From: Streptantibioticus rubrisoli
GTDB taxonomy: Bacteria > Actinomycetota > Actinomycetes > Streptomycetales > Streptomycetaceae
Direction of reading: 5' to 3'
Assembly: GCF_024436055.1 (NCBI RefSeq)
Contig: NZ_JANFNH010000002.1
Span: 248,001 to 312,000, forward strand
Length of the DNA: 64,000 nucleotides
Shown here: piece after piece, positions 1-64,000 of the stretch
Position numbering within the stretch: the stretch's first letter is position 1
Layout: each line of letters begins with the position of its first letter
Position numbers and translations under genes: made by a program
The notes under the pieces: generated by a model
Told to the model about the DNA's origin: nothing
Databases searched by the model: none
What the model saw: only the letters and a program-made list of their open reading frames with translations

Positions 1-51
1 CCAACCGCCCTGCGAGCGGCGCCAGTTGCCGCGGCCCGAGTGGAGGACGAC

Positions 52-813
52 GTGCGCCTCACCGACGCTAGAACCGGGCAACGGGTCGAACTGCGCGTCG
101 CCCGCCGCGGACTGCTGCGGGCGTGCGTTCACCTGTCGGCCGACGACCGCCCCGGGGGCCTGGACGATCTGCGGGCGCTGCTGGTGGCCGACGTGCTGTC
201 CAGGACGGCGGAGGCCGAGGGCGCGCAGGTGCTGCTCGGGTACGCCGCGCCGGGCCTCACCGAGGAGCGGGCCAAGGCATGGGCGCGGCACGCCGGTCCG
301 CTCGGCGTCCACCCGCCCGCCGGGCACACCGACGCGCCCGACCCACGGGCGGTCCTCGGCGGCCCCGTGGACCTCCACCTGGGCGCGGGGCCGCCCACGG
401 TCGACGGCCCGTGGTTCCGCACCGGCCCCGTGCACGCCCCCGGTCTCGTCCGGTGGCCGGACGACCCCGAGCCGCTCGCCGTCCGCCTCGCACTGCTGGG
501 TCAGCCGCACCGTCAGCCCGCCGACCTCGGCCCCGCGGTACTGGCCGACGCCCGGACCCGGCTGGAGGGCTGGCGCGGACTGGTCGCCGCTTGGGCCGAC
601 GCGCCCTCCCGGCCCCCGCACACCGAGGCCGTACGGCGGGCCTTCACCGGCTTCCACGACGACCTGGACACCACCACCGCGCTCACCGTGCTGCGCGACC
701 TGGAGTCCGACGCGGATGTCCCGGACGGCGCCAGGTTCGAGAGCTACCTGCGGCTGGACCGGGTCCTCGGCCTGGAGCTTCCCCGTCAGATCGGCCGGCC
801 GCGAATACGGTGA
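52..813 (+). CDS. cysteinyl-tRNA-synthetase-like protein lacking active-site motifs
   Basis: The protein is 253 residues. Its last third (FHDDLDTTTALTVLRDLE, then a YLRLDRVLGLEL segment) resembles the C-terminal helical part of cysteinyl-tRNA synthetase, and the N-terminus (LTDARTGQ, then a basic stretch) resembles that enzyme's opening strand. The HIGH and KMSKS motifs and the zinc cysteines are absent, so it should not charge tRNA. GTG at 52 is chosen because GGAGG lies at 42-46 with a 5-base spacer. The frame is open to the left edge, so a start upstream (GTG at 40 or beyond) cannot be excluded. The role is unknown; it looks like a degenerate paralogue kept as a stand-alone protein. Confidence 0.6.
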   Translation: MRLTDARTGQRVELRVARRGLLRACVHLSADDRPGGLDDLRALLVADVLSRTAEAEGAQVLLGYAAPGLTEERAKAWARHAGPLGVHPPAGHTDAPDPRAVLGGPVDLHLGAGPPTVDGPWFRTGPVHAPGLVRWPDDPEPLAVRLALLGQPHRQPADLGPAVLADARTRLEGWRGLVAAWADAPSRPPHTEAVRRAFTGFHDDLDTTTALTVLRDLESDADVPDGARFESYLRLDRVLGLELPRQIGRPRIR

Positions 814-950
814 GCGGCCATCAGGTCGTAATTCCACCACGTCACGTGGGAACCCTGGCGCATCGGGGGAACCATGAGCCCAGGTGAACAGTCCCTGACT
901 TCGAAGGCGTACGAACGCAAACCACAGCCCGAGTGTGGGGGGAGCCGAAA

Positions 951-2012
951 ATGACACGAAGAGTCGTACAGCAGCGCACGGCGCGCAAGGCACACAAGGC
1001 GGCCGCCGGGTCGGCGGTGGCGCTGACCGCTGGGCTGGCCCTGGTGGTGGGAACCGCCGGGACCGGTCAGGCCGCCACCGCGGCCAGCGGTGCGCAGGCG
1101 GCGCCGAGCTGCGGCGCCGAGCAGGGGTCGGCGGCCGCGGCCGCAGACTCCGCGGTCCCGTCGCTGGCCGCGGTCGGCACCGCTGGTCAGAAGATCTCCT
1201 ACGGCCTGGCCACGCAGGCGCCGATCGGGCTGTGGTCGTCCTCCAGCGTCACCCTGCGCACCCCCGTCTCCAAGGGCACGGTGCGGCTGGACGTCAGCAG
1301 CCGCGGCTTCAGCACCGACTCGCTTGAGGTGCAGCGGTACGTGCCGCGCAGCCACCGCTGGGTGGACCTCGACTCCACTCCGGGCACCGGCAGTTGGCCA
1401 CGGCACGGGGTCTTCACCTTCCCGGTCAGCGCGGCCGCGAGCGCCGGTCATCCGTACACCGTGGCGCTGCGGGTGCAGGACCTCGACCGGCCCGGCAGCT
1501 TCACCGTCGCCGCCTCGGTCAACGACGGACACGGCCACACCTACCGGGCGGCGGCCCGTACCGCCGCCGCCACCCGTCCCACGGTGACGGTCAGCGGCTG
1601 GCAGTCCGGCACCACACTGGTGCGCGGCGGAGCGGCGCGAGACCTCAAGGTCACCGTGAAGAACACCACCGACCGGGCCTACCCCGCGCTGAACGCCAGC
1701 TACTACGCGTACGGGCAGGGCAGCAGGCACGCGTTGGTGCCCAAGGACCTGGTGCTCAAGGAGTACCAGCCCGGGCGCGGCTGGATCCGGGTCCCGCTGG
1801 TCCCCAACGGCTGCGACCCCGGCATGGCCGTCACCCTCCGCCCGACCGCCAAGGGTCCGCTCGCCCCCGGCGCGACCGCCGTCTACCGGCTGCGGGTGGC
1901 GGTCGCGAAGTCGGCGCCCAGCGATGTGGCACACGCCGACGCGGGCCTGTCCGTGGGCAACGGCGAGCTGCCGTTCGCCTCACAGGAACTCCCGTTCACC
2001 ATCCACGGCTAG
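951..2012 (+). CDS. secreted protein of unknown function with beta-rich repeats
   Basis: The protein is 353 residues. The N-terminus is basic (MTRRVVQQRTARKAHK), followed by a hydrophobic core and a GQAATAA cleavage-like site near residue 42, so it is probably exported. The mature part is rich in Ser, Thr and Val and contains a segment reading DLKVTVKNTTDRAYPALNAS, typical of Ig-like or DUF11-like domains that recur in actinomycete surface proteins. ATG at 951 follows a G-rich ribosome site (about 936-943) and is preferred to the in-frame GTG at 933. No LPXTG motif or C-terminal membrane segment is seen, so the protein is probably released. I do not recognise a named family. Confidence 0.7.
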   Translation: MTRRVVQQRTARKAHKAAAGSAVALTAGLALVVGTAGTGQAATAASGAQAAPSCGAEQGSAAAAADSAVPSLAAVGTAGQKISYGLATQAPIGLWSSSSVTLRTPVSKGTVRLDVSSRGFSTDSLEVQRYVPRSHRWVDLDSTPGTGSWPRHGVFTFPVSAAASAGHPYTVALRVQDLDRPGSFTVAASVNDGHGHTYRAAARTAAATRPTVTVSGWQSGTTLVRGGAARDLKVTVKNTTDRAYPALNASYYAYGQGSRHALVPKDLVLKEYQPGRGWIRVPLVPNGCDPGMAVTLRPTAKGPLAPGATAVYRLRVAVAKSAPSDVAHADAGLSVGNGELPFASQELPFTIHG

Positions 2013-2445
2013 GCGGGGAGCGCGGGGTGCCCTTCCGGCGGATCCCGTGATCACGGGGTGCGGTGGCTGTTGACCGCCGGTCCACTTGTACGTGGTTGCT
2101 CGCCGTCGCGGCGGAGTCGGTTACCGCGGTCTCGCGGAAAGCTTTCACCGCCGCGGCGGCGGCTTTGGGTGTCGTGGTCTCGAGGAGAGCTTTCGTCGCC
2201 GCGGCGGAAACTTCCCACCGCCGCGACGGCGAGCACCTCCACGGTGGAGCCCGGCGGTTACGAACCCACCGCAACGCGCGGAGGCAGCGCACCGCACCGC
2301 TCAGCGGTCCAGCAAAGCGCAGCGCACCGCACCGCTCAGCGGTCCGGCGGAGCCGGTCGTATCGTGGCAAAAAGGCGCCAGCCAAAAGAGGCGCGCCAGC
2401 CAAAAGAGGCGCGCCAGCCGCGATGCCGCACCGTCGGAGGCCGTG
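2013..2445. repeat. intergenic stretch with three short direct-repeat families
   Basis: This 433-base gap before gltD holds three separate direct-repeat families. An imperfect 34-base unit around GTCTCG..GAAAGCTTTC occurs at 2126-2159 and 2174-2207. A perfect 26-base unit occurs at 2285-2310 and 2320-2345. An 18-base unit occurs at 2375-2392 and 2393-2410 with a half copy to 2419. One frame is open through the whole stretch into gltD, giving a repetitive basic peptide, but no GltD has such an extension. I treat it as non-coding, repeat-expanded DNA. Confidence 0.7.
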
Positions 2446-3966
2446 ATGGCCGATCCCAGAGCGTTTCTCACTACTCCCCGGCGTACCTGCGCCCGCCGCC
2501 CGGTCGAGGAGCGGGTGCGGGACTGGAACGAGGTCTACGACGGCCAGAGCCTGCTACCGATCATCAACGCGCAGGCGGGCCGCTGCATGGACTGCGGGAT
2601 CCCGTTCTGCCACAGCAGCTGCCCCCTGGGAAACCTCATCCCGGAGTGGAACATGCTGGTCTCCCGGGACGACTGGGACACCGCGAGCCACCGGCTGCAC
2701 GCCACCAACAACTTCCCCGAGTTCACCGGCCGACTCTGCCCGGCCCCCTGCGAGACGGGCTGTGTGCTGGCGATCAACGCGGACCCGGTGACGATCAAGA
2801 ACGTCGAGATGGCGATCGCCGATCACGCCTGGGAGCACGGCCTGGTCCAGCCGCTGCCCCCGCAGCGGCTGTCCGGCAAGACGGTCGCGGTGATCGGCTC
2901 CGGCCCGGCGGGCCTCGCCGCCGCACAGCAGCTCACCCGCGCCGGGCACACCGTCGTGGTGTACGAGCGCGACGACCGGGTCGGTGGACTACTGCGGTAC
3001 GGCATCCCCGAGTTCAAGATGGAGAAGCGGCACCTCGACCGCCGGATATCCCAAATGCGGGACGAGGGAACGAAGTTCCGCACCGGGACGGACATCGGCA
3101 CCGACCTCGACGCCGCCGAGCTGCGGGCCCGCCATGACGCGCTGCTGATCGCGGTCGGTGCGACCGCCTGGCGTGAACTCCCCGTGGACGGGCGGGAGTT
3201 GTCGGGCATCCATCAGGCGATGGAGTACCTTCCGCTGGCCAACCGGGTCCAGGAGGGGGACTTCACCGAACCGCCGATCACCGCCGAGGGCAAGCACGTG
3301 GTGATCGTCGGCGGCGGTGACACCGGCGCCGACTGCCTCGGCACCGTGCTGCGGCAGCGCGCCGCCTCCGTCGTCCAGTTGGACATCAACCCGCGGCCGG
3401 GCGACCACCGCCGCGATGACGAGCCGTGGCCCACGTATCCGCGGGTGCACCGGGTCTCGCCCGCGCACGAGGAGGGGCATGTGCTCGCCCAGCGGTACGG
3501 CGAGACGGACACCGGCGGGCTCGCGCTGCCGCGGACCGACGCGGACGTGAGGCTGTTCTCCGCCTCCACCCTGCGCTTCGAGGGCGACGACACCGGGCAC
3601 GTGACGGCGCTGCACCTGGCCGACACCGAGCCGGGGGAGCGCCGCCCGATCGCCGGTACCGAGCGGTCGATACCGGCCCAACTGGTGCTGCTCGCCCTGG
3701 GGTTCAGCGGCCCCGAGCCGGACAGCCGCATCATCGAGCAGCTCGGGCTGCGGCTCGACCCCCGCGGCCGCCTCGCCCGGGACGAGGGCTTCGGCACCGA
3801 GGCGCCCGGGGTGTACGTCGCCGGTGACGCGGGCCGTGGCCAGTCGCTGATCGTCTGGGCCATCGCGGAGGGCCGGGCCGCCGCCGCGGCGATCGACCGC
3901 TACCTGACCGGCCGCACCGAACTGCCCATGCCGGTACGCGCCACCGACCGCCCGCTGACCGCGTGA
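2446..3966 (+). CDS. gltD: glutamate synthase small subunit (GltD-type FAD/NADPH oxidoreductase)
   Basis: In glutamate synthase this subunit oxidises NADPH and passes electrons through FAD and Fe-S centres to the large subunit. The protein is 506 residues. It has the N-terminal cysteine cluster (CMDCGIPFCHSSCPLGN, then CPAPCETGC), an FAD-binding GSGPAGLAAA at about 145-155, an NADPH-type GGGDTGADC at about 290, and a C-terminal VYVAGDAGRGQSLIVWAIAEGR. GGAGG at 2436-2440 supports ATG at 2446. The large subunit GltB is not next to it; downstream lies a convergent regulator 4 bases away. It may serve a distant gltB or act as a GltD-like electron donor for another enzyme, possibly in the adjacent cluster; the latter is inference only. 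Confidence 0.9.
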   Translation: MADPRAFLTTPRRTCARRPVEERVRDWNEVYDGQSLLPIINAQAGRCMDCGIPFCHSSCPLGNLIPEWNMLVSRDDWDTASHRLHATNNFPEFTGRLCPAPCETGCVLAINADPVTIKNVEMAIADHAWEHGLVQPLPPQRLSGKTVAVIGSGPAGLAAAQQLTRAGHTVVVYERDDRVGGLLRYGIPEFKMEKRHLDRRISQMRDEGTKFRTGTDIGTDLDAAELRARHDALLIAVGATAWRELPVDGRELSGIHQAMEYLPLANRVQEGDFTEPPITAEGKHVVIVGGGDTGADCLGTVLRQRAASVVQLDINPRPGDHRRDDEPWPTYPRVHRVSPAHEEGHVLAQRYGETDTGGLALPRTDADVRLFSASTLRFEGDDTGHVTALHLADTEPGERRPIAGTERSIPAQLVLLALGFSGPEPDSRIIEQLGLRLDPRGRLARDEGFGTEAPGVYVAGDAGRGQSLIVWAIAEGRAAAAAIDRYLTGRTELPMPVRATDRPLTA

Positions 3967-3970
3967 CGGT

Positions 3971-5020
3971 TCACCCGTCCGCCATGGACTCCAGGGCGTA
4001 CGGCTCCGTGGTGGCCAGCAGATAGCCGAGGTGCGTCCGGTTGCGGGCGCCCAGCCGTTTCATGATCTTGGCGATATGGGCGCGGCAGGTGCGTTCGCTG
4101 ATGCCCAGACGCCGCGCTATGGCGCTGTCCTTGTCCTCGGAGAGCATCAGCCGGGCGATGGAGCGCTGCATGGCGGAGGAGACCGCCCGGTTCGCCCGGT
4201 TCTCGTACGCGGAGGTGAACGGCAGCGCCGAATCCCAGGCCCGCTGGAAGGAGTTGACCAGGAAGGCCACCACCGACGGCTGCCGGATGAGCACCGCCTT
4301 GGCGTCGTCCTCGGCGTCGGGGATGAACGCCGTCCGGCGGTCGAAGACCAGCAGCCTTCGGAAGAACTCGTCCAGGGTCCGCACCTCGCAGCCGAGGCTG
4401 GACACCCGCTCCACATACGCCTGGGTCGGCAGGCTGAACCGGGCACTGTGCTGGTACACGGTCCGCATCCGTACCCCGCGGGAGAGCATCTCGATGTCCC
4501 GGGGCAGTGCCTCCTCCAGCACCCGCTCGGAACGCGGGCCGCCCGGTTGCGCGGTGAGCACCTCGTGCTCGCAGGAGCGGGCGGCGGCCTCGATGGCGGA
4601 GGTGATCTCCGCGGGATCCTCCAGCGGGACCAGCGACTGGGCGTCGGCACGGGCGTTCCGCACCAGGTCGTGAACGGCCTGCAGCGGCTCCAGTTGGGCG
4701 TACAGCTGGCGCAGCCGGTGCTGTAGGGCGCTCACCTCGTCCTGCAGCGGTGCGATGACCCGCGACTCGGCGACCAGCGGACTGGCCGCGGCGAGCACGT
4801 CGGGTCTGCCCGGCAGGGGGTGCAGCAGGTGGAGCGCGCGCAACTGGTCCAACGCCGCCGCCCGCGCCCGGGCCGCGGCCGTTCCAGGGGGTCGCAGCAA
4901 CTCCTCGGTGGACATCGGCCCGTTCAGCAGTACCGCCTTGTAGATGGCCGTCATCGCCTCATGGACCGCGGACAACTCAGGTGGCGCTTCTGTGGTTTGC
5001 CCCTCTATGGGGTGTTCCAT
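3971..5020 (-). CDS. LuxR-type transcriptional regulator with N-terminal winged-helix-like region
   Basis: The protein is 349 residues. A LuxR/GerE-type helix-turn-helix is near residues 294-330 (SAIARRLGISERTCRAHIAK). The N-terminal third (AMTAIYKAVLLNGPMSTEEL) looks like a TrmB-type winged helix, and the middle contains a long helix and a phospholipase-D-like sensor region as in other actinomycete regulators of this build. There is no receiver aspartate or kinase partner, so a ligand is more likely than phosphorylation. ATG at 5020 has AGGGAG upstream with a 9-base spacer; the in-frame start at 5059 lacks one. It is divergent from the DTGWG peptide gene with 173 bases between them, and a palindrome lies just upstream of its start. 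It is the natural candidate for receptor and cluster activator. Confidence 0.85.
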   Translation of the reverse strand: MEHPIEGQTTEAPPELSAVHEAMTAIYKAVLLNGPMSTEELLRPPGTAAARARAAALDQLRALHLLHPLPGRPDVLAAASPLVAESRVIAPLQDEVSALQHRLRQLYAQLEPLQAVHDLVRNARADAQSLVPLEDPAEITSAIEAAARSCEHEVLTAQPGGPRSERVLEEALPRDIEMLSRGVRMRTVYQHSARFSLPTQAYVERVSSLGCEVRTLDEFFRRLLVFDRRTAFIPDAEDDAKAVLIRQPSVVAFLVNSFQRAWDSALPFTSAYENRANRAVSSAMQRSIARLMLSEDKDSAIARRLGISERTCRAHIAKIMKRLGARNRTHLGYLLATTEPYALESMADG

Positions 5021-5040
5021 AGCGTTCTGCTCCCTGTTCA

Positions 5041-5061
5041 GGATGCTGCACTGCACCATCC
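5041..5061. promoter_or_regulatory. 21-base imperfect palindrome, candidate operator of the LuxR-type regulator
   Basis: The bases read GGATGNTGCANTGCANCATCC, symmetric except at the centre and one symmetric pair (positions 6 and 16). It sits 21 bases upstream of the regulator's ATG and 133 bases upstream of the peptide gene, inside the shared divergent promoter region. The size and symmetry suit a dimeric regulator, so autoregulation is plausible but unproven. Confidence 0.4.
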
Positions 5062-5193
5062 TGCCCCATGAAGATCAATGAGCGGCGGCCCGGTCGGCGG
5101 CAGACTCGCAAGCGGGCCGGCAGTCGTACGGCGGCAGTCCGCCGACGCTCGGCCCGGTTCACCACCCACCCCACCTGATGGAGACGGGCAACC

Positions 5194-5397
5194 ATGACCA
5201 GATCCAAGCTGTGGCTGACGACCCTGCCCCTGCTGGCCGCTGTCGCGGGCGGTTTGACGGCCGCTGGCGGCCCGCTCGCCTCCGGACAGGCCGTGCGGCA
5301 CGGGTCGTGCAGAACCCTCGCCGACACCGGCTGGGGCAAGGCGGTGCCCGCTGTGGCCTCCCACCAGGTGGCCGCCAAGGACACCGGCTGGGGCTAG
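5194..5397 (+). CDS. small exported peptide precursor with two DTGWG motifs
   Basis: The precursor is 67 residues. A basic start (MTRSKLW), a hydrophobic core (LTTLPLLAAVAGGLTAAGG) and a small-residue cleavage zone around residues 29-33 form a signal peptide. The mature part carries DTGWG at residues 44-48 and again as the last five residues, 63-67, separated by 14 residues; one cysteine is at 39. GGAG at 5180-5183 lies 10 bases before the ATG. The gene is divergent from the LuxR-type regulator and precedes the oxygenase operon by 55 bases. Two readings fit: a secreted precursor processed to a signalling peptide sensed by the regulator, or a RiPP-like substrate of the oxygenases. The signal peptide and regulator pairing favour signalling. 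No function is established from the sequence. Confidence 0.75.
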   Translation: MTRSKLWLTTLPLLAAVAGGLTAAGGPLASGQAVRHGSCRTLADTGWGKAVPAVASHQVAAKDTGWG

Positions 5398-5452
5398 TCC
5401 CCACAGGGCACCGGTCGGCAACGGAAACCCGTGAGGAGAGCGGAGCAACGCC

Positions 5453-6181
5453 ATGAGCACCACCGTTGACGTACACAACAAGGAACTGGTCGAGCACGGC
5501 TACACCCTCCTGGACGGCATCGGCACCGACGAGCAGGCCGCCGAGGCGCTGAGCTGGCTCGGCGAGCTCATCCCGCAGTACGACGGGAACCTGCGCCACC
5601 AGGTGAAGGCCGCCCCCGGCTTCGAGGGGCGCAGGTACTCCAAGAGCACCAACACCATCTCGGTGCACACCGAGGCCCCCGGCTGGAACCCACCGCCCCG
5701 CTACCTGGCCCTGCACTGCCGGGTACAGGCGAAGTGCGGCAGCGGCCACACCGAACTCGCCGACGCCCGCGCCTTCGTGGCCGGTCTGGACGAGGCCGAC
5801 CGCCGCCTGATGTACGAGCGCAGCGTCGACTGGGTGGGCCACAACACCGGCGGCACCGGCAGTTCCGGAGTGAGCCGCCCGGCCGTGGAACGCCTCGCGG
5901 ACGGGCGCGAGATCGTGCGGTTCAGCTACAACCTGCTGACCGCCGGGCACTACGACCCGCCGGTGGACGCCGAAGTGCGCCCGGAGAACCTCCCGTTGGG
6001 CGCGCCGGGCATCGAACTCGCCCGCAAGGCGGAGGAGTTCTTCCGCGCGTACAAGGTGTCCGTCCTCATCCCCGAGGACTCCGTCCTGGTCTGGGACAAC
6101 CAGCGGATGCTGCACGCCCGCTCGTCGTACACCGACGTACGGCGCCATCTCACCCGCTACTGGCTGGCGGACGGCGACTGA
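5453..6181 (+). CDS. Fe(II)/2-oxoglutarate-dependent oxygenase, clavaminate-synthase/TauD-like
   Basis: The protein is 242 residues. The iron-binding HxE motif is His72-Thr-Glu74 (SVHTEA), the distal ligand is His221 in DNQRMLHARSSY, and arginines at 230-235 would hold 2-oxoglutarate. The Glu variant of the facial triad is typical of clavaminate-synthase-like hydroxylases that act on amino acids, such as VioC and AsnO. A GAGGAGAGCGGAG ribosome site precedes the ATG. It is the first enzyme gene of the cluster operon. Likely roles are hydroxylation, desaturation or ring formation on a free or activated amino acid; the substrate cannot be read from sequence. Confidence 0.85.
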   Translation: MSTTVDVHNKELVEHGYTLLDGIGTDEQAAEALSWLGELIPQYDGNLRHQVKAAPGFEGRRYSKSTNTISVHTEAPGWNPPPRYLALHCRVQAKCGSGHTELADARAFVAGLDEADRRLMYERSVDWVGHNTGGTGSSGVSRPAVERLADGREIVRFSYNLLTAGHYDPPVDAEVRPENLPLGAPGIELARKAEEFFRAYKVSVLIPEDSVLVWDNQRMLHARSSYTDVRRHLTRYWLADGD

Positions 6182-6228
6182 AGGCCCGCACCGCCGACCG
6201 ACCACCCAGCTCCCCGTGAAGGAACGCA

Positions 6229-7239
6229 ATGAACGGTGACCCCGTGACCGCCGACACCCTGTCGGAAGCGACGTACCCCCCCGGCGTGCCGCGCCATGAC
6301 CCGAGCGACCCGGTAGAGCACGCCGTCATCACACGTCTGGTGGGCAACTGGCACCGCCGCGCCACGGTCAAGCGGGACGAGCCCGACCTGGACGAACTGT
6401 TCGACCCGGAGCGCCCCGACTACCCCGAGGGCATCCTGCCCTTCCACGACCACCCCACGTACCAGGCGCTCGACCCCGACAAGCGCTCGGAGCTGCTGAG
6501 TTGGGCGTGGATCGCCTACAACCGGCACACCGTGATGGCCGAGCAGAAGGTGGCCAACCCCGCCTTCGCCCTGGTCATGGAGGGCGAGTATCCGGCGCTC
6601 ACCGGTGAGGCGCTCAACCTGTCCCTGGCGCAGGCCATGGTCGACGAGCAGTACCACACCCTGATGCACCTCAACGCCAGCGCGGTGACCCGCCGCCGAC
6701 GCGGCCGGGCCATGCCGGACACCGACCTTCCGCTGTCCCACACCGCCCGTGTGCACCAGCGGCTCCGGGACGCGGCGGGGGAGCGCTGGCAACGGTCGCT
6801 GACCACCCTGGCGTTCGCGACCGTCTCCGAGATCTCCATCAACGCCTACCTGGACCTGCTCGCGGACGACACCGGGATCCAGTCGATCAACAGCACCACC
6901 GCCAAGCTGCACAACCGCGACGAGTACTGCCACGCCTCGATCTCCGCGGTCCTGGCGGAGATGGTCTACGACAAGCTGGACCAGACCCAGCGCAGGTACT
7001 TCCTGGACATGCTCATGGAAGGTCTCGACGCCTTCGTGACCAATGACTACACCACCTGGCACCGGATCATGGACCTCGCCGAAGTCACCGGCGGACACGA
7101 GATGCTGGCGGACTGCCAGGCCGAGTCGGGCCGCAAGCGGCTGGTCCGCGACTACACCGGCCTGCACCAACTGGTCGAACAGCTGGGTGTGACCGACCAG
7201 GTGGACTTCGACTGGTCCAGGTCCCAGGTCTCCGCCTGA
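6229..7239 (+). CDS. AurF-type diiron N-oxygenase
   Basis: The protein is 336 residues. All seven metal ligands known from the p-aminobenzoate N-oxygenase AurF are visible with matching spacing: Glu105, Glu140, His143 (EQYH), Glu201 (VSEISIN), then His228, Glu232 and His235 in HNRDEYCH. The AurF family oxidises amines stepwise to hydroxylamine, nitroso and nitro groups with O2 and a two-electron donor. The gene follows the 2OG oxygenase by 47 bases and should act in the same pathway. Most studied members act on aryl amines; no aryl-amine biosynthesis gene is visible here, so an aliphatic amino group may be the substrate (inference). Confidence 0.9.
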   Translation: MNGDPVTADTLSEATYPPGVPRHDPSDPVEHAVITRLVGNWHRRATVKRDEPDLDELFDPERPDYPEGILPFHDHPTYQALDPDKRSELLSWAWIAYNRHTVMAEQKVANPAFALVMEGEYPALTGEALNLSLAQAMVDEQYHTLMHLNASAVTRRRRGRAMPDTDLPLSHTARVHQRLRDAAGERWQRSLTTLAFATVSEISINAYLDLLADDTGIQSINSTTAKLHNRDEYCHASISAVLAEMVYDKLDQTQRRYFLDMLMEGLDAFVTNDYTTWHRIMDLAEVTGGHEMLADCQAESGRKRLVRDYTGLHQLVEQLGVTDQVDFDWSRSQVSA

Positions 7240-7295
7240 GCACCGTCCCCCCACCGCCACGATGTGGCGCCTTCAACGATCTGAGGCGACTTCGG

Positions 7296-8606
7296 ATGAA
7301 GACCTTCTCCCACGAACGCCTGGCCGCCCTGGCCCGCGAGCGCGGGATGCCCGACGAGTACCTCCGTGACCTCAGGATCGTGTCGTCCGTACTGCCGTTC
7401 AAGGTGAACGAGTACGTCGCCCACCAGCTCATCGACTGGTCGGCGGCGCCCGACGACCCGATCTTCCGACTCACCTTCCCGCACCGCGACATGCTGCCGC
7501 CGGAGGTTTTCGAGGGCATCGCCGCCCTGTACGACGGCGATGCCCCGCGCGAGGTGCTGCGCAAGGCCGCGGCCGAGGCCCAGGCCCTGCTCAACCCCCA
7601 CCCGGGCGACCAGTTGGCGGCCAACGTGCCGACGCTGGACGGCCAGCGCCTCGACGGACTCCAGCACAAGTACGCCGAGACGGTGCTGGTCTTCCCCTCA
7701 CAGGGACAGACCTGCCACGCCTACTGCGGATACTGCTTCCGCTGGGCGCAGTTCGTCGGCGTCGCCGAACTGCGCCAGGCGCTGCGCGACCCCGCGCTGC
7801 TCACCGCCTACCTGGCTGGTCACCGAGAAGTCACCGACGTCCTGTTCACGGGCGGCGATCCGCTGATCATGAAGACCCAGGTGCTGCGCCGCTGGGTCGA
7901 ACCACTGCTGGACCCCGCCATGGAGTCGGTGCGCACGCTGCGCTTCGGCACCAAGGCGCTGTCCTACTGGCCCGCCCGCTTCACCACCGACCCCGACGCC
8001 GACGATCTGCTGCGGCTGTTCGAGCGGTGCGTCGCCGCGGGCCGCCATGTCGCGGTGATGGCGCACTTCTCCCACACCCGCGAGCTGGAAACCCCGCTGG
8101 TACGGGAGGCGATCGCCCGTATCCGGGCCACCGGTGCCGTCATCCGCGCGCAGGCGCCGCTCGTCGCCCACGTCAACGACGACGCCACCGTGTGGTCGCG
8201 GATGTGGCAACGCATGGTGGAGCTGGGCGTGTTGCCGTACTACATGTTCGTCGAACGCGACACCGGTGCCCGCAGCTACTTCGGCGTCCCGCTCGGCAGG
8301 GCGCACCAGATCTACACCGACGCCATACGCGGCGTCTCCGGACTCGCCCGCACCGCCCGCGGCCCGGTGATGTCCGCCGCGCCCGGCAAGGTGCTGGTCG
8401 ACGGCGTCACCACCATCGCCGGGGAACGCGTCTTCACCTTGCGCATGTTGCAGGCCCGCGACCCGCGCCAGGTCGGACGGCAGTTCTTCGCCGCCTACGA
8501 CCCGACCGCCGAGTGGTTCGACGACCTGCGGCCCGCGCTCGGCTCCTGGTTCCCCGGGCAACGCGCCGTGCGGGATGCCGAGTTGGCCGCGGCGGGCGCC
8601 CGATGA
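7296..8606 (+). CDS. radical SAM enzyme of the lysine 2,3-aminomutase (KamA) family
   Basis: The protein is 436 residues. The 4Fe-4S motif CxxxCxxC is Cys140, Cys144 and Cys147 (CHAYCGYCFRW), and a TGGDPL stretch at 185-190 matches the SAM-binding glycine motif. The C-terminal lysine that would carry PLP is Lys365, but the usual PGGGGK run around it reads SAAPGK. Family members move an alpha-amino group to the beta carbon using PLP and a 5'-deoxyadenosyl radical. The expected role is formation of a beta-amino acid building block. The altered PLP loop suggests a different substrate or reaction. Its stop overlaps the start of the next gene by 4 bases. Confidence 0.85.
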   Translation: MKTFSHERLAALARERGMPDEYLRDLRIVSSVLPFKVNEYVAHQLIDWSAAPDDPIFRLTFPHRDMLPPEVFEGIAALYDGDAPREVLRKAAAEAQALLNPHPGDQLAANVPTLDGQRLDGLQHKYAETVLVFPSQGQTCHAYCGYCFRWAQFVGVAELRQALRDPALLTAYLAGHREVTDVLFTGGDPLIMKTQVLRRWVEPLLDPAMESVRTLRFGTKALSYWPARFTTDPDADDLLRLFERCVAAGRHVAVMAHFSHTRELETPLVREAIARIRATGAVIRAQAPLVAHVNDDATVWSRMWQRMVELGVLPYYMFVERDTGARSYFGVPLGRAHQIYTDAIRGVSGLARTARGPVMSAAPGKVLVDGVTTIAGERVFTLRMLQARDPRQVGRQFFAAYDPTAEWFDDLRPALGSWFPGQRAVRDAELAAAGAR

Positions 8607-10093
8607 AGGCCACCGTCCACGAGGTCAGCCTCACCCAGCGCCATGTCTGGCGCTCCGCCCGCGAGGCGATACCCGTGCAGCCCGGCGTGGTGGTGGAGCT
8701 GGCGCAGGACGGAGCCAGCGGCTTCGGTGAGGCGTCGGCGTTCATGACGCACCGCTACAACTCCGACCTGGACCGCCTCCACGCCGACCTGCGCCGAATC
8801 GCCCCCGTACTGGCCGAGTTGGGCCCGGGCGACCCCTGGGCGGTGTGGCAGCTCCTCGCGGCCGAACTACCCGAATCGCCCTTCGTGCTCGCCGCGCTCG
8901 ACTCCGCCGTGCACGACCTGCGCGCCCGGCTGCTGGGGGTACCGCTATGGCGCTCCCTCGGTCTCGCCGAACCGCGTGGTCTGCGCTCCAGCTACAGCAT
9001 CGGACTGGACGAGCCCGCCGCGATGGCCCGCAAGCTCGGCGAACGACCGGGCTGGCACGCGTACAAGGTCAAGCTCGCCGACCCGGCGGACCTGACCATC
9101 CTCAAGGAACTGCGCCAGCACACCGACGCGCCGTTCTACGTCGACGGCAACTGCGGCTGGGAGCTGGACCGTACGCTGCCCGCGCTGGAGCACATGCGCG
9201 AACTCGGCGTCGAACTGGTCGAGCAGCCCTTCCCCCGGGAGGCCTGGGCGGACGCCCGCACCCTCAAGCGGCACAGCCCGCTGCCCGTACTGGCCGACGA
9301 GTCCATCACCTCACCCGCCGATCTCGACCCGTGCACCGAGGCCTTCCACGGCATCAACGTCAAGCCGATGAAGGCGGGCGGCATCACCCCCGCCCTGGCG
9401 ATGCTGCGCACCGCCCGGGAGCGCGGCCTGATCACCATGTTGGGCTGCATGTACGAGTCCGCGGCGGGCGTGACGGCCACCGCGCACCTCGGCGGCCTGG
9501 CCGACCACCTCGACGTCGACGTGGTCGACCTGCTCGCGGTGGACACCGGCCGCGGACTGGCCCTCGACGGCGTCGGCCGGGTCAGCCTCCCGGACCGGCC
9601 CGGCTCCGGCTATCTGCCCGACCCCTCGGCGCACGGCTGGCGGGTGCGGGCGGTGCCGGTCGAGGAGGTCCGGCCGATCCGCCACCAGGTGCTGCGGCCG
9701 GGGCAACCCGCCAGCTCCTGCGCCTACCCGGAGGACGGCGACCCCGGCGTCCGGCACTTCGCGGCGCTGGCCGCGGGCGAGACGGTCGGCGCGGCCTCGC
9801 TCTACCCGCAGGACCCGCCCGCCCCGCACACCGTCGCGGGGCTGCCACCCGGCCGCGGCTGGCGGCTGCGCGGTATGGCCACCGTGGAGACGGTGCGCGG
9901 CACCGGCGCCGGTTCCGCGCTGCTGCGCACCGCGCTCACCCATGCGGCGCTGGCCGGTGCCGGCGCCGTGTGGTGCAACGCCCGCAGCTCGGCGGCGGAT
10001 TTCTATCGACGGCACGGCTTCCAGGTCCTGGGCGAGGAGTTCGACATGCCGGGGATCGGGCCGCACTGGTTCATGTACTGGAGCCCGCGATGA
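8603..10093 (+). CDS. dipeptide-epimerase-like enolase-superfamily enzyme fused to a GNAT domain
   Basis: The protein is 496 residues in two parts. Residues 1-360 are a muconate-lactonising/dipeptide-epimerase-type barrel: KxK at Lys155/Lys157, metal ligands Asp181, Glu207 (VEQP) and Asp232 (DES), and a second base in NVKPMKAGG at 252-260. Residues from about 365 form a GNAT acyltransferase: RGMATVETVRGTGAGSALL is the acyl-CoA loop and WCNARSSAADFYRRHGF the closing motif. The first half would epimerise an alpha carbon of an amino acid or dipeptide; the second would acylate an amine. ATG at 8603 overlaps the kamA-like stop. I know no standard protein with this domain order. Frame continuity argues against an assembly fusion, but I cannot check this. 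Confidence 0.85.
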   Translation: MKATVHEVSLTQRHVWRSAREAIPVQPGVVVELAQDGASGFGEASAFMTHRYNSDLDRLHADLRRIAPVLAELGPGDPWAVWQLLAAELPESPFVLAALDSAVHDLRARLLGVPLWRSLGLAEPRGLRSSYSIGLDEPAAMARKLGERPGWHAYKVKLADPADLTILKELRQHTDAPFYVDGNCGWELDRTLPALEHMRELGVELVEQPFPREAWADARTLKRHSPLPVLADESITSPADLDPCTEAFHGINVKPMKAGGITPALAMLRTARERGLITMLGCMYESAAGVTATAHLGGLADHLDVDVVDLLAVDTGRGLALDGVGRVSLPDRPGSGYLPDPSAHGWRVRAVPVEEVRPIRHQVLRPGQPASSCAYPEDGDPGVRHFAALAAGETVGAASLYPQDPPAPHTVAGLPPGRGWRLRGMATVETVRGTGAGSALLRTALTHAALAGAGAVWCNARSSAADFYRRHGFQVLGEEFDMPGIGPHWFMYWSPR

Positions 10094-11175
10094 CCAGCAC
10101 AACACAAGCCCCGCCCACTCAACTCCCCCTGATCGGCGAGGAGTCGGCGCGTTACCTCGCCCATGCGGCGCTCACCGACGCGGGGGTCCCGGAGGCTGAC
10201 GCCCGGCAGGTGGCCGACGCTCTGGTGGACACCTCGCTGCGCGGCATCGACACCCACGGCCTGCGGCTGCTCCCGCAGTACCTGGACGAACTCGCCTCCG
10301 GCGTGGCCAGGTCCGCGGCCCGGACCACCGTCGTCCGGGACCGCGGCGCCGGTCTGCTGCTGGACGCCGACGGGTCGCTCGGGGTGCTCGCCGGACTGGT
10401 CGCCGCCCGGCTCGCCGCCGAGCGCGCCGCCCGGTTCGGTGTGGCAGCCGTGGGCGTACGCAACTCCAACCACTTCGGCGCCGCGTCCGTCTACACCCGT
10501 CAGCTGGCCCGACAGGGGCTGGTGGGAATCGCGGTCACCTCGGCGGCCTCCCGGGTCGCCCCGTACGGCGGGATCGAGCCGCTGTTCGGCACCAACCCCA
10601 TCAGTGTGGCCGCGGGTTCGGACGGCACCGAGTTCGCCCTGGACATGGCCACCAGCCAGGTCTGCTTCGGTGAGATCAAGCAGCGCAGGGCCGACGGCCG
10701 CCGACTCGACCCCGGCTGGACCACCGACGCCGACGGCCAACCGACCCAGCAGCCGGACGAGGCGTACGCGCTCTCGCCGCTGGGCGGCTACAAGGGGCAG
10801 GGGCTCGCCATGGCGGTCACCCTGCTCGGCGCCGCCCTCACCGGCTCACCGCCGGACTGGCGGCTGACCCAGGTCGGCGCGGGCGAGCCAGGGCGCAGCC
10901 GTCAGGTGGGACACCTGGTACTCGCCCTGGACCCCGGCGCGTTCTGCGGCCGGGAGCGATTCGACGCGGGCCTGGCCGACCTGCTGGCCACCGTCCGCTC
11001 CGCCGCCCCCGCCGGGGACCGGCCCGTCCTCGCCCCCGGCGACCCCCAGCGGGACCACGAGCGCCAGCGCCGCGCCCGCGGCATCCCGCTCGACGCGCGC
11101 ACCGCCGACGTGCTGGCGGAACTGGCCCGCCGCGTGGGCACCGAAGGCCCCACGGTCAGGGAGGCACAGGCGTGA
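10090..11175 (+). CDS. Ldh2/malate-lactate-dehydrogenase-type NAD(P)-dependent oxidoreductase
   Basis: The protein is 361 residues. Family signatures are the early DTSLRGIDTHGLRLLPQYL, the catalytic-loop NSNHFGAASVY, GTNPISVA, and DMATSQVCFGEI with GGYKGQGLAMAV further on. The family reduces 2-oxo or cyclic imino acids with NAD(P)H (malate, ureidoglycolate, delta-1-piperideine-2-carboxylate). In this operon, beside a transaminase and a 2-hydroxyacid oxidase, it would interconvert oxo, hydroxy and imino acids of the building block. ATG 10090 overlaps the upstream stop (ATGA), so translation is coupled. Confidence 0.85.
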   Translation: MTSTTQAPPTQLPLIGEESARYLAHAALTDAGVPEADARQVADALVDTSLRGIDTHGLRLLPQYLDELASGVARSAARTTVVRDRGAGLLLDADGSLGVLAGLVAARLAAERAARFGVAAVGVRNSNHFGAASVYTRQLARQGLVGIAVTSAASRVAPYGGIEPLFGTNPISVAAGSDGTEFALDMATSQVCFGEIKQRRADGRRLDPGWTTDADGQPTQQPDEAYALSPLGGYKGQGLAMAVTLLGAALTGSPPDWRLTQVGAGEPGRSRQVGHLVLALDPGAFCGRERFDAGLADLLATVRSAAPAGDRPVLAPGDPQRDHERQRRARGIPLDARTADVLAELARRVGTEGPTVREAQA

Positions 11176-12401
11176 TCCTGATACTGATCAGCCCGCGCAA
11201 CGCGGGCCTGCCGTTCGGCAGTTGGCTGGCGGAGAGCGCGGGCCGACTGCTGGCGGTCACCGCGGACGGCGTGGACATCGGAGCGGGCTTCGCCGAGACG
11301 GCGACCGTACCCGACTACACCGACGACGACGCGGTGCTGGCCGCCGCCCGGCGGCTCGCCGCGCGCCACCGGCCGACGGCGGTACTGGCACTCGCCGAGG
11401 TCGACGTGGAGCGAGCCGCCGTACTGCGCGGCGAGTTGGGGCTGCCCGGCCTGGACACCGCCGCCGCCCTGGCCTACCGCGACAAGGTGCTGATGAAGCG
11501 CTACGCCCGCGGTGCCGGGCTGAAGGTGCCGGACTTCGCCCCGGTGCGCGAGGTCGCCGACATCGTGTCCTTCATGGCCGGGCATGCCGGCCGGGTGGTG
11601 GTCAAACCGCGTTCGGGATCCGGCTCCACCGGTGTGCACGTGCTGGACCATCCGTCCCAGGCGGCCGGTCTCGCGGACACCATCGCGGCCGACGGCTACG
11701 AGGTCGAGGAGTTCGTGGACGGCGCGCTGCACCATGTGGACGCCTTCCGGGTGGACGGCGCCGCGGTGGTCGCGGTGCCGTCCCGCTACACCAGCGACGG
11801 ATGTCTGGCGCACTGGACCGACACCCCCTTCGGCTCCACCACCCTGGCGCTCACCGATCCGCTGGGCGCCCGACTCGTCGCGGAGACCTGGCGGTTGATC
11901 GACGCGCTGCCGTCGCCGCCGACGGTCTGCGCGCACGCCGAGTTCTTCGTCACCGCCAGCGGCGAGATCGTGCTGTGCGAGGTGGCCGCCCGGATCGGCG
12001 GCGGCCCCATACCGACGATGCTGCGGCATGTCATCGGCACCGACCCGCGCCGGATGTGGTCCCGGGTGGAATGCGGCCTGCCGGTCGACTTCGCACCGGT
12101 ACGCGAGCGGGCGGCGACGGCACCGCACGCGGCCTTCTGCGGCATACCGCCCCGGCGGGGCCGGGTGCTGCGGGTCCCCGAGGCACCGGCCGACGTCCAT
12201 GACTTCACCCTCAACACCCACATCGGGGACGACTGGAGCGGGGAGCGCTACCAGCACCGCAAGTCGGCGGACTTCATGGCCAGTTGGGTGGTCACCGACC
12301 CGGATCCGGTGGCGCTGCGGGCGCGGCTGCGGGCCACCGTCGCCGAGGTCGCGGCGGGCTTCGACTGGGAGCTGGAAGCCGTGGCGGGAGGTGTCCGATG
12401 A
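11172..12401 (+). CDS. ATP-grasp ligase (first of two)
   Basis: The protein is 409 residues with the order N-domain, ATP-grasp and C-extension. The phosphate-binding loop VVVKPRSGSGSTGVHVL is near residues 138-154 and the metal-binding end of the fold is LCEVAARIGGGPI near 268-280. It resembles carboxylate-amine ligases of the L-amino-acid ligase/carbamoyl-phosphate-like group that activate a carboxylate as acyl phosphate and join it to an amine. GTG at 11172 overlaps the upstream stop by 4 bases. It probably forms one peptide or amide bond of the cluster product. The C-terminal 100 residues are not a family I can name. Confidence 0.8.
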   Translation: MILILISPRNAGLPFGSWLAESAGRLLAVTADGVDIGAGFAETATVPDYTDDDAVLAAARRLAARHRPTAVLALAEVDVERAAVLRGELGLPGLDTAAALAYRDKVLMKRYARGAGLKVPDFAPVREVADIVSFMAGHAGRVVVKPRSGSGSTGVHVLDHPSQAAGLADTIAADGYEVEEFVDGALHHVDAFRVDGAAVVAVPSRYTSDGCLAHWTDTPFGSTTLALTDPLGARLVAETWRLIDALPSPPTVCAHAEFFVTASGEIVLCEVAARIGGGPIPTMLRHVIGTDPRRMWSRVECGLPVDFAPVRERAATAPHAAFCGIPPRRGRVLRVPEAPADVHDFTLNTHIGDDWSGERYQHRKSADFMASWVVTDPDPVALRARLRATVAEVAAGFDWELEAVAGGVR

Positions 12402-13612
12402 GCTACACGGCACGCGTCCTACCCGCCGACCTGCGCCCGACCGCGCGGGACTTCCGCGGCCTCGGCAACCCCGACACCATCTGGGAGGACGCCCGTTGGT
12501 GCCGGTTCACCGAACGCACCGACCTGCACGAGGTGCGCTACCTGCGGATCGAGGAGTACGGCCACACGGTGGCCCTGGCCCCGCTGCTGCTCACCCGTGA
12601 GCCGGGCGGCCTGCTGTTCTACGATCCGCCCCGGCTGGCCACAACCGCCGGTGCGATGGCCGAACCCGAACTTCTCGATCCGGCGGACCGGGAACGTTGG
12701 ACCAAGCTCACCGAGGCACTGGCTACCGACCGGGCGGACCACTACCCCACGGTGGCGCTGGCCACCTTCGGCTCTCACCACGGTGTGGCCCACGCCCCGG
12801 ACCGCACCCCCGGCCAGCGGCTGGCCGTGATGGCCGCGCTCCCCGGCCTGCTCGCCGACGCGGCCGCCGAACTGGGCTGCCGCAGTAGCGCGTTGCTGTA
12901 CGTACCGGAACCGGCGGCGGCCGAGGTCGACCGGGCGGCCACCGGCGCCGGATACACCGCCGCACTGCTCGGCGCCGAGGGCGTCGCCCAACTGACCGCG
13001 TCCAGTTGGGAGGAGTACCTGGCCGGGCTCAGCAGCCGCCGCCGCACCCGGCTGCGCAAGGAACTGAAGGAGTACGAGCGGTCCGGCTTCCGCACCGTGA
13101 TCCGCCGCGGGCCGGAGGCGATCGACGACGAGGTGGTCGCACTCCAGGTCGCGCACCGGGCGAAGTACGGACTGCCCGGCGGAGACGAGCGGGTGCGCCG
13201 GGACTTCGACGGCATCCGCGCGGAACTCGGCGAAAGCTGCCTGGTGTTGGGCGCCGAGTGGGACGGTGAGCTGCTGGGCTTCGTGCTGTTCCTGCGCACC
13301 GACGAGGCACTGTTCGCCCGTACCGCGGGCTTCGCCCCGCAGGCGCAGGGGTGCTATCTGGCACTCACGTACCACGAGGCCGCCCGCTTCGCGGTGGAGG
13401 GCGGCATCCGCCGGATCCACTACGGAATGGCCGCCTACGAGGCCAAGTTCGCCCGCGGCTGCGAACTCCAGCCGCGCTGGGGCTGGTTCGCCTTCCACGG
13501 CCCGGACGCCGACGCCTACCGCGAGGCGCTGGCCCTGCAGTCACACAGCATCGAGCGCCGACTTGAGCGGGTCGGCGCCCCCGCGACTCCCGTCCCCTCC
13601 CGCAGGAGCTGA
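12398..13612 (+). CDS. FemAB-like/GNAT-fold transferase
   Basis: The protein is 404 residues. Two GNAT-like halves are suggested. The second contains SSRRRTRLRKELKEYERSGF at about 210-230, LGAEWDGELLGFVLF and FARGCELQPRWGWF, which match the peptidoglycan-biosynthesis/recognition FemAB-like family. FemAB proteins transfer amino acids from aminoacyl-tRNA to an amine; others in this family are untested acyltransferases. Placed between two ATP-grasp genes, it may be a third amide-forming enzyme. ATG 12398 overlaps the upstream stop. Whether it takes aminoacyl-tRNA or acyl-CoA cannot be told. Confidence 0.75.
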   Translation: MSYTARVLPADLRPTARDFRGLGNPDTIWEDARWCRFTERTDLHEVRYLRIEEYGHTVALAPLLLTREPGGLLFYDPPRLATTAGAMAEPELLDPADRERWTKLTEALATDRADHYPTVALATFGSHHGVAHAPDRTPGQRLAVMAALPGLLADAAAELGCRSSALLYVPEPAAAEVDRAATGAGYTAALLGAEGVAQLTASSWEEYLAGLSSRRRTRLRKELKEYERSGFRTVIRRGPEAIDDEVVALQVAHRAKYGLPGGDERVRRDFDGIRAELGESCLVLGAEWDGELLGFVLFLRTDEALFARTAGFAPQAQGCYLALTYHEAARFAVEGGIRRIHYGMAAYEAKFARGCELQPRWGWFAFHGPDADAYREALALQSHSIERRLERVGAPATPVPSRRS

Positions 13613-13615
13613 CCG

Positions 13616-14536
13616 ATGAAACTGCAACCCACCGGCACCATCTGGATGGACGGCGAGTTCGTCCCCTGGGACCAGGCACAGGTCCATGTACTGACCCCGA
13701 GCCTGCACTACGGATGGGGCGTCTACGAGGGCATCCGCGCCTACCCGACAGCCGAAGGACCCGCGGTCTTCCGGCTGCGCGAACACCTGGAGCGGCTGCA
13801 CGACTCCGCCCGGGTCTACCTGATGGATCCCGGCTTCACGGTGGACCAACTCACCGAGGCGGCATTGGAGTTGCTGCGCCGCGTCGGCCTGGACTCCGCC
13901 TACCTGCGGCCCATCGTCTACCTCGGCTACGGCACCATGGGCGTCGCCCCCCAGCTGGACAGCGCCCGGGTGGCCATCGCCGCCTGGCCCTGGGGCTCGT
14001 ACCTGGGCGAGAAGGCGGAGCAGGAGGGCTGCCGGCTCACCGTCAGCAGCTGGCAGCGCAACGGCATCCACTCGGTGCCCCCGCTCGCCAAGGCCACCGG
14101 CGCCTACGTCAACTCGGCGCTGGCGAAGGTCGCCGCCATCCGCGCGGGCTACGACGACGCGCTGCTGCTCACCCCGACCGGTCACGTGGCGGAGGCCTCC
14201 GCCGCGAACGTCTTCGCGGTGCGCGACTCGGTCCTGGTGACCCCGCCGGTCAGCGACAACATCCTGCCCGGGATCACCCGGCAGTCCCTCATCACCCTGG
14301 CCCGGGACTTCGGCCTCACCGTCGAGGAGCGCAGCCTGACCCGCGGCGAACTGTACGTCGCCGACGAGGCGTTCTTGACCGGCACCGCCACCGAGGTGGT
14401 ACCGGTCGCCTCGGTCGACGACCGACCGATGGGCGCCGGAGGCTGCGGACCGGTCACCAAGCAACTGCGCGAGGCCTTCACCGACGTGGTCCACGGACGC
14501 AACCCCACCTACCGCCACTGGCTGGAGTACGCGTGA
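13616..14536 (+). CDS. branched-chain-type class IV PLP aminotransferase
   Basis: The protein is 306 residues, the normal length for IlvE. The N-terminus IWMDGEFVPWDQAQVHVLTPSLHYG is typical, the PLP lysine is Lys159 in PLAKATGAYVNSALAK, and EASAANVFAVRD and GTATEVVPV complete the fold-type IV signature. The enzyme transfers an amino group between glutamate and a branched or aromatic 2-oxo acid. In this cluster it probably serves a building block rather than primary valine/leucine synthesis, given its place in the coupled operon. It starts 3 bases after the FemAB-like stop. Confidence 0.9.
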   Translation: MKLQPTGTIWMDGEFVPWDQAQVHVLTPSLHYGWGVYEGIRAYPTAEGPAVFRLREHLERLHDSARVYLMDPGFTVDQLTEAALELLRRVGLDSAYLRPIVYLGYGTMGVAPQLDSARVAIAAWPWGSYLGEKAEQEGCRLTVSSWQRNGIHSVPPLAKATGAYVNSALAKVAAIRAGYDDALLLTPTGHVAEASAANVFAVRDSVLVTPPVSDNILPGITRQSLITLARDFGLTVEERSLTRGELYVADEAFLTGTATEVVPVASVDDRPMGAGGCGPVTKQLREAFTDVVHGRNPTYRHWLEYA

Positions 14537-15315
14537 GTTCAGGCATCACCTCCGACACCGGGATCCGGCCCGCCGACGCCCGCGCGGACGGATCCCCCGG
14601 CAGCCTCGCGGCCCTGGAGGCCGCGGTCGCCAGGCTGACCGGCGCGGCACTGGCACTGCGCGACGACACCGGCCCCTGGGCGGTCTCGCGTCGGGAGGAA
14701 GCCGCCGACCGGGCCGTCGACCTGCTGGCCGCCCGCGCCTGGCGGGCGCTGCCCGCCGCCTCGCACGGCAACGCCGAGGTGGCCGCCCGGCGTTGTGTGT
14801 GCTACCTCCTCGCCCGCGACACCGCGCTGGCCGCCGGGTGCCGCGACACGGATCCGGCCAGAGCGCACCGGCTGGCCGCTCACGCGCTGCTGCTGCTCAC
14901 CCTGGCCGAGCACTTCGACGCCGCCACGTTCAGGACCAGGGAACTCCTCGGCCCGGCCCCCGAGGGCCGGTTGCTGGCGGCCTGGCGCATGGTGGACGAG
15001 GCGCTGGAGCGGCTGTCCACCACCCGCCATGAGTGGGTGGGCGCCGAGCCGGGCGTGGTGGCGGCCGCCGGATGGGTACTGGTGGACCGCGTCGGCCGAC
15101 TGCTCACCGGGGCCGCACTCGTCGCACAGGCCGCCGGGCGCAACCGCACCGCCGAACACCCGGACGCCACAGCCGAGTTGCTGGTCAACGCCGCACGCCG
15201 GTACGCCTGGAACCATCTGCGCGGCCCGGCGCCGGAAGCCGCGACACCGACGCATGTCCGCCGTTCGCTGGAGTTGCTGTGCGCGCTGGCACCCGGCGGC
15301 AAGGGGGCGCCGTGA
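14533..15315 (+). CDS. unknown helical protein
   Basis: The protein is 260 residues and I do not recognise the family. The sequence is almost wholly alanine- and leucine-rich helix (AALEAAVARLTGAALAL, AHRLAAHALLLLTLAEHF, AAGWVLVDRVGRLLTGAALVA) with no signal peptide and no continuous membrane span. The pattern is loosely like the four-helix C-terminal half of acyl-CoA dehydrogenases, without an FAD or catalytic motif that I can identify. GTG at 14533 overlaps the aminotransferase stop, and its own stop overlaps the MFS start, so it is made with the cluster. It may be a helper protein or a diverged oxidoreductase domain. Confidence 0.7.
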   Translation: MSSGITSDTGIRPADARADGSPGSLAALEAAVARLTGAALALRDDTGPWAVSRREEAADRAVDLLAARAWRALPAASHGNAEVAARRCVCYLLARDTALAAGCRDTDPARAHRLAAHALLLLTLAEHFDAATFRTRELLGPAPEGRLLAAWRMVDEALERLSTTRHEWVGAEPGVVAAAGWVLVDRVGRLLTGAALVAQAAGRNRTAEHPDATAELLVNAARRYAWNHLRGPAPEAATPTHVRRSLELLCALAPGGKGAP

Positions 15316-16613
15316 CCCGGGTGGCGCGGCGGCTCGCCGGACTGCTGCTGCCGGACGGTGCGGCGGGCCGGATGCTGGCCCTGGGCGCCTGCGTCGACTC
15401 ACTGGGCACCGGCATGTTCTTCGCGTCGGCCACCTTGTACTTCGTCGGCATGGTCGGCATCCCCGCCACCAAGGTGGCGTTCGCGACCACGCTCGCCGGG
15501 GCGCTGGCACTGCTGGCCCCGGTGCCGCTGGGACGGCTCGCCGACCGGGCGGGCACCGGCACGTTCTACATGGTTCTGCTCCTGCTGCGCGGACTGGGCT
15601 ACAGCGCCTACGCGTTCGTCACCGGCTACCCCGCCTATCTGGTACTGACCGTGCTGCTCACCGCGTTGGACCGGTCAAGCACCCCGATCCAGCAGGCCGT
15701 GGTGACCGCCGCGATCGGCGGCGGCGACCGCACCCGGACGATGGCCTCCATCCGTGCCGTGCGCAACATCGGCCTGACCGTCGGCTTCCTGCTGGCGGGC
15801 GCGGTCTTCGCGTCGAGCAGCAGGGGCGCGTTCACCGTCCTCTTCCTCGCCAACGGCGTCTCCTTCCTGGTCGTGGCGGGCACGGTACGGCTGGCGCTGG
15901 CCCGCACCGGGACGACCGTACGGCGCGAACCCGCCCCAGGCGGCGCCGCGCAGCGGCCCGAGGTGGTCCGATCGCCGTTGCGCGACTGGTGGTTCATGGT
16001 CTTCACGGTCGGCAACGGCGTACTGTCGCTCTACGACACCGTGCTGGTCGTGCTGCTGCCGGTGTGGGTGATCCAGCACACCTCGATCGCCTCCGCCTGG
16101 GTGCCGGTGCTGATGGCCGTCAACACCGTGCTCACCGTGGTGCTCCAGGTCTATGTCGCCCGGTTCGCCGAGACCGCGGCCGCCGCGGTCCGGCTGCTGG
16201 TGCTGGCCGGTGCGCTGATGATGGCGTGCTGCGGGTTCTTCGCGCTCGGCCAGGCGCAGTCCACCGGTGTGGCGGTGGCCGCGGCGCTGATGGCGGTGGT
16301 GATGCTCTCGGTCGCCGAGAACCTGCACTCGGTCGCCGCCTGGGAACTGTCCTCCGAGTTGGCGCCGCCCGCCGCCCGCGCCCGCTACCTCGGCGCCTTC
16401 AGCCTCTCCCTCACCGGGCAGAAGGTGGTCGGACCCACCCTGCTGGTCGTCGTCCTGCTCCCCACCGGGCTGATCGCCTGGCCGGTGCTGGCCGGTGCGT
16501 TCGGCTGCGCCGCACTGGTCTGCCGTACCGCGGCCCGCCGCAGCCTCGCCGAGCGGGCCGGGCACATCCAGGCCCTGCCCTCAACCCTCCCAACCACCGA
16601 GGTGACCCCATGA
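15312..16613 (+). CDS. MFS transporter
   Basis: The protein is 433 residues with about 12 hydrophobic segments and the loop-2-like motif PLGRLADRAGTG at about 75-86. This is the layout of drug:H+ antiporters of the major facilitator superfamily. It starts with GTG overlapping the upstream stop. Sitting inside the biosynthetic operon, it is the likely exporter of the product and may give self-resistance. Confidence 0.88.
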   Translation: MTRVARRLAGLLLPDGAAGRMLALGACVDSLGTGMFFASATLYFVGMVGIPATKVAFATTLAGALALLAPVPLGRLADRAGTGTFYMVLLLLRGLGYSAYAFVTGYPAYLVLTVLLTALDRSSTPIQQAVVTAAIGGGDRTRTMASIRAVRNIGLTVGFLLAGAVFASSSRGAFTVLFLANGVSFLVVAGTVRLALARTGTTVRREPAPGGAAQRPEVVRSPLRDWWFMVFTVGNGVLSLYDTVLVVLLPVWVIQHTSIASAWVPVLMAVNTVLTVVLQVYVARFAETAAAAVRLLVLAGALMMACCGFFALGQAQSTGVAVAAALMAVVMLSVAENLHSVAAWELSSELAPPAARARYLGAFSLSLTGQKVVGPTLLVVVLLPTGLIAWPVLAGAFGCAALVCRTAARRSLAERAGHIQALPSTLPTTEVTP

Positions 16614-17866
16614 GTGAGCATGTTCTCGTCGTAGGCAGCGGCCGCGACCTGCCGACCCGGGTGCGAAGCGCCCTGCCCGGCACGCGCACCTCGGTGATCT
16701 GCCGACTGGAATACGTCTCCAAGCTAAGGGAGTTGACCGAGCACACCCGGGTGATCGCGGTACGCCATGACGCACCGGACGAGGAGTGGATCGAACTCGC
16801 CTCCGCCGCGCACGCCCGGCATCCGTTCACCCGGATCGCCACCTTCGGCGAGCGCGACCAGGACCGCTGCGCCGCGATCGGCGAGGCGCTCGGCATCCCG
16901 ACGCATTCCCCGCGGACCGTGGCCCTGGTGCACGACAAGCACGCCATGCGCGCCCGGCTGCGGGAAGCCGGAGTCGACACCACCGCCTCCGCCCTGGTGG
17001 CCGACCCGGCCGAACTGCGGGACTTCGTGGCCGAACACGGACTGCCCTGCGTGGTGAAGCCGGTACGCGGCGCGGGCAGCGCCGGTGTCGCGGTGGTACG
17101 CGAGGAGGGCGCGCTGGCGGCGGCCTTCGCGCGGGCCAGCGACAGGTTCGACGGGCTGCCCGACGCCGGTGTGCTGGTCGAACAGTTCCATGAGGGACCG
17201 CAGTTCAGCGTGGAGGCGTTCTCGGAGGACGGTGAGCACCAGGTCGTCGCGATCACCCGGAAGTTCTCCGATCCGGTCACCTTCGTAGAACTCGGCCATG
17301 TCGCACCAGCCGAACTGACGGTCCTTCAGGAAAAGGAAGTGCACACCTACGTGGAGCGGTTGCTCGACACCCTCGGCGTGACGAGCGGCGCCACCCACAC
17401 CGAGCTCGTACTGGGCGAGGCGGGGCCGAAGGTGATCGAGACCCATGTCCGGATGGGCGGCGACGAGATCCCGGCCCTGGCACTGGACGCCACCGGTGTC
17501 GACATCGCCGAGTGCGTGGTGCGGCAGACGGTGGGGGAGCGGGTGCTGCCCGGCATCAGGCAGACGCTCGCCGAGCAGCGGCCCGGCCGCAGCTCCGCGA
17601 TCTGGTTCGCGGCATCACCCGCCGCCGGTGAACTGACCGAAGTCCACGGGCTTGAGGACGCCCGGCGGACGCACCGGGTCACCGAGGTCGAGCTGCTGGT
17701 CCGCCCCGGTGGCAGCTGCGGCACCCTGGAGTCCTCCGAGTCCCGGATCGCCTACGCGCGCGCCCTCGGGGACACGGCCGACGAGGCGGTGGCCGCCGCC
17801 CGGCAGGCCGTAGAGCGGCTGGAGTTCCAGCTGCGGCTGCGGGCGGCCGACGGGGAGACGGTGTGA
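16610..17866 (+). CDS. ATP-grasp ligase (second of two)
   Basis: The protein is 418 residues. The ATP loop is CVVKPVRGAGSAGVAVV near 145-161, and the metal-binding segment is VIETHVRMGGDEIPAL near 274-290. The overall build (N-domain, ATP-grasp, C-domain with LLVRPGG) matches L-amino-acid ligases of the biotin-carboxylase-like group, such as BacD-type dipeptide ligases. It shares only the fold with the first ATP-grasp protein, so two different bonds are likely. ATG 16610 overlaps the MFS stop. Confidence 0.85.
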   Translation: MSEHVLVVGSGRDLPTRVRSALPGTRTSVICRLEYVSKLRELTEHTRVIAVRHDAPDEEWIELASAAHARHPFTRIATFGERDQDRCAAIGEALGIPTHSPRTVALVHDKHAMRARLREAGVDTTASALVADPAELRDFVAEHGLPCVVKPVRGAGSAGVAVVREEGALAAAFARASDRFDGLPDAGVLVEQFHEGPQFSVEAFSEDGEHQVVAITRKFSDPVTFVELGHVAPAELTVLQEKEVHTYVERLLDTLGVTSGATHTELVLGEAGPKVIETHVRMGGDEIPALALDATGVDIAECVVRQTVGERVLPGIRQTLAEQRPGRSSAIWFAASPAAGELTEVHGLEDARRTHRVTEVELLVRPGGSCGTLESSESRIAYARALGDTADEAVAAARQAVERLEFQLRLRAADGETV

Positions 17867-18984
17867 CCGGCACCACCGTCGCCAGCACCCCGCAGGCGGC
17901 CACCGACCGCCCGCGGGGCGCCGCCCCGCTGAACCTCGCCGACTACCGTGCGGCGGCCCTCAAGATCCTGCCCACGGCGGCCTTCGACTACCTGGAGGGC
18001 GGTGCGGCGGACGAGCACACCGTCCGCTGGAACCACGAGGCCTACCAGCGACTGGCCCTGCTGCCCCGGGTGCTGGCGGGCCACGTGGGCGCGCACACCG
18101 GCTGCTCGGTGTTCGGCACCGCCCTGGACTCGCCGATCCTGCTGGCCCCGGCCGCCTCGCACCGCCTGTTCCACCCCGGCGCCGAGGCCGCCACCGCCCA
18201 CGGGGCCGCCGCGGCAGGGGCGTTGATGACCGTGAGCACCTTCTCCTCGCAGACGGTTGAGGAGATCGGCGCCACGGCCACCGGCCCCTGGTGGTTCCAG
18301 CTCTATGTGCAACGGGACCGCGCGCTCACCGCGGAACTGGTGCGCAGGGCGGCGGCCGCGGGCGCCCGGGCCTGTGTGGTCACCGTCGACACACCGGTCA
18401 CCGGAGTGCGCGAGCGGGACCTGCGCAACGGCTTCGCACTGCCCTCCCACGGCACACCGGCCAACCTCGCCCATGTCCAGGGCAGTTCGACGCACGGCGC
18501 GATCCACGATCCGCGGATCGATCCCGCGGTGGGCTGGGACGACCTGGAACGGCTGCGCGCGGTCTGTGGACTGCCGGTGCTGGCCAAGGGCATCCTGCGG
18601 GCCGAGGACGCGCAGCGCGCGGCCGACGCCGGTTTCGGGGTGTGGGTCTCCAACCACGGTGGCCGCAACCTCGACACCGCCGCGGCCACGCTGTCCGCCC
18701 TGCCCGCCATCGCCGAGCGGGTGGCGGGTAGGGTGCCGGTCATCGTCGACGGGGGCATCCGCCGCGGAACCGACGTGGTCAAGGCGCTCGCCCTCGGCGC
18801 CGACGCGGTGGCCATCGGCCGTCCGTACGTGTGGGGCCTGGCCGTCGGCGGCGCGGACGGAGTACGGGACGTCGTCCAGACGCTGCGCAGGGAGACCGAG
18901 TTGGCGATGGCCCTGGTCGGCGCGGCGACCCTGGACGACCTGACGGCGGACCTGGTGGTGCCCGCCGGGGTTCACCGCCCGTAG
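17863..18984 (+). CDS. FMN-dependent alpha-hydroxyacid oxidase
   Basis: The protein is 373 residues, the usual length for glycolate/lactate/hydroxymandelate oxidases. It has the FMN-barrel signatures FDYLEGGAADE near residue 44, the active-site SNHGGRNLD near 263-271, VIVDGGIRRGTDVVKALALGADAV, and IGRPYVWGLA. These enzymes oxidise a 2-hydroxy acid to a 2-oxo acid with O2. Next to an aminotransferase, it could make the 2-oxo acid that is then aminated, as in the hydroxymandelate route to hydroxyphenylglycine, though no hydroxymandelate synthase is present. It is the last gene of the operon; its end overlaps the PhzF-like gene by 13 bases. Confidence 0.88.
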   Translation: MTGTTVASTPQAATDRPRGAAPLNLADYRAAALKILPTAAFDYLEGGAADEHTVRWNHEAYQRLALLPRVLAGHVGAHTGCSVFGTALDSPILLAPAASHRLFHPGAEAATAHGAAAAGALMTVSTFSSQTVEEIGATATGPWWFQLYVQRDRALTAELVRRAAAAGARACVVTVDTPVTGVRERDLRNGFALPSHGTPANLAHVQGSSTHGAIHDPRIDPAVGWDDLERLRAVCGLPVLAKGILRAEDAQRAADAGFGVWVSNHGGRNLDTAAATLSALPAIAERVAGRVPVIVDGGIRRGTDVVKALALGADAVAIGRPYVWGLAVGGADGVRDVVQTLRRETELAMALVGAATLDDLTADLVVPAGVHRP

Positions 18985-19688
18985 AGCTCGGCGACGGCGT
19001 CCCGGATCCCGGCGCCGGGCTGGTCGACGACGCAGCGCCCGCCGAGTTCCACCCGGACGCCGTCCACCGGCCGGGTCATGATGACCGCCCGGTGCCTGCC
19101 GTGCACCACCCGCAGGGCACGGCCGAGCTTCAGCGTCAGCAGCATGGACGCGCTGCCGCACGCCTCGTCCTCGCCCTTGCCGATCCGCGGCGCCCACAGC
19201 CTGGCCCGCACCTGACCGGCCTCCCGGTCCAGCCATGACCACACCTGGGTGAAGTCCTCCCCCTCGGGCAGCCCGGTCAACGCGTCGATCTCCTGCGGGC
19301 TGGCCATCTCGTAGTGGCGCCACGGCTTGGACCAGGCGGCGGGCGCCGTCAGCCACACCGTGCCGTCGTCGTCACGTCGACAGGCGACGGCACCGGCCCG
19401 CGGCACCAGTTCCGTGACCGGTGTGCCCAGCCGGTGCAGCACTTCCACGGCGGCCAGCAGCGGGTGCCCGCCGAAGCGGATCAGCTGGCCGTACGAACTG
19501 TGGATGTCGACCAGACCGCGCTCGGCATCGCGCACGAACACGGTGGCCGGAATGCCGAGCCGGGTGGCCAGGGCCTGCCGCTCCTCGCTGGTGACGGGCG
19601 CGTCGGCCGGTTCGACCACGATCAGGGCGGGGTTGCCGTGTGCGCCGTCGGCGTTCACGAACGCCCGGGCGAGCATGCAAGTGATCAC
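18972..19688 (-). CDS. PhzF-like protein lacking the catalytic glutamate
   Basis: The protein is 238 residues. The fold signatures AHGNPALIVVEP near residue 18-27, GGHPLLAAVEVL, and GKGEDEACGSASMLL identify the PhzF/diaminopimelate-epimerase-like family. PhzF enzymes use a glutamate in a (S/N)E(T/S)xF motif as the general acid-base; here the matching site reads PATVF with alanine, so ordinary PhzF isomerase chemistry is doubtful. There is no clear ribosome site; a TAGCGT hexamer lies close to the GTG at 19688 and a leaderless start is possible (TTG 19691 and ATG 19676 are alternatives). It is convergent with the hydroxyacid oxidase. Confidence 0.75.
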   Translation of the reverse strand: MITCMLARAFVNADGAHGNPALIVVEPADAPVTSEERQALATRLGIPATVFVRDAERGLVDIHSSYGQLIRFGGHPLLAAVEVLHRLGTPVTELVPRAGAVACRRDDDGTVWLTAPAAWSKPWRHYEMASPQEIDALTGLPEGEDFTQVWSWLDREAGQVRARLWAPRIGKGEDEACGSASMLLTLKLGRALRVVHGRHRAVIMTRPVDGVRVELGGRCVVDQPGAGIRDAVAELYGR

Positions 19689-19822
19689 CAACTCACGCTA
19701 CCAGCACACCAGTTGGTCAGACCGTGCGGAGCCCGTCGGCTTCCATCGCGCGCGGCGCCCGGCAGCCCTGTTCGACACCCCGTGGGATCTGGGCGTGGTG
19801 TGACGCATGGCGTGTGTGCCCC

Positions 19823-20947
19823 TCAACGGATCGGTCGTTCGGCTCCGTGGGCGAGGAACGCCAGCAAGGCGGTGTAGCAGGTTTCCAGCGCGTCGCGGCT
19901 GACGAACTCGCGTGGGGTGTGGGCGAGTTCGGGGTCCCCCGGGCCGAAGTTGATCGCCGGAATGCCATGGGCGGCGAACCTGCCCACGTCCGACCAGCCC
20001 AGCCTCGGCTTGATCTCGCCCCCCGCCGCCGCGCACGCCTGTGCCACCAGCGGATGGGCCAGAGCGGGCGGCGCGGGCGGCGACGAGAGCACCACCCGGA
20101 CGCGGTCGGCCTCCGGGGCGAGCCCGGTGACGACATCCAGCGCCGCCGCACTGTCCAGGGTGGGCGCGTGCCGGTAGTTGACCCGCACCGAGCAGTGGTC
20201 GGGCACCACATCGCCCTGCACACCGCCGTCGACACCGACCACGCAGAGGGCCTGCCGGTAGACCAGTCCGTCGATGTCGACGGGCTCAGGGACGAAACCG
20301 CTGATCCTGGCCAGCGCGACCGCCGCACGGTGGATGGCGTTGACGCCCTGCCATGGGCGGGCGGTGTGCGCCCGCACGCCGTCGAAGCCGAGGTCCACCA
20401 CCAGGTTGCCCTGACATCCGGCCTCGACGCGGCCGTTGGTCGGTTCCAGCAGGATCGCCAGATCGCCGCCCAGCAGATAGGGGTAGTCGGTGAGGAGCAG
20501 GTTGGTTTCGCTCCGGCGCGAGCCGATCTCCTCCTTGTCGTAGAACAGGAAGGTCAGGTCGAACCCGCTGTCCTTCGCCCGCTCGGCGAGCGCCAGCATG
20601 ACGGCCACCCCGCCCTTCATGTCCACGGCGCCGAGGCCGCGGACCGTCTCGGGAGCGCCGTTCGTGGCGCGGCTGCCGGGCGGGAACTCCGGGACGGTGT
20701 CGAGGTGCCCGGCGAGAACGATGCGCTGCTGGGCGCCCTTGCCGGTGCGGGCGATGACGTTGTTGCCGATGCGCCGCACGGTCAGGTCGGGCGCGCGGTC
20801 CAGCAGGCGGCGTTCCACTAGGTCGGCCAGCTCCCGCTCGTTACCGCTCACGGAGCGGATGGCGACCAGGCCGTCGGTGAGTTCCAGCAGATCCGTGCTG
20901 TGCAGTACGCGATGGTGCTCGCGGGTCGTGGTCGCGGTACTGGTCAC
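19823..20947 (-). CDS. M20-family metallopeptidase, DapE/ArgE-like
   Basis: The protein is 374 residues. Zinc-binding landmarks are AGHLDTVP, GAVDMKGGVAVMLALA, and YDKEEIGSRRSE, followed by the lid domain and a C-terminal REFVSRDALETCYTALLAFL. Family members remove acyl groups from amino-acid amines (succinyl-diaminopimelate, acetylornithine) or cut dipeptides. GTG at 20947 is chosen because AAGGAGGAAC lies about 10 bases upstream; the longer frame to 21019 has no such site. It may unmask a succinylated or acetylated intermediate, such as one made by the GNAT domain of the fused epimerase (inference), or be the cell's DapE. Confidence 0.88.
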   Translation of the reverse strand: MTSTATTTREHHRVLHSTDLLELTDGLVAIRSVSGNERELADLVERRLLDRAPDLTVRRIGNNVIARTGKGAQQRIVLAGHLDTVPEFPPGSRATNGAPETVRGLGAVDMKGGVAVMLALAERAKDSGFDLTFLFYDKEEIGSRRSETNLLLTDYPYLLGGDLAILLEPTNGRVEAGCQGNLVVDLGFDGVRAHTARPWQGVNAIHRAAVALARISGFVPEPVDIDGLVYRQALCVVGVDGGVQGDVVPDHCSVRVNYRHAPTLDSAAALDVVTGLAPEADRVRVVLSSPPAPPALAHPLVAQACAAAGGEIKPRLGWSDVGRFAAHGIPAINFGPGDPELAHTPREFVSRDALETCYTALLAFLAHGAERPIR

Positions 20948-21421
20948 GAAACGGGGTTCCTCCTTCGGTTTCCTTGGTGCGCAGCGCCATCCGGTGGCCC
21001 CTCCAGGCTGGTTGGTCAAGCCACCCGAATGCCCACCGGACCTGATGTCGGTGCGGGCGTGGACTTGTCGCTGTCTCGCCGCATCCTGCCGGGCCGGTCT
21101 TCCCGGAGCATCCGGCAGCGGGCGTCAGGATCCTGCAAGAGGCGAACCTGAAGGGGGCCGAAACGCATAGCAAACCGGACATAGAGGCTGCTCGTGATGC
21201 GGCTCGTGTCAAGGGCGGGAAAGCCGCTCGGTCACCAGCCGGGCTTTTCACCCGCCCGGCCTTCGTGGTGACGCGATCAGGAACAGCCGAGGAAGACACA
21301 AGGACGGCAAGCGGGACGACAAGCTGTCCGCAAGCCGGATCCGGCACACTCCTTGGCGTCGGCTTCACCCGCACCGGCGGCCTGACAAGCCGCCGCCCAG
21401 AACCTGTGAAGGCCACCAGCC
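20948..21421. promoter_or_regulatory. divergent control region with a long structured leader
   Basis: This 474-base gap separates the M20 gene (minus) from the adenylation gene (plus). Near its right end a strong hairpin can form from GTCACCAGCCGGGC (21231-21244) with GCCCGGC (21254-21260) and TGGTGAC (21266-21272). A second stem, GGGCGGGAAAGCC (21213-21225) with GGCTTT and CCCGCCC (21242-21257), uses the same bases and excludes the first. Mutually exclusive stems about 150 bases before a start codon are typical of attenuators. I do not recognise a known riboswitch consensus and see no coding potential. Confidence 0.4.
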
Positions 21422-22996
21422 ATGAGCCACCGCGTCCGCACGGAACACGCCACCATCCACGGCCTGTTCGACGAGCAGGCCGCCCGCACGCCCGACCGGA
21501 CCGCACTGCGCGACGCGCGGGAGTCCCTGACGTACGCCGAGACCCGGCGTCGCGCCGACGCGCTCGCCGCCCGGCTGCACCAGCACTGTCCACGGCCGGG
21601 AGCGCGGATCGGGCTGCGGCTGGAGCGCGGTGTGCGGATGGTCGTCGCGATGCTGGCGGTTCTCAAGTGCGGCCACACCTATGTGCCGTTGGACCCGGCG
21701 TATCCCGCCGAGAGGCTGCGCCGCATGGCGCTGGACGCCGAACCGGCCCTGATCCTCACCGACCAGGACCTGGCCGACGACGTACCGCCAGCGGCCGAGG
21801 CACGGCCGCCGGAAGTGGCGGTCACCCCCGACGCACCCGCCTACGTCCTCTACACCTCGGGTGCGTCCGGCCCGCCCAACGCCGTGCCGGTACCGCACCG
21901 CAACGTGCTGGCGCTGGTGCGCGCCTGCGGCGAACGGTACGAACTCGGCGCCGAGGACGTGTGGACCTCGCTCCACTCCTTCGCCTTCCACCTGTCCGTC
22001 TGGGAGATCTGGGGCGCCCTGCTGCGCGGCGGAACGCTGGTGGTGGTGCCACGGGAGGTGGCGGCTTCCCCGCGGGCCACCCTCGACCTGCTGGCCCGCG
22101 AGCGGGTGACGGTCCTCACCGCGGTGCCCTCGGTCTTCCGCCACCTGGTCCGCGCCACGGCTGCCTGGGTCGGCGAAGTCCCGGTACCGCGCCATGTGTT
22201 CCTCGCCAGCGAGCCGATCGACATACGGGACATACGCTGCTGGCGGCGCGCCTTCGGAACGGCCAGCCGGTTCGTCAGCACCTACGCCCTCACCGAGGCG
22301 ACCTGCTTCGCCGCCCACCGCCCGCTGACCGATGAGGAGTTGGACGGCACCCAACCGCCGGAGCCGCTCGCCGATCTCGGAGAACCGCTGGAGGGGGTGG
22401 AGTTGGCCGTGCTGGGGGAGGGCGGTCAGCCGATCCGTCCCGGAGAGATCGGCGAGATCCATCTGTCCGGTGCCGGGTTGGCCACCGGCCGCCCGACCGA
22501 GCGGTACCACCGCACCGGGGACCTCGCCCGTATGCGCGGCGACGGCAGGCTGTACTACGCCGGGCGGGTCGAGGACGAGGTGCGGACCAACGGACCGCGC
22601 TTCGGACTTGGCGAGGTGGAGACCGTGTTGCGGCAGGCACCGGGAGTGCGGGAACTCGTCGTGGTCACAACCAGCAGCGGCGTGGGCGAACCGATGATGA
22701 CGGCCTTCTACACGGTGCGCACCTCGGCCCAGGTGGACCTGGGCACCCGGCTGTCCGCGCACGCCCGCGCCGAACTGCCCGTACACATGGCGCCGACCCG
22801 CTTCGTGCGGCTTCCGGAGTTGCCGATCAGCCCCTCGGGCAGGACCGATCGCGCGGCGTTGGCGGCCTGGCGGCCGCCTATCCAGACCGTGCTGCCCAGC
22901 ACCCTCCGGGCGCCCCGCCTCCCGGACGCCTTGCCAGGTCACTCACCCATGAGCTCCTGGAGCAGGCGTGTCGCGGGCAGTTCGGGGCGCAGGTAG
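21422..22996 (+). CDS. stand-alone adenylation-domain protein with altered core motifs
   Basis: The protein is 524 residues and has an NRPS-type adenylation domain with no carrier or condensation domain. Motif A3 reads TSGASGPPNAVPVPH, so the usual lysine is Asn153. The amino-group-binding aspartate region reads SFAFHLSVWEIWG, with His190 where alpha-amino-acid domains have Asp. Motif A5 reads YALTE for YGPTE. Motif A10 reads ISPSGRTDRAAL, so the catalytic lysine is Arg474. A7 (HRTGDL) and most of A8 (GRVEDEV) remain. The first half-reaction should be impaired unless Arg substitutes, and a standard alpha-amino acid is unlikely. It overlaps the regulator's 3' end by 58 bases, convergent. Confidence 0.8.
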   Translation: MSHRVRTEHATIHGLFDEQAARTPDRTALRDARESLTYAETRRRADALAARLHQHCPRPGARIGLRLERGVRMVVAMLAVLKCGHTYVPLDPAYPAERLRRMALDAEPALILTDQDLADDVPPAAEARPPEVAVTPDAPAYVLYTSGASGPPNAVPVPHRNVLALVRACGERYELGAEDVWTSLHSFAFHLSVWEIWGALLRGGTLVVVPREVAASPRATLDLLARERVTVLTAVPSVFRHLVRATAAWVGEVPVPRHVFLASEPIDIRDIRCWRRAFGTASRFVSTYALTEATCFAAHRPLTDEELDGTQPPEPLADLGEPLEGVELAVLGEGGQPIRPGEIGEIHLSGAGLATGRPTERYHRTGDLARMRGDGRLYYAGRVEDEVRTNGPRFGLGEVETVLRQAPGVRELVVVTTSSGVGEPMMTAFYTVRTSAQVDLGTRLSAHARAELPVHMAPTRFVRLPELPISPSGRTDRAALAAWRPPIQTVLPSTLRAPRLPDALPGHSPMSSWSRRVAGSSGRR

Positions 22997-25900
22997 ACAT
23001 GCTCCCGGCGGTGTTCGATGACCGCGAGCATCCTGCGCAGGGTGTCCTCGGCCTCCTTGTGCCGCCCGGCGTGGTGCTGGGCCTGGGCGAGCAGGCCCAG
23101 ATGCAGCGGCAGGCGCAACTTGGAGCGCGACCGGTGCAGTTCGGCCAGCGATGTGCGCATCAGCGCGATGCCGTCCGCCTGCCGCTCGCCGTGGGTGAGC
23201 GCCCATCCCTCGGGCACCTGCAGCATCGCCTTCCAGTAGACCAGCCCGTGTTCGCCCGCCACCCGCGCCCCCTCGGCGCTGGAGGTGCGCGCCGTGTGCA
23301 CATCGCCCTCCCAGGCGGCCAGTACCGCGTCCACGTACAGGGCGAAGGCGCGGTCGGACGGTCTGCTCTCGTACTCGGTGAGGCTGAGCAGCTCACGGCG
23401 GCGCTCGGCGGCGGTGTCGTGGTCGCCCAGCAGCCAGTGGGTGAAGGCGTTGTAGGAGCGGCACGAGACCCGGGGATCGTGCTGGAACGTCCGGGCCATC
23501 GCGTGGCCTTGCCGGGTGGAACGATCCGCCGTGCGGACGGCCCGCTCGAGTTCGCCGAGCGCTTCGGGGAGTTGACCGCGCACGTGCAGCACGATGCCCT
23601 CGCCGTACGCGGCGCCCAACAGCGCCACCGGGTGCCGGGTGCGGTCGGCGATCTCCCGGAGCAGGCCGGAGTGCTCACGCGACTCGTCGTAGCGCCCGGT
23701 GACCAGCAGCGCCGCGCACAGCGCCCACAGCACCGACGGGTCCTCGGGCGTGCCGGTGACGGAGTTCAGCGCCCGGCCCCGGTCGAGTGCCGCCTCGGCC
23801 TCGGCGTCGCCGTAGCCGCGGACGGTGGCCAGCACCTGGCCGAGCTGGATGTGCAGCCGCTGTTCCAGATGCGCGGCCGAAGCGTCGTCCGGTGGCAGAG
23901 CGCCCACTAGTTGCACCGCGCGGCGCAGCCAGGTCTCGACCTGCTCGTACGCCAGGTGCTGCTCGGCGTGCTCCGCGGCGCGCAGCAGCCGGGGCAGCGC
24001 CCGACGTGCCGGTAGCGCGCCCTTGGCGTGCCAGCTGTGGTGGGCGACCCGCTCGATCTCCTCCCCGCCCACCTGTCCGCGCCCCCTGGCGTGCAGCGCC
24101 TCGGCGACCCGGGCGTGCAGTAGTTCGCGTTCCGCGCGGTCGAGTTCGTCGATCAGCGTCTCTCGCACCAGGGCGTGCGCGAAGTGCAGTCGGCCGGGGT
24201 GGTGCGGGTCCTCACCGAGCAGGTCGGCCCGGATCGCCGCCTCCAGGGCCGCGGTGACCGGCGCGTCCTCGGCCGCGGTGCGGTGCAGCAGATCCGTGTC
24301 GACCTCGGTGCCGATGACGGCGCACAGGTGGAGCACGTGCAGGACCGGTTCCTCAAGCGCGCTGAACCGCTGGTGTAAAACCTCGCGCACACCCGTGGGT
24401 ATCCGGTCGAGCAGCACGCTCGCGGCGCCGGGCTCGTGCAGCCGCCGCACGTCACCGAGCAGGGAGAGGAACTGCGTCAGGAAGTACGGATTGCCCTTGC
24501 TGCGCTGGTGCAGCGCCTCCACGACCTCCGCCCGCACCCCCGGCCCTGCCTGCGCCTGCACCAGGGTCGCCACGGCGTCCCGGCACAGCCCGCGCAGCCG
24601 CAGTGTCTCGGTCCGCGGGCCCCTGAGGATCTCGGTCAGCATCCGGGACTTCGCGGCGTCGGACTCGATCTCGAAGTCCCGGGCGGTCAGTACGACGCTC
24701 AGCGGATGACCCTGGCGGCGGGTGCTGAGCACCCTGAGCAGGTCCAGCGAGGCGGTGTCGGCCCAGTGCAGATCCTCCAGGAGCAGTAGCAGCGGGCGCT
24801 TCGCGGCGAGCGTGAGCAGCACCTCGCAGACCGCGTAGTGGGTGAGGAACCGGGCCTGCGCCCAGTCGACTTCGGGATCCTGCGCCTCCACGGTTCGGGC
24901 CCACCGCTCGGGCAGCAGTGGTGCCAGCAGCGCGTCGAAGGGGGCTGTCGCGGTACGGAAGGCGTCCGGTCGGCTGGCCGAAAGCTGGCGCAGCACCTGG
25001 GTCCACAGCCAGTAGGGCGGAACGCCCTCACCGGGGAAGCAGTGGCTCCAGACCACTTCCACGTCCCGCGCCGCGGTCCGCAGCCGGGGAGCCAACTCCA
25101 TCAGCAACCGGGTCTTGCCGACCCCGGCGGGGCCGAGCACCGCGGCCACATGCCCGTGCCCGGTGATCGCACCGGCCGCCGCGGTCACCAGGCGGTGCAA
25201 CTCCTGGTCCCGGCCGGTGAACGGGGACCGGGCCGCGGGCTCCAGGGGTGCGGGTGCGGTGCGTTCGGCCGGTGGGGGCGGGGTGTTGTCGGCCCCGGCG
25301 GGCTCGGCTGGCGGGTCCTCCGGCTCGTGCTCCTGGCGCAGGATGGCGATGCGCACCCGTTGGAGTTCCGCCGCGGTGTCCACCCCGAACTCCTCGACCA
25401 GGTGGGTGCGGGTCCGCTCGTACACCTCCAGCGCTTCGGCCTGGCGCCCCAGGCGGGACAGCGCGGTCATCAGATGGCCGACGAGTCGTTCGCGCGCCGG
25501 ATGCCGTCGAACCTCCCGGTCGAGGTCGGCCGCCACCTCGTCGGCCGCGCCGAGGGCGAGCCTGGCCTCGGCGTACGACTCCACCGCGGTGAGCCGGAGT
25601 TGCTCAAGGCGGGTGCACTCATCCGCCAGCGGTGGGTGGGCGGTGAACTCGGTGTAGGGGGAGCCCCGCCACAACCGCAGCGCCTCGGCGAGCCGTTCGC
25701 GTGCGGCGAGCGGCTCCCGTCGGCCGAGCAACTGCCGTCCGGCGTGGACCAGTTGCTCGAAGCGGCAGACGTCGACCTGTTCCGGTTCGAGGTGCAGCAG
25801 GTATCCGGGTGCCTGGTAGCGCAGCGGCGAGGGGCTGCCCTGCTCGGCGGCCGGGTCGAGTACCCGGCGCAGTCGGGAGACATGGCTCTGCAGCGTGGCG

Positions 25901-26133
25901 ACGGGATGCCGCGGGGGCTCGTCGCCCCACAGCTCCTCGACCAGCAGCTCGGTGGGTACGACCCGGCCGAGCCGTATCACCAGCAGGGCGAGCAGTGCCC
26001 GGCGCCGCGGTGGGCCGAGCGGGAGGTCGTGCCCGTCGTACTGGACGGACATCGGCCCCAGGACGCGCAGCAACGGCCCGGGCCGTTCGGGTCGTCCCGG
26101 AGGGGGCGGCGGGATCGGCGTCTGCACGGACAT
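22939..26133 (-). CDS. SARP-type regulator with AAA ATPase and TPR-like region
   Basis: The protein is 1064 residues. An OmpR-type winged helix (about 20-95, with ALLALLVIRLGRVVPTELLVEELW) is followed by a bacterial transcriptional activation domain (to about 265), a Pro/Ala linker, an ATPase with P-loop GPAGVGKTRLL near 334-344, LLLLEDLHWADTASLDLL as Walker B, and a helical repeat region to the end. This is the layout of large SARP regulators that switch on antibiotic clusters. Leu586 is encoded by TTA (bases 24378-24376), a codon read in Streptomyces only by the developmental tRNA of bldA. ATG 26133 is preferred to the extension to 26217, which lacks family similarity. It is the likely pathway-specific activator. 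Confidence 0.9.
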   Translation of the reverse strand: MSVQTPIPPPPPGRPERPGPLLRVLGPMSVQYDGHDLPLGPPRRRALLALLVIRLGRVVPTELLVEELWGDEPPRHPVATLQSHVSRLRRVLDPAAEQGSPSPLRYQAPGYLLHLEPEQVDVCRFEQLVHAGRQLLGRREPLAARERLAEALRLWRGSPYTEFTAHPPLADECTRLEQLRLTAVESYAEARLALGAADEVAADLDREVRRHPARERLVGHLMTALSRLGRQAEALEVYERTRTHLVEEFGVDTAAELQRVRIAILRQEHEPEDPPAEPAGADNTPPPPAERTAPAPLEPAARSPFTGRDQELHRLVTAAAGAITGHGHVAAVLGPAGVGKTRLLMELAPRLRTAARDVEVVWSHCFPGEGVPPYWLWTQVLRQLSASRPDAFRTATAPFDALLAPLLPERWARTVEAQDPEVDWAQARFLTHYAVCEVLLTLAAKRPLLLLLEDLHWADTASLDLLRVLSTRRQGHPLSVVLTARDFEIESDAAKSRMLTEILRGPRTETLRLRGLCRDAVATLVQAQAGPGVRAEVVEALHQRSKGNPYFLTQFLSLLGDVRRLHEPGAASVLLDRIPTGVREVLHQRFSALEEPVLHVLHLCAVIGTEVDTDLLHRTAAEDAPVTAALEAAIRADLLGEDPHHPGRLHFAHALVRETLIDELDRAERELLHARVAEALHARGRGQVGGEEIERVAHHSWHAKGALPARRALPRLLRAAEHAEQHLAYEQVETWLRRAVQLVGALPPDDASAAHLEQRLHIQLGQVLATVRGYGDAEAEAALDRGRALNSVTGTPEDPSVLWALCAALLVTGRYDESREHSGLLREIADRTRHPVALLGAAYGEGIVLHVRGQLPEALGELERAVRTADRSTRQGHAMARTFQHDPRVSCRSYNAFTHWLLGDHDTAAERRRELLSLTEYESRPSDRAFALYVDAVLAAWEGDVHTARTSSAEGARVAGEHGLVYWKAMLQVPEGWALTHGERQADGIALMRTSLAELHRSRSKLRLPLHLGLLAQAQHHAGRHKEAEDTLRRMLAVIEHRREHVYLRPELPATRLLQELMGE

Positions 26134-26525
26134 GTCGGTCCCTATCGGTCTGAGGCCTGCGGCGGTGCTGGGACGAGGCCTGAAGCGCCCGGATCGCCCA
26201 GAACGTGATCTTGGCATACGGAACGGGACACTCCAAGATCGCTATTCAGCCACTGAGCAGCGTCCGCAAGCCAAATGACGGCGACCCGGCGACGACGGCA
26301 CGTCTCCGGCAGGCCCGACCGGCACGGCGCCCTCAGGGTGCGCGCCGACCCAGTGGCGCCCGCGCGGCGCACCCACTCCGGGCGCTAAGGGAAAGTCGGT
26401 GCGGTTCGGTAGCGCCTTGAAGGGGCGCGGGGCTGTGTTCATGTGCGGCTCCGCCGCGTGGGCGCGACCTGCCAGGACGGCTGCCGACGATCGACGGCAT
26501 TTCGTGGCAACCCCCAGCGGAGCGC
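26134..26525. other. intergenic region with one interspersed repeat
   Basis: This gap of 392 bases lies between the SARP gene start and the 3' end of the ligase gene. Bases up to about 26280 are relatively AT-rich and should hold the SARP promoter. The only other recognisable item is the 56-base interspersed repeat at 26419-26474. No gene is seen. Confidence 0.5.
26419..26474 (+). repeat. 56-base interspersed repeat, copy 1
   Basis: The unit opens GAAGGGGCGCGGGGCTGTG and closes with GCGTGGGCGCGACCTGCCA. A second copy, inverted, lies at 45953-46008 and differs at about five positions. From memory, this element is scattered through many Streptomyces genomes in intergenic DNA. No function is known to me. 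Confidence 0.65.
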
Positions 26526-27872
26526 CTAGGCCGTGCGCCGGTCAACCACCCGCCGTATCTTGCCCATTGACCGCTCCAGCGTTCCGGGGTCCACCACCGT
26601 GACCTCCACCGTCACACCCACGCCGTCCTTGACGGCCTGGGCGATGGCCGTCGCCGCGGTGGCGCGAAGCAGCGGAGCGGTGTCCGGGCGGGCCTCGACG
26701 CGCAGCGTCATGTGGTCCATCCGGCCGCGGCGGCTGAGCTCCACCTGGAAGTGCGGGGCGACACCGGGCGTGGTCAGCACGATCTCCTCGATCTGGCTCG
26801 GGAAGACATTGACCCCACGCAGAATGATCATGTCGTCGCAGCGCCCGGTGATCTTCTCGATCCGGCGGAACGCCGGACGCGCCGTGCCCGGCAGCAGCCG
26901 GGTCAGGTCCCTGGTGCGGTAGCGGATGACCGGCACCGCCTCCTTGGTGAGCGAGGTGAACACCAGCTCGCCGCTCTGCCCGGCGGGCATCACCTCGTCG
27001 GTGATCGGGTCGACCACCTCCGGGTAGAAGTGGTCCTCCCAGACGTGCAGCCCGTCCTTGGTCTCCACACATTCCTGGGCCACCCCGGGACCCATCACCT
27101 CGGACAATCCGTAGATGTCGACCGCGTGCAGGTCCAGCCGCTCCTCCAACTCCCGCCGCATCTCCTCCGTCCACGGCTCCGCGCCGAATATCCCGACCCG
27201 CAGCGACGTGCCGCACGGGTCGACGCCCTGGCGTTCGAACTCGTCGAGCAGGGTGAGCATGTAGGAGGGGGTGACCATGATGATCTCGGGCTGGAGGTCC
27301 GAGATGAGCTGCACCTGACGCGCCGTCATGCCGCCGGAGGCCGGGATGACCGTGCACCCCGCCCGCTCGGCGCCGTAGTGGGCGCCCAGCCCGCCGGTGA
27401 ACAGGCCGTAGCCGTAGGCGATGTGCACCTTGTGGCCCGGGCGGCCTCCGGCGGCCCGGATCGAGCGGGCGACGACATCGGCCCAGACCGACAGATCGCG
27501 CTCGGTGTAGCCGACCACGGTGGGGCGGCCGGTGGTCCCCGACGAGGCGTGGATGCGGCGCACCTCGGCCATCGGGACGGCGAACGTGCCGAACGGGTAG
27601 TGCTCACGCAGATCGGCCTTGGTGGTGAACGGGAACCGGGCAAGGTCCGCCAGCGTACGGCAGTCCTCGGGCGTCACCCCGGCCGCGTCGAACTTGCGCC
27701 GGTACATCTCGACATGGTCGTAGGCGTGCCGCAACGTGGCCTGGAGCCTGGTGAGTTGCAGACGCGCCAGCTCGTTGCTGCTCAACCGCTCACCGTCGTC
27801 CAGCAGTTCCGGCGGCGGCGCCTCGCCCACGCGCCGCCGCGGACCCGCGGCAGCGGTCAGGTCGCTGCTCAT
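26526..27872 (-). CDS. paaK: phenylacetate-CoA-ligase-type AMP-forming enzyme
   Basis: The protein is 448 residues, close to the usual PaaK length. It has the AMP-binding motif HASSGTTGRPTVVGYTERD near 120-138, YGLSEVMGPG (A5-like), RTRDLTRLLPG (A7-like) and the C-terminal SMGKIRRVVDRR with the catalytic lysine. PaaK activates phenylacetate to phenylacetyl-CoA; relatives activate other aryl acids. ATG 27872 has GGGAGG upstream with a 5-base spacer. No other phenylacetate degradation genes are next to it, so it may be a stand-alone scavenging gene or supply an aryl-CoA starter. A small palindrome just upstream looks like a TetR-family operator. Confidence 0.88.
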   Translation of the reverse strand: MSSDLTAAAGPRRRVGEAPPPELLDDGERLSSNELARLQLTRLQATLRHAYDHVEMYRRKFDAAGVTPEDCRTLADLARFPFTTKADLREHYPFGTFAVPMAEVRRIHASSGTTGRPTVVGYTERDLSVWADVVARSIRAAGGRPGHKVHIAYGYGLFTGGLGAHYGAERAGCTVIPASGGMTARQVQLISDLQPEIIMVTPSYMLTLLDEFERQGVDPCGTSLRVGIFGAEPWTEEMRRELEERLDLHAVDIYGLSEVMGPGVAQECVETKDGLHVWEDHFYPEVVDPITDEVMPAGQSGELVFTSLTKEAVPVIRYRTRDLTRLLPGTARPAFRRIEKITGRCDDMIILRGVNVFPSQIEEIVLTTPGVAPHFQVELSRRGRMDHMTLRVEARPDTAPLLRATAATAIAQAVKDGVGVTVEVTVVDPGTLERSMGKIRRVVDRRTA

Positions 27873-27907
27873 CCCTGCCTCCCGCACTTCCGTAGCCACG
27901 GCTGCCT

Positions 27908-27921
27908 ACCGAACATTCGGT
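27908..27921. promoter_or_regulatory. 14-base palindrome, candidate TetR-type operator
   Basis: ACCGAACATTCGGT is a 6-base inverted repeat with a 2-base centre. It lies 36-49 bases upstream of the ligase start codon, where a repressor would block the promoter. PaaR/TetR-family repressors of phenylacetate genes bind sites of this general shape. No regulator gene is adjacent. Confidence 0.4.
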
Positions 27922-28122
27922 CAGCTTTGTGCACGGTCATGTAACCCAGCGTGCACATCACCTGTCAAGACCTGTGGACGGGAAACCGGACCACCGTATG
28001 GACCGCTGACCGGGTGATCCGCCGGGCGGGGCGGACCGGACGATGGCGGGCGGGGCGTCATGATCGCCATGGCCGGCCAGGATCTAGCGCTACGTCACGC
28101 GGCGGGCGCATGGGAGGTTGCG

Positions 28123-29874
28123 GTGCACATCCTGCTCATCGCGAGCGCGTTCAACAGCCTGACGCAGCGGGTGTTCGGGGAACTCGGCGACCGCGGCCAC
28201 ACGGTCGCGGTGGAACTCGCGCTGGGCGACGAGTCGCTACGGGAGGCGGTGCGGCGGCACACCCCGGACCTGGTGATCGCCCCGCTGCTGAAGTCCGCGA
28301 TCCCACGCGACATCTGGTCGGCGCACACCTGCCTGGTCGTGCACCCGGGACCGGTCGGCGACCGCGGCCCCTCGTCGCTGGACTGGGCGGTGCACGAGGG
28401 CGCCGAAACCTGGGGCGTGACGGTGCTGCGCGCGGACGCGGAGATGGACGCCGGGGACGTCTGGGCCTCGGTGCCCTGCCCGATGCCGCCGGTGGCCAAG
28501 AGCGACCTGTACCGCAACGAGATCGGCGACGCGGCGCTGGAAGCGGTGCTGCTGGCCGTGCACCGCTTCGCCTTGGGCACCTACACGCCGCGAGCGCAGC
28601 GCGCCGAGGAGGCCCGGGTCCGGCCGTACTTCGACCAGAGCCTGCGCCGCATCGACTGGCAGACCACCCCGACCACCGCCGTCCTGCGCCGACTGCGCGC
28701 CGCCGACTCGCAGCCCGGTGTGCTGGACGAACTGCTCGGCGAGGAGTGGTACCTGCACGGCGGCTGCCCGGAGGACACCCTGCGCGGCCGCCCAGGCCAG
28801 TTGCTGGCCACCCGGGCGGGCGCGATCTGCCGGGCCACCGTGGACGGCGCGGTGTGGATCCCGCAACTGCGCCCGCGGCGGCGGCCGGGCGGCCCCGCGA
28901 CCTTCAAACTGCCCGCCACCCTCGCGCTGGGCGACCGGCTGCCCGCCCTGCCCGACATCCCCGCCCCGGTCTGGCTGCCCGAACACCGTGAGACCTGGAC
29001 CGACCTGCGGTACCACGAGGACGGTCCGGTCGGCTTCCTGCGGTTCTCCTTCCCCGGCGGTGCGATGAGCACGGACCAGTGCCGACGCCTGCTCGCCGCC
29101 TACCGCTTCGCCTGCTCCCGGCCGACCTCCGTGGTGGTGCTGGGCGGTCCCCGGGACTTCTTCAGCAACGGCATCCACCTGAACGTCATCGAGGCCGCCG
29201 ACGACCCGGCCGAGGAGTCGTGGGCCAATATCAACGCGATCGACGACCTGGTGGAGGCGGTGCTGACCACCACCGACCGCCTGGTGGTCGCCGCGCTCGG
29301 CGGCAACGCCGGAGCGGGCGGCGCGATGCTGGCGCTGGCGGCCGACCAGGTGTGGTGCCGGCACGGCGTGGTGCTCAACCCGCACTACCGGCTGATGGGC
29401 CTGTACGGCTCCGAGTACTGGACGTACACCCTGCCCCGCAGGGTCGGTCAGGCCATGGCCGAGCGGCTGACCCAGCGGGCGCTGCCGGTCACCGCGGCGG
29501 CGGCGCACCGCCTGGGCCTGGTGGACCGTGTGCTGCGCAAGGCGCCCGGTGAGTACGCCGCCGAGGTGGCCCGGCTCGCCGCGCAACTGGCCTCGATGCC
29601 GCGCACCCAGCGGTACATCGCCGAGAAGAAGGCGGTGCGCGAGCGCGAGGACGACGTCAAGCCGCTGGGCGCCTACCGGGAGGAGGAGCTGAGCCGGATG
29701 CGCCGTGACTTCTTCGATCCGGCGTCCCCCTACCACGCCCTGCGGCGGGCCTTCGTCCGCAAGGAGCCACCTGAGGACACCCCGCCGCACCTGCGCGCCG
29801 CCGCAGCGCGGGCCATCGGCGGTCGTCCCTGGACCGGTCCCGCTCGGAGCGTGGGACGACCGCCCGTTTGGTAG
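28123..29874 (+). CDS. hypX: HypX, CO-ligand-forming hydrogenase maturation protein
   Basis: The protein is 583 residues in two halves. The N-terminal formyltransferase-like half has HPGPVGDRGPSSLDWAV; the C-terminal half is enoyl-CoA-hydratase-like, with GGNAGAGGAMLALAADQVW and GLYGSEYWTYTLPRRVG. HypX makes the CO ligand of the [NiFe] centre from formyl-tetrahydrofolate under aerobic conditions. GTG at 28123 has GGGAGG at 28112-28117 and the protein then opens MHILLIASAFNSLTQRVF, as HypX does; the in-frame ATG at 28060 gives an unsupported extension. It is the first gene of the maturation operon and implies an oxygen-tolerant hydrogenase in this organism. Confidence 0.92.
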   Translation: MHILLIASAFNSLTQRVFGELGDRGHTVAVELALGDESLREAVRRHTPDLVIAPLLKSAIPRDIWSAHTCLVVHPGPVGDRGPSSLDWAVHEGAETWGVTVLRADAEMDAGDVWASVPCPMPPVAKSDLYRNEIGDAALEAVLLAVHRFALGTYTPRAQRAEEARVRPYFDQSLRRIDWQTTPTTAVLRRLRAADSQPGVLDELLGEEWYLHGGCPEDTLRGRPGQLLATRAGAICRATVDGAVWIPQLRPRRRPGGPATFKLPATLALGDRLPALPDIPAPVWLPEHRETWTDLRYHEDGPVGFLRFSFPGGAMSTDQCRRLLAAYRFACSRPTSVVVLGGPRDFFSNGIHLNVIEAADDPAEESWANINAIDDLVEAVLTTTDRLVVAALGGNAGAGGAMLALAADQVWCRHGVVLNPHYRLMGLYGSEYWTYTLPRRVGQAMAERLTQRALPVTAAAAHRLGLVDRVLRKAPGEYAAEVARLAAQLASMPRTQRYIAEKKAVREREDDVKPLGAYREEELSRMRRDFFDPASPYHALRRAFVRKEPPEDTPPHLRAAAARAIGGRPWTGPARSVGRPPVW

Positions 29875-29891
29875 GCGGAGCGGAGGTCGAA

Positions 29892-30065
29892 TTGCGTTAC
29901 ATGCCTGCTTTCGCGGGTGTTGGTGCCGTTGACTCCCAGGAGGCCATCCAGATGGCTGCGTCGCAGATGAACGAGCAGCACCCACCGGGCTGCGGCTGGA
30001 CCCGGCTGCCCCACGAGAACACGCACCCCCTTCCGCGCCACCGGACAGAGGCGGTCACGGCATGA
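29892..30065 (+). CDS. small hypothetical protein coupled to the next gene
   Basis: The protein is 57 residues from TTG at 29892 (GGAGG at 29882-29886, 5-base spacer) or 54 residues from ATG at 29901. Sequence: Ala/Gln-rich start (DSQEAIQMAASQMNEQ), then a Pro/Gly/Cys/Trp segment and a His-rich tail. There is no signal peptide. Its stop overlaps the next start (ATGA), which argues that it is translated. I do not recognise it. Its place between hypX and the endopeptidase gene suggests a role in hydrogenase maturation or assembly. Confidence 0.5.
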   Translation: MRYMPAFAGVGAVDSQEAIQMAASQMNEQHPPGCGWTRLPHENTHPLPRHRTEAVTA

Positions 30066-31384
30066 CCGCGCCCACCCTCACCGCGGGGCGGGACCCCCGC
30101 TTCGACCACGCCCGGCGGGTCGCCGACGCCGTGCTGTACGAGGGCTGTGCGCTCTCCCCGTGCCGTGCCTGGCCGGCGCGGGACCAACGGCACTGGCAGT
30201 TCGGAGCGCTGGTGCCCCCGGCCTGCGGGACGAGGGGTGCCGAGCACACGTACCAGCGCACCGAGTGCCTTCTCGAGCCGCGCCGTGGCGCCACCCTCTC
30301 GCTTGAGCTGCGCTTCCTGCACGCCCAGCGCGGAACCGTCCAACGACTCGCCGCCGACGGGCAGTTCGAGGCCACGGGTTCGCTGGACGCCGGGGACCGG
30401 GTGTACGTCCCCTGGGACGAGGGCGTCGAGGAGCGCGTGGAACTGACCCTTCCGGTGGCCGAGTTGGCCGGAGACGGTGTCAGTCTGCCGTTCACCCGGC
30501 CCGCGCAGCAGCAGACCGAGACGGTGTCCGTCGAGGGCCGGACCGTCGGCCGCCTGGTGCGCAACCGGGAGCGGGTGGACGGGGTGCTGCGGCTGTCCAC
30601 CGCCGAACTCGACGGCCCGTACGCCGTGTCGCGGCTGACCGCGGTGGTGGAGAACACCACCGACTGGCCATCGGACGGCACGGCGGCACAACACGCCGAC
30701 GCACTGCCGCGCTCGCTGGTCTCGGCCCATCTGCTGTTGGGGCTCAGCGGCGGGTCCTTCCTGTCGATGACCGATCCGCCCGAGTGGGCCAGGACCGCCG
30801 CGGCGTCCTGCCACAACGAGCACACCTGGCCGGTACTGGCCGGGGAGCACGGACGCGCCGATGTGCTGCTGTCCGCGCCGATCGTCCTGGAGGACCATCC
30901 GCGCATCGCGCCCGACAGCCCCGGCACGCCCCACGACGGCACCGGGACCGACGAGACCGCGACCCCACGCGCCGCCGCGCCGAACGACCAGCACCAGCGC
31001 GAGGCGCGCGGCACCGACGAGCGGGCCGGGCCGGTACGCGCCCTGCGCGAGGGCACCGGCACCGCGGCCCAACCCGACACGCCCTGGTGGGATCCGGCCG
31101 GTGATACCACTGTCGACCCCGACCACGACCGGATCGTGGTGGACGGCCGCGAAGTGGGCGCGGGCAGCCGGGTACGGCTGCGCCCCGGGCGGCGCCGCAC
31201 CGACGCCCAGGACGTGTTCGTGCTCGGCCGCACCGCACGGGTGGAGGCGGTACTGCACGACGTGGACGGCCTGGTGCACCTGGCGGTCACCGTGGACGGC
31301 GACCCCGGCGCGGACCTGCGCCGCGAGGAGGGGCGCTTCTGGTACTTCCAGCCCGACGAGGTCGAACCCCTGGGGGAGCCATGA
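30062..31384 (+). CDS. hypothetical protein of the hydrogenase maturation operon
   Basis: The protein is 440 residues. The N-terminal half (VLYEGCALSPCRAW, LELRFLHAQRG) and a later SFLSMTDPPEWA and CHNEHTWPVLAGE appear ordered; residues about 290-345 are low-complexity Asp/Gly/Ala/Thr. The end (RIVVDGREVGAGSRVRLRPG) looks like a small beta domain. I know similar genes only as conserved hypotheticals beside actinobacterial [NiFe]-hydrogenase genes. The sequence shows no membrane segment and no cofactor motif. Both ends overlap neighbours by 4 bases, so it is made in step with the endopeptidase. Confidence 0.75.
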   Translation: MTAPTLTAGRDPRFDHARRVADAVLYEGCALSPCRAWPARDQRHWQFGALVPPACGTRGAEHTYQRTECLLEPRRGATLSLELRFLHAQRGTVQRLAADGQFEATGSLDAGDRVYVPWDEGVEERVELTLPVAELAGDGVSLPFTRPAQQQTETVSVEGRTVGRLVRNRERVDGVLRLSTAELDGPYAVSRLTAVVENTTDWPSDGTAAQHADALPRSLVSAHLLLGLSGGSFLSMTDPPEWARTAAASCHNEHTWPVLAGEHGRADVLLSAPIVLEDHPRIAPDSPGTPHDGTGTDETATPRAAAPNDQHQREARGTDERAGPVRALREGTGTAAQPDTPWWDPAGDTTVDPDHDRIVVDGREVGAGSRVRLRPGRRRTDAQDVFVLGRTARVEAVLHDVDGLVHLAVTVDGDPGADLRREEGRFWYFQPDEVEPLGEP

Positions 31385-31929
31385 CCGGCCCGGTGAAACG
31401 CGTACTGGTCGCGGGGGTCGGCAACGTCTTCCTCGGCGACGACGGTTTTGGCGTCGAGGTGGTGCGGCGGCTGGCCGAGCACCAACTCCCGCCGCACGTC
31501 GAGGTGGTGGACAGCGGTGTGCGCGGGGTGCACCTGGCGTACCAGCTCCTGGACGGCTACCGCACCGTGCTGCTGGTCGACGCCGCACCGCGCGGCGCGC
31601 CACCCGGAACGGTCCATCTGATCGACGCCACGCGACCGGGGGCGGCGGTGCCGCGCCAGCCCCAACTCGACGGTCACCACATGTCCCCCGACGCTGTGCT
31701 GGCGCTGCTGGAGACGTTGCGGCAGAGCATCGGCGGCAGTGCGCCCGAGCGCGTCCTGGTCGTCGGCTGCGAACCGGCCAGTGTGGCCGAGGGCATGGGG
31801 CTGAGCGCACCGGTGGCCGCGGCGGTGGACGAGGCGGTGGACCTGGTCCTGCGCCTGGTGCGGGACGAGCAGGAGCGCACGGCGACCATCTCGGACGGCA
31901 ACCACCCGCAGCGCGACCCCCAGCCGTGA
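31381..31929 (+). CDS. hupD: hydrogenase maturation endopeptidase (HupD/HycI-type)
   Basis: The protein is 182 residues. The N-terminus VLVAGVGNVFLGDDGFGVEVV is the family hallmark, with the nickel-sensing acidic residues in DD and GVE; later ligands are in LVDAAPRG and a His in DGHHMSPD. The enzyme removes the C-terminal tail of the hydrogenase large subunit after nickel insertion. The large subunit itself is not in the window. ATG 31381 overlaps the upstream stop. Confidence 0.9.
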   Translation: MTGPVKRVLVAGVGNVFLGDDGFGVEVVRRLAEHQLPPHVEVVDSGVRGVHLAYQLLDGYRTVLLVDAAPRGAPPGTVHLIDATRPGAAVPRQPQLDGHHMSPDAVLALLETLRQSIGGSAPERVLVVGCEPASVAEGMGLSAPVAAAVDEAVDLVLRLVRDEQERTATISDGNHPQRDPQP

Positions 31930-32030
31930 AGAAGACCGCCCTCGGCGCCGCGTCGACGGTCGTGCTCGCCGTGCTCGCGACCCGCGACCTGCCGGACTTC
32001 AGACACTGTCCGCGCGTCCGCGCCGGGTGA
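31926..32030 (+). CDS. tiny DUF6893-type protein
   Basis: The protein is 34 residues, starting with GTG that overlaps the endopeptidase stop. Sequence pattern: Lys-Lys start, a hydrophobic stretch LGAASTVVLAVLA, then RDLPDFRHCPRVRAG. This shape (short hydrophobic helix, then LPDxxRxxRxR) matches the DUF6893 small-protein family as I recall it, which is found beside actinobacterial hydrogenase genes. A membrane anchor or peptide cofactor role is possible. The usual RSM ending is not present. Confidence 0.6.
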   Translation: MKKTALGAASTVVLAVLATRDLPDFRHCPRVRAG

Positions 32031-32190
32031 GCGCCCGGTCCGGGGGGCTGCGGCGAACGGCGTACAGCCTGCCGCCCGGGCGGCGCGTCGGGGCCGCCGC
32101 ACGAGGGCGGCCGCCTGTAATGGAGCACGCCGGAGGGGCGGCGCAGCCAGGCCGGACGACCCAGATCGAGACGGCGGCGGAAAGGGACCG

Positions 32191-32571
32191 ATGCACGAGA
32201 TGTCCATCGCCACGGCAGTCGTGGAACAGGTGGCCGCCGCCGCTGCCGACGCCGGTGCCCACTCGGTCCAGCAGGTGCGGCTGGAGGTCGGCGAACTCTC
32301 CGGTGTGGTACCGGACGCGCTGGCCTTCTCCTTCGAACTCGCCCGTGCGGAGACCGCGTTGGAGGACGCCGAGCTGGTCGCCGAGACCGTTGCGGGCCGC
32401 GCCCGATGCGAGGACTGCGGCGCCGAGTGGCCGACCGGAATGCCGCCGAAACTGTGGTGTCCGTCCTGCTCGGCGTCGTCGGTGCGGTTGCTGTCCGGCC
32501 GGGAACTGCGGATCGTCAGCGTGCGCTGGACCGAGGAGCCCGAGCCCGTACGCGTCCTTGAGGAGTGCTGA
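32191..32571 (+). CDS. hypA: hydrogenase nickel-insertion protein HypA
   Basis: The protein is 126 residues. It begins MHEMSI, whose His2 and Glu3 bind nickel, and carries the structural zinc site CEDC and CPSC. HypA takes nickel from HypB and delivers it to the hydrogenase large subunit. GGAAAGGGA precedes the ATG. The 160-base gap upstream separates it from hupD and may hold a second promoter. Confidence 0.94.
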   Translation: MHEMSIATAVVEQVAAAAADAGAHSVQQVRLEVGELSGVVPDALAFSFELARAETALEDAELVAETVAGRARCEDCGAEWPTGMPPKLWCPSCSASSVRLLSGRELRIVSVRWTEEPEPVRVLEEC

Positions 32572-32575
32572 GGCC

Positions 32576-33283
32576 ATGTGCCGTGTCGTTGATCTCCAGC
32601 AGGCGGTGCTCGCCAGGAACGACGAGCACGCGGACCGGTTGCGCGCCGAACTGGCGGCGCGCGGCACCACGGTCGTCAACCTGCTGTCCAGCCCGGGCAG
32701 CGGCAAGACCGAACTGCTGGAGCTTGAACTGGCCACGGCCCGGCAGCGCGGCGTGCCGGTGGCGGCGCTCACCGCGGACCTGGCCACCGAGAACGACGCG
32801 GTACGGCTGGCCCGCTCCGGGGCGCCGGTCAAACAGGTACTCACCGACGGCCTGTGCCATCTGGAGGCCCGGATGCTCTGCGGCCACCTGGACGGCTGGC
32901 TGCCGGAGCCGACCCGGCTGCTGTTCGTGGAGAACGTGGGCAACCTGGTCTGCCCGGCCTCCTACGACCTGGGCGAATCCCTGCGCGTGGTGCTCGCTTC
33001 CGTCACCGAGGGCGAGGACAAGCCGCTGAAGTACCCCACCGCGTTCGGCCTCGCCCACCTCGTCGTGGTGACCAAGACCGACATCGCCCGGGCCGTCGAC
33101 TTCGACGAGGGCGCCTTCCGCGCCAATGTCGCCCAGGTCAACCCCGGTGTCGAGGTGCTGCTCACCTCGGCGCGCACCGGGCAGGGCATCGGCACCCTGC
33201 TCGACCGGGCGCTGGCCGCCGGGGACGGCGCGCCGGTCCACCGCCCCGTGATGGCCGCCTCCAGCGCCCACCACCACTCGTGA
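32576..33283 (+). CDS. hypB: hydrogenase nickel GTPase HypB
   Basis: The protein is 235 residues. P-loop LLSSPGSGKTELL is near 35-47; further GTPase and metal-site segments are LTADLATENDA, ENVGNLVCPA and VVTKTDIA. HypB hydrolyses GTP to drive nickel transfer with HypA. The N-terminal CxxCGC high-affinity nickel motif of E. coli HypB is absent, and the His-rich end is only SSAHHHS, so nickel storage is limited. ATG 32576 follows the hypA stop by 4 bases. Confidence 0.94.
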   Translation: MCRVVDLQQAVLARNDEHADRLRAELAARGTTVVNLLSSPGSGKTELLELELATARQRGVPVAALTADLATENDAVRLARSGAPVKQVLTDGLCHLEARMLCGHLDGWLPEPTRLLFVENVGNLVCPASYDLGESLRVVLASVTEGEDKPLKYPTAFGLAHLVVVTKTDIARAVDFDEGAFRANVAQVNPGVEVLLTSARTGQGIGTLLDRALAAGDGAPVHRPVMAASSAHHHS

Positions 33284-35643
33284 CCCCGCGGCACCAGACG
33301 GCACCGAGCGCCGCACCGGTACAGCGCCGCCGGATCATCGTGCGGGGAGTGGTGCAGGGCGTGGGGTTCCGGCCCTTCGTCTACACCCTCGCCAACGAGT
33401 TGGGCCTGGCCGGGCACGTGACCAACACCTCCGACGGGGTGCTGGCCGAGGTCCAGGGCGACCCACGACTGCTGTCGGCGTTCTGCGACCGGCTCACCGC
33501 GGACGCCCCACCGCTGTCCGTGGTGGAGTCGGTGGCCCACGAGGCCGTACCGCCGACCACCGCCTCGGGCTTCGCCATCCTGCCGTCCAGCACCGGCGGA
33601 CCAGCGCGCACCCTGGTGTCACCGGACACCGCCACCTGCCGTGACTGCCTCGCCGAGCTGGCCGATCCGGGCGACCGCCGGCACCGCCACCCGTTCATCA
33701 CCTGCACCCACTGCGGGCCGCGCTTCACCATCGTCACCGGCCTGCCCTACGACCGCGCCAACACCACCATGGCCCGGTTCGCGATGTGCCCGGACTGCGC
33801 CCGGGAGTACGCCGACCCCGCCGACCGCCGCTTCCACGCACAACCGGTCGCCTGCCACAGCTGCGGCCCCCGGCTGATGCTGCTGGAGCCCCCGGACAGG
33901 CGCCCGGTGAACGGCGCGCGGGCCCTGGAGCGGGCCAGACGGCTGCTGGCCACCGGTGCGATCCTCGCGGTCAAGGGACTCGGCGGATACCACCTGGCCT
34001 GCGACGCCGCCGACGAGGAGGCGGTCAGCACGCTGCGCCGCCGCAAGGGGCGCGGCGACAAGCCGTTCGCGCTGATGGCCCGGGACGTCGCCGACGTCGA
34101 GCGGCTGACCCATCTGGGGCCGAGGGAACGGGAGTTGCTCACCGGAACCGTCCGGCCCATCGTCCTGCTGCGCCGCCGGCAGGGCGCGGGACGCCCCTGG
34201 GACGCCCCGCCGTTGGCCGACTCCGTGGCGCCGGGCAGCCCAGACCTGGGCGTCATGCTGCCGTACACCCCGCTGCACCATCTGCTGCTCGGTCTGCCCG
34301 GCGACCCGCACGGCCCCCGGCTGCTCGTGATGACCAGCGGGAACCTGGCGGGCGAGCCCATCGTCACCGACGACCACGAGGCCCGGCAGCGGCTGGCCGC
34401 CCTCGCCGACGCCTGGCTGTACCACAACCGCCCGATCCATGTGCCGTGCGACGACTCGGTCGTCCGGGTCTGCGACGGCGAGGAACTGCCGGTACGCCGC
34501 TCCCGTGGTTACGCGCCGATGCCGCTGACGCTGCCGGTACCGGTGCGGGCGGCGCTGGCCGTCGGCGGGGACCTGAAGAACACCTTCTGCGTGGCCGAGG
34601 GGCGGCACGCCTGGCTGTCGGCGCACATCGGCGACATGGACGACCTGGCCACCCAGACCGCCTTCAGCCGCGCGGTACGGCAGTTGACGGCGATCAGCGG
34701 AGTGGCCCCGCGGCAACTGGCCGCCGACCGGCACCCCGGCTACCGCGCCACCCAGTGGGCCCGGCGGCACGCCGACGGCCGACCGGTGGCCCACGTCCAG
34801 CACCATCACGCGCATATCGCGTCGGCCATGGCGGACGGCGGGCTGGACGGCACCCGCCGGGTCATCGGGGTCGCCTTCGACGGCACCGGGTACGGCGACG
34901 ACGGCGCGGTGTGGGGCGGTGAGGTGCTGCTCGCCGACTACACCGGCTTCCACCGCTTCGCCCAGCTCGCCTATGTGCCGCTGCCCGGCGGGGACGCCGC
35001 GGTGCGCCGCCCGTACCGGATGGCGCTGGCCCATCTGCGGGCCGCGGGGCTCGACTGGGCGCCCGACCTGCCGTGCGTCGCCGCCTGCCCGCCCGACGAA
35101 CTGCGGGTGCTGGACGCCCAGTTGGCGCGCGGTATCGGCTGTGTGCCCACCTCCAGCATGGGGCGGCTGTTCGACGCGGTCTCCTCGCTGGCCGGGGTCT
35201 GCCACCACTCCCGGTACGAGGCCCAGGCGGCCATCGAACTGGAGGGCGCCGCGCTGGCCGGGGACGTCCTGGCGCCCGGCTACGGCTTCGCGCTGCGCCC
35301 CGGCAAGACCGCGGGGGCCGAGCTGGTCGCGGACCCGGCGCCGGTGCTGGCCGCGGTCACGGCGGACCTGCGGGCGGGGGCCAACGCCGGGCTGATCGCG
35401 GCGCGCTTCCACCGAGCGGTCACCGATGTGGTGCACCGGCTGTGCGTGCGGGCTCGGGAGCGGTACGAGCTGGAGACGGTGGCCCTCAGCGGTGGGGTGT
35501 TCGCCAACACCGTGCTGCTTTCGGCCTGTTGCCGCGTGCTGCGCCGGGACGGCTTCACCGTGCTGCGGCACCGGCGCGTACCGCCGAACGACGGGGGCCT
35601 GGCGCTGGGCCAGTTGATGGTGGCCGCGCCCCGTACCACCTGA
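33280..35643 (+). CDS. hypF: carbamoyltransferase HypF
   Basis: The protein is 787 residues. Domains in order: acylphosphatase (IIVRGVVQGVGFRPFVYTL at about 19-37), two C4 zinc fingers (CRDC..CTHC and CPDC..CHSC), the YrdC-like domain (GGYHLACDA, RRKGRGDKPFALMARD), and the Kae1-like carbamoyltransferase (VQHHHAHIASAMADGG, GVAFDGTGYGDDGAVWGGE, ALSGGVFANTVL). HypF makes the thiocarboxamide on HypE that becomes the cyanide ligand. GTG 33280 overlaps the hypB stop. Confidence 0.95.
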   Translation: MTPRHQTAPSAAPVQRRRIIVRGVVQGVGFRPFVYTLANELGLAGHVTNTSDGVLAEVQGDPRLLSAFCDRLTADAPPLSVVESVAHEAVPPTTASGFAILPSSTGGPARTLVSPDTATCRDCLAELADPGDRRHRHPFITCTHCGPRFTIVTGLPYDRANTTMARFAMCPDCAREYADPADRRFHAQPVACHSCGPRLMLLEPPDRRPVNGARALERARRLLATGAILAVKGLGGYHLACDAADEEAVSTLRRRKGRGDKPFALMARDVADVERLTHLGPRERELLTGTVRPIVLLRRRQGAGRPWDAPPLADSVAPGSPDLGVMLPYTPLHHLLLGLPGDPHGPRLLVMTSGNLAGEPIVTDDHEARQRLAALADAWLYHNRPIHVPCDDSVVRVCDGEELPVRRSRGYAPMPLTLPVPVRAALAVGGDLKNTFCVAEGRHAWLSAHIGDMDDLATQTAFSRAVRQLTAISGVAPRQLAADRHPGYRATQWARRHADGRPVAHVQHHHAHIASAMADGGLDGTRRVIGVAFDGTGYGDDGAVWGGEVLLADYTGFHRFAQLAYVPLPGGDAAVRRPYRMALAHLRAAGLDWAPDLPCVAACPPDELRVLDAQLARGIGCVPTSSMGRLFDAVSSLAGVCHHSRYEAQAAIELEGAALAGDVLAPGYGFALRPGKTAGAELVADPAPVLAAVTADLRAGANAGLIAARFHRAVTDVVHRLCVRARERYELETVALSGGVFANTVLLSACCRVLRRDGFTVLRHRRVPPNDGGLALGQLMVAAPRTT

Positions 35644-35676
35644 CCACCGACCGTACCAACGAGCGAGGAGAACGCC

Positions 35677-35961
35677 ATGTGCCTGGCGGTACCGGGCAAG
35701 GTCCTGGACATCGAGGACCGGGACGGCACCCGGATGGCCACCGTCGACTTCGGCGGTGTGCTCAAGGAGGTGTGCCTCGAATACCTGCCGGACCTGCGGG
35801 TCGGCGAGTACGCCATCGTCCATGTGGGGTTCGCCCTGCAACGCCTTGACGAGGAGTCCGCCCAGCGGACCCTGCGTCTGTTCGAGAACCTCGGAATGCT
35901 GGAAGAGGAGTTCGGCGATCCGTGGGCAGCGGCCGCCGCGACACCGGAGGTGGGTCGGTGA
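35677..35961 (+). CDS. hypC: hydrogenase assembly chaperone HypC
   Basis: The protein is 94 residues and begins MCLAVPGKV, with Cys2 as the iron ligand. HypC carries the Fe(CN)2CO group with HypD and hands it to the large subunit. GCGAGGAGAACGCC precedes the ATG. Its end overlaps hypD by 4 bases. Confidence 0.95.
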
Positions 35962-37082
35962 AGTACATCGAGGAGTTCCAGGACCCGCGGCTGGCCCAGC
36001 GCCTGCTCGACGAGATCCACGCCACGGTGACCCGGCCGTGGGCGATGATGGAGGTCTGCGGCGGTCAGACGCACAGCATCATCCGGCACGGCATCGACCA
36101 ACTCCTTCCGGACCAGGTCGAGTTGATCCACGGGCCGGGCTGCCCGGTGTGCGTGACCCCGCTGGAGGTCATCGACAAGGCGCTGGAGATCGCCTCCCGG
36201 CCGGACGTCGTCTTCTGCTCGTTCGGCGACATGCTGCGGGTACCCGGCACCGGACGCGACCTATTCCAGGTCAAGGGCGAGGGCGGTGACGTACGGGTGG
36301 TGTACTCACCGCTGGACGCGCTGCGGATCGCCCAGCAGAACCCGGACAAGCAGGTGGTGTTCTTCGGCATCGGCTTCGAGACCACCGCACCGCCCAACGC
36401 CATGACGGTGTACCAGGCCCGTAAACTCGGCATCCGCAACTTCAGCCTGCTGGTCTCGCACGTACGGGTACCACCCGCCATCGAGGCGATCATGCGGTCG
36501 CCCAGCTGCCGGGTACAGGCGTTCCTGGCCGCGGGACACGTGTGCAGTGTGATGGGCACCGCCGAATACCCCGAGCTGGCCGAGCGGTTCAAGGTGCCGA
36601 TCGTGGTCACCGGCTTCGAACCGCTGGACATCCTGGAGGGCGTGCGCCGCACCGTAGGCCAACTGGAACGCGGCGAGCACACCGTGGACAACGCCTATCC
36701 GCGGGCGGTGCGCCCGGAGGGCAACCCGGCGGCCAAGGCCATGCTTCAGGACGTCTTCGAGGTCACCGACCGCGCCTGGCGCGGCATCGGCACCATCCCG
36801 GACAGCGGCTGGCGGCTGTCCGAACGCTACCGGGAGTACGACGCGGAACACCGCTTCGCCGTGGGGTCCATCACCACCGAGGAACCGGCCGCCTGCCGCA
36901 GCGGCGAGGTGCTCCAGGGCCTGATCAAACCGCATGAGTGCGAGGCGTTCGGCACCGTGTGCACCCCGCGCAACCCGCTGGGGGCCACCATGGTCTCCAA
37001 CGAGGGCGCGTGCGCCGCCTACTACCTGTACCGCCGACTCGGCGGCCCCACCGCGCACAAGGAGACGAGCCCCGTTGGCTGA
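35958..37082 (+). CDS. hypD: hydrogenase Fe-S scaffold protein HypD
   Basis: The protein is 374 residues. Signature segments are [36 protein letters not shown] and the C-terminal 4Fe-4S cysteines including [16 protein letters not shown] and CTPRNPLGA. HypD is the platform on which cyanide and CO are fixed to iron with HypC. It uses GTG at 35958, overlapping the hypC stop. Confidence 0.95.
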
Positions 37083-38145
37083 GACCATCCAAGCAGCACC
37101 GGACCTGACCGCCTGGACGTGTCCCGCGCCGCTTCGTGACCAGCCCAAGGTGGTGATGGGCCACGGCGGCGGTGGGGTGATGTCGGCGGAACTCGTGCGG
37201 GAGGTGTTCGCCCCCGCCTTCGGCGGGCGGATCCTGTCCCAGCTGGGCGACTCGGCGGCGCTGACCCTCGGCGGGGTGCGACTGGCGTTCTCCACCGACT
37301 CCTTCGTGGTGCGCCCGCTGTTCTTCCCCGGCGGCAGCATCGGCGACCTGGCGGTCAACGGGACCGTCAACGACCTGGTGATGAGCGGGGCCAAGGCGGC
37401 CTATCTGTCCTGCGGGTTCATCCTGGAGGAGGGCGTGGAGACGCGGGTCGTCGCCAAGGTGGCGGACGCGCTGGGCGCCGCGGCCCGGGCGGCGGACGTG
37501 GAGGTGGTCACCGGCGACACCAAGGTCGTCGAGGCGGGCCACGGCGACGGCGTCTACCTCAACACCGCCGGAATCGGCCTGATCCCCGAGGGAGTTGACA
37601 TCGCGCCGCAGCGCGCGGTCCCCGGGGACGTGGTGATCGTCAGCGGGGCGATCGGCGTCCACGGGGTGGCGATCATGAGCGTCCGCGAAGGGCTGGAGTT
37701 CGGCGTGGAGATCGTGAGCGACTGCGCGCCGCTCGGCGGCCTGGTCGCCACCATGCTGGAGGCCACCTCGGACCTGCACGTACTGCGCGACCCCACCCGT
37801 GGCGGGCTGGCCGCCGCGCTCAACGAGATCGCGGCCGCCGCCGGGGTCGGCGTGGAGATCCAGGAGAGCGCCGTGCCGGTGCCGCCCGAGGTGGACGGCG
37901 CCTGCGCGATGCTCGGCCTGGATCCGCTGTACGTGGCCAACGAGGGCAAGCTGGTCGCCTTCGTTCCCCGGCAGCACGCCGACGCGGTGCTCGCCGCGAT
38001 GCGGTCGCATCCGCTGGGCGCGGGGGCGGCGGTGATCGGCGAGTGCGTCGAGGCCCACCCGGCGATGGTCGTCGCCCGCACCGGGCTTGGCGGCACGCGG
38101 GTGGTGGACCTGCCCATCGGGGAGCAACTGCCGCGCATCTGCTGA
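37075..38145 (+). CDS. hypE: carbamoyl-dehydratase HypE
   Basis: The protein is 356 residues. It has the AIR-synthase-like ATP-binding fold ([41 protein letters not shown]) and ends in PRIC; the last cysteine carries the carbamoyl and then the cyano group. The best start is TTG at 37075, with GGAG at 37061-37064 and an 8-base overlap into hypD. It is the last gene of the maturation operon, followed by a strong terminator. Confidence 0.94.
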
Positions 38146-38158
38146 CCTGTTGCATGAG

Positions 38159-38192
38159 TTCGGCCCCGCCGCTGGGACGCGGCGGGGCCGAA
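38159..38192. terminator. bidirectional terminator hairpin between hypE and qcrB
   Basis: A perfect 14-base stem (TTCGGCCCCGCCGC at 38159-38172 with its complement at 38179-38192) has a 6-base loop. It lies 13 bases after the hypE stop and 11 bases after the convergent qcrB stop, so it can end both transcripts. Confidence 0.85.
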
Positions 38193-38203
38193 CGGCGTGC
38201 AGG

Positions 38204-39826
38204 TCAGTGGTGGTGGGTGCTCTCCTCGAACTCCTTCGTGGTGGGCTTGGCCACCTGGCTGTGCTCGCCGTAGTACGCCGCGGAGAGCCTGGCGCGCAGC
38301 TTCTCGCCGAACGTCACCTTGCGCTCGACACCGGCCTCGTCCACCGCGGGCGGCAGTTCCAGCGGTTTGAGCTGGTCGTGTGCGGTCAGCTCGTGCAGCC
38401 GCTCCTGCGACAGCCGCTCATGGACCTCGATGAACTCACCGTGCGGCAACCGCTTGATGACCCCGGTCTCCCGGCCGTGCAGCACCTTGTCCCGGTCGCG
38501 GCGCTGCAACCCCAGGCACCACCGCTTGACCACGATGAAGACGACCACCGGCAGCACGAAAAAGCCGATCCGCACGAACCAGGTGATGGCGTTGATGGAC
38601 AGGTTGAAGTGGGTGGCGAACAGGTCGTTGCCGCCACCGAGCAGCAGGACCAGGTACAGGGCCAGCCACGCGGTGGCCAGCGCGGTGCGTACCGGCGCGT
38701 TGCGGGGGCGGTCCAGCAGGTGGTGTTCGCGTTTGGCGCCGGTGATCCAGGACTCGATGAACGGGTAGACCGCGATGGCCACCAGCACCAGGATGAAGAC
38801 CACCAGCGGAATGAAGACCCCCAATTCCAGTGTGTGGCCCAGGAAGTGGATCTCCCACCCGGGCATGATGCGGATCAGACCCTCGGAGAAGCCCATGTAC
38901 CAGTCGGGTTGGGCGTCGGTGGTCACCTGGTCGGGGCGGTAGGGCCCGTACGCCCAGATGGGGTTGACCTGGGCGAACGCGGAGATCAGCGAAAGGGCGC
39001 CGAAGACGAGGAAGAAGAAGCCGCCCGCCTTGGCCATGTAGACCGGCATCAGCGGCATCCCGACGACGTTCCTCTCGCTGCGGCCGGGACCCGCGAACTG
39101 GGTGTGCTTGTGGTAGAAGACCAGGATCAGATGGGCCACCACCAGCCCGGCCATGATGCCGGGGATCACCAGGATGTGGATGGTGAACAGCCGCGGGATG
39201 AACGCCGTGCCGGGGAACTGCCCGCCGAAGAAGAACAACGTCAGATAGGTGCCGACGATCGGCACCGACAGCACCGCGCCCTCCAGGAACCGGATGCCCG
39301 TGCCGGACAGCAGGTCGTCCGGGAGCGAGTAGCCCATGAACCCGTCGAACTGGCCTAGGAACAGCAGCAGGAACCCGAACAGCCAGTTCACTTCCCGGGG
39401 CTTGCGGAACGCGCCGGTGTAGAGGATGCGCATCATGTGCACGAACATGGCCGCCACGAACACGATCGCCGACCAGTGGTGGATCTGCCGCATCAACAGA
39501 CCCGCGCGCACGTCGAAGGTGATGTCCAGCGTCGTCTTGAACGCCTCCGACATCCGGACGCCGGTCATCGGCTTGTACGAGCCGTGGTAGACGACCTCGT
39601 TCAGGCTCGGGGTGAAGAACAGCGTCAGATAGACACCGGTCAGGACGATGATGATGAAGGTGTAAAGGCAGATCTCGCCCAGCATGAACGACCAGTGGTC
39701 GGGGAAGATCTTGCGCAGGTTGGCCTTGGCCAGGGTGTAGACGCCGAGCCGGCCGTCCGCCCAGTCCGCCAACCGCTCGCCTGCCTTGGGCCGTTGGGGG
39801 CGGCTCGTCGAAGGGGTGGTGCTCAT
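38204..39826 (-). CDS. qcrB: cytochrome bc1 complex cytochrome b subunit QcrB
   Basis: The protein is 540 residues, the actinobacterial length with a long N-terminus and a C-terminal extension of about 100 residues. Haem-b histidines are in MRQIHHWSAIVF and MFVHMMRI, with later ones in FTIHILVIPG and VVAHLILVF; the quinol-site segment reads NPIWAYGPY in place of PEWY. It is a membrane protein with about eight or nine spans that oxidises menaquinol and passes electrons to QcrA and QcrC. ATG overlaps the qcrA stop by 4 bases. Confidence 0.95.
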   Translation of the reverse strand: MSTTPSTSRPQRPKAGERLADWADGRLGVYTLAKANLRKIFPDHWSFMLGEICLYTFIIIVLTGVYLTLFFTPSLNEVVYHGSYKPMTGVRMSEAFKTTLDITFDVRAGLLMRQIHHWSAIVFVAAMFVHMMRILYTGAFRKPREVNWLFGFLLLFLGQFDGFMGYSLPDDLLSGTGIRFLEGAVLSVPIVGTYLTLFFFGGQFPGTAFIPRLFTIHILVIPGIMAGLVVAHLILVFYHKHTQFAGPGRSERNVVGMPLMPVYMAKAGGFFFLVFGALSLISAFAQVNPIWAYGPYRPDQVTTDAQPDWYMGFSEGLIRIMPGWEIHFLGHTLELGVFIPLVVFILVLVAIAVYPFIESWITGAKREHHLLDRPRNAPVRTALATAWLALYLVLLLGGGNDLFATHFNLSINAITWFVRIGFFVLPVVVFIVVKRWCLGLQRRDRDKVLHGRETGVIKRLPHGEFIEVHERLSQERLHELTAHDQLKPLELPPAVDEAGVERKVTFGEKLRARLSAAYYGEHSQVAKPTTKEFEESTHHH

Positions 39827-40866
39827 GCGCTGCGCTCCCAGTATCCGGGGCCGACGGGCTTGTCGAAGTCACCGAGAGCCGACAGATAGCCCTGGCCGTT
39901 CACGGCGATCCGCAGTTGCGGCAGCGGGTGCCCGGCCGGGCCGAAGATGACCCGCCCGCCGTCCGCCAGGTCGAACGTCGACTGGTGGCAGGGGCAGAGC
40001 ACATGGTGCGTCTGCTGTTCGTACAGGCTGATCGGGCAGCCGACGTGGGTGCAGATCTTGGAGTACGCCAGGATGCCCTGATGGCCCCAGTCCGCCGACT
40101 GCTTGTCCTTGATGTTGTTCGGCATGATCCGCACGATCATCAGTGCCGCTTTGGCCATCACCTCCTGGAAGTTCGCGTCGCTCTCCTGTACCCCTTCGGG
40201 CTTGGCGAACGTGAGGGACCCCACGGCGATGTCCTCGGGCCGCAGCGGCTGGTCGTTGTTCATGTTGATCAGGCGCTTGCCGTTGGCCCACGCGGTGCTC
40301 TCCAGCTTCCTCTCCGGCAGCGGCCCGAGGTCCCGGAACAGCACGATCGCCGAGAGCGGGACGATGGTCAGCGCGCCCAGCATGGCGTTGCGCAGCATCT
40401 TGCGGCGGCCGATGCCGCTCTCGTACGCGCCCTGCCGGAAGTCGTCGAACACCTGCTGGCGGACGGCGGGCGGGGCCTCGATCGGATGCCGCTCGGCGGG
40501 CAGTTCCACGTCGGACATCAGGGTGCGGGCCCAGTGGATCGCGGCGACGCCGATGCACAGCAGTGCGATGCCCAGCGTTCCGCCCAGCCCGAAGTTCTGC
40601 GCCATGACGTGCCCCCAGGGGAAGATGAAGACCACCTTCGACTTGGGGATCAGCACGTAGCACGCGATGAAGGCGAACGCGGCGACCACGGCGAGGAGGA
40701 AGAACATCGTGACGACACGTTCGGAGTGCCTCGCGGCCAGTTCGTCGATGTCCTGACGGCGGGGTTCGTGCGCGGGCAGGCCCGGGTCCGCGAAGGGGTC
40801 GACGGCCTTGCCGGGCTTGCCGGACTCCGGCAGGTGGTCGGCTGCGTTGCGGTCCTGATGGGTCAT
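39823..40866 (-). CDS. qcrA: cytochrome bc1 complex Rieske iron-sulfur subunit QcrA
   Basis: The protein is 347 residues with three membrane spans in the N-terminal half, as in other actinobacteria. The Rieske cluster ligands are in CTHVGCPISLY and CPCHQSTFDL. It transfers electrons from quinol to the dihaem cytochrome c. ATG at 40866 overlaps the qcrC stop by 4 bases. Confidence 0.95.
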   Translation of the reverse strand: MTHQDRNAADHLPESGKPGKAVDPFADPGLPAHEPRRQDIDELAARHSERVVTMFFLLAVVAAFAFIACYVLIPKSKVVFIFPWGHVMAQNFGLGGTLGIALLCIGVAAIHWARTLMSDVELPAERHPIEAPPAVRQQVFDDFRQGAYESGIGRRKMLRNAMLGALTIVPLSAIVLFRDLGPLPERKLESTAWANGKRLINMNNDQPLRPEDIAVGSLTFAKPEGVQESDANFQEVMAKAALMIVRIMPNNIKDKQSADWGHQGILAYSKICTHVGCPISLYEQQTHHVLCPCHQSTFDLADGGRVIFGPAGHPLPQLRIAVNGQGYLSALGDFDKPVGPGYWERSA

Positions 40867-41666
40867 TTCTTCCTGGCCTTTGCGGTCCGGGCGGCGATCC
40901 AGATGGAGGCGGCGATCAGCACGCCCAGTCCGAAGATCCAGCCGAAGAGCCCCTCGGGAACGGGACCCAGCCATCCCAGGCTCAGGCCGCCGTAGCTGGG
41001 GAAGGTGGCGGGGTCCGTGGCGCTTGTGACGTAGGCGATGATGTCGCGCTTCTGCGGCTCGGGCATCGTGGTGTCCGGGAAGGACGGCATGTTCTGCGGC
41101 CCGGTCAGCATGGCCTCGTAGATGTGCTTGGGGCTCACGCCGCGCAGTTCGGGTGCGAACTTGCCCTCGCTCAGGGCGCCGCCCGAGCCCGCGAAGTTGT
41201 GGCACTGCGCGCAGTTGGTACGGAACAACTGGCCGCCGTTGGCCATGTCGCCGGGCGTGTACTGCGAGGGGTTCGGGATGGCGGGGCCGGGGCCGAGCGA
41301 GGCCACGTAGGCGGCGATCTGGTCGATCTGCGGCTGCGGGTAGACGGGCCGCTTCTTCGGCACCTGGGCGCCGGGCTGCTGGGCGGGCATCCGGCCGGTG
41401 CCCATCTGGAAGTCCACCGCGGCGGCGCCCACGCCGACCAGGCTCGGCCCGTTGTGGCTGCCCTGCCCTGAGGGGCCGTGGCAGGAGGCGCAGCCGACGT
41501 CGTACAGCCGTTTGCCCTGGTCGATCGCGAGCGACTGGGCGGGGTTGGCCTGTGCCCGCTGCGTCGGTGCCAACGCGGCGTACAGCCCGCCGGTGGCCGC
41601 GAGCGCGATGAGCAGGGCGACGAGCGCCGCCAGCGGATGGCGGCGTCGTGCGGAGAGGTATTCCAC
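40863..41666 (-). CDS. qcrC: cytochrome bc1 complex dihaem cytochrome c subunit QcrC
   Basis: From GTG at 41666 the protein is 267 residues and begins VEYLSARRRHPLAALVALL, like the Streptomyces protein; the open frame continues to 41759 without a good ribosome site. Two haem-c motifs, CASCH and CAQCH, and axial methionines are present, followed by a C-terminal membrane helix ending in RTAKARKK. In actinobacteria this subunit hands electrons directly to the aa3 oxidase. The cytochrome oxidase subunit III gene (ctaE) that usually precedes qcrC is not there; a divergent DUF1992 gene is. Confidence 0.9.
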   Translation of the reverse strand: MEYLSARRRHPLAALVALLIALAATGGLYAALAPTQRAQANPAQSLAIDQGKRLYDVGCASCHGPSGQGSHNGPSLVGVGAAAVDFQMGTGRMPAQQPGAQVPKKRPVYPQPQIDQIAAYVASLGPGPAIPNPSQYTPGDMANGGQLFRTNCAQCHNFAGSGGALSEGKFAPELRGVSPKHIYEAMLTGPQNMPSFPDTTMPEPQKRDIIAYVTSATDPATFPSYGGLSLGWLGPVPEGLFGWIFGLGVLIAASIWIAARTAKARKK

Positions 41667-41889
41667 GGACAACCCCGGTGTGCTGAGCGTGATGTGTCGG
41701 CTGGGTGGCCGTTCGCTCGACGCACAGGTGCTGGCGACGAAAGCCCCTATTCGTGACAAATCGAGCAGAACGGCCAGCCCCTAGGACATCACACCCGTGT
41801 TCGTGATCCGTGGCTCTCGGTGATCGTGTCTCGTTGCCACCGCCGGTTCCCCCTCGCCCGACACGCCGGGTCGGCGGGAGAATCGCACC

Positions 41890-42291
41890 ATGACCGAACG
41901 CAAACCGCCCGGTGTCACCTTCGAGTCCTGGGTGGACCGGCAGATCCGCGAAGCGGCGGAGCGCGGGGAGTTCGACAACCTGCCGGGGGCCGGGAAGCCG
42001 CTGCCCGACCTGGACCAGCCCTATGACGAGTTGTGGTGGGTCAAGCGGAAAATGCGCCGTGAAGGCGTGAGCTGTCTGCCGCCGGTGCTCGCCCTGCGCA
42101 AGGAAGCGGAAGACGCGCTGGCCGCCGCCTCGCGGGCCCGGACGGAGGCGCAGGTGCGGCAGATCGTGGCGGAGCTGAACGAGCGGATCCGCGAGGCGCT
42201 CAAGAGCCCCCCGCCGGGGCCGCCGCTGCGGCTCACCCCCTTCGACGTCGAGCGCGTCGTCCGCGACTGGCGTACGCGGCGTTCCGGATAG
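41890..42291 (+). CDS. DUF1992 family protein
   Basis: The protein is 133 residues. The opening FESWVDRQIREAAERGEFDNLPGAGKPLPDL is the clear signature of DUF1992 (DnaJ-homologue-subfamily-C-28-like). The rest is helical and charged with no membrane span. The function is unknown. It is divergent from qcrC and followed by a gene on the same strand after 139 bases. Confidence 0.85.
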   Translation: MTERKPPGVTFESWVDRQIREAAERGEFDNLPGAGKPLPDLDQPYDELWWVKRKMRREGVSCLPPVLALRKEAEDALAAASRARTEAQVRQIVAELNERIREALKSPPPGPPLRLTPFDVERVVRDWRTRRSG

Positions 42292-42430
42292 CCCCGACCA
42301 CCGCCTCGCCATCGGCTCCTTCGGCGTACAGGATCGGCTCAACCCGCACTATGCGTGGCAGTAGGCCGGTGGTGACATGTACCCACCAACCCGCCCCTGG
42401 CGGGTTCCGTTCAGTGACCGAGGGGAAACC

Positions 42431-43084
42431 ATGCTCAAACCGATGCTCGTCGGCGGTGCCGCCGCCGCGCTGCTCGCCATGCCGTTATCGCCGTCGGCGG
42501 CGGCTCACGGCTTCGACTCGCCCCCGCCCGGAAAGATCGTCATCGACCTGGTGAACGTCAACGGCTCCGGCTGCCCCGCCGGAACCGCCGCCGTGTCGGT
42601 GGCCCCCGACAACACCGCGTTCACCGTCACGTACAGCAGCTACATGGCCCAGGTGGGCGTCGGAGCCAGACCCACTGACTTCCGCAAGAACTGCCAACTC
42701 GACCTGGACGTGCACGTTCCGCAGGGCTTCACCTACGCCGTCGCCGAGGCCGACTACCGGGGCTTCGGGCACCTGGAGAACGGCGCGAGCGGCCTGGAGC
42801 GGGCCAACTACTACTTCCAGGGCATGCAGCCCACCGCGTACTCCCAGCACCCGTTCGGCGGTCCGATGGACGACGACTGGCAGACCACCGACACCACGGA
42901 CGTCGGCTCGCTGGTCTTCGCGCCCTGCGGAGAGGAACGCAACTTCAACATCAACACCGAACTGCGGGTCAGCGCCGGTAGCTCCGACCCCACCACGACC
43001 ACCAGCTTCCTGTCGATGGACTCCACCGACGGCAGCATCAACACCATCTACCACTTCGCCTGGAAGCAGTGCCCCGCACAGTAG
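42431..43084 (+). CDS. secreted DUF4360 family protein
   Basis: The protein is 217 residues from ATG 42431 (ribosome site GAGGGGAAACC). Signal peptide residues 1-23 end near SAAA-HG. The mature part has the DUF4360 pattern GSGCPAGTAAVSVAPDNTAF, KNCQLDLDVHVPQG and four cysteines that probably pair. It is an exported protein of unknown role seen in many actinomycetes and fungi. A hairpin terminator follows the stop. Confidence 0.85.
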   Translation: MLKPMLVGGAAAALLAMPLSPSAAAHGFDSPPPGKIVIDLVNVNGSGCPAGTAAVSVAPDNTAFTVTYSSYMAQVGVGARPTDFRKNCQLDLDVHVPQGFTYAVAEADYRGFGHLENGASGLERANYYFQGMQPTAYSQHPFGGPMDDDWQTTDTTDVGSLVFAPCGEERNFNINTELRVSAGSSDPTTTTSFLSMDSTDGSINTIYHFAWKQCPAQ

Positions 43085-43090
43085 GCGAAC

Positions 43091-43120
43091 CGGCGGCCCG
43101 GATCGCCCTCCGGGCCGCCG
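43091..43120. terminator. bidirectional terminator hairpin
   Basis: An 11-base perfect stem, CGGCGGCCCGG (43091-43101) with CCGGGCCGCCG (43110-43120), has an 8-base loop. It lies between the convergent DUF4360 and VIT genes. Confidence 0.75.
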
Positions 43121-43125
43121 CACAC

Positions 43126-43998
43126 CTACGACACGTGCGCCCCCACCAGGTGGCCGACCAGGAATGTCATACCGGTCGCCAGCGCGCCCGCCACGAACTG
43201 CCGCACCCCGCCGACCAGCACCGGACGCCCGGTGAGCCGGGCCACCGCACCGCCGCCGAGGAGCGCCGCGAGCCCCGCGAGCACCAGGGCCAGCACGAAG
43301 GACGGCAGGCCGAGGAAGTAGGGCAGCAGCGGAACCAGCGCACCGACCGTGAACGAGGCGAACGACGCCCCCGCCGCCGTCCACGGGGACGGCAGGTCGT
43401 CCGGGTCGATGCCCAACTCCTCGCGGACGTGCACCGCGATGGCCTGCTCCGGGTCGGCGGAGATCTGCCGGGCCACCACGTCCGCCAGATGGGGGTCGAC
43501 ACCGCGCTTGACGAACACCTCGGCCAGCTCGCGCTGTTCGGCCTCGGGGTTGCGCGAGTGCTGGAGCTGCTCGACGGCCACCTCGGCCTGGGTCAGCTCG
43601 TTCTGCGAACAGATCGAGATGTACTCGCCGGTGGCCATCGAGAAGGCACCGGCTATCAGCCCGGCGAGACCGGTGAGCACGATGGTGCGGTTGGCGGCAC
43701 CACCACCGCCGACACCGGCGATCAGCGAGGCGTTGGTGACCAGCCCGTCCATCGCCCCGAACACCGCCGGCCGCAGCCAGCCGCCGGAAACGTCACGGTG
43801 CCGCAGCGCCCGGTGCCGCCCGCGCGACTGCCGCCGGGGCGGGACGAGCGGCACCACAGGGGGTACGGTCGGCGGCGGGGGAACGGGCATAGTGAACTGC
43901 TCGGTGGCGTACGCACCGGCGGGCTGCGGGTCCGTGCCGGGAGGGTACGGCTCGGGGGGCGAACCGGGGGAGCGGAGCCACTGCGTGTTGACCGACAC
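43126..43998 (-). CDS. VIT1/CCC1-family metal transporter
   Basis: The protein is 290 residues. After a proline-rich 55-residue head comes the VIT fold: GAMDGLVTNASLIAGVGGG near 81-99, GEYISICSQNEL, the cytoplasmic helical insert, and membrane helices ending LVGHLVGAHVS. Family members move Fe2+ or Mn2+ out of the cytosol. GTG at 43998 has GGAGGG upstream with a 5-base spacer. The neighbouring genes give no clue to the metal. Confidence 0.85.
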   Translation of the reverse strand: MSVNTQWLRSPGSPPEPYPPGTDPQPAGAYATEQFTMPVPPPPTVPPVVPLVPPRRQSRGRHRALRHRDVSGGWLRPAVFGAMDGLVTNASLIAGVGGGGAANRTIVLTGLAGLIAGAFSMATGEYISICSQNELTQAEVAVEQLQHSRNPEAEQRELAEVFVKRGVDPHLADVVARQISADPEQAIAVHVREELGIDPDDLPSPWTAAGASFASFTVGALVPLLPYFLGLPSFVLALVLAGLAALLGGGAVARLTGRPVLVGGVRQFVAGALATGMTFLVGHLVGAHVS

Positions 43999-44063
43999 GT
44001 CTACCCTCCATCAGCGCGAACACTTCGCTTTGGGTGGGGTAACGGAAGCGTCCGCTCCGAGGT

Positions 44064-45371
44064 TCACCGGTGGCGGTCCGCCGGTGTGCGCCGCCGTACG
44101 ATCAGCGGCAGCGCGCCGGGCATCGACATCAGCCGGGTCACCGGACGTGATCCGCCCGGTCCGGGGCGGACGGTGCACCGGCTGAAGATCACGCTCAGGA
44201 AGGCGGCCATCTCCGCCCGGGCGAACTGCTCCCCGGCGCATCCGCGCACACCGCTGCCGAACGGGATGTACGCGTCCCGTGGAATCCCCGGAGTCGACTC
44301 GGGCAGCCAGCGGTCGGGGTCGAACTGCTCGGGGTGGGCGAAGAGTTCGGGGTCACGCTGGAGCGCGTAGATGGAGAACAGCACGGTGGACCCGGCCGGA
44401 ATCAGGTAACCGCCCAACTCCACCGGGCTGTTGGGCCGCCGGGTCAGCATCCAGGTGGACGGATACAGCCGCAGCGTCTCGGCGATCACCCGTTGCTGGA
44501 AGGCGAGTTCCCGCAGCGTCTCATGGGAGACCTGCCGAACCTCGCGCCGCCCGAGCGCCTCGTCCAGTTCGCGCTGGAACCGCCGCTGGGCGCCGTCGTC
44601 ACGGCTGAGCAGATAGCAGGCCCAGCTCAGGGCGCTGGCGGTGGTCTCGGTACCGGCGACCAGCATCGCGACCAGCTCGTCGTAGACCTGCTCGTCGGTC
44701 AGGGCGGCTCCGGTCTCCTCGTCGCGCCTGGTGAGCAGCGTCGACAGCAGATCACCGTTGCCCAGCCCGTCGGCCCGGTACTCCGCGATGGCCCGGCGCA
44801 CCGCCTCCTGAAGGGTGCGCAACGCCCGCCGGAAGCGCAGGTTCACCGGGGTGGGCAGCCTGTCCAGCGCCCCGACCGGGGCAAGGGCCCGCCTGCCGAG
44901 CTGCTCTATCAGCACCGGTACCGTACCGCGCACGTCCTCGGCGAGGCGCTTTCCGGCCGGGCCGCAGAACAGCACCCGGCTGACCGTCGCCACGGTGAGC
45001 GAGAACAGCTCCTGGTCCAGTAGGACCAGCGCGCCGTGCCGCCACGAGTCGACCCTGGCCTCCGCGAGTTCGCACATGGTCGCCGCGTACCGCCGGATCC
45101 GGGACGGATGCAGCACGAGCCCGGTGGGCCTGCGCCGTCGGACCGGGGCGGACCCCTCCGCGTCGGCCACCAGCATCTGCCGGATGAGCGCGGGCGAGTT
45201 GACCGCGTAGGCCGCCCGTGGGCCGAGCCGGAACCGCACGACATCACCTCGTGCCCGCAGCGCCCGGACGAACTCCAGTGGCTGGCCGCGCAGTTGGGGG
45301 AGGTGCCCGAGGAGCGGCAGTGCGCCGGGCAGCGACGGAATCCTCACGCGATGGACGGTGCTGGCACGCAT
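44064..45371 (-). CDS. cytochrome P450
   Basis: The protein is 435 residues from ATG 45371. The I-helix oxygen motif is AGTETTASALSW, ExxR is ETLRLYP, and the haem loop is PFGSGVRGCAGEQFA with the ligand cysteine. The N-terminal PGALPLLGHLPQL and PERF-like EQFDPDRWLPE resemble P450s of pentalenene-oxygenase (CYP183/CYP170-like) type that act on terpenes. No terpene cyclase or redox partner is adjacent, so the substrate is unknown. A longer start (45419) lacks a ribosome site. Confidence 0.9.
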   Translation of the reverse strand: MRASTVHRVRIPSLPGALPLLGHLPQLRGQPLEFVRALRARGDVVRFRLGPRAAYAVNSPALIRQMLVADAEGSAPVRRRRPTGLVLHPSRIRRYAATMCELAEARVDSWRHGALVLLDQELFSLTVATVSRVLFCGPAGKRLAEDVRGTVPVLIEQLGRRALAPVGALDRLPTPVNLRFRRALRTLQEAVRRAIAEYRADGLGNGDLLSTLLTRRDEETGAALTDEQVYDELVAMLVAGTETTASALSWACYLLSRDDGAQRRFQRELDEALGRREVRQVSHETLRELAFQQRVIAETLRLYPSTWMLTRRPNSPVELGGYLIPAGSTVLFSIYALQRDPELFAHPEQFDPDRWLPESTPGIPRDAYIPFGSGVRGCAGEQFARAEMAAFLSVIFSRCTVRPGPGGSRPVTRLMSMPGALPLIVRRRTPADRHR

Positions 45372-45565
45372 GCGGCTCACACTTTCCCGGGCACTCCACG
45401 CGAAACGTCCGGTGGCCATGCCACCGGACGCGAAGGGAGCGCGATGGCGCGTGGGGGTGGCACCGTGCCGCGCCTTATGGGGCGTTGTGCCGACGCGGTC
45501 GCAACCGCGTAATCTGTGCCGTCCGGACGGGCCGTCCGGAGGGACCCAAGCGAGGAGGGACGAAA

Positions 45566-45817
45566 ATGCCCCCGCACCGCGCGGCCGCGCGAGAGCACGC
45601 GTCCGGGCCGGATCCCGTGGATCCGGCCCGGTTCGCGACGGAGGAGTTCCGTATCCTCGCGCCGATACGGCCGACCATCTCCAAGGTGAGCTGCCCGCAC
45701 TGCCCGGGCGCCGCGTTCTTCGACGGCACGTCGGGGTGGGTGTGCATGAAGTGCGGGCCGGTGTTCGGGGCGACGCTGCACGGTCGCGATGCGTCCTCGG
45801 GTGAGGACGGGGAGTAG
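45566..45817 (+). CDS. small zinc-ribbon protein
   Basis: The protein is 83 residues. Two CxxC pairs, CPHC and CMKC about 14 residues apart, form a zinc ribbon around FFDGTSGW. GAGGAGGGA precedes ATG 45566 by 5 bases. There is no signal peptide. It is a conserved small actinomycete protein as far as I recall; the function is unknown, with nucleic-acid or protein binding possible. Confidence 0.75.
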   Translation: MPPHRAAAREHASGPDPVDPARFATEEFRILAPIRPTISKVSCPHCPGAAFFDGTSGWVCMKCGPVFGATLHGRDASSGEDGE

Positions 45818-45952
45818 CGCGGCGGCTCTTGGGGGGCGCCGATCGGGGGCGTGGAGGTACTTCTGCGATCCCGCTGCCGGTGGCCTGCTAGGCGCTGCGC
45901 TGGATTCGCTGGGAGTGCCGCGATGTGCCGTGGATCGGCTGCGGCGCGGTCG

Positions 45953-46008
45953 TGGCTGGTCGCGCCCACGCGGCGGAGGCGGAGATGAGCACAGCCCCGC
46001 GCCCCTTC
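45953..46008 (-). repeat. 56-base interspersed repeat, copy 2
   Basis: Read on the minus strand, this copy starts GAAGGGGCGCGGGGCTGTG and ends GCGCGACCAGCCA. It is inverted relative to the copy at 26419-26474. It lies in the 300-base gap between the zinc-ribbon and Rpf-like genes, which otherwise holds only a terminator hairpin. Confidence 0.65.
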
Positions 46009-46051
46009 GGGGGCTGCCGGACGGCCGCGGTCTTCAGTCGCCGCAGGGGTC

Positions 46052-46104
46052 AGCCCCACGGCGTGGACCGGCGGGTGAGCGGGGCCGGTGTGGGCCGTGG
46101 GGCT
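46052..46104 (-). terminator. terminator of the Rpf-like gene
   Basis: An 11-base stem, AGCCCCACGGC (46052-46062) with GCCGTGGGGCT (46094-46104), has a smaller hairpin inside its loop. It lies just downstream of the minus-strand stop at 46119. Confidence 0.6.
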
Positions 46105-46118
46105 GGGGGCTGGGAGGC

Positions 46119-46481
46119 TTACTTGAGGCCGCCTGCCTTGGCGCACTGCCAGGCGCCGGGGCCCTGCATGGCCAGCAGCTTGTTGGCGACGGTGATCTGC
46201 TGGTCCTTGGTGGCGTAGTCGGCGCGCGGGGCGTACTTCAGGCCGCCTGCGGCGGCCCAGCTGGACGGCGAGAACTGCAGGCCGCCGTAGTGGCCGTTGC
46301 CGCCGGTGTTGTGGTTGGACCAGTTGCCGCTGGACTCGCACTGGGCAACCCGGTCCCAGGTGGCGGAGGAGGCGGCCGAGGCGGTGGTCGATGCGAGGAC
46401 CGGCAGGCAGATCGCGGTGGTGGCGACACCGGCGAGTGCGGTGAGCCGGGTGGTCTTGGAGGCGCGGCGCAGCTTGAGCAT
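46119..46481 (-). CDS. resuscitation-promoting-factor-like transglycosylase
   Basis: The protein is 120 residues. A signal peptide (residues 1-36, ending TTASA-AS) leads into a single Rpf/transglycosylase-like domain, ATWDRVAQCESSGNW, with catalytic Glu49 and the Cys48/Cys113 pair (WQCAK). No LysM domain follows, so it is the short type. The enzyme cleaves peptidoglycan and aids spore germination and cell-wall remodelling. A c-di-AMP riboswitch precedes it. Confidence 0.9.
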   Translation of the reverse strand: MLKLRRASKTTRLTALAGVATTAICLPVLASTTASAASSATWDRVAQCESSGNWSNHNTGGNGHYGGLQFSPSSWAAAGGLKYAPRADYATKDQQITVANKLLAMQGPGAWQCAKAGGLK

Positions 46482-46492
46482 GGGTGGGTTCC

Positions 46493-46670
46493 TCACCGAC
46501 GCCTGCGAGGTCAGCTGTCGGGTTCGGGCCAGTGAGTGCCCGGTCGCGGCCGTGAAGGCGCACGACTTCACCCCGAGCCGGTCCCGGTTCCCCTCAGGTG
46601 GGGTGCGGATCCGGCAGCGAACCTTGGGTCCCCCGCTCCTGCCTTCGGCGCTGTTCGCGTCGACTGTTCC
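46493..46670 (-). ncRNA. c-di-AMP riboswitch (ydaO/yuaA type)
   Basis: On the minus strand the leader shows the actinomycete ydaO landmarks in order: GGCAGGAGCGGGGGACCC, GGGGAACCGGGACCGG, GGGGTGAAGTCG, then CCGAACCCGACAGCTGACC and GCAGGCGTCGGTGAGGA just before the ATG. In Streptomyces this riboswitch precedes rpf and other cell-wall hydrolase genes and lowers their expression when c-di-AMP is high. The boundaries are approximate. Confidence 0.88.
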
Positions 46671-46954
46671 CGTCGGTCGGCGGCAGGACTCGGCGTTCCA
46701 ACCGGCGGGGCCCGCGGAAGCGGGCGATGTCGACAGAAACATGCGCTTCCGGAAGACGGCAAGAGCCCATCAATCGAGCAAAACGGACTATTGGCGATCT
46801 TGAAGCTCGCATATCCGCAGGTCGGCGGGGGTAAAGTCCTAAAACTGACCGATTCGTCCACTTTTTTGGAGAGAGGTACATCACATCCCGGGCCGTCCCG
46901 GTCGCAGACCACCGCCCCGCCGTCCGCCCAGCTCGCAGCGCGTACCATCGCCGC

Positions 46955-48280
46955 ATGCGACCGGCCAAATACCGCGACGAGGACCTGGAACAGCACGCAC
47001 TGCGCCGCAGGGTGTCCGACGACGGGCAGCGTTCGGGGTTCGAGCACGACGTCGACCGGATCCTCTACTCCATCCAGTGGCGGGCACTGGCGGGCAAGAG
47101 CCAGGTCGTGGCGAGCGGCGAACTCGGCGCGTACCACACCCGGTTGACACACTCCATGAAGGTCGCCCAGCTCGGCCGCCGCATGGCCGAACGCCTCGAA
47201 CGCCGCTACGGCGGCCCCAACCCGGCGCTCGTGGAAGCCGCCTGCATGGCACACGACATCGGCCATCCGCCCTTCGGGCACGCGGGCGAGACGGCGTTGC
47301 GCGCCACCATGGACGAGTTGCGGGACGCCGACCGCGCGCTCGACAGCTTCGAGGGCAACGCCCAGACGCTGCGCGTACTGACCTTCCTGGCCGCCCACAA
47401 GTACCCGGGCCACCGCGGACTGCACCTCACCCGGGCCTGCCTCGACGCGTCCACCAAGTACCCGTGGGAACGCGCCCCGTTGGCCGTGGACCCGGCCCGG
47501 CACGCCAAGTGGGGTGTGTACGTGGCGGATCGGGAGGCGTTCGCCTGGGTGCGGGCGGGCCGGACCGGAACCGAGGTGCCGGTCGAGGAGCAGGTGATGG
47601 ACTGGGCCGACGACGTCACGTACGCCTGCCACGACGTGGAGGACTTCTACCGCACCGGCCTGATCCCGCTGGCGGCCCTGTTCCCGCCCGACGGACGCGC
47701 GGGCGGCGACACCGAGCGCGAGACCGCGCGCTTCCTGGACTACGTGGCGGCCAAGCGGGCCCGCACCCAGCAGCCGTTCGACCGCGCCGAGGCCCGGCAG
47801 TTGATGGCGGACATCGGCAAACGGCTCCAGGTCCCGGCGCCCTACAGCGGCAGCCATGAGGACGCCGTCGCGGTCAACCGGCGCACCGCCGACCTGATCG
47901 CCTACTTCACCCGGGACATCCACCTCGAAGTCGGCGACGCGGCCGCCATCCGCTACGGCGCGCGCCTGGTCATCCCCCAAGAGCGCCGCGCGGCCTGCGA
48001 CCTGCTCAAGGAGCTGGTGTGGTGCTACGTGATCGACCGCCCCGCGCTCGCCACACAGCAGCACGGAAAGCGGCGCATCGTCAGCGAGTTGCTGCGGTGG
48101 AGCCATCAAGCCCCCGAACTGCTGCCGCCCGAGCGCGCCCAGGAACTGGAGCTGCACGGTGACCCACTGCGGGCCGCGGCCGACCATGTCGCCTCGCTCA
48201 CCGAGGACCAGGCCATCGCCCTGCACCAGCGCCTGTCCGGCGTCGGCCTCGGCTCCATGAACGACAACATGTGGCTGTGA
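46955..48280 (+). CDS. dgt: dGTP triphosphohydrolase-like HD protein
   Basis: The protein is 441 residues. HD-domain metal ligands are in YHTRLTHSMKV, AHDIGHPPFGHAGE and MDWADDVTYACHD. The N-terminal RSGFEHDVDRILYSIQWRALAGKSQV is typical of the Dgt-like family. The enzyme removes triphosphate from dGTP or other dNTPs. ATG 46955 opens MRPAKYRDEDLEQHA; no strong ribosome site is seen. The gap upstream holds the divergent Rpf promoter and the riboswitch leader. Confidence 0.9.
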   Translation: MRPAKYRDEDLEQHALRRRVSDDGQRSGFEHDVDRILYSIQWRALAGKSQVVASGELGAYHTRLTHSMKVAQLGRRMAERLERRYGGPNPALVEAACMAHDIGHPPFGHAGETALRATMDELRDADRALDSFEGNAQTLRVLTFLAAHKYPGHRGLHLTRACLDASTKYPWERAPLAVDPARHAKWGVYVADREAFAWVRAGRTGTEVPVEEQVMDWADDVTYACHDVEDFYRTGLIPLAALFPPDGRAGGDTERETARFLDYVAAKRARTQQPFDRAEARQLMADIGKRLQVPAPYSGSHEDAVAVNRRTADLIAYFTRDIHLEVGDAAAIRYGARLVIPQERRAACDLLKELVWCYVIDRPALATQQHGKRRIVSELLRWSHQAPELLPPERAQELELHGDPLRAAADHVASLTEDQAIALHQRLSGVGLGSMNDNMWL

Positions 48281-48541
48281 CCGGGAAAGGACCGCCTCGC
48301 CGGTCGGCTTTTCTTGATCCCGCCTGTGCGCGGATCCAGGCTGCTGGCGTCCGTGCGGCGAAGGACGCTGACGCGCGACATCGACCCCGGACCCGGCACC
48401 GTGCCCAGCGAGTTCCGGTGCAGGTTCGGGGCTGTCGTCGGCCCGCGTGCGGAGTGGGCGAGAGGCGCCCTGGTCGGGGAGAACGGCCCGCACCGCAGCG
48501 AGGCCCCGCGCAACGGCCTGCCCGGCGCCGCAGTCGGCCGC

Positions 48542-48748
48542 ACACCGGGCGACCACCTCGCCTTCGGCCACGGTCCGCGCTTCTGCCTCGGCGCCCAACC
48601 GGCCCGGTTGCGGATGCGGGAGATGGTCGCCGCCGTCCTGGACCGGCTCGGCGAGGTCCAACTGCCCGGAGAACCACGGCGGTCGCGCTCCGACCTGGAA
48701 AACGGCCTCAGGCACCTGCCGATCCGCTGGCGGCCGCTGGGCCGTTGA
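48542..48748 (+). pseudogene. C-terminal remnant of a cytochrome P450
   Basis: About 68 residues resemble the end of a P450: GDHLAFGHGPRFCLGAQPAR is the haem loop with its cysteine, followed by the L-helix and a closing RHLPIRWRPL. The first 330 or so residues of a P450 are missing; upstream sequence in the same frame (from 48314) shows no P450 motifs. The stop overlaps the 3' end of the PucR-type regulator by 41 bases. It is a decayed fragment. Confidence 0.75.
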
Positions 48749-49973
48749 CGGTGCGCGCGCCGCGCAGCAGCAGGGCGGCCAGCGCCAGTGCCGTGCCGCG
48801 CGGTGCGGACAGGTCGAGGCCGGTGAGCTCGGCGATCCGGGCCAGCCGGTTGTCCACCGTGTTGGGGTGCAGACCCAGTTGGCGCGCGGTGCCGCGGCGG
48901 TCGCGCTGGCTCTCCAGATAGGTGCCCAACGTCGCGAGCAGTTCCGGCCGGTCGGCTATCGGGTCCAGCAGTGCGGCGATCGGCCCGCTGCTCTCGCTGT
49001 TCCGGGACAGATGGAACTCCAGCAGCACATCGTCCAACCGGTGCAGCCCCGGCGGCCGTCCACAGGCCCGGGCCACCCGGATCACCTCGGCCGCGGTACG
49101 GGCGGCCTCGGCGAAGTCCACCGCAGTCGCGGCGGGCACGGCGGCCAGCCGCACCTCGACCCCGCAGTCCCTGCGCAGCAGTTCCACGAGACCCTCGGGG
49201 ACCTCCGGCGCCCCCTGGCCGTCCCGCCCCGGCACGACCGCGTGCCCGCCGTCGTCGGTGAGGACGGTGAGCACCTCGCCACCGAAACCGCCCTCCAGCG
49301 CCGTGCGCAGCCGGCGTCTGCGCCGCCGCTCGGCCATCACCCGCCCGGTGGCCGACGCCGCCGACTCGACCCGCAGGCACAGCACAAGGCCGCCGTGCTC
49401 GACCCCCAGCGCCCGCACCGCCTCGTCGTCCGCCGCCCGGGTGCCGTCGAGCAGTCCGCGCAGCACCGAGCGGCGCCGCTCGTAGCGCTCGGCGTCCAGC
49501 GCCGCCCGCTCGTCAAGGTAGGTTTCGGCGACCGCGCCCATGATGCCCTCCTGGGTGCGCAGCAGCAGTCCGGCCAGCTCGCTCAGCGCGGCCTCCTCGC
49601 CGGGCCCGGCGCTGTCGTGCAGCGCCTGCCACAGCACGTACACACCGAGGGCGTGGCTGCGCAGCAACTGCCGTAGCGGTACGCCCTGCTCGGCGCGTTG
49701 GGCGGCGCGCTCGCGGAACATCCGGTAGTCGTCGGCGCGGCAGACCGGGTCGAGGGGCCGACGGGCGAACAGCCGCAGACCGTATCGGGCGGTGGCGGCG
49801 ATCTCGGCGTCCTCAGCGTCCTCAGGGGCGTTTGATGCCCGCTCGGCGCGGTCCCGTGAGATCCGCCGGGCCAGCTCGTCTATCCGGGGCTCGCAACGGG
49901 CCGCGAGGGCACGGGCGTTGCGGGACACCTCGTACCGGCCCGGCGAACGGGTCGTTCGCGGACGTGCGGTCAT
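48708..49973 (-). CDS. PucR/CdaR-type transcriptional regulator
   Basis: The protein is 421 residues. The C-terminal helix-turn-helix is TLGTYLESQRDRRGTARQLGLHPNTVDNRL, the PucR HTH_30 signature; the middle has a GGDEF-like CdaR domain and the N-terminus a helical sensor region (RRPLDPVCRADDYRMFRERAA). ATG 49973 has CGGAGG upstream with a 6-base spacer; the frame to 50171 is longer but unsupported. Its target is unknown; the divergent methyltransferase gene is the nearest candidate. Confidence 0.85.
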   Translation of the reverse strand: MTARPRTTRSPGRYEVSRNARALAARCEPRIDELARRISRDRAERASNAPEDAEDAEIAATARYGLRLFARRPLDPVCRADDYRMFRERAAQRAEQGVPLRQLLRSHALGVYVLWQALHDSAGPGEEAALSELAGLLLRTQEGIMGAVAETYLDERAALDAERYERRRSVLRGLLDGTRAADDEAVRALGVEHGGLVLCLRVESAASATGRVMAERRRRRRLRTALEGGFGGEVLTVLTDDGGHAVVPGRDGQGAPEVPEGLVELLRRDCGVEVRLAAVPAATAVDFAEAARTAAEVIRVARACGRPPGLHRLDDVLLEFHLSRNSESSGPIAALLDPIADRPELLATLGTYLESQRDRRGTARQLGLHPNTVDNRLARIAELTGLDLSAPRGTALALAALLLRGARTVNGPAAASGSAGA

Positions 49974-50151
49974 CGCGGTCCTCCGAGCACTCGAATGTCG
50001 CCTCCCGGGCTGTGACGCATCACAGTATGAACGGCTACCGGCTCCGTAACCTGGTGGGGCCGTCGGCGTTCTCACAGTGGCTGCCTCATGCAATGACCTC
50101 GCGGTCGAGGCAGTGGTGCCGCGAGGACCCGCCGGTCGAAAGGCTGCCGCA

Positions 50152-50913
50152 GTGCTGCGCATCTCAGCCACGCCCCCGATGCCGGTCCGCGTCCTCGACC
50201 CCGCGGGCGCGGACTACCACCGTGCCTTGACGACGTTCCTGGCCAGCACCGACCAGGGGCAGGTCGCCGTGGAGCAGTTGGCCGCCGTGATCCGGCGGTT
50301 GCCGCACCGCGGGCTGTTCGTGGACGCGGGCGCGGGCGACGGCGCCACCACCAGCCGCCTCGCCCGGCACTTCCAGCGGACGGTCGCCATCGAGCCCCAC
50401 GCCCTGCTGCGCGAGGCGTGCCCGCAGGCCGAACTGCTGCCCGGCGCCATCGCCGCCGTGCGCCCCGACGAGCCCGCCGACCTGGTGCTGTGCTCGCACG
50501 TGCTGTACCAGGTACCGCGCCGTTCCTGGGCGGAAACGGTTCGCCGGATGCTCGGCTGGCTGGCGGAGGAGGGTGAACTCGTCGTGGTGCTGCGGAACCC
50601 GGACAGTGACTGCCAGCGTTTGGTGCGCCACTTCACCGGCGTACACCTCGATCTCACCGAGCTGCGCGATGAGTTGGCGCACGACGGCGTCGAGGCGCGC
50701 ATCGAGACGCTCACCTCCCACGTCCACACCGACACCATGGCGGACGCGGTCACCGTCGCCGAGTTCCTGCTCAACACCGCACCGCTGAAGGAACTGGGCG
50801 CGCCCGACCGCAGGGACCTGGAGGTGTACCTGCGACGGGCGTTCGCCGACTACTCGGGAGGTTTCACGTTGACATCCACCCAGGACTTCCTCCACGTCCG
50901 GCGGGCACGCTGA
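50152..50913 (+). CDS. SAM-dependent methyltransferase
   Basis: The protein is 253 residues from GTG 50152 (GAAAGG upstream, 8-base spacer); ATG 50179 is an alternative. The SAM loop is LFVDAGAGDGATTSRLARHF, followed by AIEPH, and DLVLCSHVLYQVPRRSWAETVRRM is the usual motif III/IV region. It is a class I methyltransferase with an unknown substrate. Its stop overlaps the next ATG, so the lipoprotein-like gene is co-translated. Confidence 0.8.
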   Translation: MLRISATPPMPVRVLDPAGADYHRALTTFLASTDQGQVAVEQLAAVIRRLPHRGLFVDAGAGDGATTSRLARHFQRTVAIEPHALLREACPQAELLPGAIAAVRPDEPADLVLCSHVLYQVPRRSWAETVRRMLGWLAEEGELVVVLRNPDSDCQRLVRHFTGVHLDLTELRDELAHDGVEARIETLTSHVHTDTMADAVTVAEFLLNTAPLKELGAPDRRDLEVYLRRAFADYSGGFTLTSTQDFLHVRRAR

Positions 50914-51344
50914 TGTTCCGCCCTGGAACACCGGCCCGGCTGCTGCTCGTTGGCGTCCTCCCCGGGCTGCTGTGCGGCTGTATGGCGATGCCCTCGCATG
51001 CGCGGTCCACCGATGCCGCGCAGCGGTTCGGCCCGTCGGCCACACCGGGGACGCGGCGGTCGCCAAGCGCGTTGCCGTTGGTGACGATCACCGCGCCCGC
51101 CGCGCCGTCCGCCGGTCGGCCCGCCCCGGTCCAGCGACCGGACGCTCCCGACGATCCGCCCGTGGCACCCGTCAGGCCCCAGAGCCCCCGGCAGCCCGCG
51201 GCGCATCGCGCGCGGCAGAACCGCGCGCCGGTGCGGGCCCGGCCGCCGGTGGACATCGCAGCCGGGCTGTGCGAGCAGGCGGAGTGGTCCGGCCAGCTTC
51301 CGTCCGGACTCGGGGCGTCCTGCCGCCAGATGCTCGGCCGCTGA
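50913..51344 (+). CDS. putative lipoprotein
   Basis: The protein is 143 residues. The N-terminus is basic, then LLLVGVLPGLLCGC-MAMP, an approximate lipobox ending in Cys23. The middle is disordered, rich in Pro, Arg and Ala, and the last 35 residues (DIAAGLCEQAEWSGQLPSGLGASC) hold two cysteines in a small ordered tail. It starts inside the methyltransferase stop. The function is unknown. Confidence 0.65.
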   Translation: MFRPGTPARLLLVGVLPGLLCGCMAMPSHARSTDAAQRFGPSATPGTRRSPSALPLVTITAPAAPSAGRPAPVQRPDAPDDPPVAPVRPQSPRQPAAHRARQNRAPVRARPPVDIAAGLCEQAEWSGQLPSGLGASCRQMLGR

Positions 51345-51348
51345 GGAC

Positions 51349-51726
51349 TCACAGCGCGCGCAGCCGGTCGATCACCTCCCGCAGCAGTTCGGGATCCGGC
51401 TGGTCCGCGGCGGCGCGGGCCGGGGCGATGGTGACCAGCTCGGCGTCCAGCAGATCACCGAGCAGTACCCGCAGCGCGCCGACCGGCAGATCGGCGTCGG
51501 CGGCGAGTTCGGCGACCGGGCGGGCGGCGTCCCCGAGCAGTTCGAGCAGCGCGGCGCGGGCGTGGTCCAGGCCGGTCGGCGGCGGCCCCTCGGACACTGC
51601 GGCGACCACCGACATCAGGTCGAAGGCATGCTGACGGACCGGCCGGGTCCGCCCCCGGGTCACAGTGTACGGGCGGACCAGCGGCCCCGACTCGTCCTCG
51701 TACCAGTGGCCGTCGGCGTCGTTCAT
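51349..51726 (-). CDS. cvnC: conservon DUF742 protein (CvnC)
   Basis: The protein is 125 residues. The opening ESGPLVRPYTVTRGRTRP and the later winged-helix-like AELAADADLPVGALRVLLGDLLDAELV are standard DUF742. In conservons it works with a sensor kinase, a roadblock protein and a GTPase at the membrane. It is the last gene of this operon; the GTPase CvnD that normally follows is missing. Confidence 0.9.
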   Translation of the reverse strand: MNDADGHWYEDESGPLVRPYTVTRGRTRPVRQHAFDLMSVVAAVSEGPPPTGLDHARAALLELLGDAARPVAELAADADLPVGALRVLLGDLLDAELVTIAPARAAADQPDPELLREVIDRLRAL

Positions 51727-51734
51727 ACCGGCCG

Positions 51735-52142
51735 TCACCCGGCGGCGTCTGATCTCGGCGGGGTGCCGAGATGCCGTCCGGCGCGCTTGACCAACAGCGA
51801 CATCTCGTAGCCGAGTTGGCCGACATCGGTCCCCGCGTCGCACAGCACGGCCAGACAACTGCCCGCTCCCGCCGGGGTGACGAAGAGGTAGGCGTCCTCC
51901 AGCATGACCATGGTCTGCCGCATCCCACCCGCGCGGAACTGCTCACCAACCGCCTTGGCCAGGCTGTTGAAGCCGGAGCACAGCGCCGCCAGATGCTCGA
52001 TGTCCGCCCGCGCCAGGCCCTGCGACGACGCGGTGGGCAGCCCGTCGGAGGAGAGCAGTACGGCCTGCCGCACCTCGCTGGTGCGGGCCACCAGGTCCTC
52101 CAGCAGCCAGTCGAGACCGCGGTTGTGGTCGGTCGCGGTCAT
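51735..52142 (-). CDS. cvnB: roadblock/LC7 protein of a conservon (CvnB)
   Basis: The protein is 135 residues. LDWLLEDLVARTSEVRQAVLLSSDGLPTASS and the GAGSCLAVLCDA segment mark the roadblock/LC7 fold, which regulates small GTPases. The ATG overlaps the kinase stop by 4 bases. In conservons it pairs with the CvnD GTPase, which is not in this operon. Confidence 0.92.
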   Translation of the reverse strand: MTATDHNRGLDWLLEDLVARTSEVRQAVLLSSDGLPTASSQGLARADIEHLAALCSGFNSLAKAVGEQFRAGGMRQTMVMLEDAYLFVTPAGAGSCLAVLCDAGTDVGQLGYEMSLLVKRAGRHLGTPPRSDAAG

Positions 52143-54370
52143 CGGGCGTTCCCTTCCTCGGTTTCGGTGGCGTCGGGTGCCGCGCGACCCGGCGGTTCGT
52201 CGGTGCCAGCCGCTCGGCCCCTGGCGAGTCCACGCTGGAACGAGCCGAAGATCGCGCCGAGTTGCTCGGGGCTGACCTCATCGCCGGTGTCCACCGCGGC
52301 CGTTGGCGGCTGGCCGCTCAACTGCGCGGTGAGGCTGGCCTGGCGGACCCGACGGGGGAGGCCGGAGGAGGACTGCGCGGCGGTGACGGGAGCCTGGGCC
52401 GCTGGGGCGGTGGCGGGGACCTGGCGGTCACGGGCGGGCAAGGCCGCCGCGGAGGCGGCCGCTGCGCCGCCGCCCTGCTCAGGCTCGGCGAGAACGGCCG
52501 TGGGCAGCAGTACCACGGCCGTGCAGCCGCCGTACGGCGAGCGGCACAGCGTCACCTCGATGCCGTGCCGTCGCGCCAGCCGACTGACCACGAACAGTCC
52601 CAGCCGCTCGGTCTGGGCGAGATCGAAGTCCTGCGTTCCGCTCAACGTGCGGTTCGCCTCGGCGAGTTCCTCCGCCTCCATGCCCAGGCCGCAGTCGTCG
52701 ATCTCCAGCACGAAGCCGTGTGCGGCGTGGCTGGCCCGCATGGTGACCTCGGTGTGCGGGGGCGAGAACGAGGTGGCGTTCTCCACGAGTTCGGCCACCA
52801 GGTGGATGACGTCCGCCACCGCCTCGGCGGCGATGCCGACCTTGGCCATCGGCGGCACCACGACCCGCTCGTACTCCTCGACCTCGCCGACCGCCGCGCC
52901 GACCACCTCCACCACCGGGACCGGTTTGCGCCACATCCGGCCGGGCGCCGCGCCGGAGAGGATGATCAGGCCCTCCGCGTGGCGCCGCATCCGGGTGGTG
53001 AGATGGTCGACGCGGAACAGGTCCGCCAGCTCGTCGGGGTCGGTGGTGCGCCGTTCCATGGCGTCGACCAGCTTCAACTGCCGGTGTACCAGGGCCTGGC
53101 TGCGCCGGGCGATGTTCAGGAACACCGCGGAGACCCCGCGGCGCATCCGGGCCTGCTCGACCGCCGCCTCGATCGCCGCCCGGCGCGCCTCGTTGAACGC
53201 CCGCCCGACCTGGCCGATCTCGTCCCGGCCGAAGGACAGCTCGGGCGCCTCGGCCATGGCGTCGACCGGCTCACCGGTGCCCAGGCGGCGCACCACGTCC
53301 GGCAGTTGGCGGGACGCCAGCCGGTCGGCGGCGTCCCGCAGGCTCACCAGACGGCCGGAGATCCGGCGGCCGGTGCGCACGGAGAACCACACCGAGCCCC
53401 CCACGGCCAGCAGCCCGACCCCACCGGCGATCCCGGCCCGTACCAACTGGCTCTCGGCGAAACTCCGGCCGTGGGCCGCCGAGTTACGGGCGGCGTCGGA
53501 GCAGGTGAGCATGTAGCCGTGCACCGCGTCGTCCATGGTCGCCCGCCAACCGGCCACGCGTGGCAGCCCGTGCGGGCCACCGCGCAGCACCGCGTCCTCG
53601 GCGCCGACCAGCGCGGTGTACGCGCGGCTGCGCGCGAAACCCTCGAACAACGCCTGGGAGTCGGAGGGCAGCGCCGCCACATAGGTCTGGAAGAACACCC
53701 GGCGGGCCGCCACGGTGTCCGCGAAGGCACGGTACTGGTCGGCGGTGAAACCGCCTGCGGCGCGGGCCGCCGTGCCCATCGCGTCCTCGCGGGAGACGAA
53801 CTCGCGGTCCCGTACGAGTTCGATGACCGTCTGCGCCTCCCGGGCCAACTGCCCGGCCTGTAGCGCGGTGAGCGCGGACTCCACCTGGAAGGACGGCTCG
53901 ACCATCGCGGTGTACGCGTCGATCGCCTGGCTCCAGGACAGTTGGCGGGCGGCGACCCGGCGGCGCAGCGGGTCGAGCTGGTCGGTGGCCCGCAGCATGT
54001 CCGCCAGCCGGTCGCGCTGCGCGACGGTGAGGTCGCCCCGTCTGCCGGGATCGGTGATGGCGGTGCGCATGGCGCGTACGGCTTCGTCGGTGGCGTGCTG
54101 CTGGGCGGTGAGCGCGGCCAGGGTCCCTCCGGCGCCGCGGGACGCCAGGTACTCGGCGGCGTCCCGGCGCTCGATCTGTATCTGGCCGGTGGCGGTGTCC
54201 ACCGGGGTGCCGAAGTGGTCGTAGACGCCCTCCAGCCGGATCAGGGCGCGCAGGTCGCTGGTCATGGACAGCATCGCGAAGGACCACAGCCCCATCAGGC
54301 TGATGACCGGAACCAGGGCCAGACCGATCATCCTCGTGCGAATCGTGGGACCGCCGAGGCGCAGTCGCAT
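52139..54370 (-). CDS. cvnA: conservon sensor histidine-kinase-like protein (CvnA)
   Basis: The protein is 743 residues. Order: a membrane helix near the start (MIGLALVPVISLMGLWSFAM), an extracellular nitrate-sensor-like helical domain, a second membrane helix (AGIAGGVGLLAVGGSVWF), a HAMP-like region, a kinase-like helical region, and an ATPase domain with VIHLVAELVENATSFSPP and EIDDCGLGM. A disordered tail rich in Ala and Pro ends the protein. A canonical phosphoacceptor H-box is not clear, as in other CvnA proteins. AGAGGA fits the ATG at 54370 better than the one at 54376. Confidence 0.88.
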   Translation of the reverse strand: MRLRLGGPTIRTRMIGLALVPVISLMGLWSFAMLSMTSDLRALIRLEGVYDHFGTPVDTATGQIQIERRDAAEYLASRGAGGTLAALTAQQHATDEAVRAMRTAITDPGRRGDLTVAQRDRLADMLRATDQLDPLRRRVAARQLSWSQAIDAYTAMVEPSFQVESALTALQAGQLAREAQTVIELVRDREFVSREDAMGTAARAAGGFTADQYRAFADTVAARRVFFQTYVAALPSDSQALFEGFARSRAYTALVGAEDAVLRGGPHGLPRVAGWRATMDDAVHGYMLTCSDAARNSAAHGRSFAESQLVRAGIAGGVGLLAVGGSVWFSVRTGRRISGRLVSLRDAADRLASRQLPDVVRRLGTGEPVDAMAEAPELSFGRDEIGQVGRAFNEARRAAIEAAVEQARMRRGVSAVFLNIARRSQALVHRQLKLVDAMERRTTDPDELADLFRVDHLTTRMRRHAEGLIILSGAAPGRMWRKPVPVVEVVGAAVGEVEEYERVVVPPMAKVGIAAEAVADVIHLVAELVENATSFSPPHTEVTMRASHAAHGFVLEIDDCGLGMEAEELAEANRTLSGTQDFDLAQTERLGLFVVSRLARRHGIEVTLCRSPYGGCTAVVLLPTAVLAEPEQGGGAAAASAAALPARDRQVPATAPAAQAPVTAAQSSSGLPRRVRQASLTAQLSGQPPTAAVDTGDEVSPEQLGAIFGSFQRGLARGRAAGTDEPPGRAAPDATETEEGNAR

Positions 54371-54520
54371 GGTCATTCCTCTGGGACGCTGAGTTGCACA
54401 TGGCCGGGCAGTTGCCCGCCGAGGCCCCGAACGCGCTGGCCCGAGACTCGACCGGCAGAACCGTACCGGGCGGCAGGCCGGAAATTGCCCGTCGTTGACC
54501 GAAACTTTGTGCCGATCAGG

Positions 54521-55624
54521 TCACATGCCAACGCTTTCTGACGTCCGGGTACGGCTGAGGGCGAGCACCGCCATGTCGTCGGCGTGCCGCTCGCCGGTCC
54601 ACGCGTCGACGTCCCGTACCAGCACGTCGATGGTCCGCCGTGGCTCCTCGAACGGGCCGAGACCGGCCAGGCGCAGCGCCGGGTCGTAGAAGCTCCCGGC
54701 CCGGTCCCGGGCCTCGGTCACCCCGTCGGTGACCAGCAGCAGCGTCGCATCGGCCGGGAAGGGGAAGGTGTCCGCGGCCGATCGACGCGCGTCCAACGCG
54801 CCCATGCGCAGCGGGAGATCGGGTTCGGTCGCCTCCAACGTGCGTACCGCGCCGTCCTCGTGCAGCAGGTACGGAGAGGGATGGCCGCGGTTGAGCAGCC
54901 GTACCGCGCCGCCTTCCAGGTCGAGTTCGCCGACCAGCGCGGTGGCGAAGCCCTCCACCCGCTCCTCCCCCTCGTGCCGCCGCGCCTCCCTGAGCAGGGC
55001 GTGCTCCAGCCGCCCGGCCAGCTCCACCAGGTCGGCCGCCTGCTCGGCGGCCTCCCGGAACGCGCCCAGCAGCACCGAGACGGCGCGCACCGCCTCCAGG
55101 CCCTTGCCGCGCACGTCCGCGATCAACAGCCGGATCCCGTACGGCGTTTCCTCCACGGCGTAGGCGTCGCCGCCGATCCGGGCCTCGCTCTGCGCCGCCC
55201 GGTACCGAGCGGCCACCGACAACGGCCCGAGCCGGGACGGCGGATCGGGCAGCAGCGCGCGCTGGGCGGCCTCGGCCACCGTGCTCACCACCGCAAGTCG
55301 TTGCCCGTAGCGGGAGATCATTCGGTTCACCTCAAGGCCGACCAGGGCCCCGATGATGACGTTCCCGGCCTCCACCCCACCGTGCAGCGGACCGAACGTG
55401 CCCTGCCGGAAGGTCCACCACAAGATGGCCACCACCATGGCCGCCGCCACCGCCACCGTGCGCCGCAGCGGAAGCGTGGCCCCAGCCGCCACACACGCCA
55501 CCGCCACCAGCGGCCCGCCCGAGTACTGGATCGGCGTCACCAGGTCGAAGACGACCCCCACGCCGATCAGTGCGGTGGGCGCCCACCGCACCAGGCCCAG
55601 CCATGTGTCGACGGTGGGGTCCAT
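54521..55624 (-). CDS. SpoIIE-type PP2C phosphatase with membrane N-terminus
   Basis: The protein is 367 residues. The first 105 residues hold three or four hydrophobic helices; the rest is a PP2C/SpoIIE domain with RIGGDAYAV, LIADVRGKG, LVTDGVTEARD and HADDMAVLALS supplying the metal aspartates. Such proteins dephosphorylate anti-anti-sigma factors. It follows the amidohydrolase gene by 7 bases and is probably co-transcribed. It lies next to the conservon, but its target is unknown. Confidence 0.88.
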   Translation of the reverse strand: MDPTVDTWLGLVRWAPTALIGVGVVFDLVTPIQYSGGPLVAVACVAAGATLPLRRTVAVAAAMVVAILWWTFRQGTFGPLHGGVEAGNVIIGALVGLEVNRMISRYGQRLAVVSTVAEAAQRALLPDPPSRLGPLSVAARYRAAQSEARIGGDAYAVEETPYGIRLLIADVRGKGLEAVRAVSVLLGAFREAAEQAADLVELAGRLEHALLREARRHEGEERVEGFATALVGELDLEGGAVRLLNRGHPSPYLLHEDGAVRTLEATEPDLPLRMGALDARRSAADTFPFPADATLLLVTDGVTEARDRAGSFYDPALRLAGLGPFEEPRRTIDVLVRDVDAWTGERHADDMAVLALSRTRTSESVGM

Positions 55625-55631
55625 CAGCCGC

Positions 55632-58600
55632 TCAGAGCACGGTCGGGTCGGTGGCGTCAGACGGTGCGCAGCAGGCCTCGCGGCGCAGTTGGGTGCTGAC
55701 CGCCAGCCAGGCCGACTCGTCCACGCGGTGCGGCTCGGAGTGGTCCGCGTTGTGGTCCGCGCTGAACGCGTTCACCAGGTCCGCCTGCCGGTGCACCACA
55801 CCGTCGCGCAACACCATGGTGGTGCGTACCAGATGGGCGAAGTCCTGGAACGGGTTGCCGTCGATCACCGTCAGGTCGGCGAGCTTGCCCGGCTCCACCG
55901 TGCCGAGGTCGTCGCTGACCCCGAACATCCGCGCGGGGGCCGCGGTGGCGGTGCGCAGCGTCTGCGCCACGGTCAGCCCGCCGAAGCGGTGCAGCGCGCG
56001 CAGCGCCAGGTGCAGATGGATCCCGTACGGGACGAGCCCGGCGTCGGTGCCGACCGCGAGGTTGGCGTGCTCGGCGACGAGCCGTTGATAGATCTCCATC
56101 TCCCGCCGCAGCGCGATCAGTTGGTCGTCGTGGGGCGGTTTGTCGGCGGTGTTGCGGACCAACGCCGCGTCCCAGCGTGGCATCAGCGTGCTCACCCGCG
56201 GGTCGTCGGCCAGGTACGGGTCGGCGCCGAGCAGCGGGGACGCGGTGAACGGGGTGACGATGATATGGAACTCGGCGTCCCGGTAGACCTCGTCGATGTC
56301 CTGGTAGCAGCGCCGGGTGGGGGAGAGCGCGTGCCCGTACTCCAGCCGCTGGGTGGCGTGCAGATGGGTGGTGAGGTCGTGGCCGAGCCCCAGCCCGGGT
56401 GAGCACAGGTGGCCGCCGGTGCGCACGCCCAGGACCTCGTGGGCGGTACGGGCCGCCTCCGCCATGATCCAGGCGGACGCCCTGACGTACGTCTTGACGA
56501 AGTCGTAGTCCAGCGCGACGGCACGTTGCAGACTGCGCCGCACCCCGTCGGCGGTGCGGTGCGCCCGGTCGTGGTTGGACGCCACCCGGCTGCCGTCGAT
56601 CAACTCGCCGGTGGCGAACTGGCGCGGCCCGTTCATCGTACCGGCCGCCACCGACTCGCGCACCCGCACCGACTCGTAGGCCAGGCCGCCCATGAAGACG
56701 CAACTGGTGATGCCGTAGGCGAGCATCAGATGGTTCTGCCGCCCCCCGTAGCAGAACTGCCACGGGTGGATGTGGGCGTCCCACAGTCCGGGGATCACGG
56801 TGCTGTCGGAGGCGTCGACGTGGTGTTCCCCGCGGCCTGCGGCGCCCCGGCGGTGGGGTTCGATCGCGCTGATCCGGTTGCCGGTGATGACGATGTCCAT
56901 GTCCTTGCGGACGCGCTCGCCGGTGCCGTCCCACAACCGTCCGGCGTGCACCCGGGTCACCAGGGTGCGTGGCGGCAGTCGTCGACCCCACTGCAGTGGA
57001 ACGGGAACGGTGCGCCGCCCGGTGCCGTCCCGGCGGATCAGCCGCAGCTTGCCGTTGGACAGGTACAGCAGCGTCTTGGAGTCGCCCGCCCAGGAGGGGT
57101 GGTCGGCAGGCTCGTCGGTCAGCCGCCTCGGCGGGCCGCTGGGCTCGCCGTTCGACCTGACGGGCACCACCCACAGCGCGGACTCCATGATGACCGCCAT
57201 CCAGGCGCCGTCCGGTGACCAGACCGGTCCGCTGTCACCGCGGTCGGACAGCGAGGAGTGCGGCAGCGGCAGATGCGAAGTGCAGTCGCCGGTACGGGTG
57301 TCGAGGACACGGATGTGGTTGTAGCCCTCGCGGAAGCGGTAGTTGAGCCGGTTGCGGTCGCAGAACGCGAGGTACCGCCCGTCCGGGGACCAACTGGGCC
57401 GCCCGGGCAGGCCGCCGCCGTGCAGCGAGGAGGCCAGGGCGCGCTCGACGCCGCTGCGCAGGTCGCGGACGATGAGCTTGCCGGTGACGTCCTGGCAGGC
57501 CAGCTGGGTGCCGTCGGGGGAGAGCGCGGGGTTGAGCCGTCCGCCGGTGGCCAGCACGGAGTCGCTCCGGTCGGCCAGCGATCTGCGGTGCACGGCGAAG
57601 TGCCCGTCGCCGTCGTACGCGTACAGGACGCTGCCGCCGTCCCTGGACCAGGACGGCATCTGCAGATAGCGGGACGGCTCGGCCTGGGCGAGCTTGCGGG
57701 GGCGCCCGCCGATCGGCATCAGCCACAGGGCGTTGAGCGCCACGAAGACCACCGACCGCCCGTCCGGGGACAGCGCCGGTAGGTGGATGCCGCGCACCGG
57801 GGACAAGGCGGTGGAGTCGAAGTCGTACCGCTTGGGGCGGTAGCGCGGTCGGGGCACGTCCAGGCGCGCGGTGAACGGGATCTCCTCGGCGGTGTCGGAC
57901 CGCGATCCGGTGGAGCGCACCTTGACCCGGCCGTCGGCCACGTAGAACAACTCGCCGTCGGCCGACCAGCAGGCGGGCTGCGGGGAGACGTCCTCACCGT
58001 CGCTGACCGTGAGGCCGTCCACCTTCAGCGTCGAGGTGCGCGAACCGGTGGGCAGCGGACCGGGGTCGAGGTAGGCGTACGCGACCCGGCCGTCGGCGGA
58101 CACCGCAGGGCCGCAGACCGCGCCGTCGCGGACCCTGTGCACCACGGTGACCTTGCCGCCACCGGCGGGCACCGAGGCGATGATCCGGCCGTTCTCCTTG
58201 GTGCCGCCGTTCGAGTGCTCGGCGCGCACGAAGACCACCTTGCTGCCGTCGGGGTGCCAGGCCGGGTCGTAGTCCTCGTGCGATCCGTGGGTGAGCCGGT
58301 GGAGTTCACCGGTGTCCGCGTCGACCAACCAGATGCTGTACGAGCTGCCGACGACGTCGTCTCCGCCGCGCTCCGAGGAGAACGCGATCCACCGGCTGTC
58401 CGGCGACCAGGACACCCCCCGGTCGTCCCAGGGCCCGTCGGTGAGCTGGCGCAGCCCGGAGCCGTCCGGCGCCATGGTCCACACATGGAAGCCGCCGCCC
58501 CGGTAGGCGCAGAACGCGATCCGCGACCCGTCCGGCGACCACGCCGGACGGGTGGGCTCCAGGTCGACCGGCGTCAGCGGCTTCGCCGTACCGCCCTGCC

Positions 58601-58829
58601 GGGGCAGCGACCACAGCACCCCCTGGACCTCGAGTACCAGTTGCTCCCCGTCGGGGGAGACGGTCACGCAGGCGTTGGTGCCGCCGGTGAAGGTGACCGT
58701 CCTGGTGGTGGCCGTCCCCGGTGCCGCCTCGGGGGCGGCGGCCGTCGTCGGGGCGAGAGCGGCGACGCCCGCTCCGGTACTCGTCAGGGCTGCCGCTCTT
58801 ACGAAACCTCGTCGGGTCAGGTGGTCCAC
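55632..58829 (-). CDS. Tat-exported beta-propeller amidohydrolase
   Basis: The protein is 1065 residues. Residues 1-40 are a Tat signal (TRRGFVRAAAL, then a hydrophobic run and AAAPEA). Next come about ten TolB/WD40-like repeats, each with a SPDG or SxDG turn (WSPDGSRIAF, WHPDGSKVVF, WSPDGRYLAF), and finally an amidohydrolase domain from about 680, with metal ligands in WDAHIHPWQ and VGTDAGLVPYG and a FQDFAHLV end. The layout matches proteins annotated as periplasmic amidohydrolases with a Tricorn-like propeller, whose substrates are mostly unknown. GTG 58829 has AAGGAA upstream. Confidence 0.88.
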   Translation of the reverse strand: MDHLTRRGFVRAAALTSTGAGVAALAPTTAAAPEAAPGTATTRTVTFTGGTNACVTVSPDGEQLVLEVQGVLWSLPRQGGTAKPLTPVDLEPTRPAWSPDGSRIAFCAYRGGGFHVWTMAPDGSGLRQLTDGPWDDRGVSWSPDSRWIAFSSERGGDDVVGSSYSIWLVDADTGELHRLTHGSHEDYDPAWHPDGSKVVFVRAEHSNGGTKENGRIIASVPAGGGKVTVVHRVRDGAVCGPAVSADGRVAYAYLDPGPLPTGSRTSTLKVDGLTVSDGEDVSPQPACWSADGELFYVADGRVKVRSTGSRSDTAEEIPFTARLDVPRPRYRPKRYDFDSTALSPVRGIHLPALSPDGRSVVFVALNALWLMPIGGRPRKLAQAEPSRYLQMPSWSRDGGSVLYAYDGDGHFAVHRRSLADRSDSVLATGGRLNPALSPDGTQLACQDVTGKLIVRDLRSGVERALASSLHGGGLPGRPSWSPDGRYLAFCDRNRLNYRFREGYNHIRVLDTRTGDCTSHLPLPHSSLSDRGDSGPVWSPDGAWMAVIMESALWVVPVRSNGEPSGPPRRLTDEPADHPSWAGDSKTLLYLSNGKLRLIRRDGTGRRTVPVPLQWGRRLPPRTLVTRVHAGRLWDGTGERVRKDMDIVITGNRISAIEPHRRGAAGRGEHHVDASDSTVIPGLWDAHIHPWQFCYGGRQNHLMLAYGITSCVFMGGLAYESVRVRESVAAGTMNGPRQFATGELIDGSRVASNHDRAHRTADGVRRSLQRAVALDYDFVKTYVRASAWIMAEAARTAHEVLGVRTGGHLCSPGLGLGHDLTTHLHATQRLEYGHALSPTRRCYQDIDEVYRDAEFHIIVTPFTASPLLGADPYLADDPRVSTLMPRWDAALVRNTADKPPHDDQLIALRREMEIYQRLVAEHANLAVGTDAGLVPYGIHLHLALRALHRFGGLTVAQTLRTATAAPARMFGVSDDLGTVEPGKLADLTVIDGNPFQDFAHLVRTTMVLRDGVVHRQADLVNAFSADHNADHSEPHRVDESAWLAVSTQLRREACCAPSDATDPTVL

Positions 58830-58976
58830 AAGGGTTCCTTCCGATGTCCCGGTAACAGGCGTTGGCGGCGGTCCACATGACGTATGAAACTGGACGGAAA
58901 ACCCGATCCCTCCGTTTGAGGACGTGTCAGACGGCACAGACAGCCCGAAAGCAGTAGGCGACCCCTCCAACCCCGG

Positions 58977-59252
58977 TCAGCAGTGCGAATCGCCGATCCG
59001 GTGTGCGGGCCACCCGGCCGGTTGGAAGGCCAGCACCGTGTTGTGGCCGCCGAAACCGCGGGAGTTGCTCAGCGCCAGCCCGATCCGCTGCGCGCTGGCG
59101 GTGTCCACCACCAGGTCGAGCACGCCGGTGCCCGGCTCGGCGCGGCTGAAGTTGGCGATGGGCGGGGCGACTTGGTGCTCCACCGTCAACACGGTCAACG
59201 CCGCCTCGATCGCCCCGGCCGCGCCCATGGTGTGCCCCAGGACGCACTTGCG
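58977..59252 (-). pseudogene. C-terminal remnant of a FabF-type ketosynthase
   Basis: About 91 residues match the end of a beta-ketoacyl synthase: LGHTMGAAGAIEAALTVL includes the second active-site His, and LSNSRGFGGHNTVLAF the glycine-rich closing motif. The expected catalytic Cys and first His (about 300 residues) are missing. Just upstream, in another frame, NERLRALLS looks like the preceding KS segment, so a frameshift also occurred. It lies alone with no acyl-carrier or PKS gene near it. Confidence 0.75.
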
Positions 59253-59485
59253 GACAGCAGGGCACGCAGGCGCTCGTTGGGCTGGCGGCGTGGCGGCATC
59301 GGGTCTTCCCGGCGGGGCGGAGGCGGCGACACCAGTCGAGCGGCCTGGCCGGTCCATTACGGAGCGCCTTCGAGGGGGCACTTGTGGTGAGCGGCGCGCG
59401 TCGCGGCCCCGACCGCCCAGCGGGCACCCGGCCCCGCCGGGCGACCGGTGGGGCCGGGCGACCGGTGGGGCCGGGGCGGGCGCCG

Positions 59486-60022
59486 CTACGCGACGTGGAT
59501 AGAGCGCGTGAAGGCCGTCACCGACAAGTCACCGTTGGTGACGGTGTAGTTGAACGGAATGGTCAGATGGCTGCGGGCGGCGGGCGGCGTCACCTCCAGA
59601 TAACTGGCGTGCGCCATGCGCGGGGCGCTGGCGTCCGACCACGCAAGGTCGGCCTCGGCGCTCTGGCCGGGGCGCAGCACGATCGTCCTGGTGCCGGGGT
59701 CGGGCACGAAGTAGGTGGCGCCCCGGTGGGTGCGGGTGGGTACCGGCTCGTGGCGGGCGTTCTCCAGGCCCAGCCCCGGGTACCCGCGCAGCGCGCAGGT
59801 GCGGCCCGAGGTGTTCTTCAGCACCAGCACCTTTCCCACGTGCGACATACCGACCTGGCTGCCCCGGTCGACGAGCGAGGCGCGCAGGCCGGAGGTGGTG
59901 CAGGTGGCGGTGCGCGCGGGCGGCGCCGCGGAGGCGACGCCGCAGGTGGCCAGGACGGTCCCGGCGGCGAGTGCGATCCCCGCGGTGACCGCGGCCGTCT
60001 TGCGAGCGCTGTTCCGCGTCAT
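59486..60022 (-). CDS. secreted DUF4232 family protein
   Basis: The protein is 178 residues. A signal peptide (residues 1-32, ending VASA-AP) precedes DUF4232, with CTTSGLRASL, KNTSGRTCALRGYPGLGL and the beta-sandwich end. Two cysteines would pair. AAGGAG lies upstream of ATG 60022 with a 7-base spacer. It is a common exported actinomycete protein of unknown role, sometimes a lipoprotein; this one has no lipobox. Confidence 0.85.
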   Translation of the reverse strand: MTRNSARKTAAVTAGIALAAGTVLATCGVASAAPPARTATCTTSGLRASLVDRGSQVGMSHVGKVLVLKNTSGRTCALRGYPGLGLENARHEPVPTRTHRGATYFVPDPGTRTIVLRPGQSAEADLAWSDASAPRMAHASYLEVTPPAARSHLTIPFNYTVTNGDLSVTAFTRSIHVA

Positions 60023-60369
60023 CGGATGGCTCCTTACGGTGTGTTTCGGGTACGGTCGCCGAAGGGGCACCGGGCGCGCGATGCGCCCTGCGGTGCGCGG
60101 GCGGCCTCGTCCGTCACTTTGCGGATGGATCTCGCGGCTGCGACACATGCTGGTAACCGCTGCTCGCCATTGTTCCGGACCGCGCTGAAACGGCGTCAAG
60201 CAACGTACTGGCCAAGGCGGTTACCCACGTCCGGTGCGCGGCGGGCTTGGCGTACGGTGCACGGACCGTCTCCGTACCGCCCGCTGGGTGGTACCGCGTC
60301 TTCGATGGTAGGACGTCCGGCCCGGATCGGCGCCCGCAGCGCGAAGGACCAGCCCGTATCCTTTCCGAC
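60023..60369. promoter_or_regulatory. divergent intergenic region without visible genes
   Basis: This 347-base gap lies between the DUF4232 gene (minus) and the phosphatase gene (plus). It must hold both promoters. I see no RNA gene, terminator or recognisable operator, and no reading frame with a ribosome site. Confidence 0.4.
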
Positions 60370-60834
60370 GTGCACATTTGCTTCGTATGCACCGGGAACA
60401 TCTGCCGCTCGCCGTCCGCCGCGCTGGTCTTCGCCGAGCACCTGCGCCGGGCGGGGCTGGCCGACGCCGTGCGGATCAGCAGCGCGGGCACCGGTCCCTG
60501 GCACGCCGGTGAGCCGATCGACGCGCGGGCCGGTGCGGCGCTGGCCCGGCGCGGCTATGCCGTCGACCATGTGGCGGCGCAGATCAGCGAGGAGCAGTTG
60601 GCCGCCGATCTGCTGCTGGCGCTGGACACCGGGCATGAGAAGGCGCTGCGGCGACTTGTCGACAAGCCGGAGCGGGTGCGGCTGTTGCGCTGCTTCGACC
60701 CGGCCGCCGGTGCGGAGTTGGACGTGCCCGACCCGTACTACGGCGGCCCCGAGGGATTCGACGAGGTGCTGGACATGATCGAGGCGGCGATGCCCGGACT
60801 GCTCGCCTGGGTGCGCGACCGACTCGGCGCATGA
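60370..60834 (+). CDS. low-molecular-weight protein-tyrosine phosphatase
   Basis: The protein is 154 residues. The phosphate-binding loop CTGNICRS near the start gives Cys7 and Arg13, and the general-acid aspartate is in VPDPYYGG. Length and layout match PtpA-like enzymes. GTG 60370 is placed directly before HICFVCTGN; no close ribosome site is seen, so a start slightly upstream remains possible. The stop overlaps the next ATG. It may act on tyrosine phosphate or arginine phosphate; the substrate is unknown. Confidence 0.88.
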   Translation: MHICFVCTGNICRSPSAALVFAEHLRRAGLADAVRISSAGTGPWHAGEPIDARAGAALARRGYAVDHVAAQISEEQLAADLLLALDTGHEKALRRLVDKPERVRLLRCFDPAAGAELDVPDPYYGGPEGFDEVLDMIEAAMPGLLAWVRDRLGA

Positions 60835-61697
60835 CCGGCCGCCGCCCCGCCGAGCGGCCGGAGGCGGCCGCGGCCCGGCTGACCGGCTGCCGTACCGCCG
60901 TGCTGCGCCGCCAGTTCGGCGCGATGGCCGAGGTCGTGCTGGACGGCGGGGACATCGTCGTGGTCAAGCCCGGCAACGGACCGGAGGCGATCCGCGCGGA
61001 GGCGGCCGGACTGCGCTGGCTGGCCGAGGCGGGCGCGGTCCGGGTACCGGCGGTGCGCGGCCACGACGAGGACTGGCTGGTCCTCGACCGCGTCGAGGCC
61101 GGGCAACCGACCCCGGCGGCCGCCGAACGGCTGGGCCGCGAACTGGCCGCCCTGCACGACCGCGGTGCGCCCGCGTTCGGGGCGCCACCGCCCGCGGGCC
61201 CGGCGGACGCCTGGATCGGCCTGGCGCCGATGGCCAACGTCCCCGGCTCAAGCTGGCCGCAGTGGTACGCCGAGTGGCGTGTGCTGCCGTATCTGCGGCG
61301 GGCCGTGGACGACGGGATCCTCGACCGTGCGGATGCCGCCCTCGTGGAGCGGGTCTGCCGACGACTGCCCGAACTGGCCGGACCCGACGAACCCCCGGCG
61401 CGGCTGCACGGCGACCTGTGGAACGGCAATGTGCTGTGGGGGAGCGACCAGAGCGCCTGGTTGATCGACCCGGCGGCGCACGGCGGCCATCGGGAGACCG
61501 ACCTCGCCATGCTCCAGCTCTTCGGCTGCCCGCACCTCGACCGGGTGCTCGCCGGTTACCAGCAGGTGCGCCCGCTCGCCGACGACTGGACCGATCGGAT
61601 CGGCCTGCACCAGCTCTTTCCGCTGCTGGTGCACACCGTGCTGTTCGGCGGCGGCTACGCCGGGCAGGCGCTGGCGGTGGCGCGGCGCCTGGGCTGA
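60831..61697 (+). CDS. fructosamine-kinase-like protein
   Basis: The protein is 288 residues. The kinase-like fold shows VVKPGNGPEAIRAEAAGLRWL (lysine of the nucleotide site) and the catalytic-loop RLHGDLWNGNVLW, then DPAAHGGHRETDLAML. Fructosamine kinases phosphorylate protein-bound ketoamines so that they fall off. ATG overlaps the phosphatase stop; this pairing of LMW-PTP with fructosamine kinase suggests a joint repair function (phosphorylate, then remove phosphate), a plausible but untested idea. Confidence 0.88.
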   Translation: MTGRRPAERPEAAAARLTGCRTAVLRRQFGAMAEVVLDGGDIVVVKPGNGPEAIRAEAAGLRWLAEAGAVRVPAVRGHDEDWLVLDRVEAGQPTPAAAERLGRELAALHDRGAPAFGAPPPAGPADAWIGLAPMANVPGSSWPQWYAEWRVLPYLRRAVDDGILDRADAALVERVCRRLPELAGPDEPPARLHGDLWNGNVLWGSDQSAWLIDPAAHGGHRETDLAMLQLFGCPHLDRVLAGYQQVRPLADDWTDRIGLHQLFPLLVHTVLFGGGYAGQALAVARRLG

Positions 61698-61752
61698 GGC
61701 GTTCTGCGGCTCTTGGCCGGTCGCGGTGGGGTTCGCGGCCGCCGGACGGGCC

Positions 61753-62436
61753 TCAGTACCAGATGGCCACCGGCAGGCCGCTGGCCGTGCGTTCGGGCGG
61801 GGCGGGCAGCGATACGGCGGTGCGGTCGCTGATGCGGGCGGCGCTCCACGCCGCCGCGCAGGCGTCCAGCACGTCATCGGGGGGTACGGCGCCCGCCTCC
61901 CCGTCGAAGTGCCCCGGCAGCGCGATGCCATGGGCGTCCAGCAGGCGCCGCCTGGCCATCTGGCCGTTCCAGCTACGTTTGCTCCAGGCGACCGGCTGGC
62001 CGTCGTTCATGGCGGCGAAGGAGATCTCCGGGTGCACCTCGTACAGCCGTCGATCGCCTTGCTCCCGGCGGGAGTTGGCCTCGCGGAGCTTGACCTTCAG
62101 CGCCCAGCTCTGGCGGCTCAGTCCGGCGCCGGTGAGTTCCCGGCAGCGCAGGTTCGCGGTGGCGTAGTCGGCCTCGTCCCAGACCGGGCGCGGCGCCACC
62201 CGGAAGACCCGGGCACGCTGCCGCCCGAGCCGGGCGGCCGCCAGCAGATCGGCGCGCCGCCAGGCCGCCGCCTCCAGCAGCCCCAACGGCATGTCGATCC
62301 CGACCACCGTCGCCTCCGGCACCCCGGCGAGCAAGGCGGCCAAGTCGCCTGCGGCGCAGGCCCGTTGGAACGCACCGTCCCGCAGTTCGACACCGACCCA
62401 GCCGGACGCGCAGGCATCCACCCCTAGCACCGTCAT
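61753..62436 (-). CDS. DUF429 family protein
   Basis: The protein is 227 residues. The opening MTVLGVDACASGWVGVEL and later VVGIDMPLGLLE and YEVHPEISFAAMN are the family's RNase-H-like signatures with conserved acidic residues. A nuclease-like function is suspected for the family but not shown. ATG 62436 is chosen because the longer frame to 62664 runs through the control region of the next gene. Confidence 0.85.
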   Translation of the reverse strand: MTVLGVDACASGWVGVELRDGAFQRACAAGDLAALLAGVPEATVVGIDMPLGLLEAAAWRRADLLAAARLGRQRARVFRVAPRPVWDEADYATANLRCRELTGAGLSRQSWALKVKLREANSRREQGDRRLYEVHPEISFAAMNDGQPVAWSKRSWNGQMARRRLLDAHGIALPGHFDGEAGAVPPDDVLDACAAAWSAARISDRTAVSLPAPPERTASGLPVAIWY

Positions 62437-62497
62437 GACAGCAATCCTGGCAGCGCGCCGGGCGCCGGGCCTGCCCATGGCCCGGATATTCGCCGGA

Positions 62498-62572
62498 TGT
62501 GAACCACGCGATATGGCCTGCATCACAATTTCGGGGCCGCGGTGTGACCTTCGCGATATGGCGCAGGTCACT
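62498..62572. promoter_or_regulatory. two copies of a 30-base TGTGA..CGCGATATGGC..TCAC element
   Basis: Copies lie at 62498-62527 and 62543-62572, 45 bases apart. Both start TGTGA, share CGCGATATGGC in the centre and end with TCAC. The second copy also contains a perfect 7-base inverted repeat, GTGACCT (62544-62550) and AGGTCAC (62565-62571). They lie 190-264 bases before the transglycosylase start and just upstream of the divergent DUF429 gene. BldD and Crp sites also have GTGA/TCAC arms, but with shorter spacing. The bound protein is unknown. Confidence 0.5.
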
Positions 62573-62761
62573 ACGAGGGGCAATAGTGTGTGAAAAGGGA
62601 CTTTAGTCCCGTACTCCGCTTGATAGGGCGCTAGTCGGCCTAAAACCGGCATACGACCATTCATAGTAGCAAACCACCATTGACGCGGATTTCCGCGGCA
62701 TTAACACTTCCGGTACCCGCTGGGCATTCCCGGGTCTCCGAATCGTTGAGGTGGTCCTCGC

Positions 62762-63220
62762 ATGCAGTTCTCCGTGATGTCGAAGTTCGGCCGACTGGCC
62801 AAGGCCGCGAAGTACTCCGTTGGCGCCACGGTCGCCGGTGTCGCCGTCACCGCCGGTGCGCTCGCCGCCGCTCCGGGCGCGTCCGCCGCCCCGGCCTACC
62901 AGAACAACCTCAACGGCTGGATCAACCAGGCGCTGACGATCATGCACTCCCAGGGCATCCCGGGCAGCTACAACGGCATCTACCGCAACGTGATGCGCGA
63001 GTCCTCCGGCAACCCGAACGCCATCAACAACTGGGACTCCAACGCGGCGATGGGCATCCCCTCCAAGGGGCTGCTCCAGGTCATCGACCCGACGTTCAAG
63101 GCGTACCACGTCCAGGGCACGTCCTGGAACATCTACGACCCGGTCGCGAACATCACCGCCGCCGCCAACTACGCGGCGCACCGCTACGGTTCGATCGACA
63201 ACGTCAACTCCGCCTACTGA
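62762..63220 (+). CDS. secreted SLT-type lytic transglycosylase
   Basis: The protein is 152 residues. The signal peptide (to about residue 43, GASA-AP) is followed by a soluble lytic transglycosylase domain: MRESSGNPNAIN with catalytic Glu80, then GLLQVIDPTF and YDPVANITAAANYAAHRYGS. It cuts peptidoglycan glycan strands. GAGGTGG precedes ATG 62762; ATG 62777 is an alternative. A TTGACG hexamer at 62680-62685 may be part of its promoter. It lies behind the duplicated operator-like element, and a strong terminator follows. Confidence 0.9.
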   Translation: MQFSVMSKFGRLAKAAKYSVGATVAGVAVTAGALAAAPGASAAPAYQNNLNGWINQALTIMHSQGIPGSYNGIYRNVMRESSGNPNAINNWDSNAAMGIPSKGLLQVIDPTFKAYHVQGTSWNIYDPVANITAAANYAAHRYGSIDNVNSAY

Positions 63221-63251
63221 CCGGTCCGTTCCGCCCGAGCGGGACCACCGA

Positions 63252-63297
63252 AGCGCCCTGCGTGCGAGGACAGCGCCGTCCTCGCGTGCAGGGCGCT
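63252..63297 (+). terminator. terminator of the SLT gene
   Basis: A 20-base stem with two internal mismatches (63252-63271 with 63278-63297) has a 6-base loop, followed by TTTCGT. It lies 32 bases after the stop codon. Confidence 0.8.
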
Positions 63298-63418
63298 TTC
63301 GTATGTCCGCCACTGTTCGGGCGGTTTGAACCGGCGCGCAGGAGCCGAGCGGCGCGGGCGCGCGGTGGGCGCCGGGCTGGAGGAGTGGGGCTGGTGGGGC
63401 GGCAGTTACAGTCGTCGC

Positions 63419-64000
63419 ATGATGACGACGCTCGCGGTGGAGAACTACCGGTCGCTGCGGCAGCTTGTCGTCCCGTTGGGGCCGCTCAACGTGGTGACCG
63501 GTGCCAACGGGAGCGGTAAGTCCAGCCTGTACCGGGCACTGCGGCTGCTGGCCGACGCCGCGCGGGGCGGTGCCGTGGCGGCGCTGGCCCGTGAGGGCGG
63601 GCTGGGCTCGACGCTGTGGGCCGGGCCGGAGAAGCCCGGCGGTCGCCAGGTGGCCCGCGTCGAGCCGGTCAGCCTGCGGCTGGGCTTCTCCGGCGGGCGC
63701 GACGACTTCGGCTACGCCCTGGACCTCGGCCTGCCCTCGCCCACCGAACCGACGATGTTCGGCTCCGACCCCGACATCAAACGCGAGTCCGTGTGGAGCG
63801 GCCCGGTGCTGCGCCCCGCCGCACTGCTCGCCGAACGGCACAACGGCGCCGTCCGCATCCGCGACACCGACGGCACCTGGTCCCACCAGCGGCATCCCAT
63901 CCGCCCGTACGACAGCATGCTCAGCGAGTTCGCCGACCCGCGCAACGCCCCCGAGGTGCTCAGGCTGCGCGACCGCATCCGCTCCTGGCGGTTCTACGAC
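63419..64000 (+). CDS. RecF/SMC-like ATPase, 3' end outside the window
   Basis: The visible 194 residues begin MMTTLAVENYRSLRQLVVPLGPLN with the Walker A GANGSGKSSL near residue 31, typical of AAA_21/RecF-like ATPases. The frame is open to the window edge, so the Walker B part and any nuclease domain are not seen. Such proteins can be repair or defence ATPases (for example OLD-like); which one cannot be told without the rest. Confidence 0.8.
   Translation, partial: MMTTLAVENYRSLRQLVVPLGPLNVVTGANGSGKSSLYRALRLLADAARGGAVAALAREGGLGSTLWAGPEKPGGRQVARVEPVSLRLGFSGGRDDFGYALDLGLPSPTEPTMFGSDPDIKRESVWSGPVLRPAALLAERHNGAVRIRDTDGTWSHQRHPIRPYDSMLSEFADPRNAPEVLRLRDRIRSWRFYD

Follow-up and report, generated by a model that had tools for sequence, protein, structure and literature searches.

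Stand-alone adenylation (A) domains that act in trans are known, and those of WS9326A (PMC7539972) are of a kind comparable to the gene described here. Inactive A domains are also known inside assembly lines (PMC8949500 and PMC2644324). Degenerate A domains of the albicidin, ramoplanin and enduracidin type, and that of S. pombe sib1, are described as having eroded core motifs while remaining recognisable, as is the case for this gene; they sit within a multidomain synthetase, whereas the present A domain has a gene to itself, near which no carrier domain was found. Aryl-acid A domains lack Asp235 and instead carry Asn235 and a QQVxFMAEGL A5 motif according to PMC11253843, a review that also names the A8 and A10 lysines (K434 and K517) as key to the two half-reactions and credits the A10 lysine with stabilizing the adenylation half-reaction. 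A search of open-licence texts turned up neither a paper on A domains that are stand-alone pseudoenzymes nor one on Streptantibioticus adenylation domains.

The gene lies at 21422..22996 (+) of a 64 kb stretch of DNA (G000:C27:248001-312000), hereafter the window, from a draft genome of 103 contigs. Its 524-codon open reading frame is free of stops, has a GC3 of 0.89 and codon-position GC as in real genes of the window, and belongs to the adenylate-forming enzyme fold family by its matches to PF00501 (249.4 bits against a cut-off of 29.9) and PF13193 (29.7 bits against 24.5). A Pfam scan of the frame found no domain beyond this AMP-binding pair, such that the A domain is encoded alone, as in trans-acting stand-alone domains, and is not embedded in a multidomain synthetase. 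On TIGR01733, the NRPS amino acid adenylation profile, the window protein scores 296.5 bits, below the cut-off of 317.4, while its ortholog in S. ferralitis (386.3 bits) and three relatives (399.7, 405.4 and 411.6 bits) all score above it. Translation, both Pfam matches and this score point to a stand-alone A domain gene that is catalytically degenerate. The C-terminal tail (22877..22996, +) shows no family conservation in the alignment with homologs, and the last 58 bases of the gene overlap a convergent SARP/BTAD regulator gene (22939-26217, -). An AlphaFold2 model from a two-sequence alignment of the window protein and one ortholog reached a mean pLDDT of 38.4 and a pTM of 0.26 and was set aside.

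The four substitutions listed in the earlier note, Lys to Asn in A3, Asp to His in A4, a change in A5 and Lys to Arg in A10, are all present, the motif names being those that we take to apply to the alignment of the window and S. ferralitis proteins. Specifically, the A3 P-loop (21854..21886, +) reads TSGASGPPNAV, with S148A, K153N and G154A found in the window alone. The A4 change D190H (21989..21991, +), at the equivalent of GrsA D235, is likewise window-only, as are the replacement of FGGE by LASE at residues 261-264 (22202..22213, +) and G289A in the A5 motif YALTE (22283..22297, +). The I to L change in A5 is common to the window and S. ferralitis, and so are Q386E, K388R, I394F and E395G in A8, the hinge (GRVEDEVRTNGPRFGLGEVE, 22562..22621, +), as well as K474R in A10 (22841..22843, +), at the equivalent of GrsA K517; D384E is a further A8 change of the window protein. 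The earlier list was therefore incomplete, since it lacked the GGE to ASE change, S148A, G154A and all five A8 changes. Its description of A5 as YGPTE turned into YALTE needs correction: G to A alone is unusual here, and the Leu is normal for a subfamily that reads YG[I/L]TE (YGITE in 13/13 relatives, YGLTE in S. ferralitis) and in which the Pro of YGPTE is atypical. Ala at the A5 Gly also occurs in one other enzyme of the window genome (L096).

At the positions of A3 Lys, A4 Asp, A5 Gly and A10 Lys in active amino-acid A domains, the window protein thus has N, H, A and R, and both lysines designated as key in the review, A8 K434 and A10 K517, align with Arg. In the alignment with A domains and homologues, a check suggested alongside the earlier claims, 13/13 relatives keep the residues altered in the window: PKGV, FDFS, FGGE, YGITE, DDQVK[I/V]NG and GKTD are retained in all homologs of the family search, with an A10 context of SGKTD in 12 and AGKTD in L022. 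Within the same genome, 28 other AMP-binding enzymes were compared, many of them acyl-CoA ligases and not NRPS domains, from a total of 38 PF00501 matches (ten, the window's own included, were left out); the A10 Lys is kept in 28/28, and the A3 Lys position is occupied by K in 24, R in 3, M in 1 and N in 0. The comparison with relatives supports the earlier view that ordinary amino-acid activation would be unlikely.

The protein has also lost several stretches, contrary to the earlier statement that full length was kept. In the codon alignment with S. ferralitis, 19 codons are absent after residue 355, between A6 and A7 (junction at residues 355/356, 22484..22489, +), which takes out family-conserved residues, RP among them. 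Losses of 3 and 8 codons, 11 together, flank the A2-A3 linker near residues 118-122 (21776..21787, +; gap placement is approximate), and a variable loop around residue 308 is shorter by a further 3 codons. Every gap is in frame, and the protein length is partly made up by the unconserved tail.

The gene was found in 2/3 genomes of the genus at E <= 1e-90, namely the window's own and G001, whose contig C77 and NZ_JARHTQ010000006.1 (Streptantibioticus ferralitis JCM 14344, L011) gave the same alignment and were treated as one genome. A search of 394 genomes of the family returned 12 with a match at E <= 1e-95, in 15 places, which minus the window and G001 form the 13-homolog outgroup set; this set excludes L009 and L010, which duplicate the window gene and L011, as well as the distant matches L012-L014. 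A class-wide search (394 genomes, E <= 1e-105) recovered the window genome and G141 only and no nearer ortholog, and a plasmid search yielded a single homolog, at 45%, which the S. cattleyicolor megaplasmid carries and which appears in two records.

The comparison of the two sister species gives further insight into the order of loss. The S. ferralitis ortholog is 71% identical to the window A domain over residues 1-516 with gaps counted and 78.7% without gaps, and it shares with the window protein the altered A8 (EVRTNGPRFGLGE) and A10 (SGRTD). Unlike the window protein, it keeps A3 (TSGSTGQPKGV), A4 (FDLS), FGGES, A5 (YGLTE) and the A6-A7 segment. Because S. ferralitis retains A3-A5 and shares the A8 and A10 changes, loss proceeded stepwise; most simply, A8 and A10 would have changed before the species split and A3-A5 afterwards, in the window lineage, as judged from one window-lineage sequence and one ortholog.

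The counts of changes are compatible with this order. Once columns with gaps in more than two outgroups had been dropped, 148 columns were invariant across the 13 homologs; of these, 13 are altered in the window only (11 substitutions, 2 deleted), 0 in S. ferralitis only and 16 in both; of the last, 10 have the same residue and 6 different states, one being a deletion in the window. In columns at least 80% conserved, the window has 6 changes plus 5 deleted versus 2 in S. ferralitis, in those 50-80% conserved 14 plus 4 deleted versus 4, and in variable columns 8 plus 5 deleted versus 11. The identical shared changes occupy 10/44 columns in A3, A4, A5, A7, A8 and A10 and 0/101 elsewhere (p = 3e-6), with motif borders that were drawn on the S. 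ferralitis row after the alignment had been inspected. With both kinds of shared change counted, A8 is the motif with the most (6/16 columns).

Window-only substitutions cluster around the substrate pocket. They affect 6/18 columns of a 34-position 8 A pocket set versus 5/112 elsewhere (p = 9e-4; p = 0.001-0.002 in a mutability-weighted simulation), the positions being those that we take from the NRPS specificity literature, mapped onto the alignment by motif anchors. With the A3 P-loop added post hoc, the counts are 9/27 versus 2/103 (p = 9e-6). A3, A4 and A5 alone give 5/15 versus 6/115 (p = 0.003), and A3, A4, GGE and A5, a set picked after data inspection, p = 3.5e-5; the plain motif set of A3, A4, A5, A7, A8 and A10 (5/32 versus 6/98, p = 0.14) and the A1-A10 set (6/49 versus 5/81, p = 0.33) are not significant. 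Deleted columns were excluded from the motif, pocket and outside-pocket tests. In 12 other cluster genes, window-only and S. ferralitis-only changes number 57 and 68, as against 28 and 7 in the A domain (p = 4e-4), or 27 and 8 with another outgroup (p = 1e-3); three outgroups were used each, those of the control genes differing from those of the A domain. The acceleration therefore appears specific, among the genes tested, to the A-domain gene and to the window lineage.

The gene adjoins a peptide-type cluster (5453..18984, +) that has no carrier domain by profile matches and is collinear in S. ferralitis. Its order is TauD, AurF, KamA-like, MR_MLE+GNAT, Ldh_2, ATP-grasp, FemAB-like, IlvE, unknown, MFS, ATP-grasp/LAL_C2 and FMN_dh, and a search of open-licence texts found no paper on a TauD/AurF/KamA/ATP-grasp cluster. 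The KamA-like gene (7296-8606) is widespread, with homologs at E <= 1e-60 in 62/394 genomes of the family, counting that of the window, and in a PDB sequence search lysine 2,3-aminomutase was the sole match of its product at E <= 0.001, with 54 bits. The gene at 8603-10093 fuses an enolase-superfamily racemase-like domain (MR_MLE) to a GNAT acetyltransferase domain. Between the cluster and the A domain stand a PhzF-like gene (18972..19691, -), which is present in S. ferralitis, like the A domain, and unmatched in three other cluster regions read, and a second DapE-like gene (19823..21019, -), which by profile and synteny separates phzF from the A domain in the window species but is absent from this position in S. 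ferralitis; its product shares 48% identity with that of the C19 copy. The interval that phzF and the A domain leave in S. ferralitis (L028:15553-16134) contains an open reading frame with a middle that looks by eye like a transporter remnant. The cluster and the PhzF-like gene are collinear in the two species at 80-93% identity, the A domain being lowest, and in both the A-domain gene lies at the edge of the cluster. On the far side of the gene, the window encodes a phenylacetate-CoA ligase PaaK (26526-27899, TIGR02155 above cut-off) and, at 28060-38145, hydrogenase maturation genes for a HycI-type protease, HypA, HypF, HypC, HypD and HypE, which stand behind a formyltransferase/enoyl-CoA hydratase fusion that we take to be of the HypX type. 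A PADLOC scan gave no match.

No PP-binding match lies within the 64 kb window, so that the nearby carrier partner of a trans-acting A domain was not found there; the genome as a whole has 60 such matches, the nearest on this contig at C27:199646, outside the window, and a distant partner elsewhere in the genome may exist. The corresponding S. ferralitis region (G001:C77:50000-99000) also has no PP-binding match, with 88 in the genome. The TauD-to-FMN_dh cluster recurs in 3/7 genomes with KamA regions fetched (G314, G349 and G181), where stretches reaching 8.7, 8.1 and 7.5 kb past FMN_dh contain nothing that matches the A domain, PhzF or DapE at E <= 1e-10. As the cluster occurs there without it, the A-domain gene looks like a cluster accessory in two species. 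The regions of G375, G210, G368 and G113 do not contain the complete cluster, and the A-domain match present in each is more distant, at 28-36% identity. Nine KamA-like regions were examined in all, window and S. ferralitis included, and five hold the cluster.

The closest comparison is provided by homologs of the same subfamily that are 47-54% identical to the window protein and appear to be trans-acting stand-alone A domains beside C-T-C proteins (L032, L033, L035, L036, L039, L040 and L042), with one A domain per open reading frame by length and by domain scan for L035. In L035 and L032, the stand-alone A domain adjoins an Asn-synthase-like protein and comes two genes after a protein that combines a PP-binding domain with two condensation stretches; in L042, it follows a C-A-T protein and a thioesterase and stands just before a protein of the two-condensation/PP-binding type. 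In 3/3 neighbourhoods scanned, a carrier-bearing protein is thus found next to the A domain or two genes away, which supports descent of the window gene from a trans-acting A domain. In L031, a scan of the long open frame recognised an A domain alone. The substrate code of these relatives resembles what we take to be a threonine code. These trans-acting relatives keep A3, A4, A5, A8 and A10 and, in the three scanned, their carrier-bearing neighbours, whereas the window gene has neither.

The available data are compatible with a model in which the ancestor was a trans-acting stand-alone NRPS A domain that charged the carrier of another protein, of C-T-C type. In the ancestor shared with S. ferralitis, the gene would have stood beside the carrier-less ATP-grasp peptide cluster, whose peptide bonds are probably made by the ATP-grasp ligases. 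The A10 lysine and A8, the motif on the thiolation side, would have been altered before the split, and the window lineage would next have lost the P-loop, the alpha-amine Asp, GGE, the A5 Gly and the A6-A7 segment while retaining most invariant scaffold positions. The loss of the carrier may have been the cause, and the product, presumably still folded, would no longer activate an acid with ATP. This model, a trans-acting A domain that is now without its carrier partner and has become a pseudoenzyme accessory to the ATP-grasp pathway, has about an even chance of being right. On these comparisons, the window protein is probably a dead or dying enzyme rather than one with new chemistry, and the best reading is either a scaffold role or early decay.

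Early decay would make the gene an ordinary pseudogene that lost its use recently and drifts neutrally behind a frame left open by chance, an account that is the foremost rival and seems less likely than not. In a simulated neutral run that hit 11 invariant codons, the probability of no stop was 0.24, 0.42 or 0.62 under three mutation models, so that the open frame says little and was rejected as proof of function. The earlier claim of a preserved gene stands as regards the frame and is weakened both by these chance probabilities and by two deleted stretches that relatives retain, which fit decay, as does the missing A-domain match in three related cluster regions. Outside the pocket, P-loop, A8 and A10, moreover, window changes are somewhat raised, at 16 versus 7 for S. 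ferralitis with three outgroups (p = 0.09) and 13 versus 4 with five (p = 0.05). However, the hits are unevenly spread across conserved positions, the gaps are all in frame, and the window-branch omega, 0.165 or 0.161 with two outgroup pairs, is below 1 (2 delta lnL 13.4 and 9.8), which is still compatible with a short late neutral phase. The S. ferralitis omegas (0.099 and 0.103) are not separable from the window branch (2 delta lnL 0.79 and 0.41), and all these values are rough, as outgroup branches are long and the window omega of several control genes is also not separable from 1. Pairwise dN between the two species is 0.137 for the A domain, the highest of 15 genes, while its dN/dS of 0.339 (NG86) is within the range of the other genes (up to 0.372). 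In 60-codon blocks, dN varies from 0.047 to 0.247; dS is even along the gene (0.37-0.45), and recombination was rejected on this ground.

It is possible, if rather doubtful, that the ancestral form, still seen in S. ferralitis, works by adenylation alone and hands acyl-AMP over to an acceptor other than a carrier within the ATP-grasp pathway, a role that the window copy would since have lost; this is compatible with the favoured model of a pseudoenzyme accessory. The intact A3, A4 and A5 of the S. ferralitis protein, its 0/148 private changes at invariant columns, the absence of a PP-binding match near its gene and the concentration of shared changes in A8 are in line with such a role. The A10 Lys, adenylation-stabilizing according to PMC11253843, is nevertheless Arg in S. 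ferralitis too.

A pseudoenzyme with a job of its own is less probable still. In that case, the ATP and amino-acid sites would have been dismantled under selection and the scaffold kept to serve the carrier-less pathway by binding a partner or sensing a ligand; a regulatory or structural, non-catalytic role is possible. For a pattern of catalytic residues lost on a kept scaffold, the 9/27 versus 2/103 contrast speaks in favour, and the 19-codon loss and the plain-motif p = 0.14 against. Because the 19-codon loss removed conserved residues, decay fits that loss better than a kept scaffold does; from the 19-codon, 3+8-codon and 3-codon losses together with the dN and omega results, a kept scaffold, as in the favoured model, has only moderately better odds than an early pseudogene.

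An active ligase for an acid without an alpha-amine, or one working with another half-reaction, as proposed in the earlier note, is improbable. Pocket remodelling would indeed concentrate changes in the pocket, and DhbE-type aryl-acid A domains lack Asp235 as the window protein does. However, the P-loop Lys and Gly, GGE and the A5 Gly have gone alongside the alpha-amine Asp, as has the A6-A7 segment, the A8 and A10 lysines align with Arg, no carrier domain lies within the window, and the aryl-acid signatures are absent, His190 and TYALTEATC standing in their place. Sequencing or assembly error can be dismissed as very improbable despite the draft state of the genome, given many scattered single-base substitutions, normal GC3, even dS and no frameshift.

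Taken together, the two sister species appear to have caught an A domain at two stages of loss, with A8 and A10 altered first and the adenylation pocket next. Should the gene still yield a protein, this would be a non-catalytic A domain that stands free, unlike the inactive ones known from within assembly lines. Should it not, the case would warn against taking an A domain as a guide to product structure because its frame is open and its Pfam score strong. In either case, a degenerate A domain of this sort would leave the understanding of adenylation chemistry unaffected.
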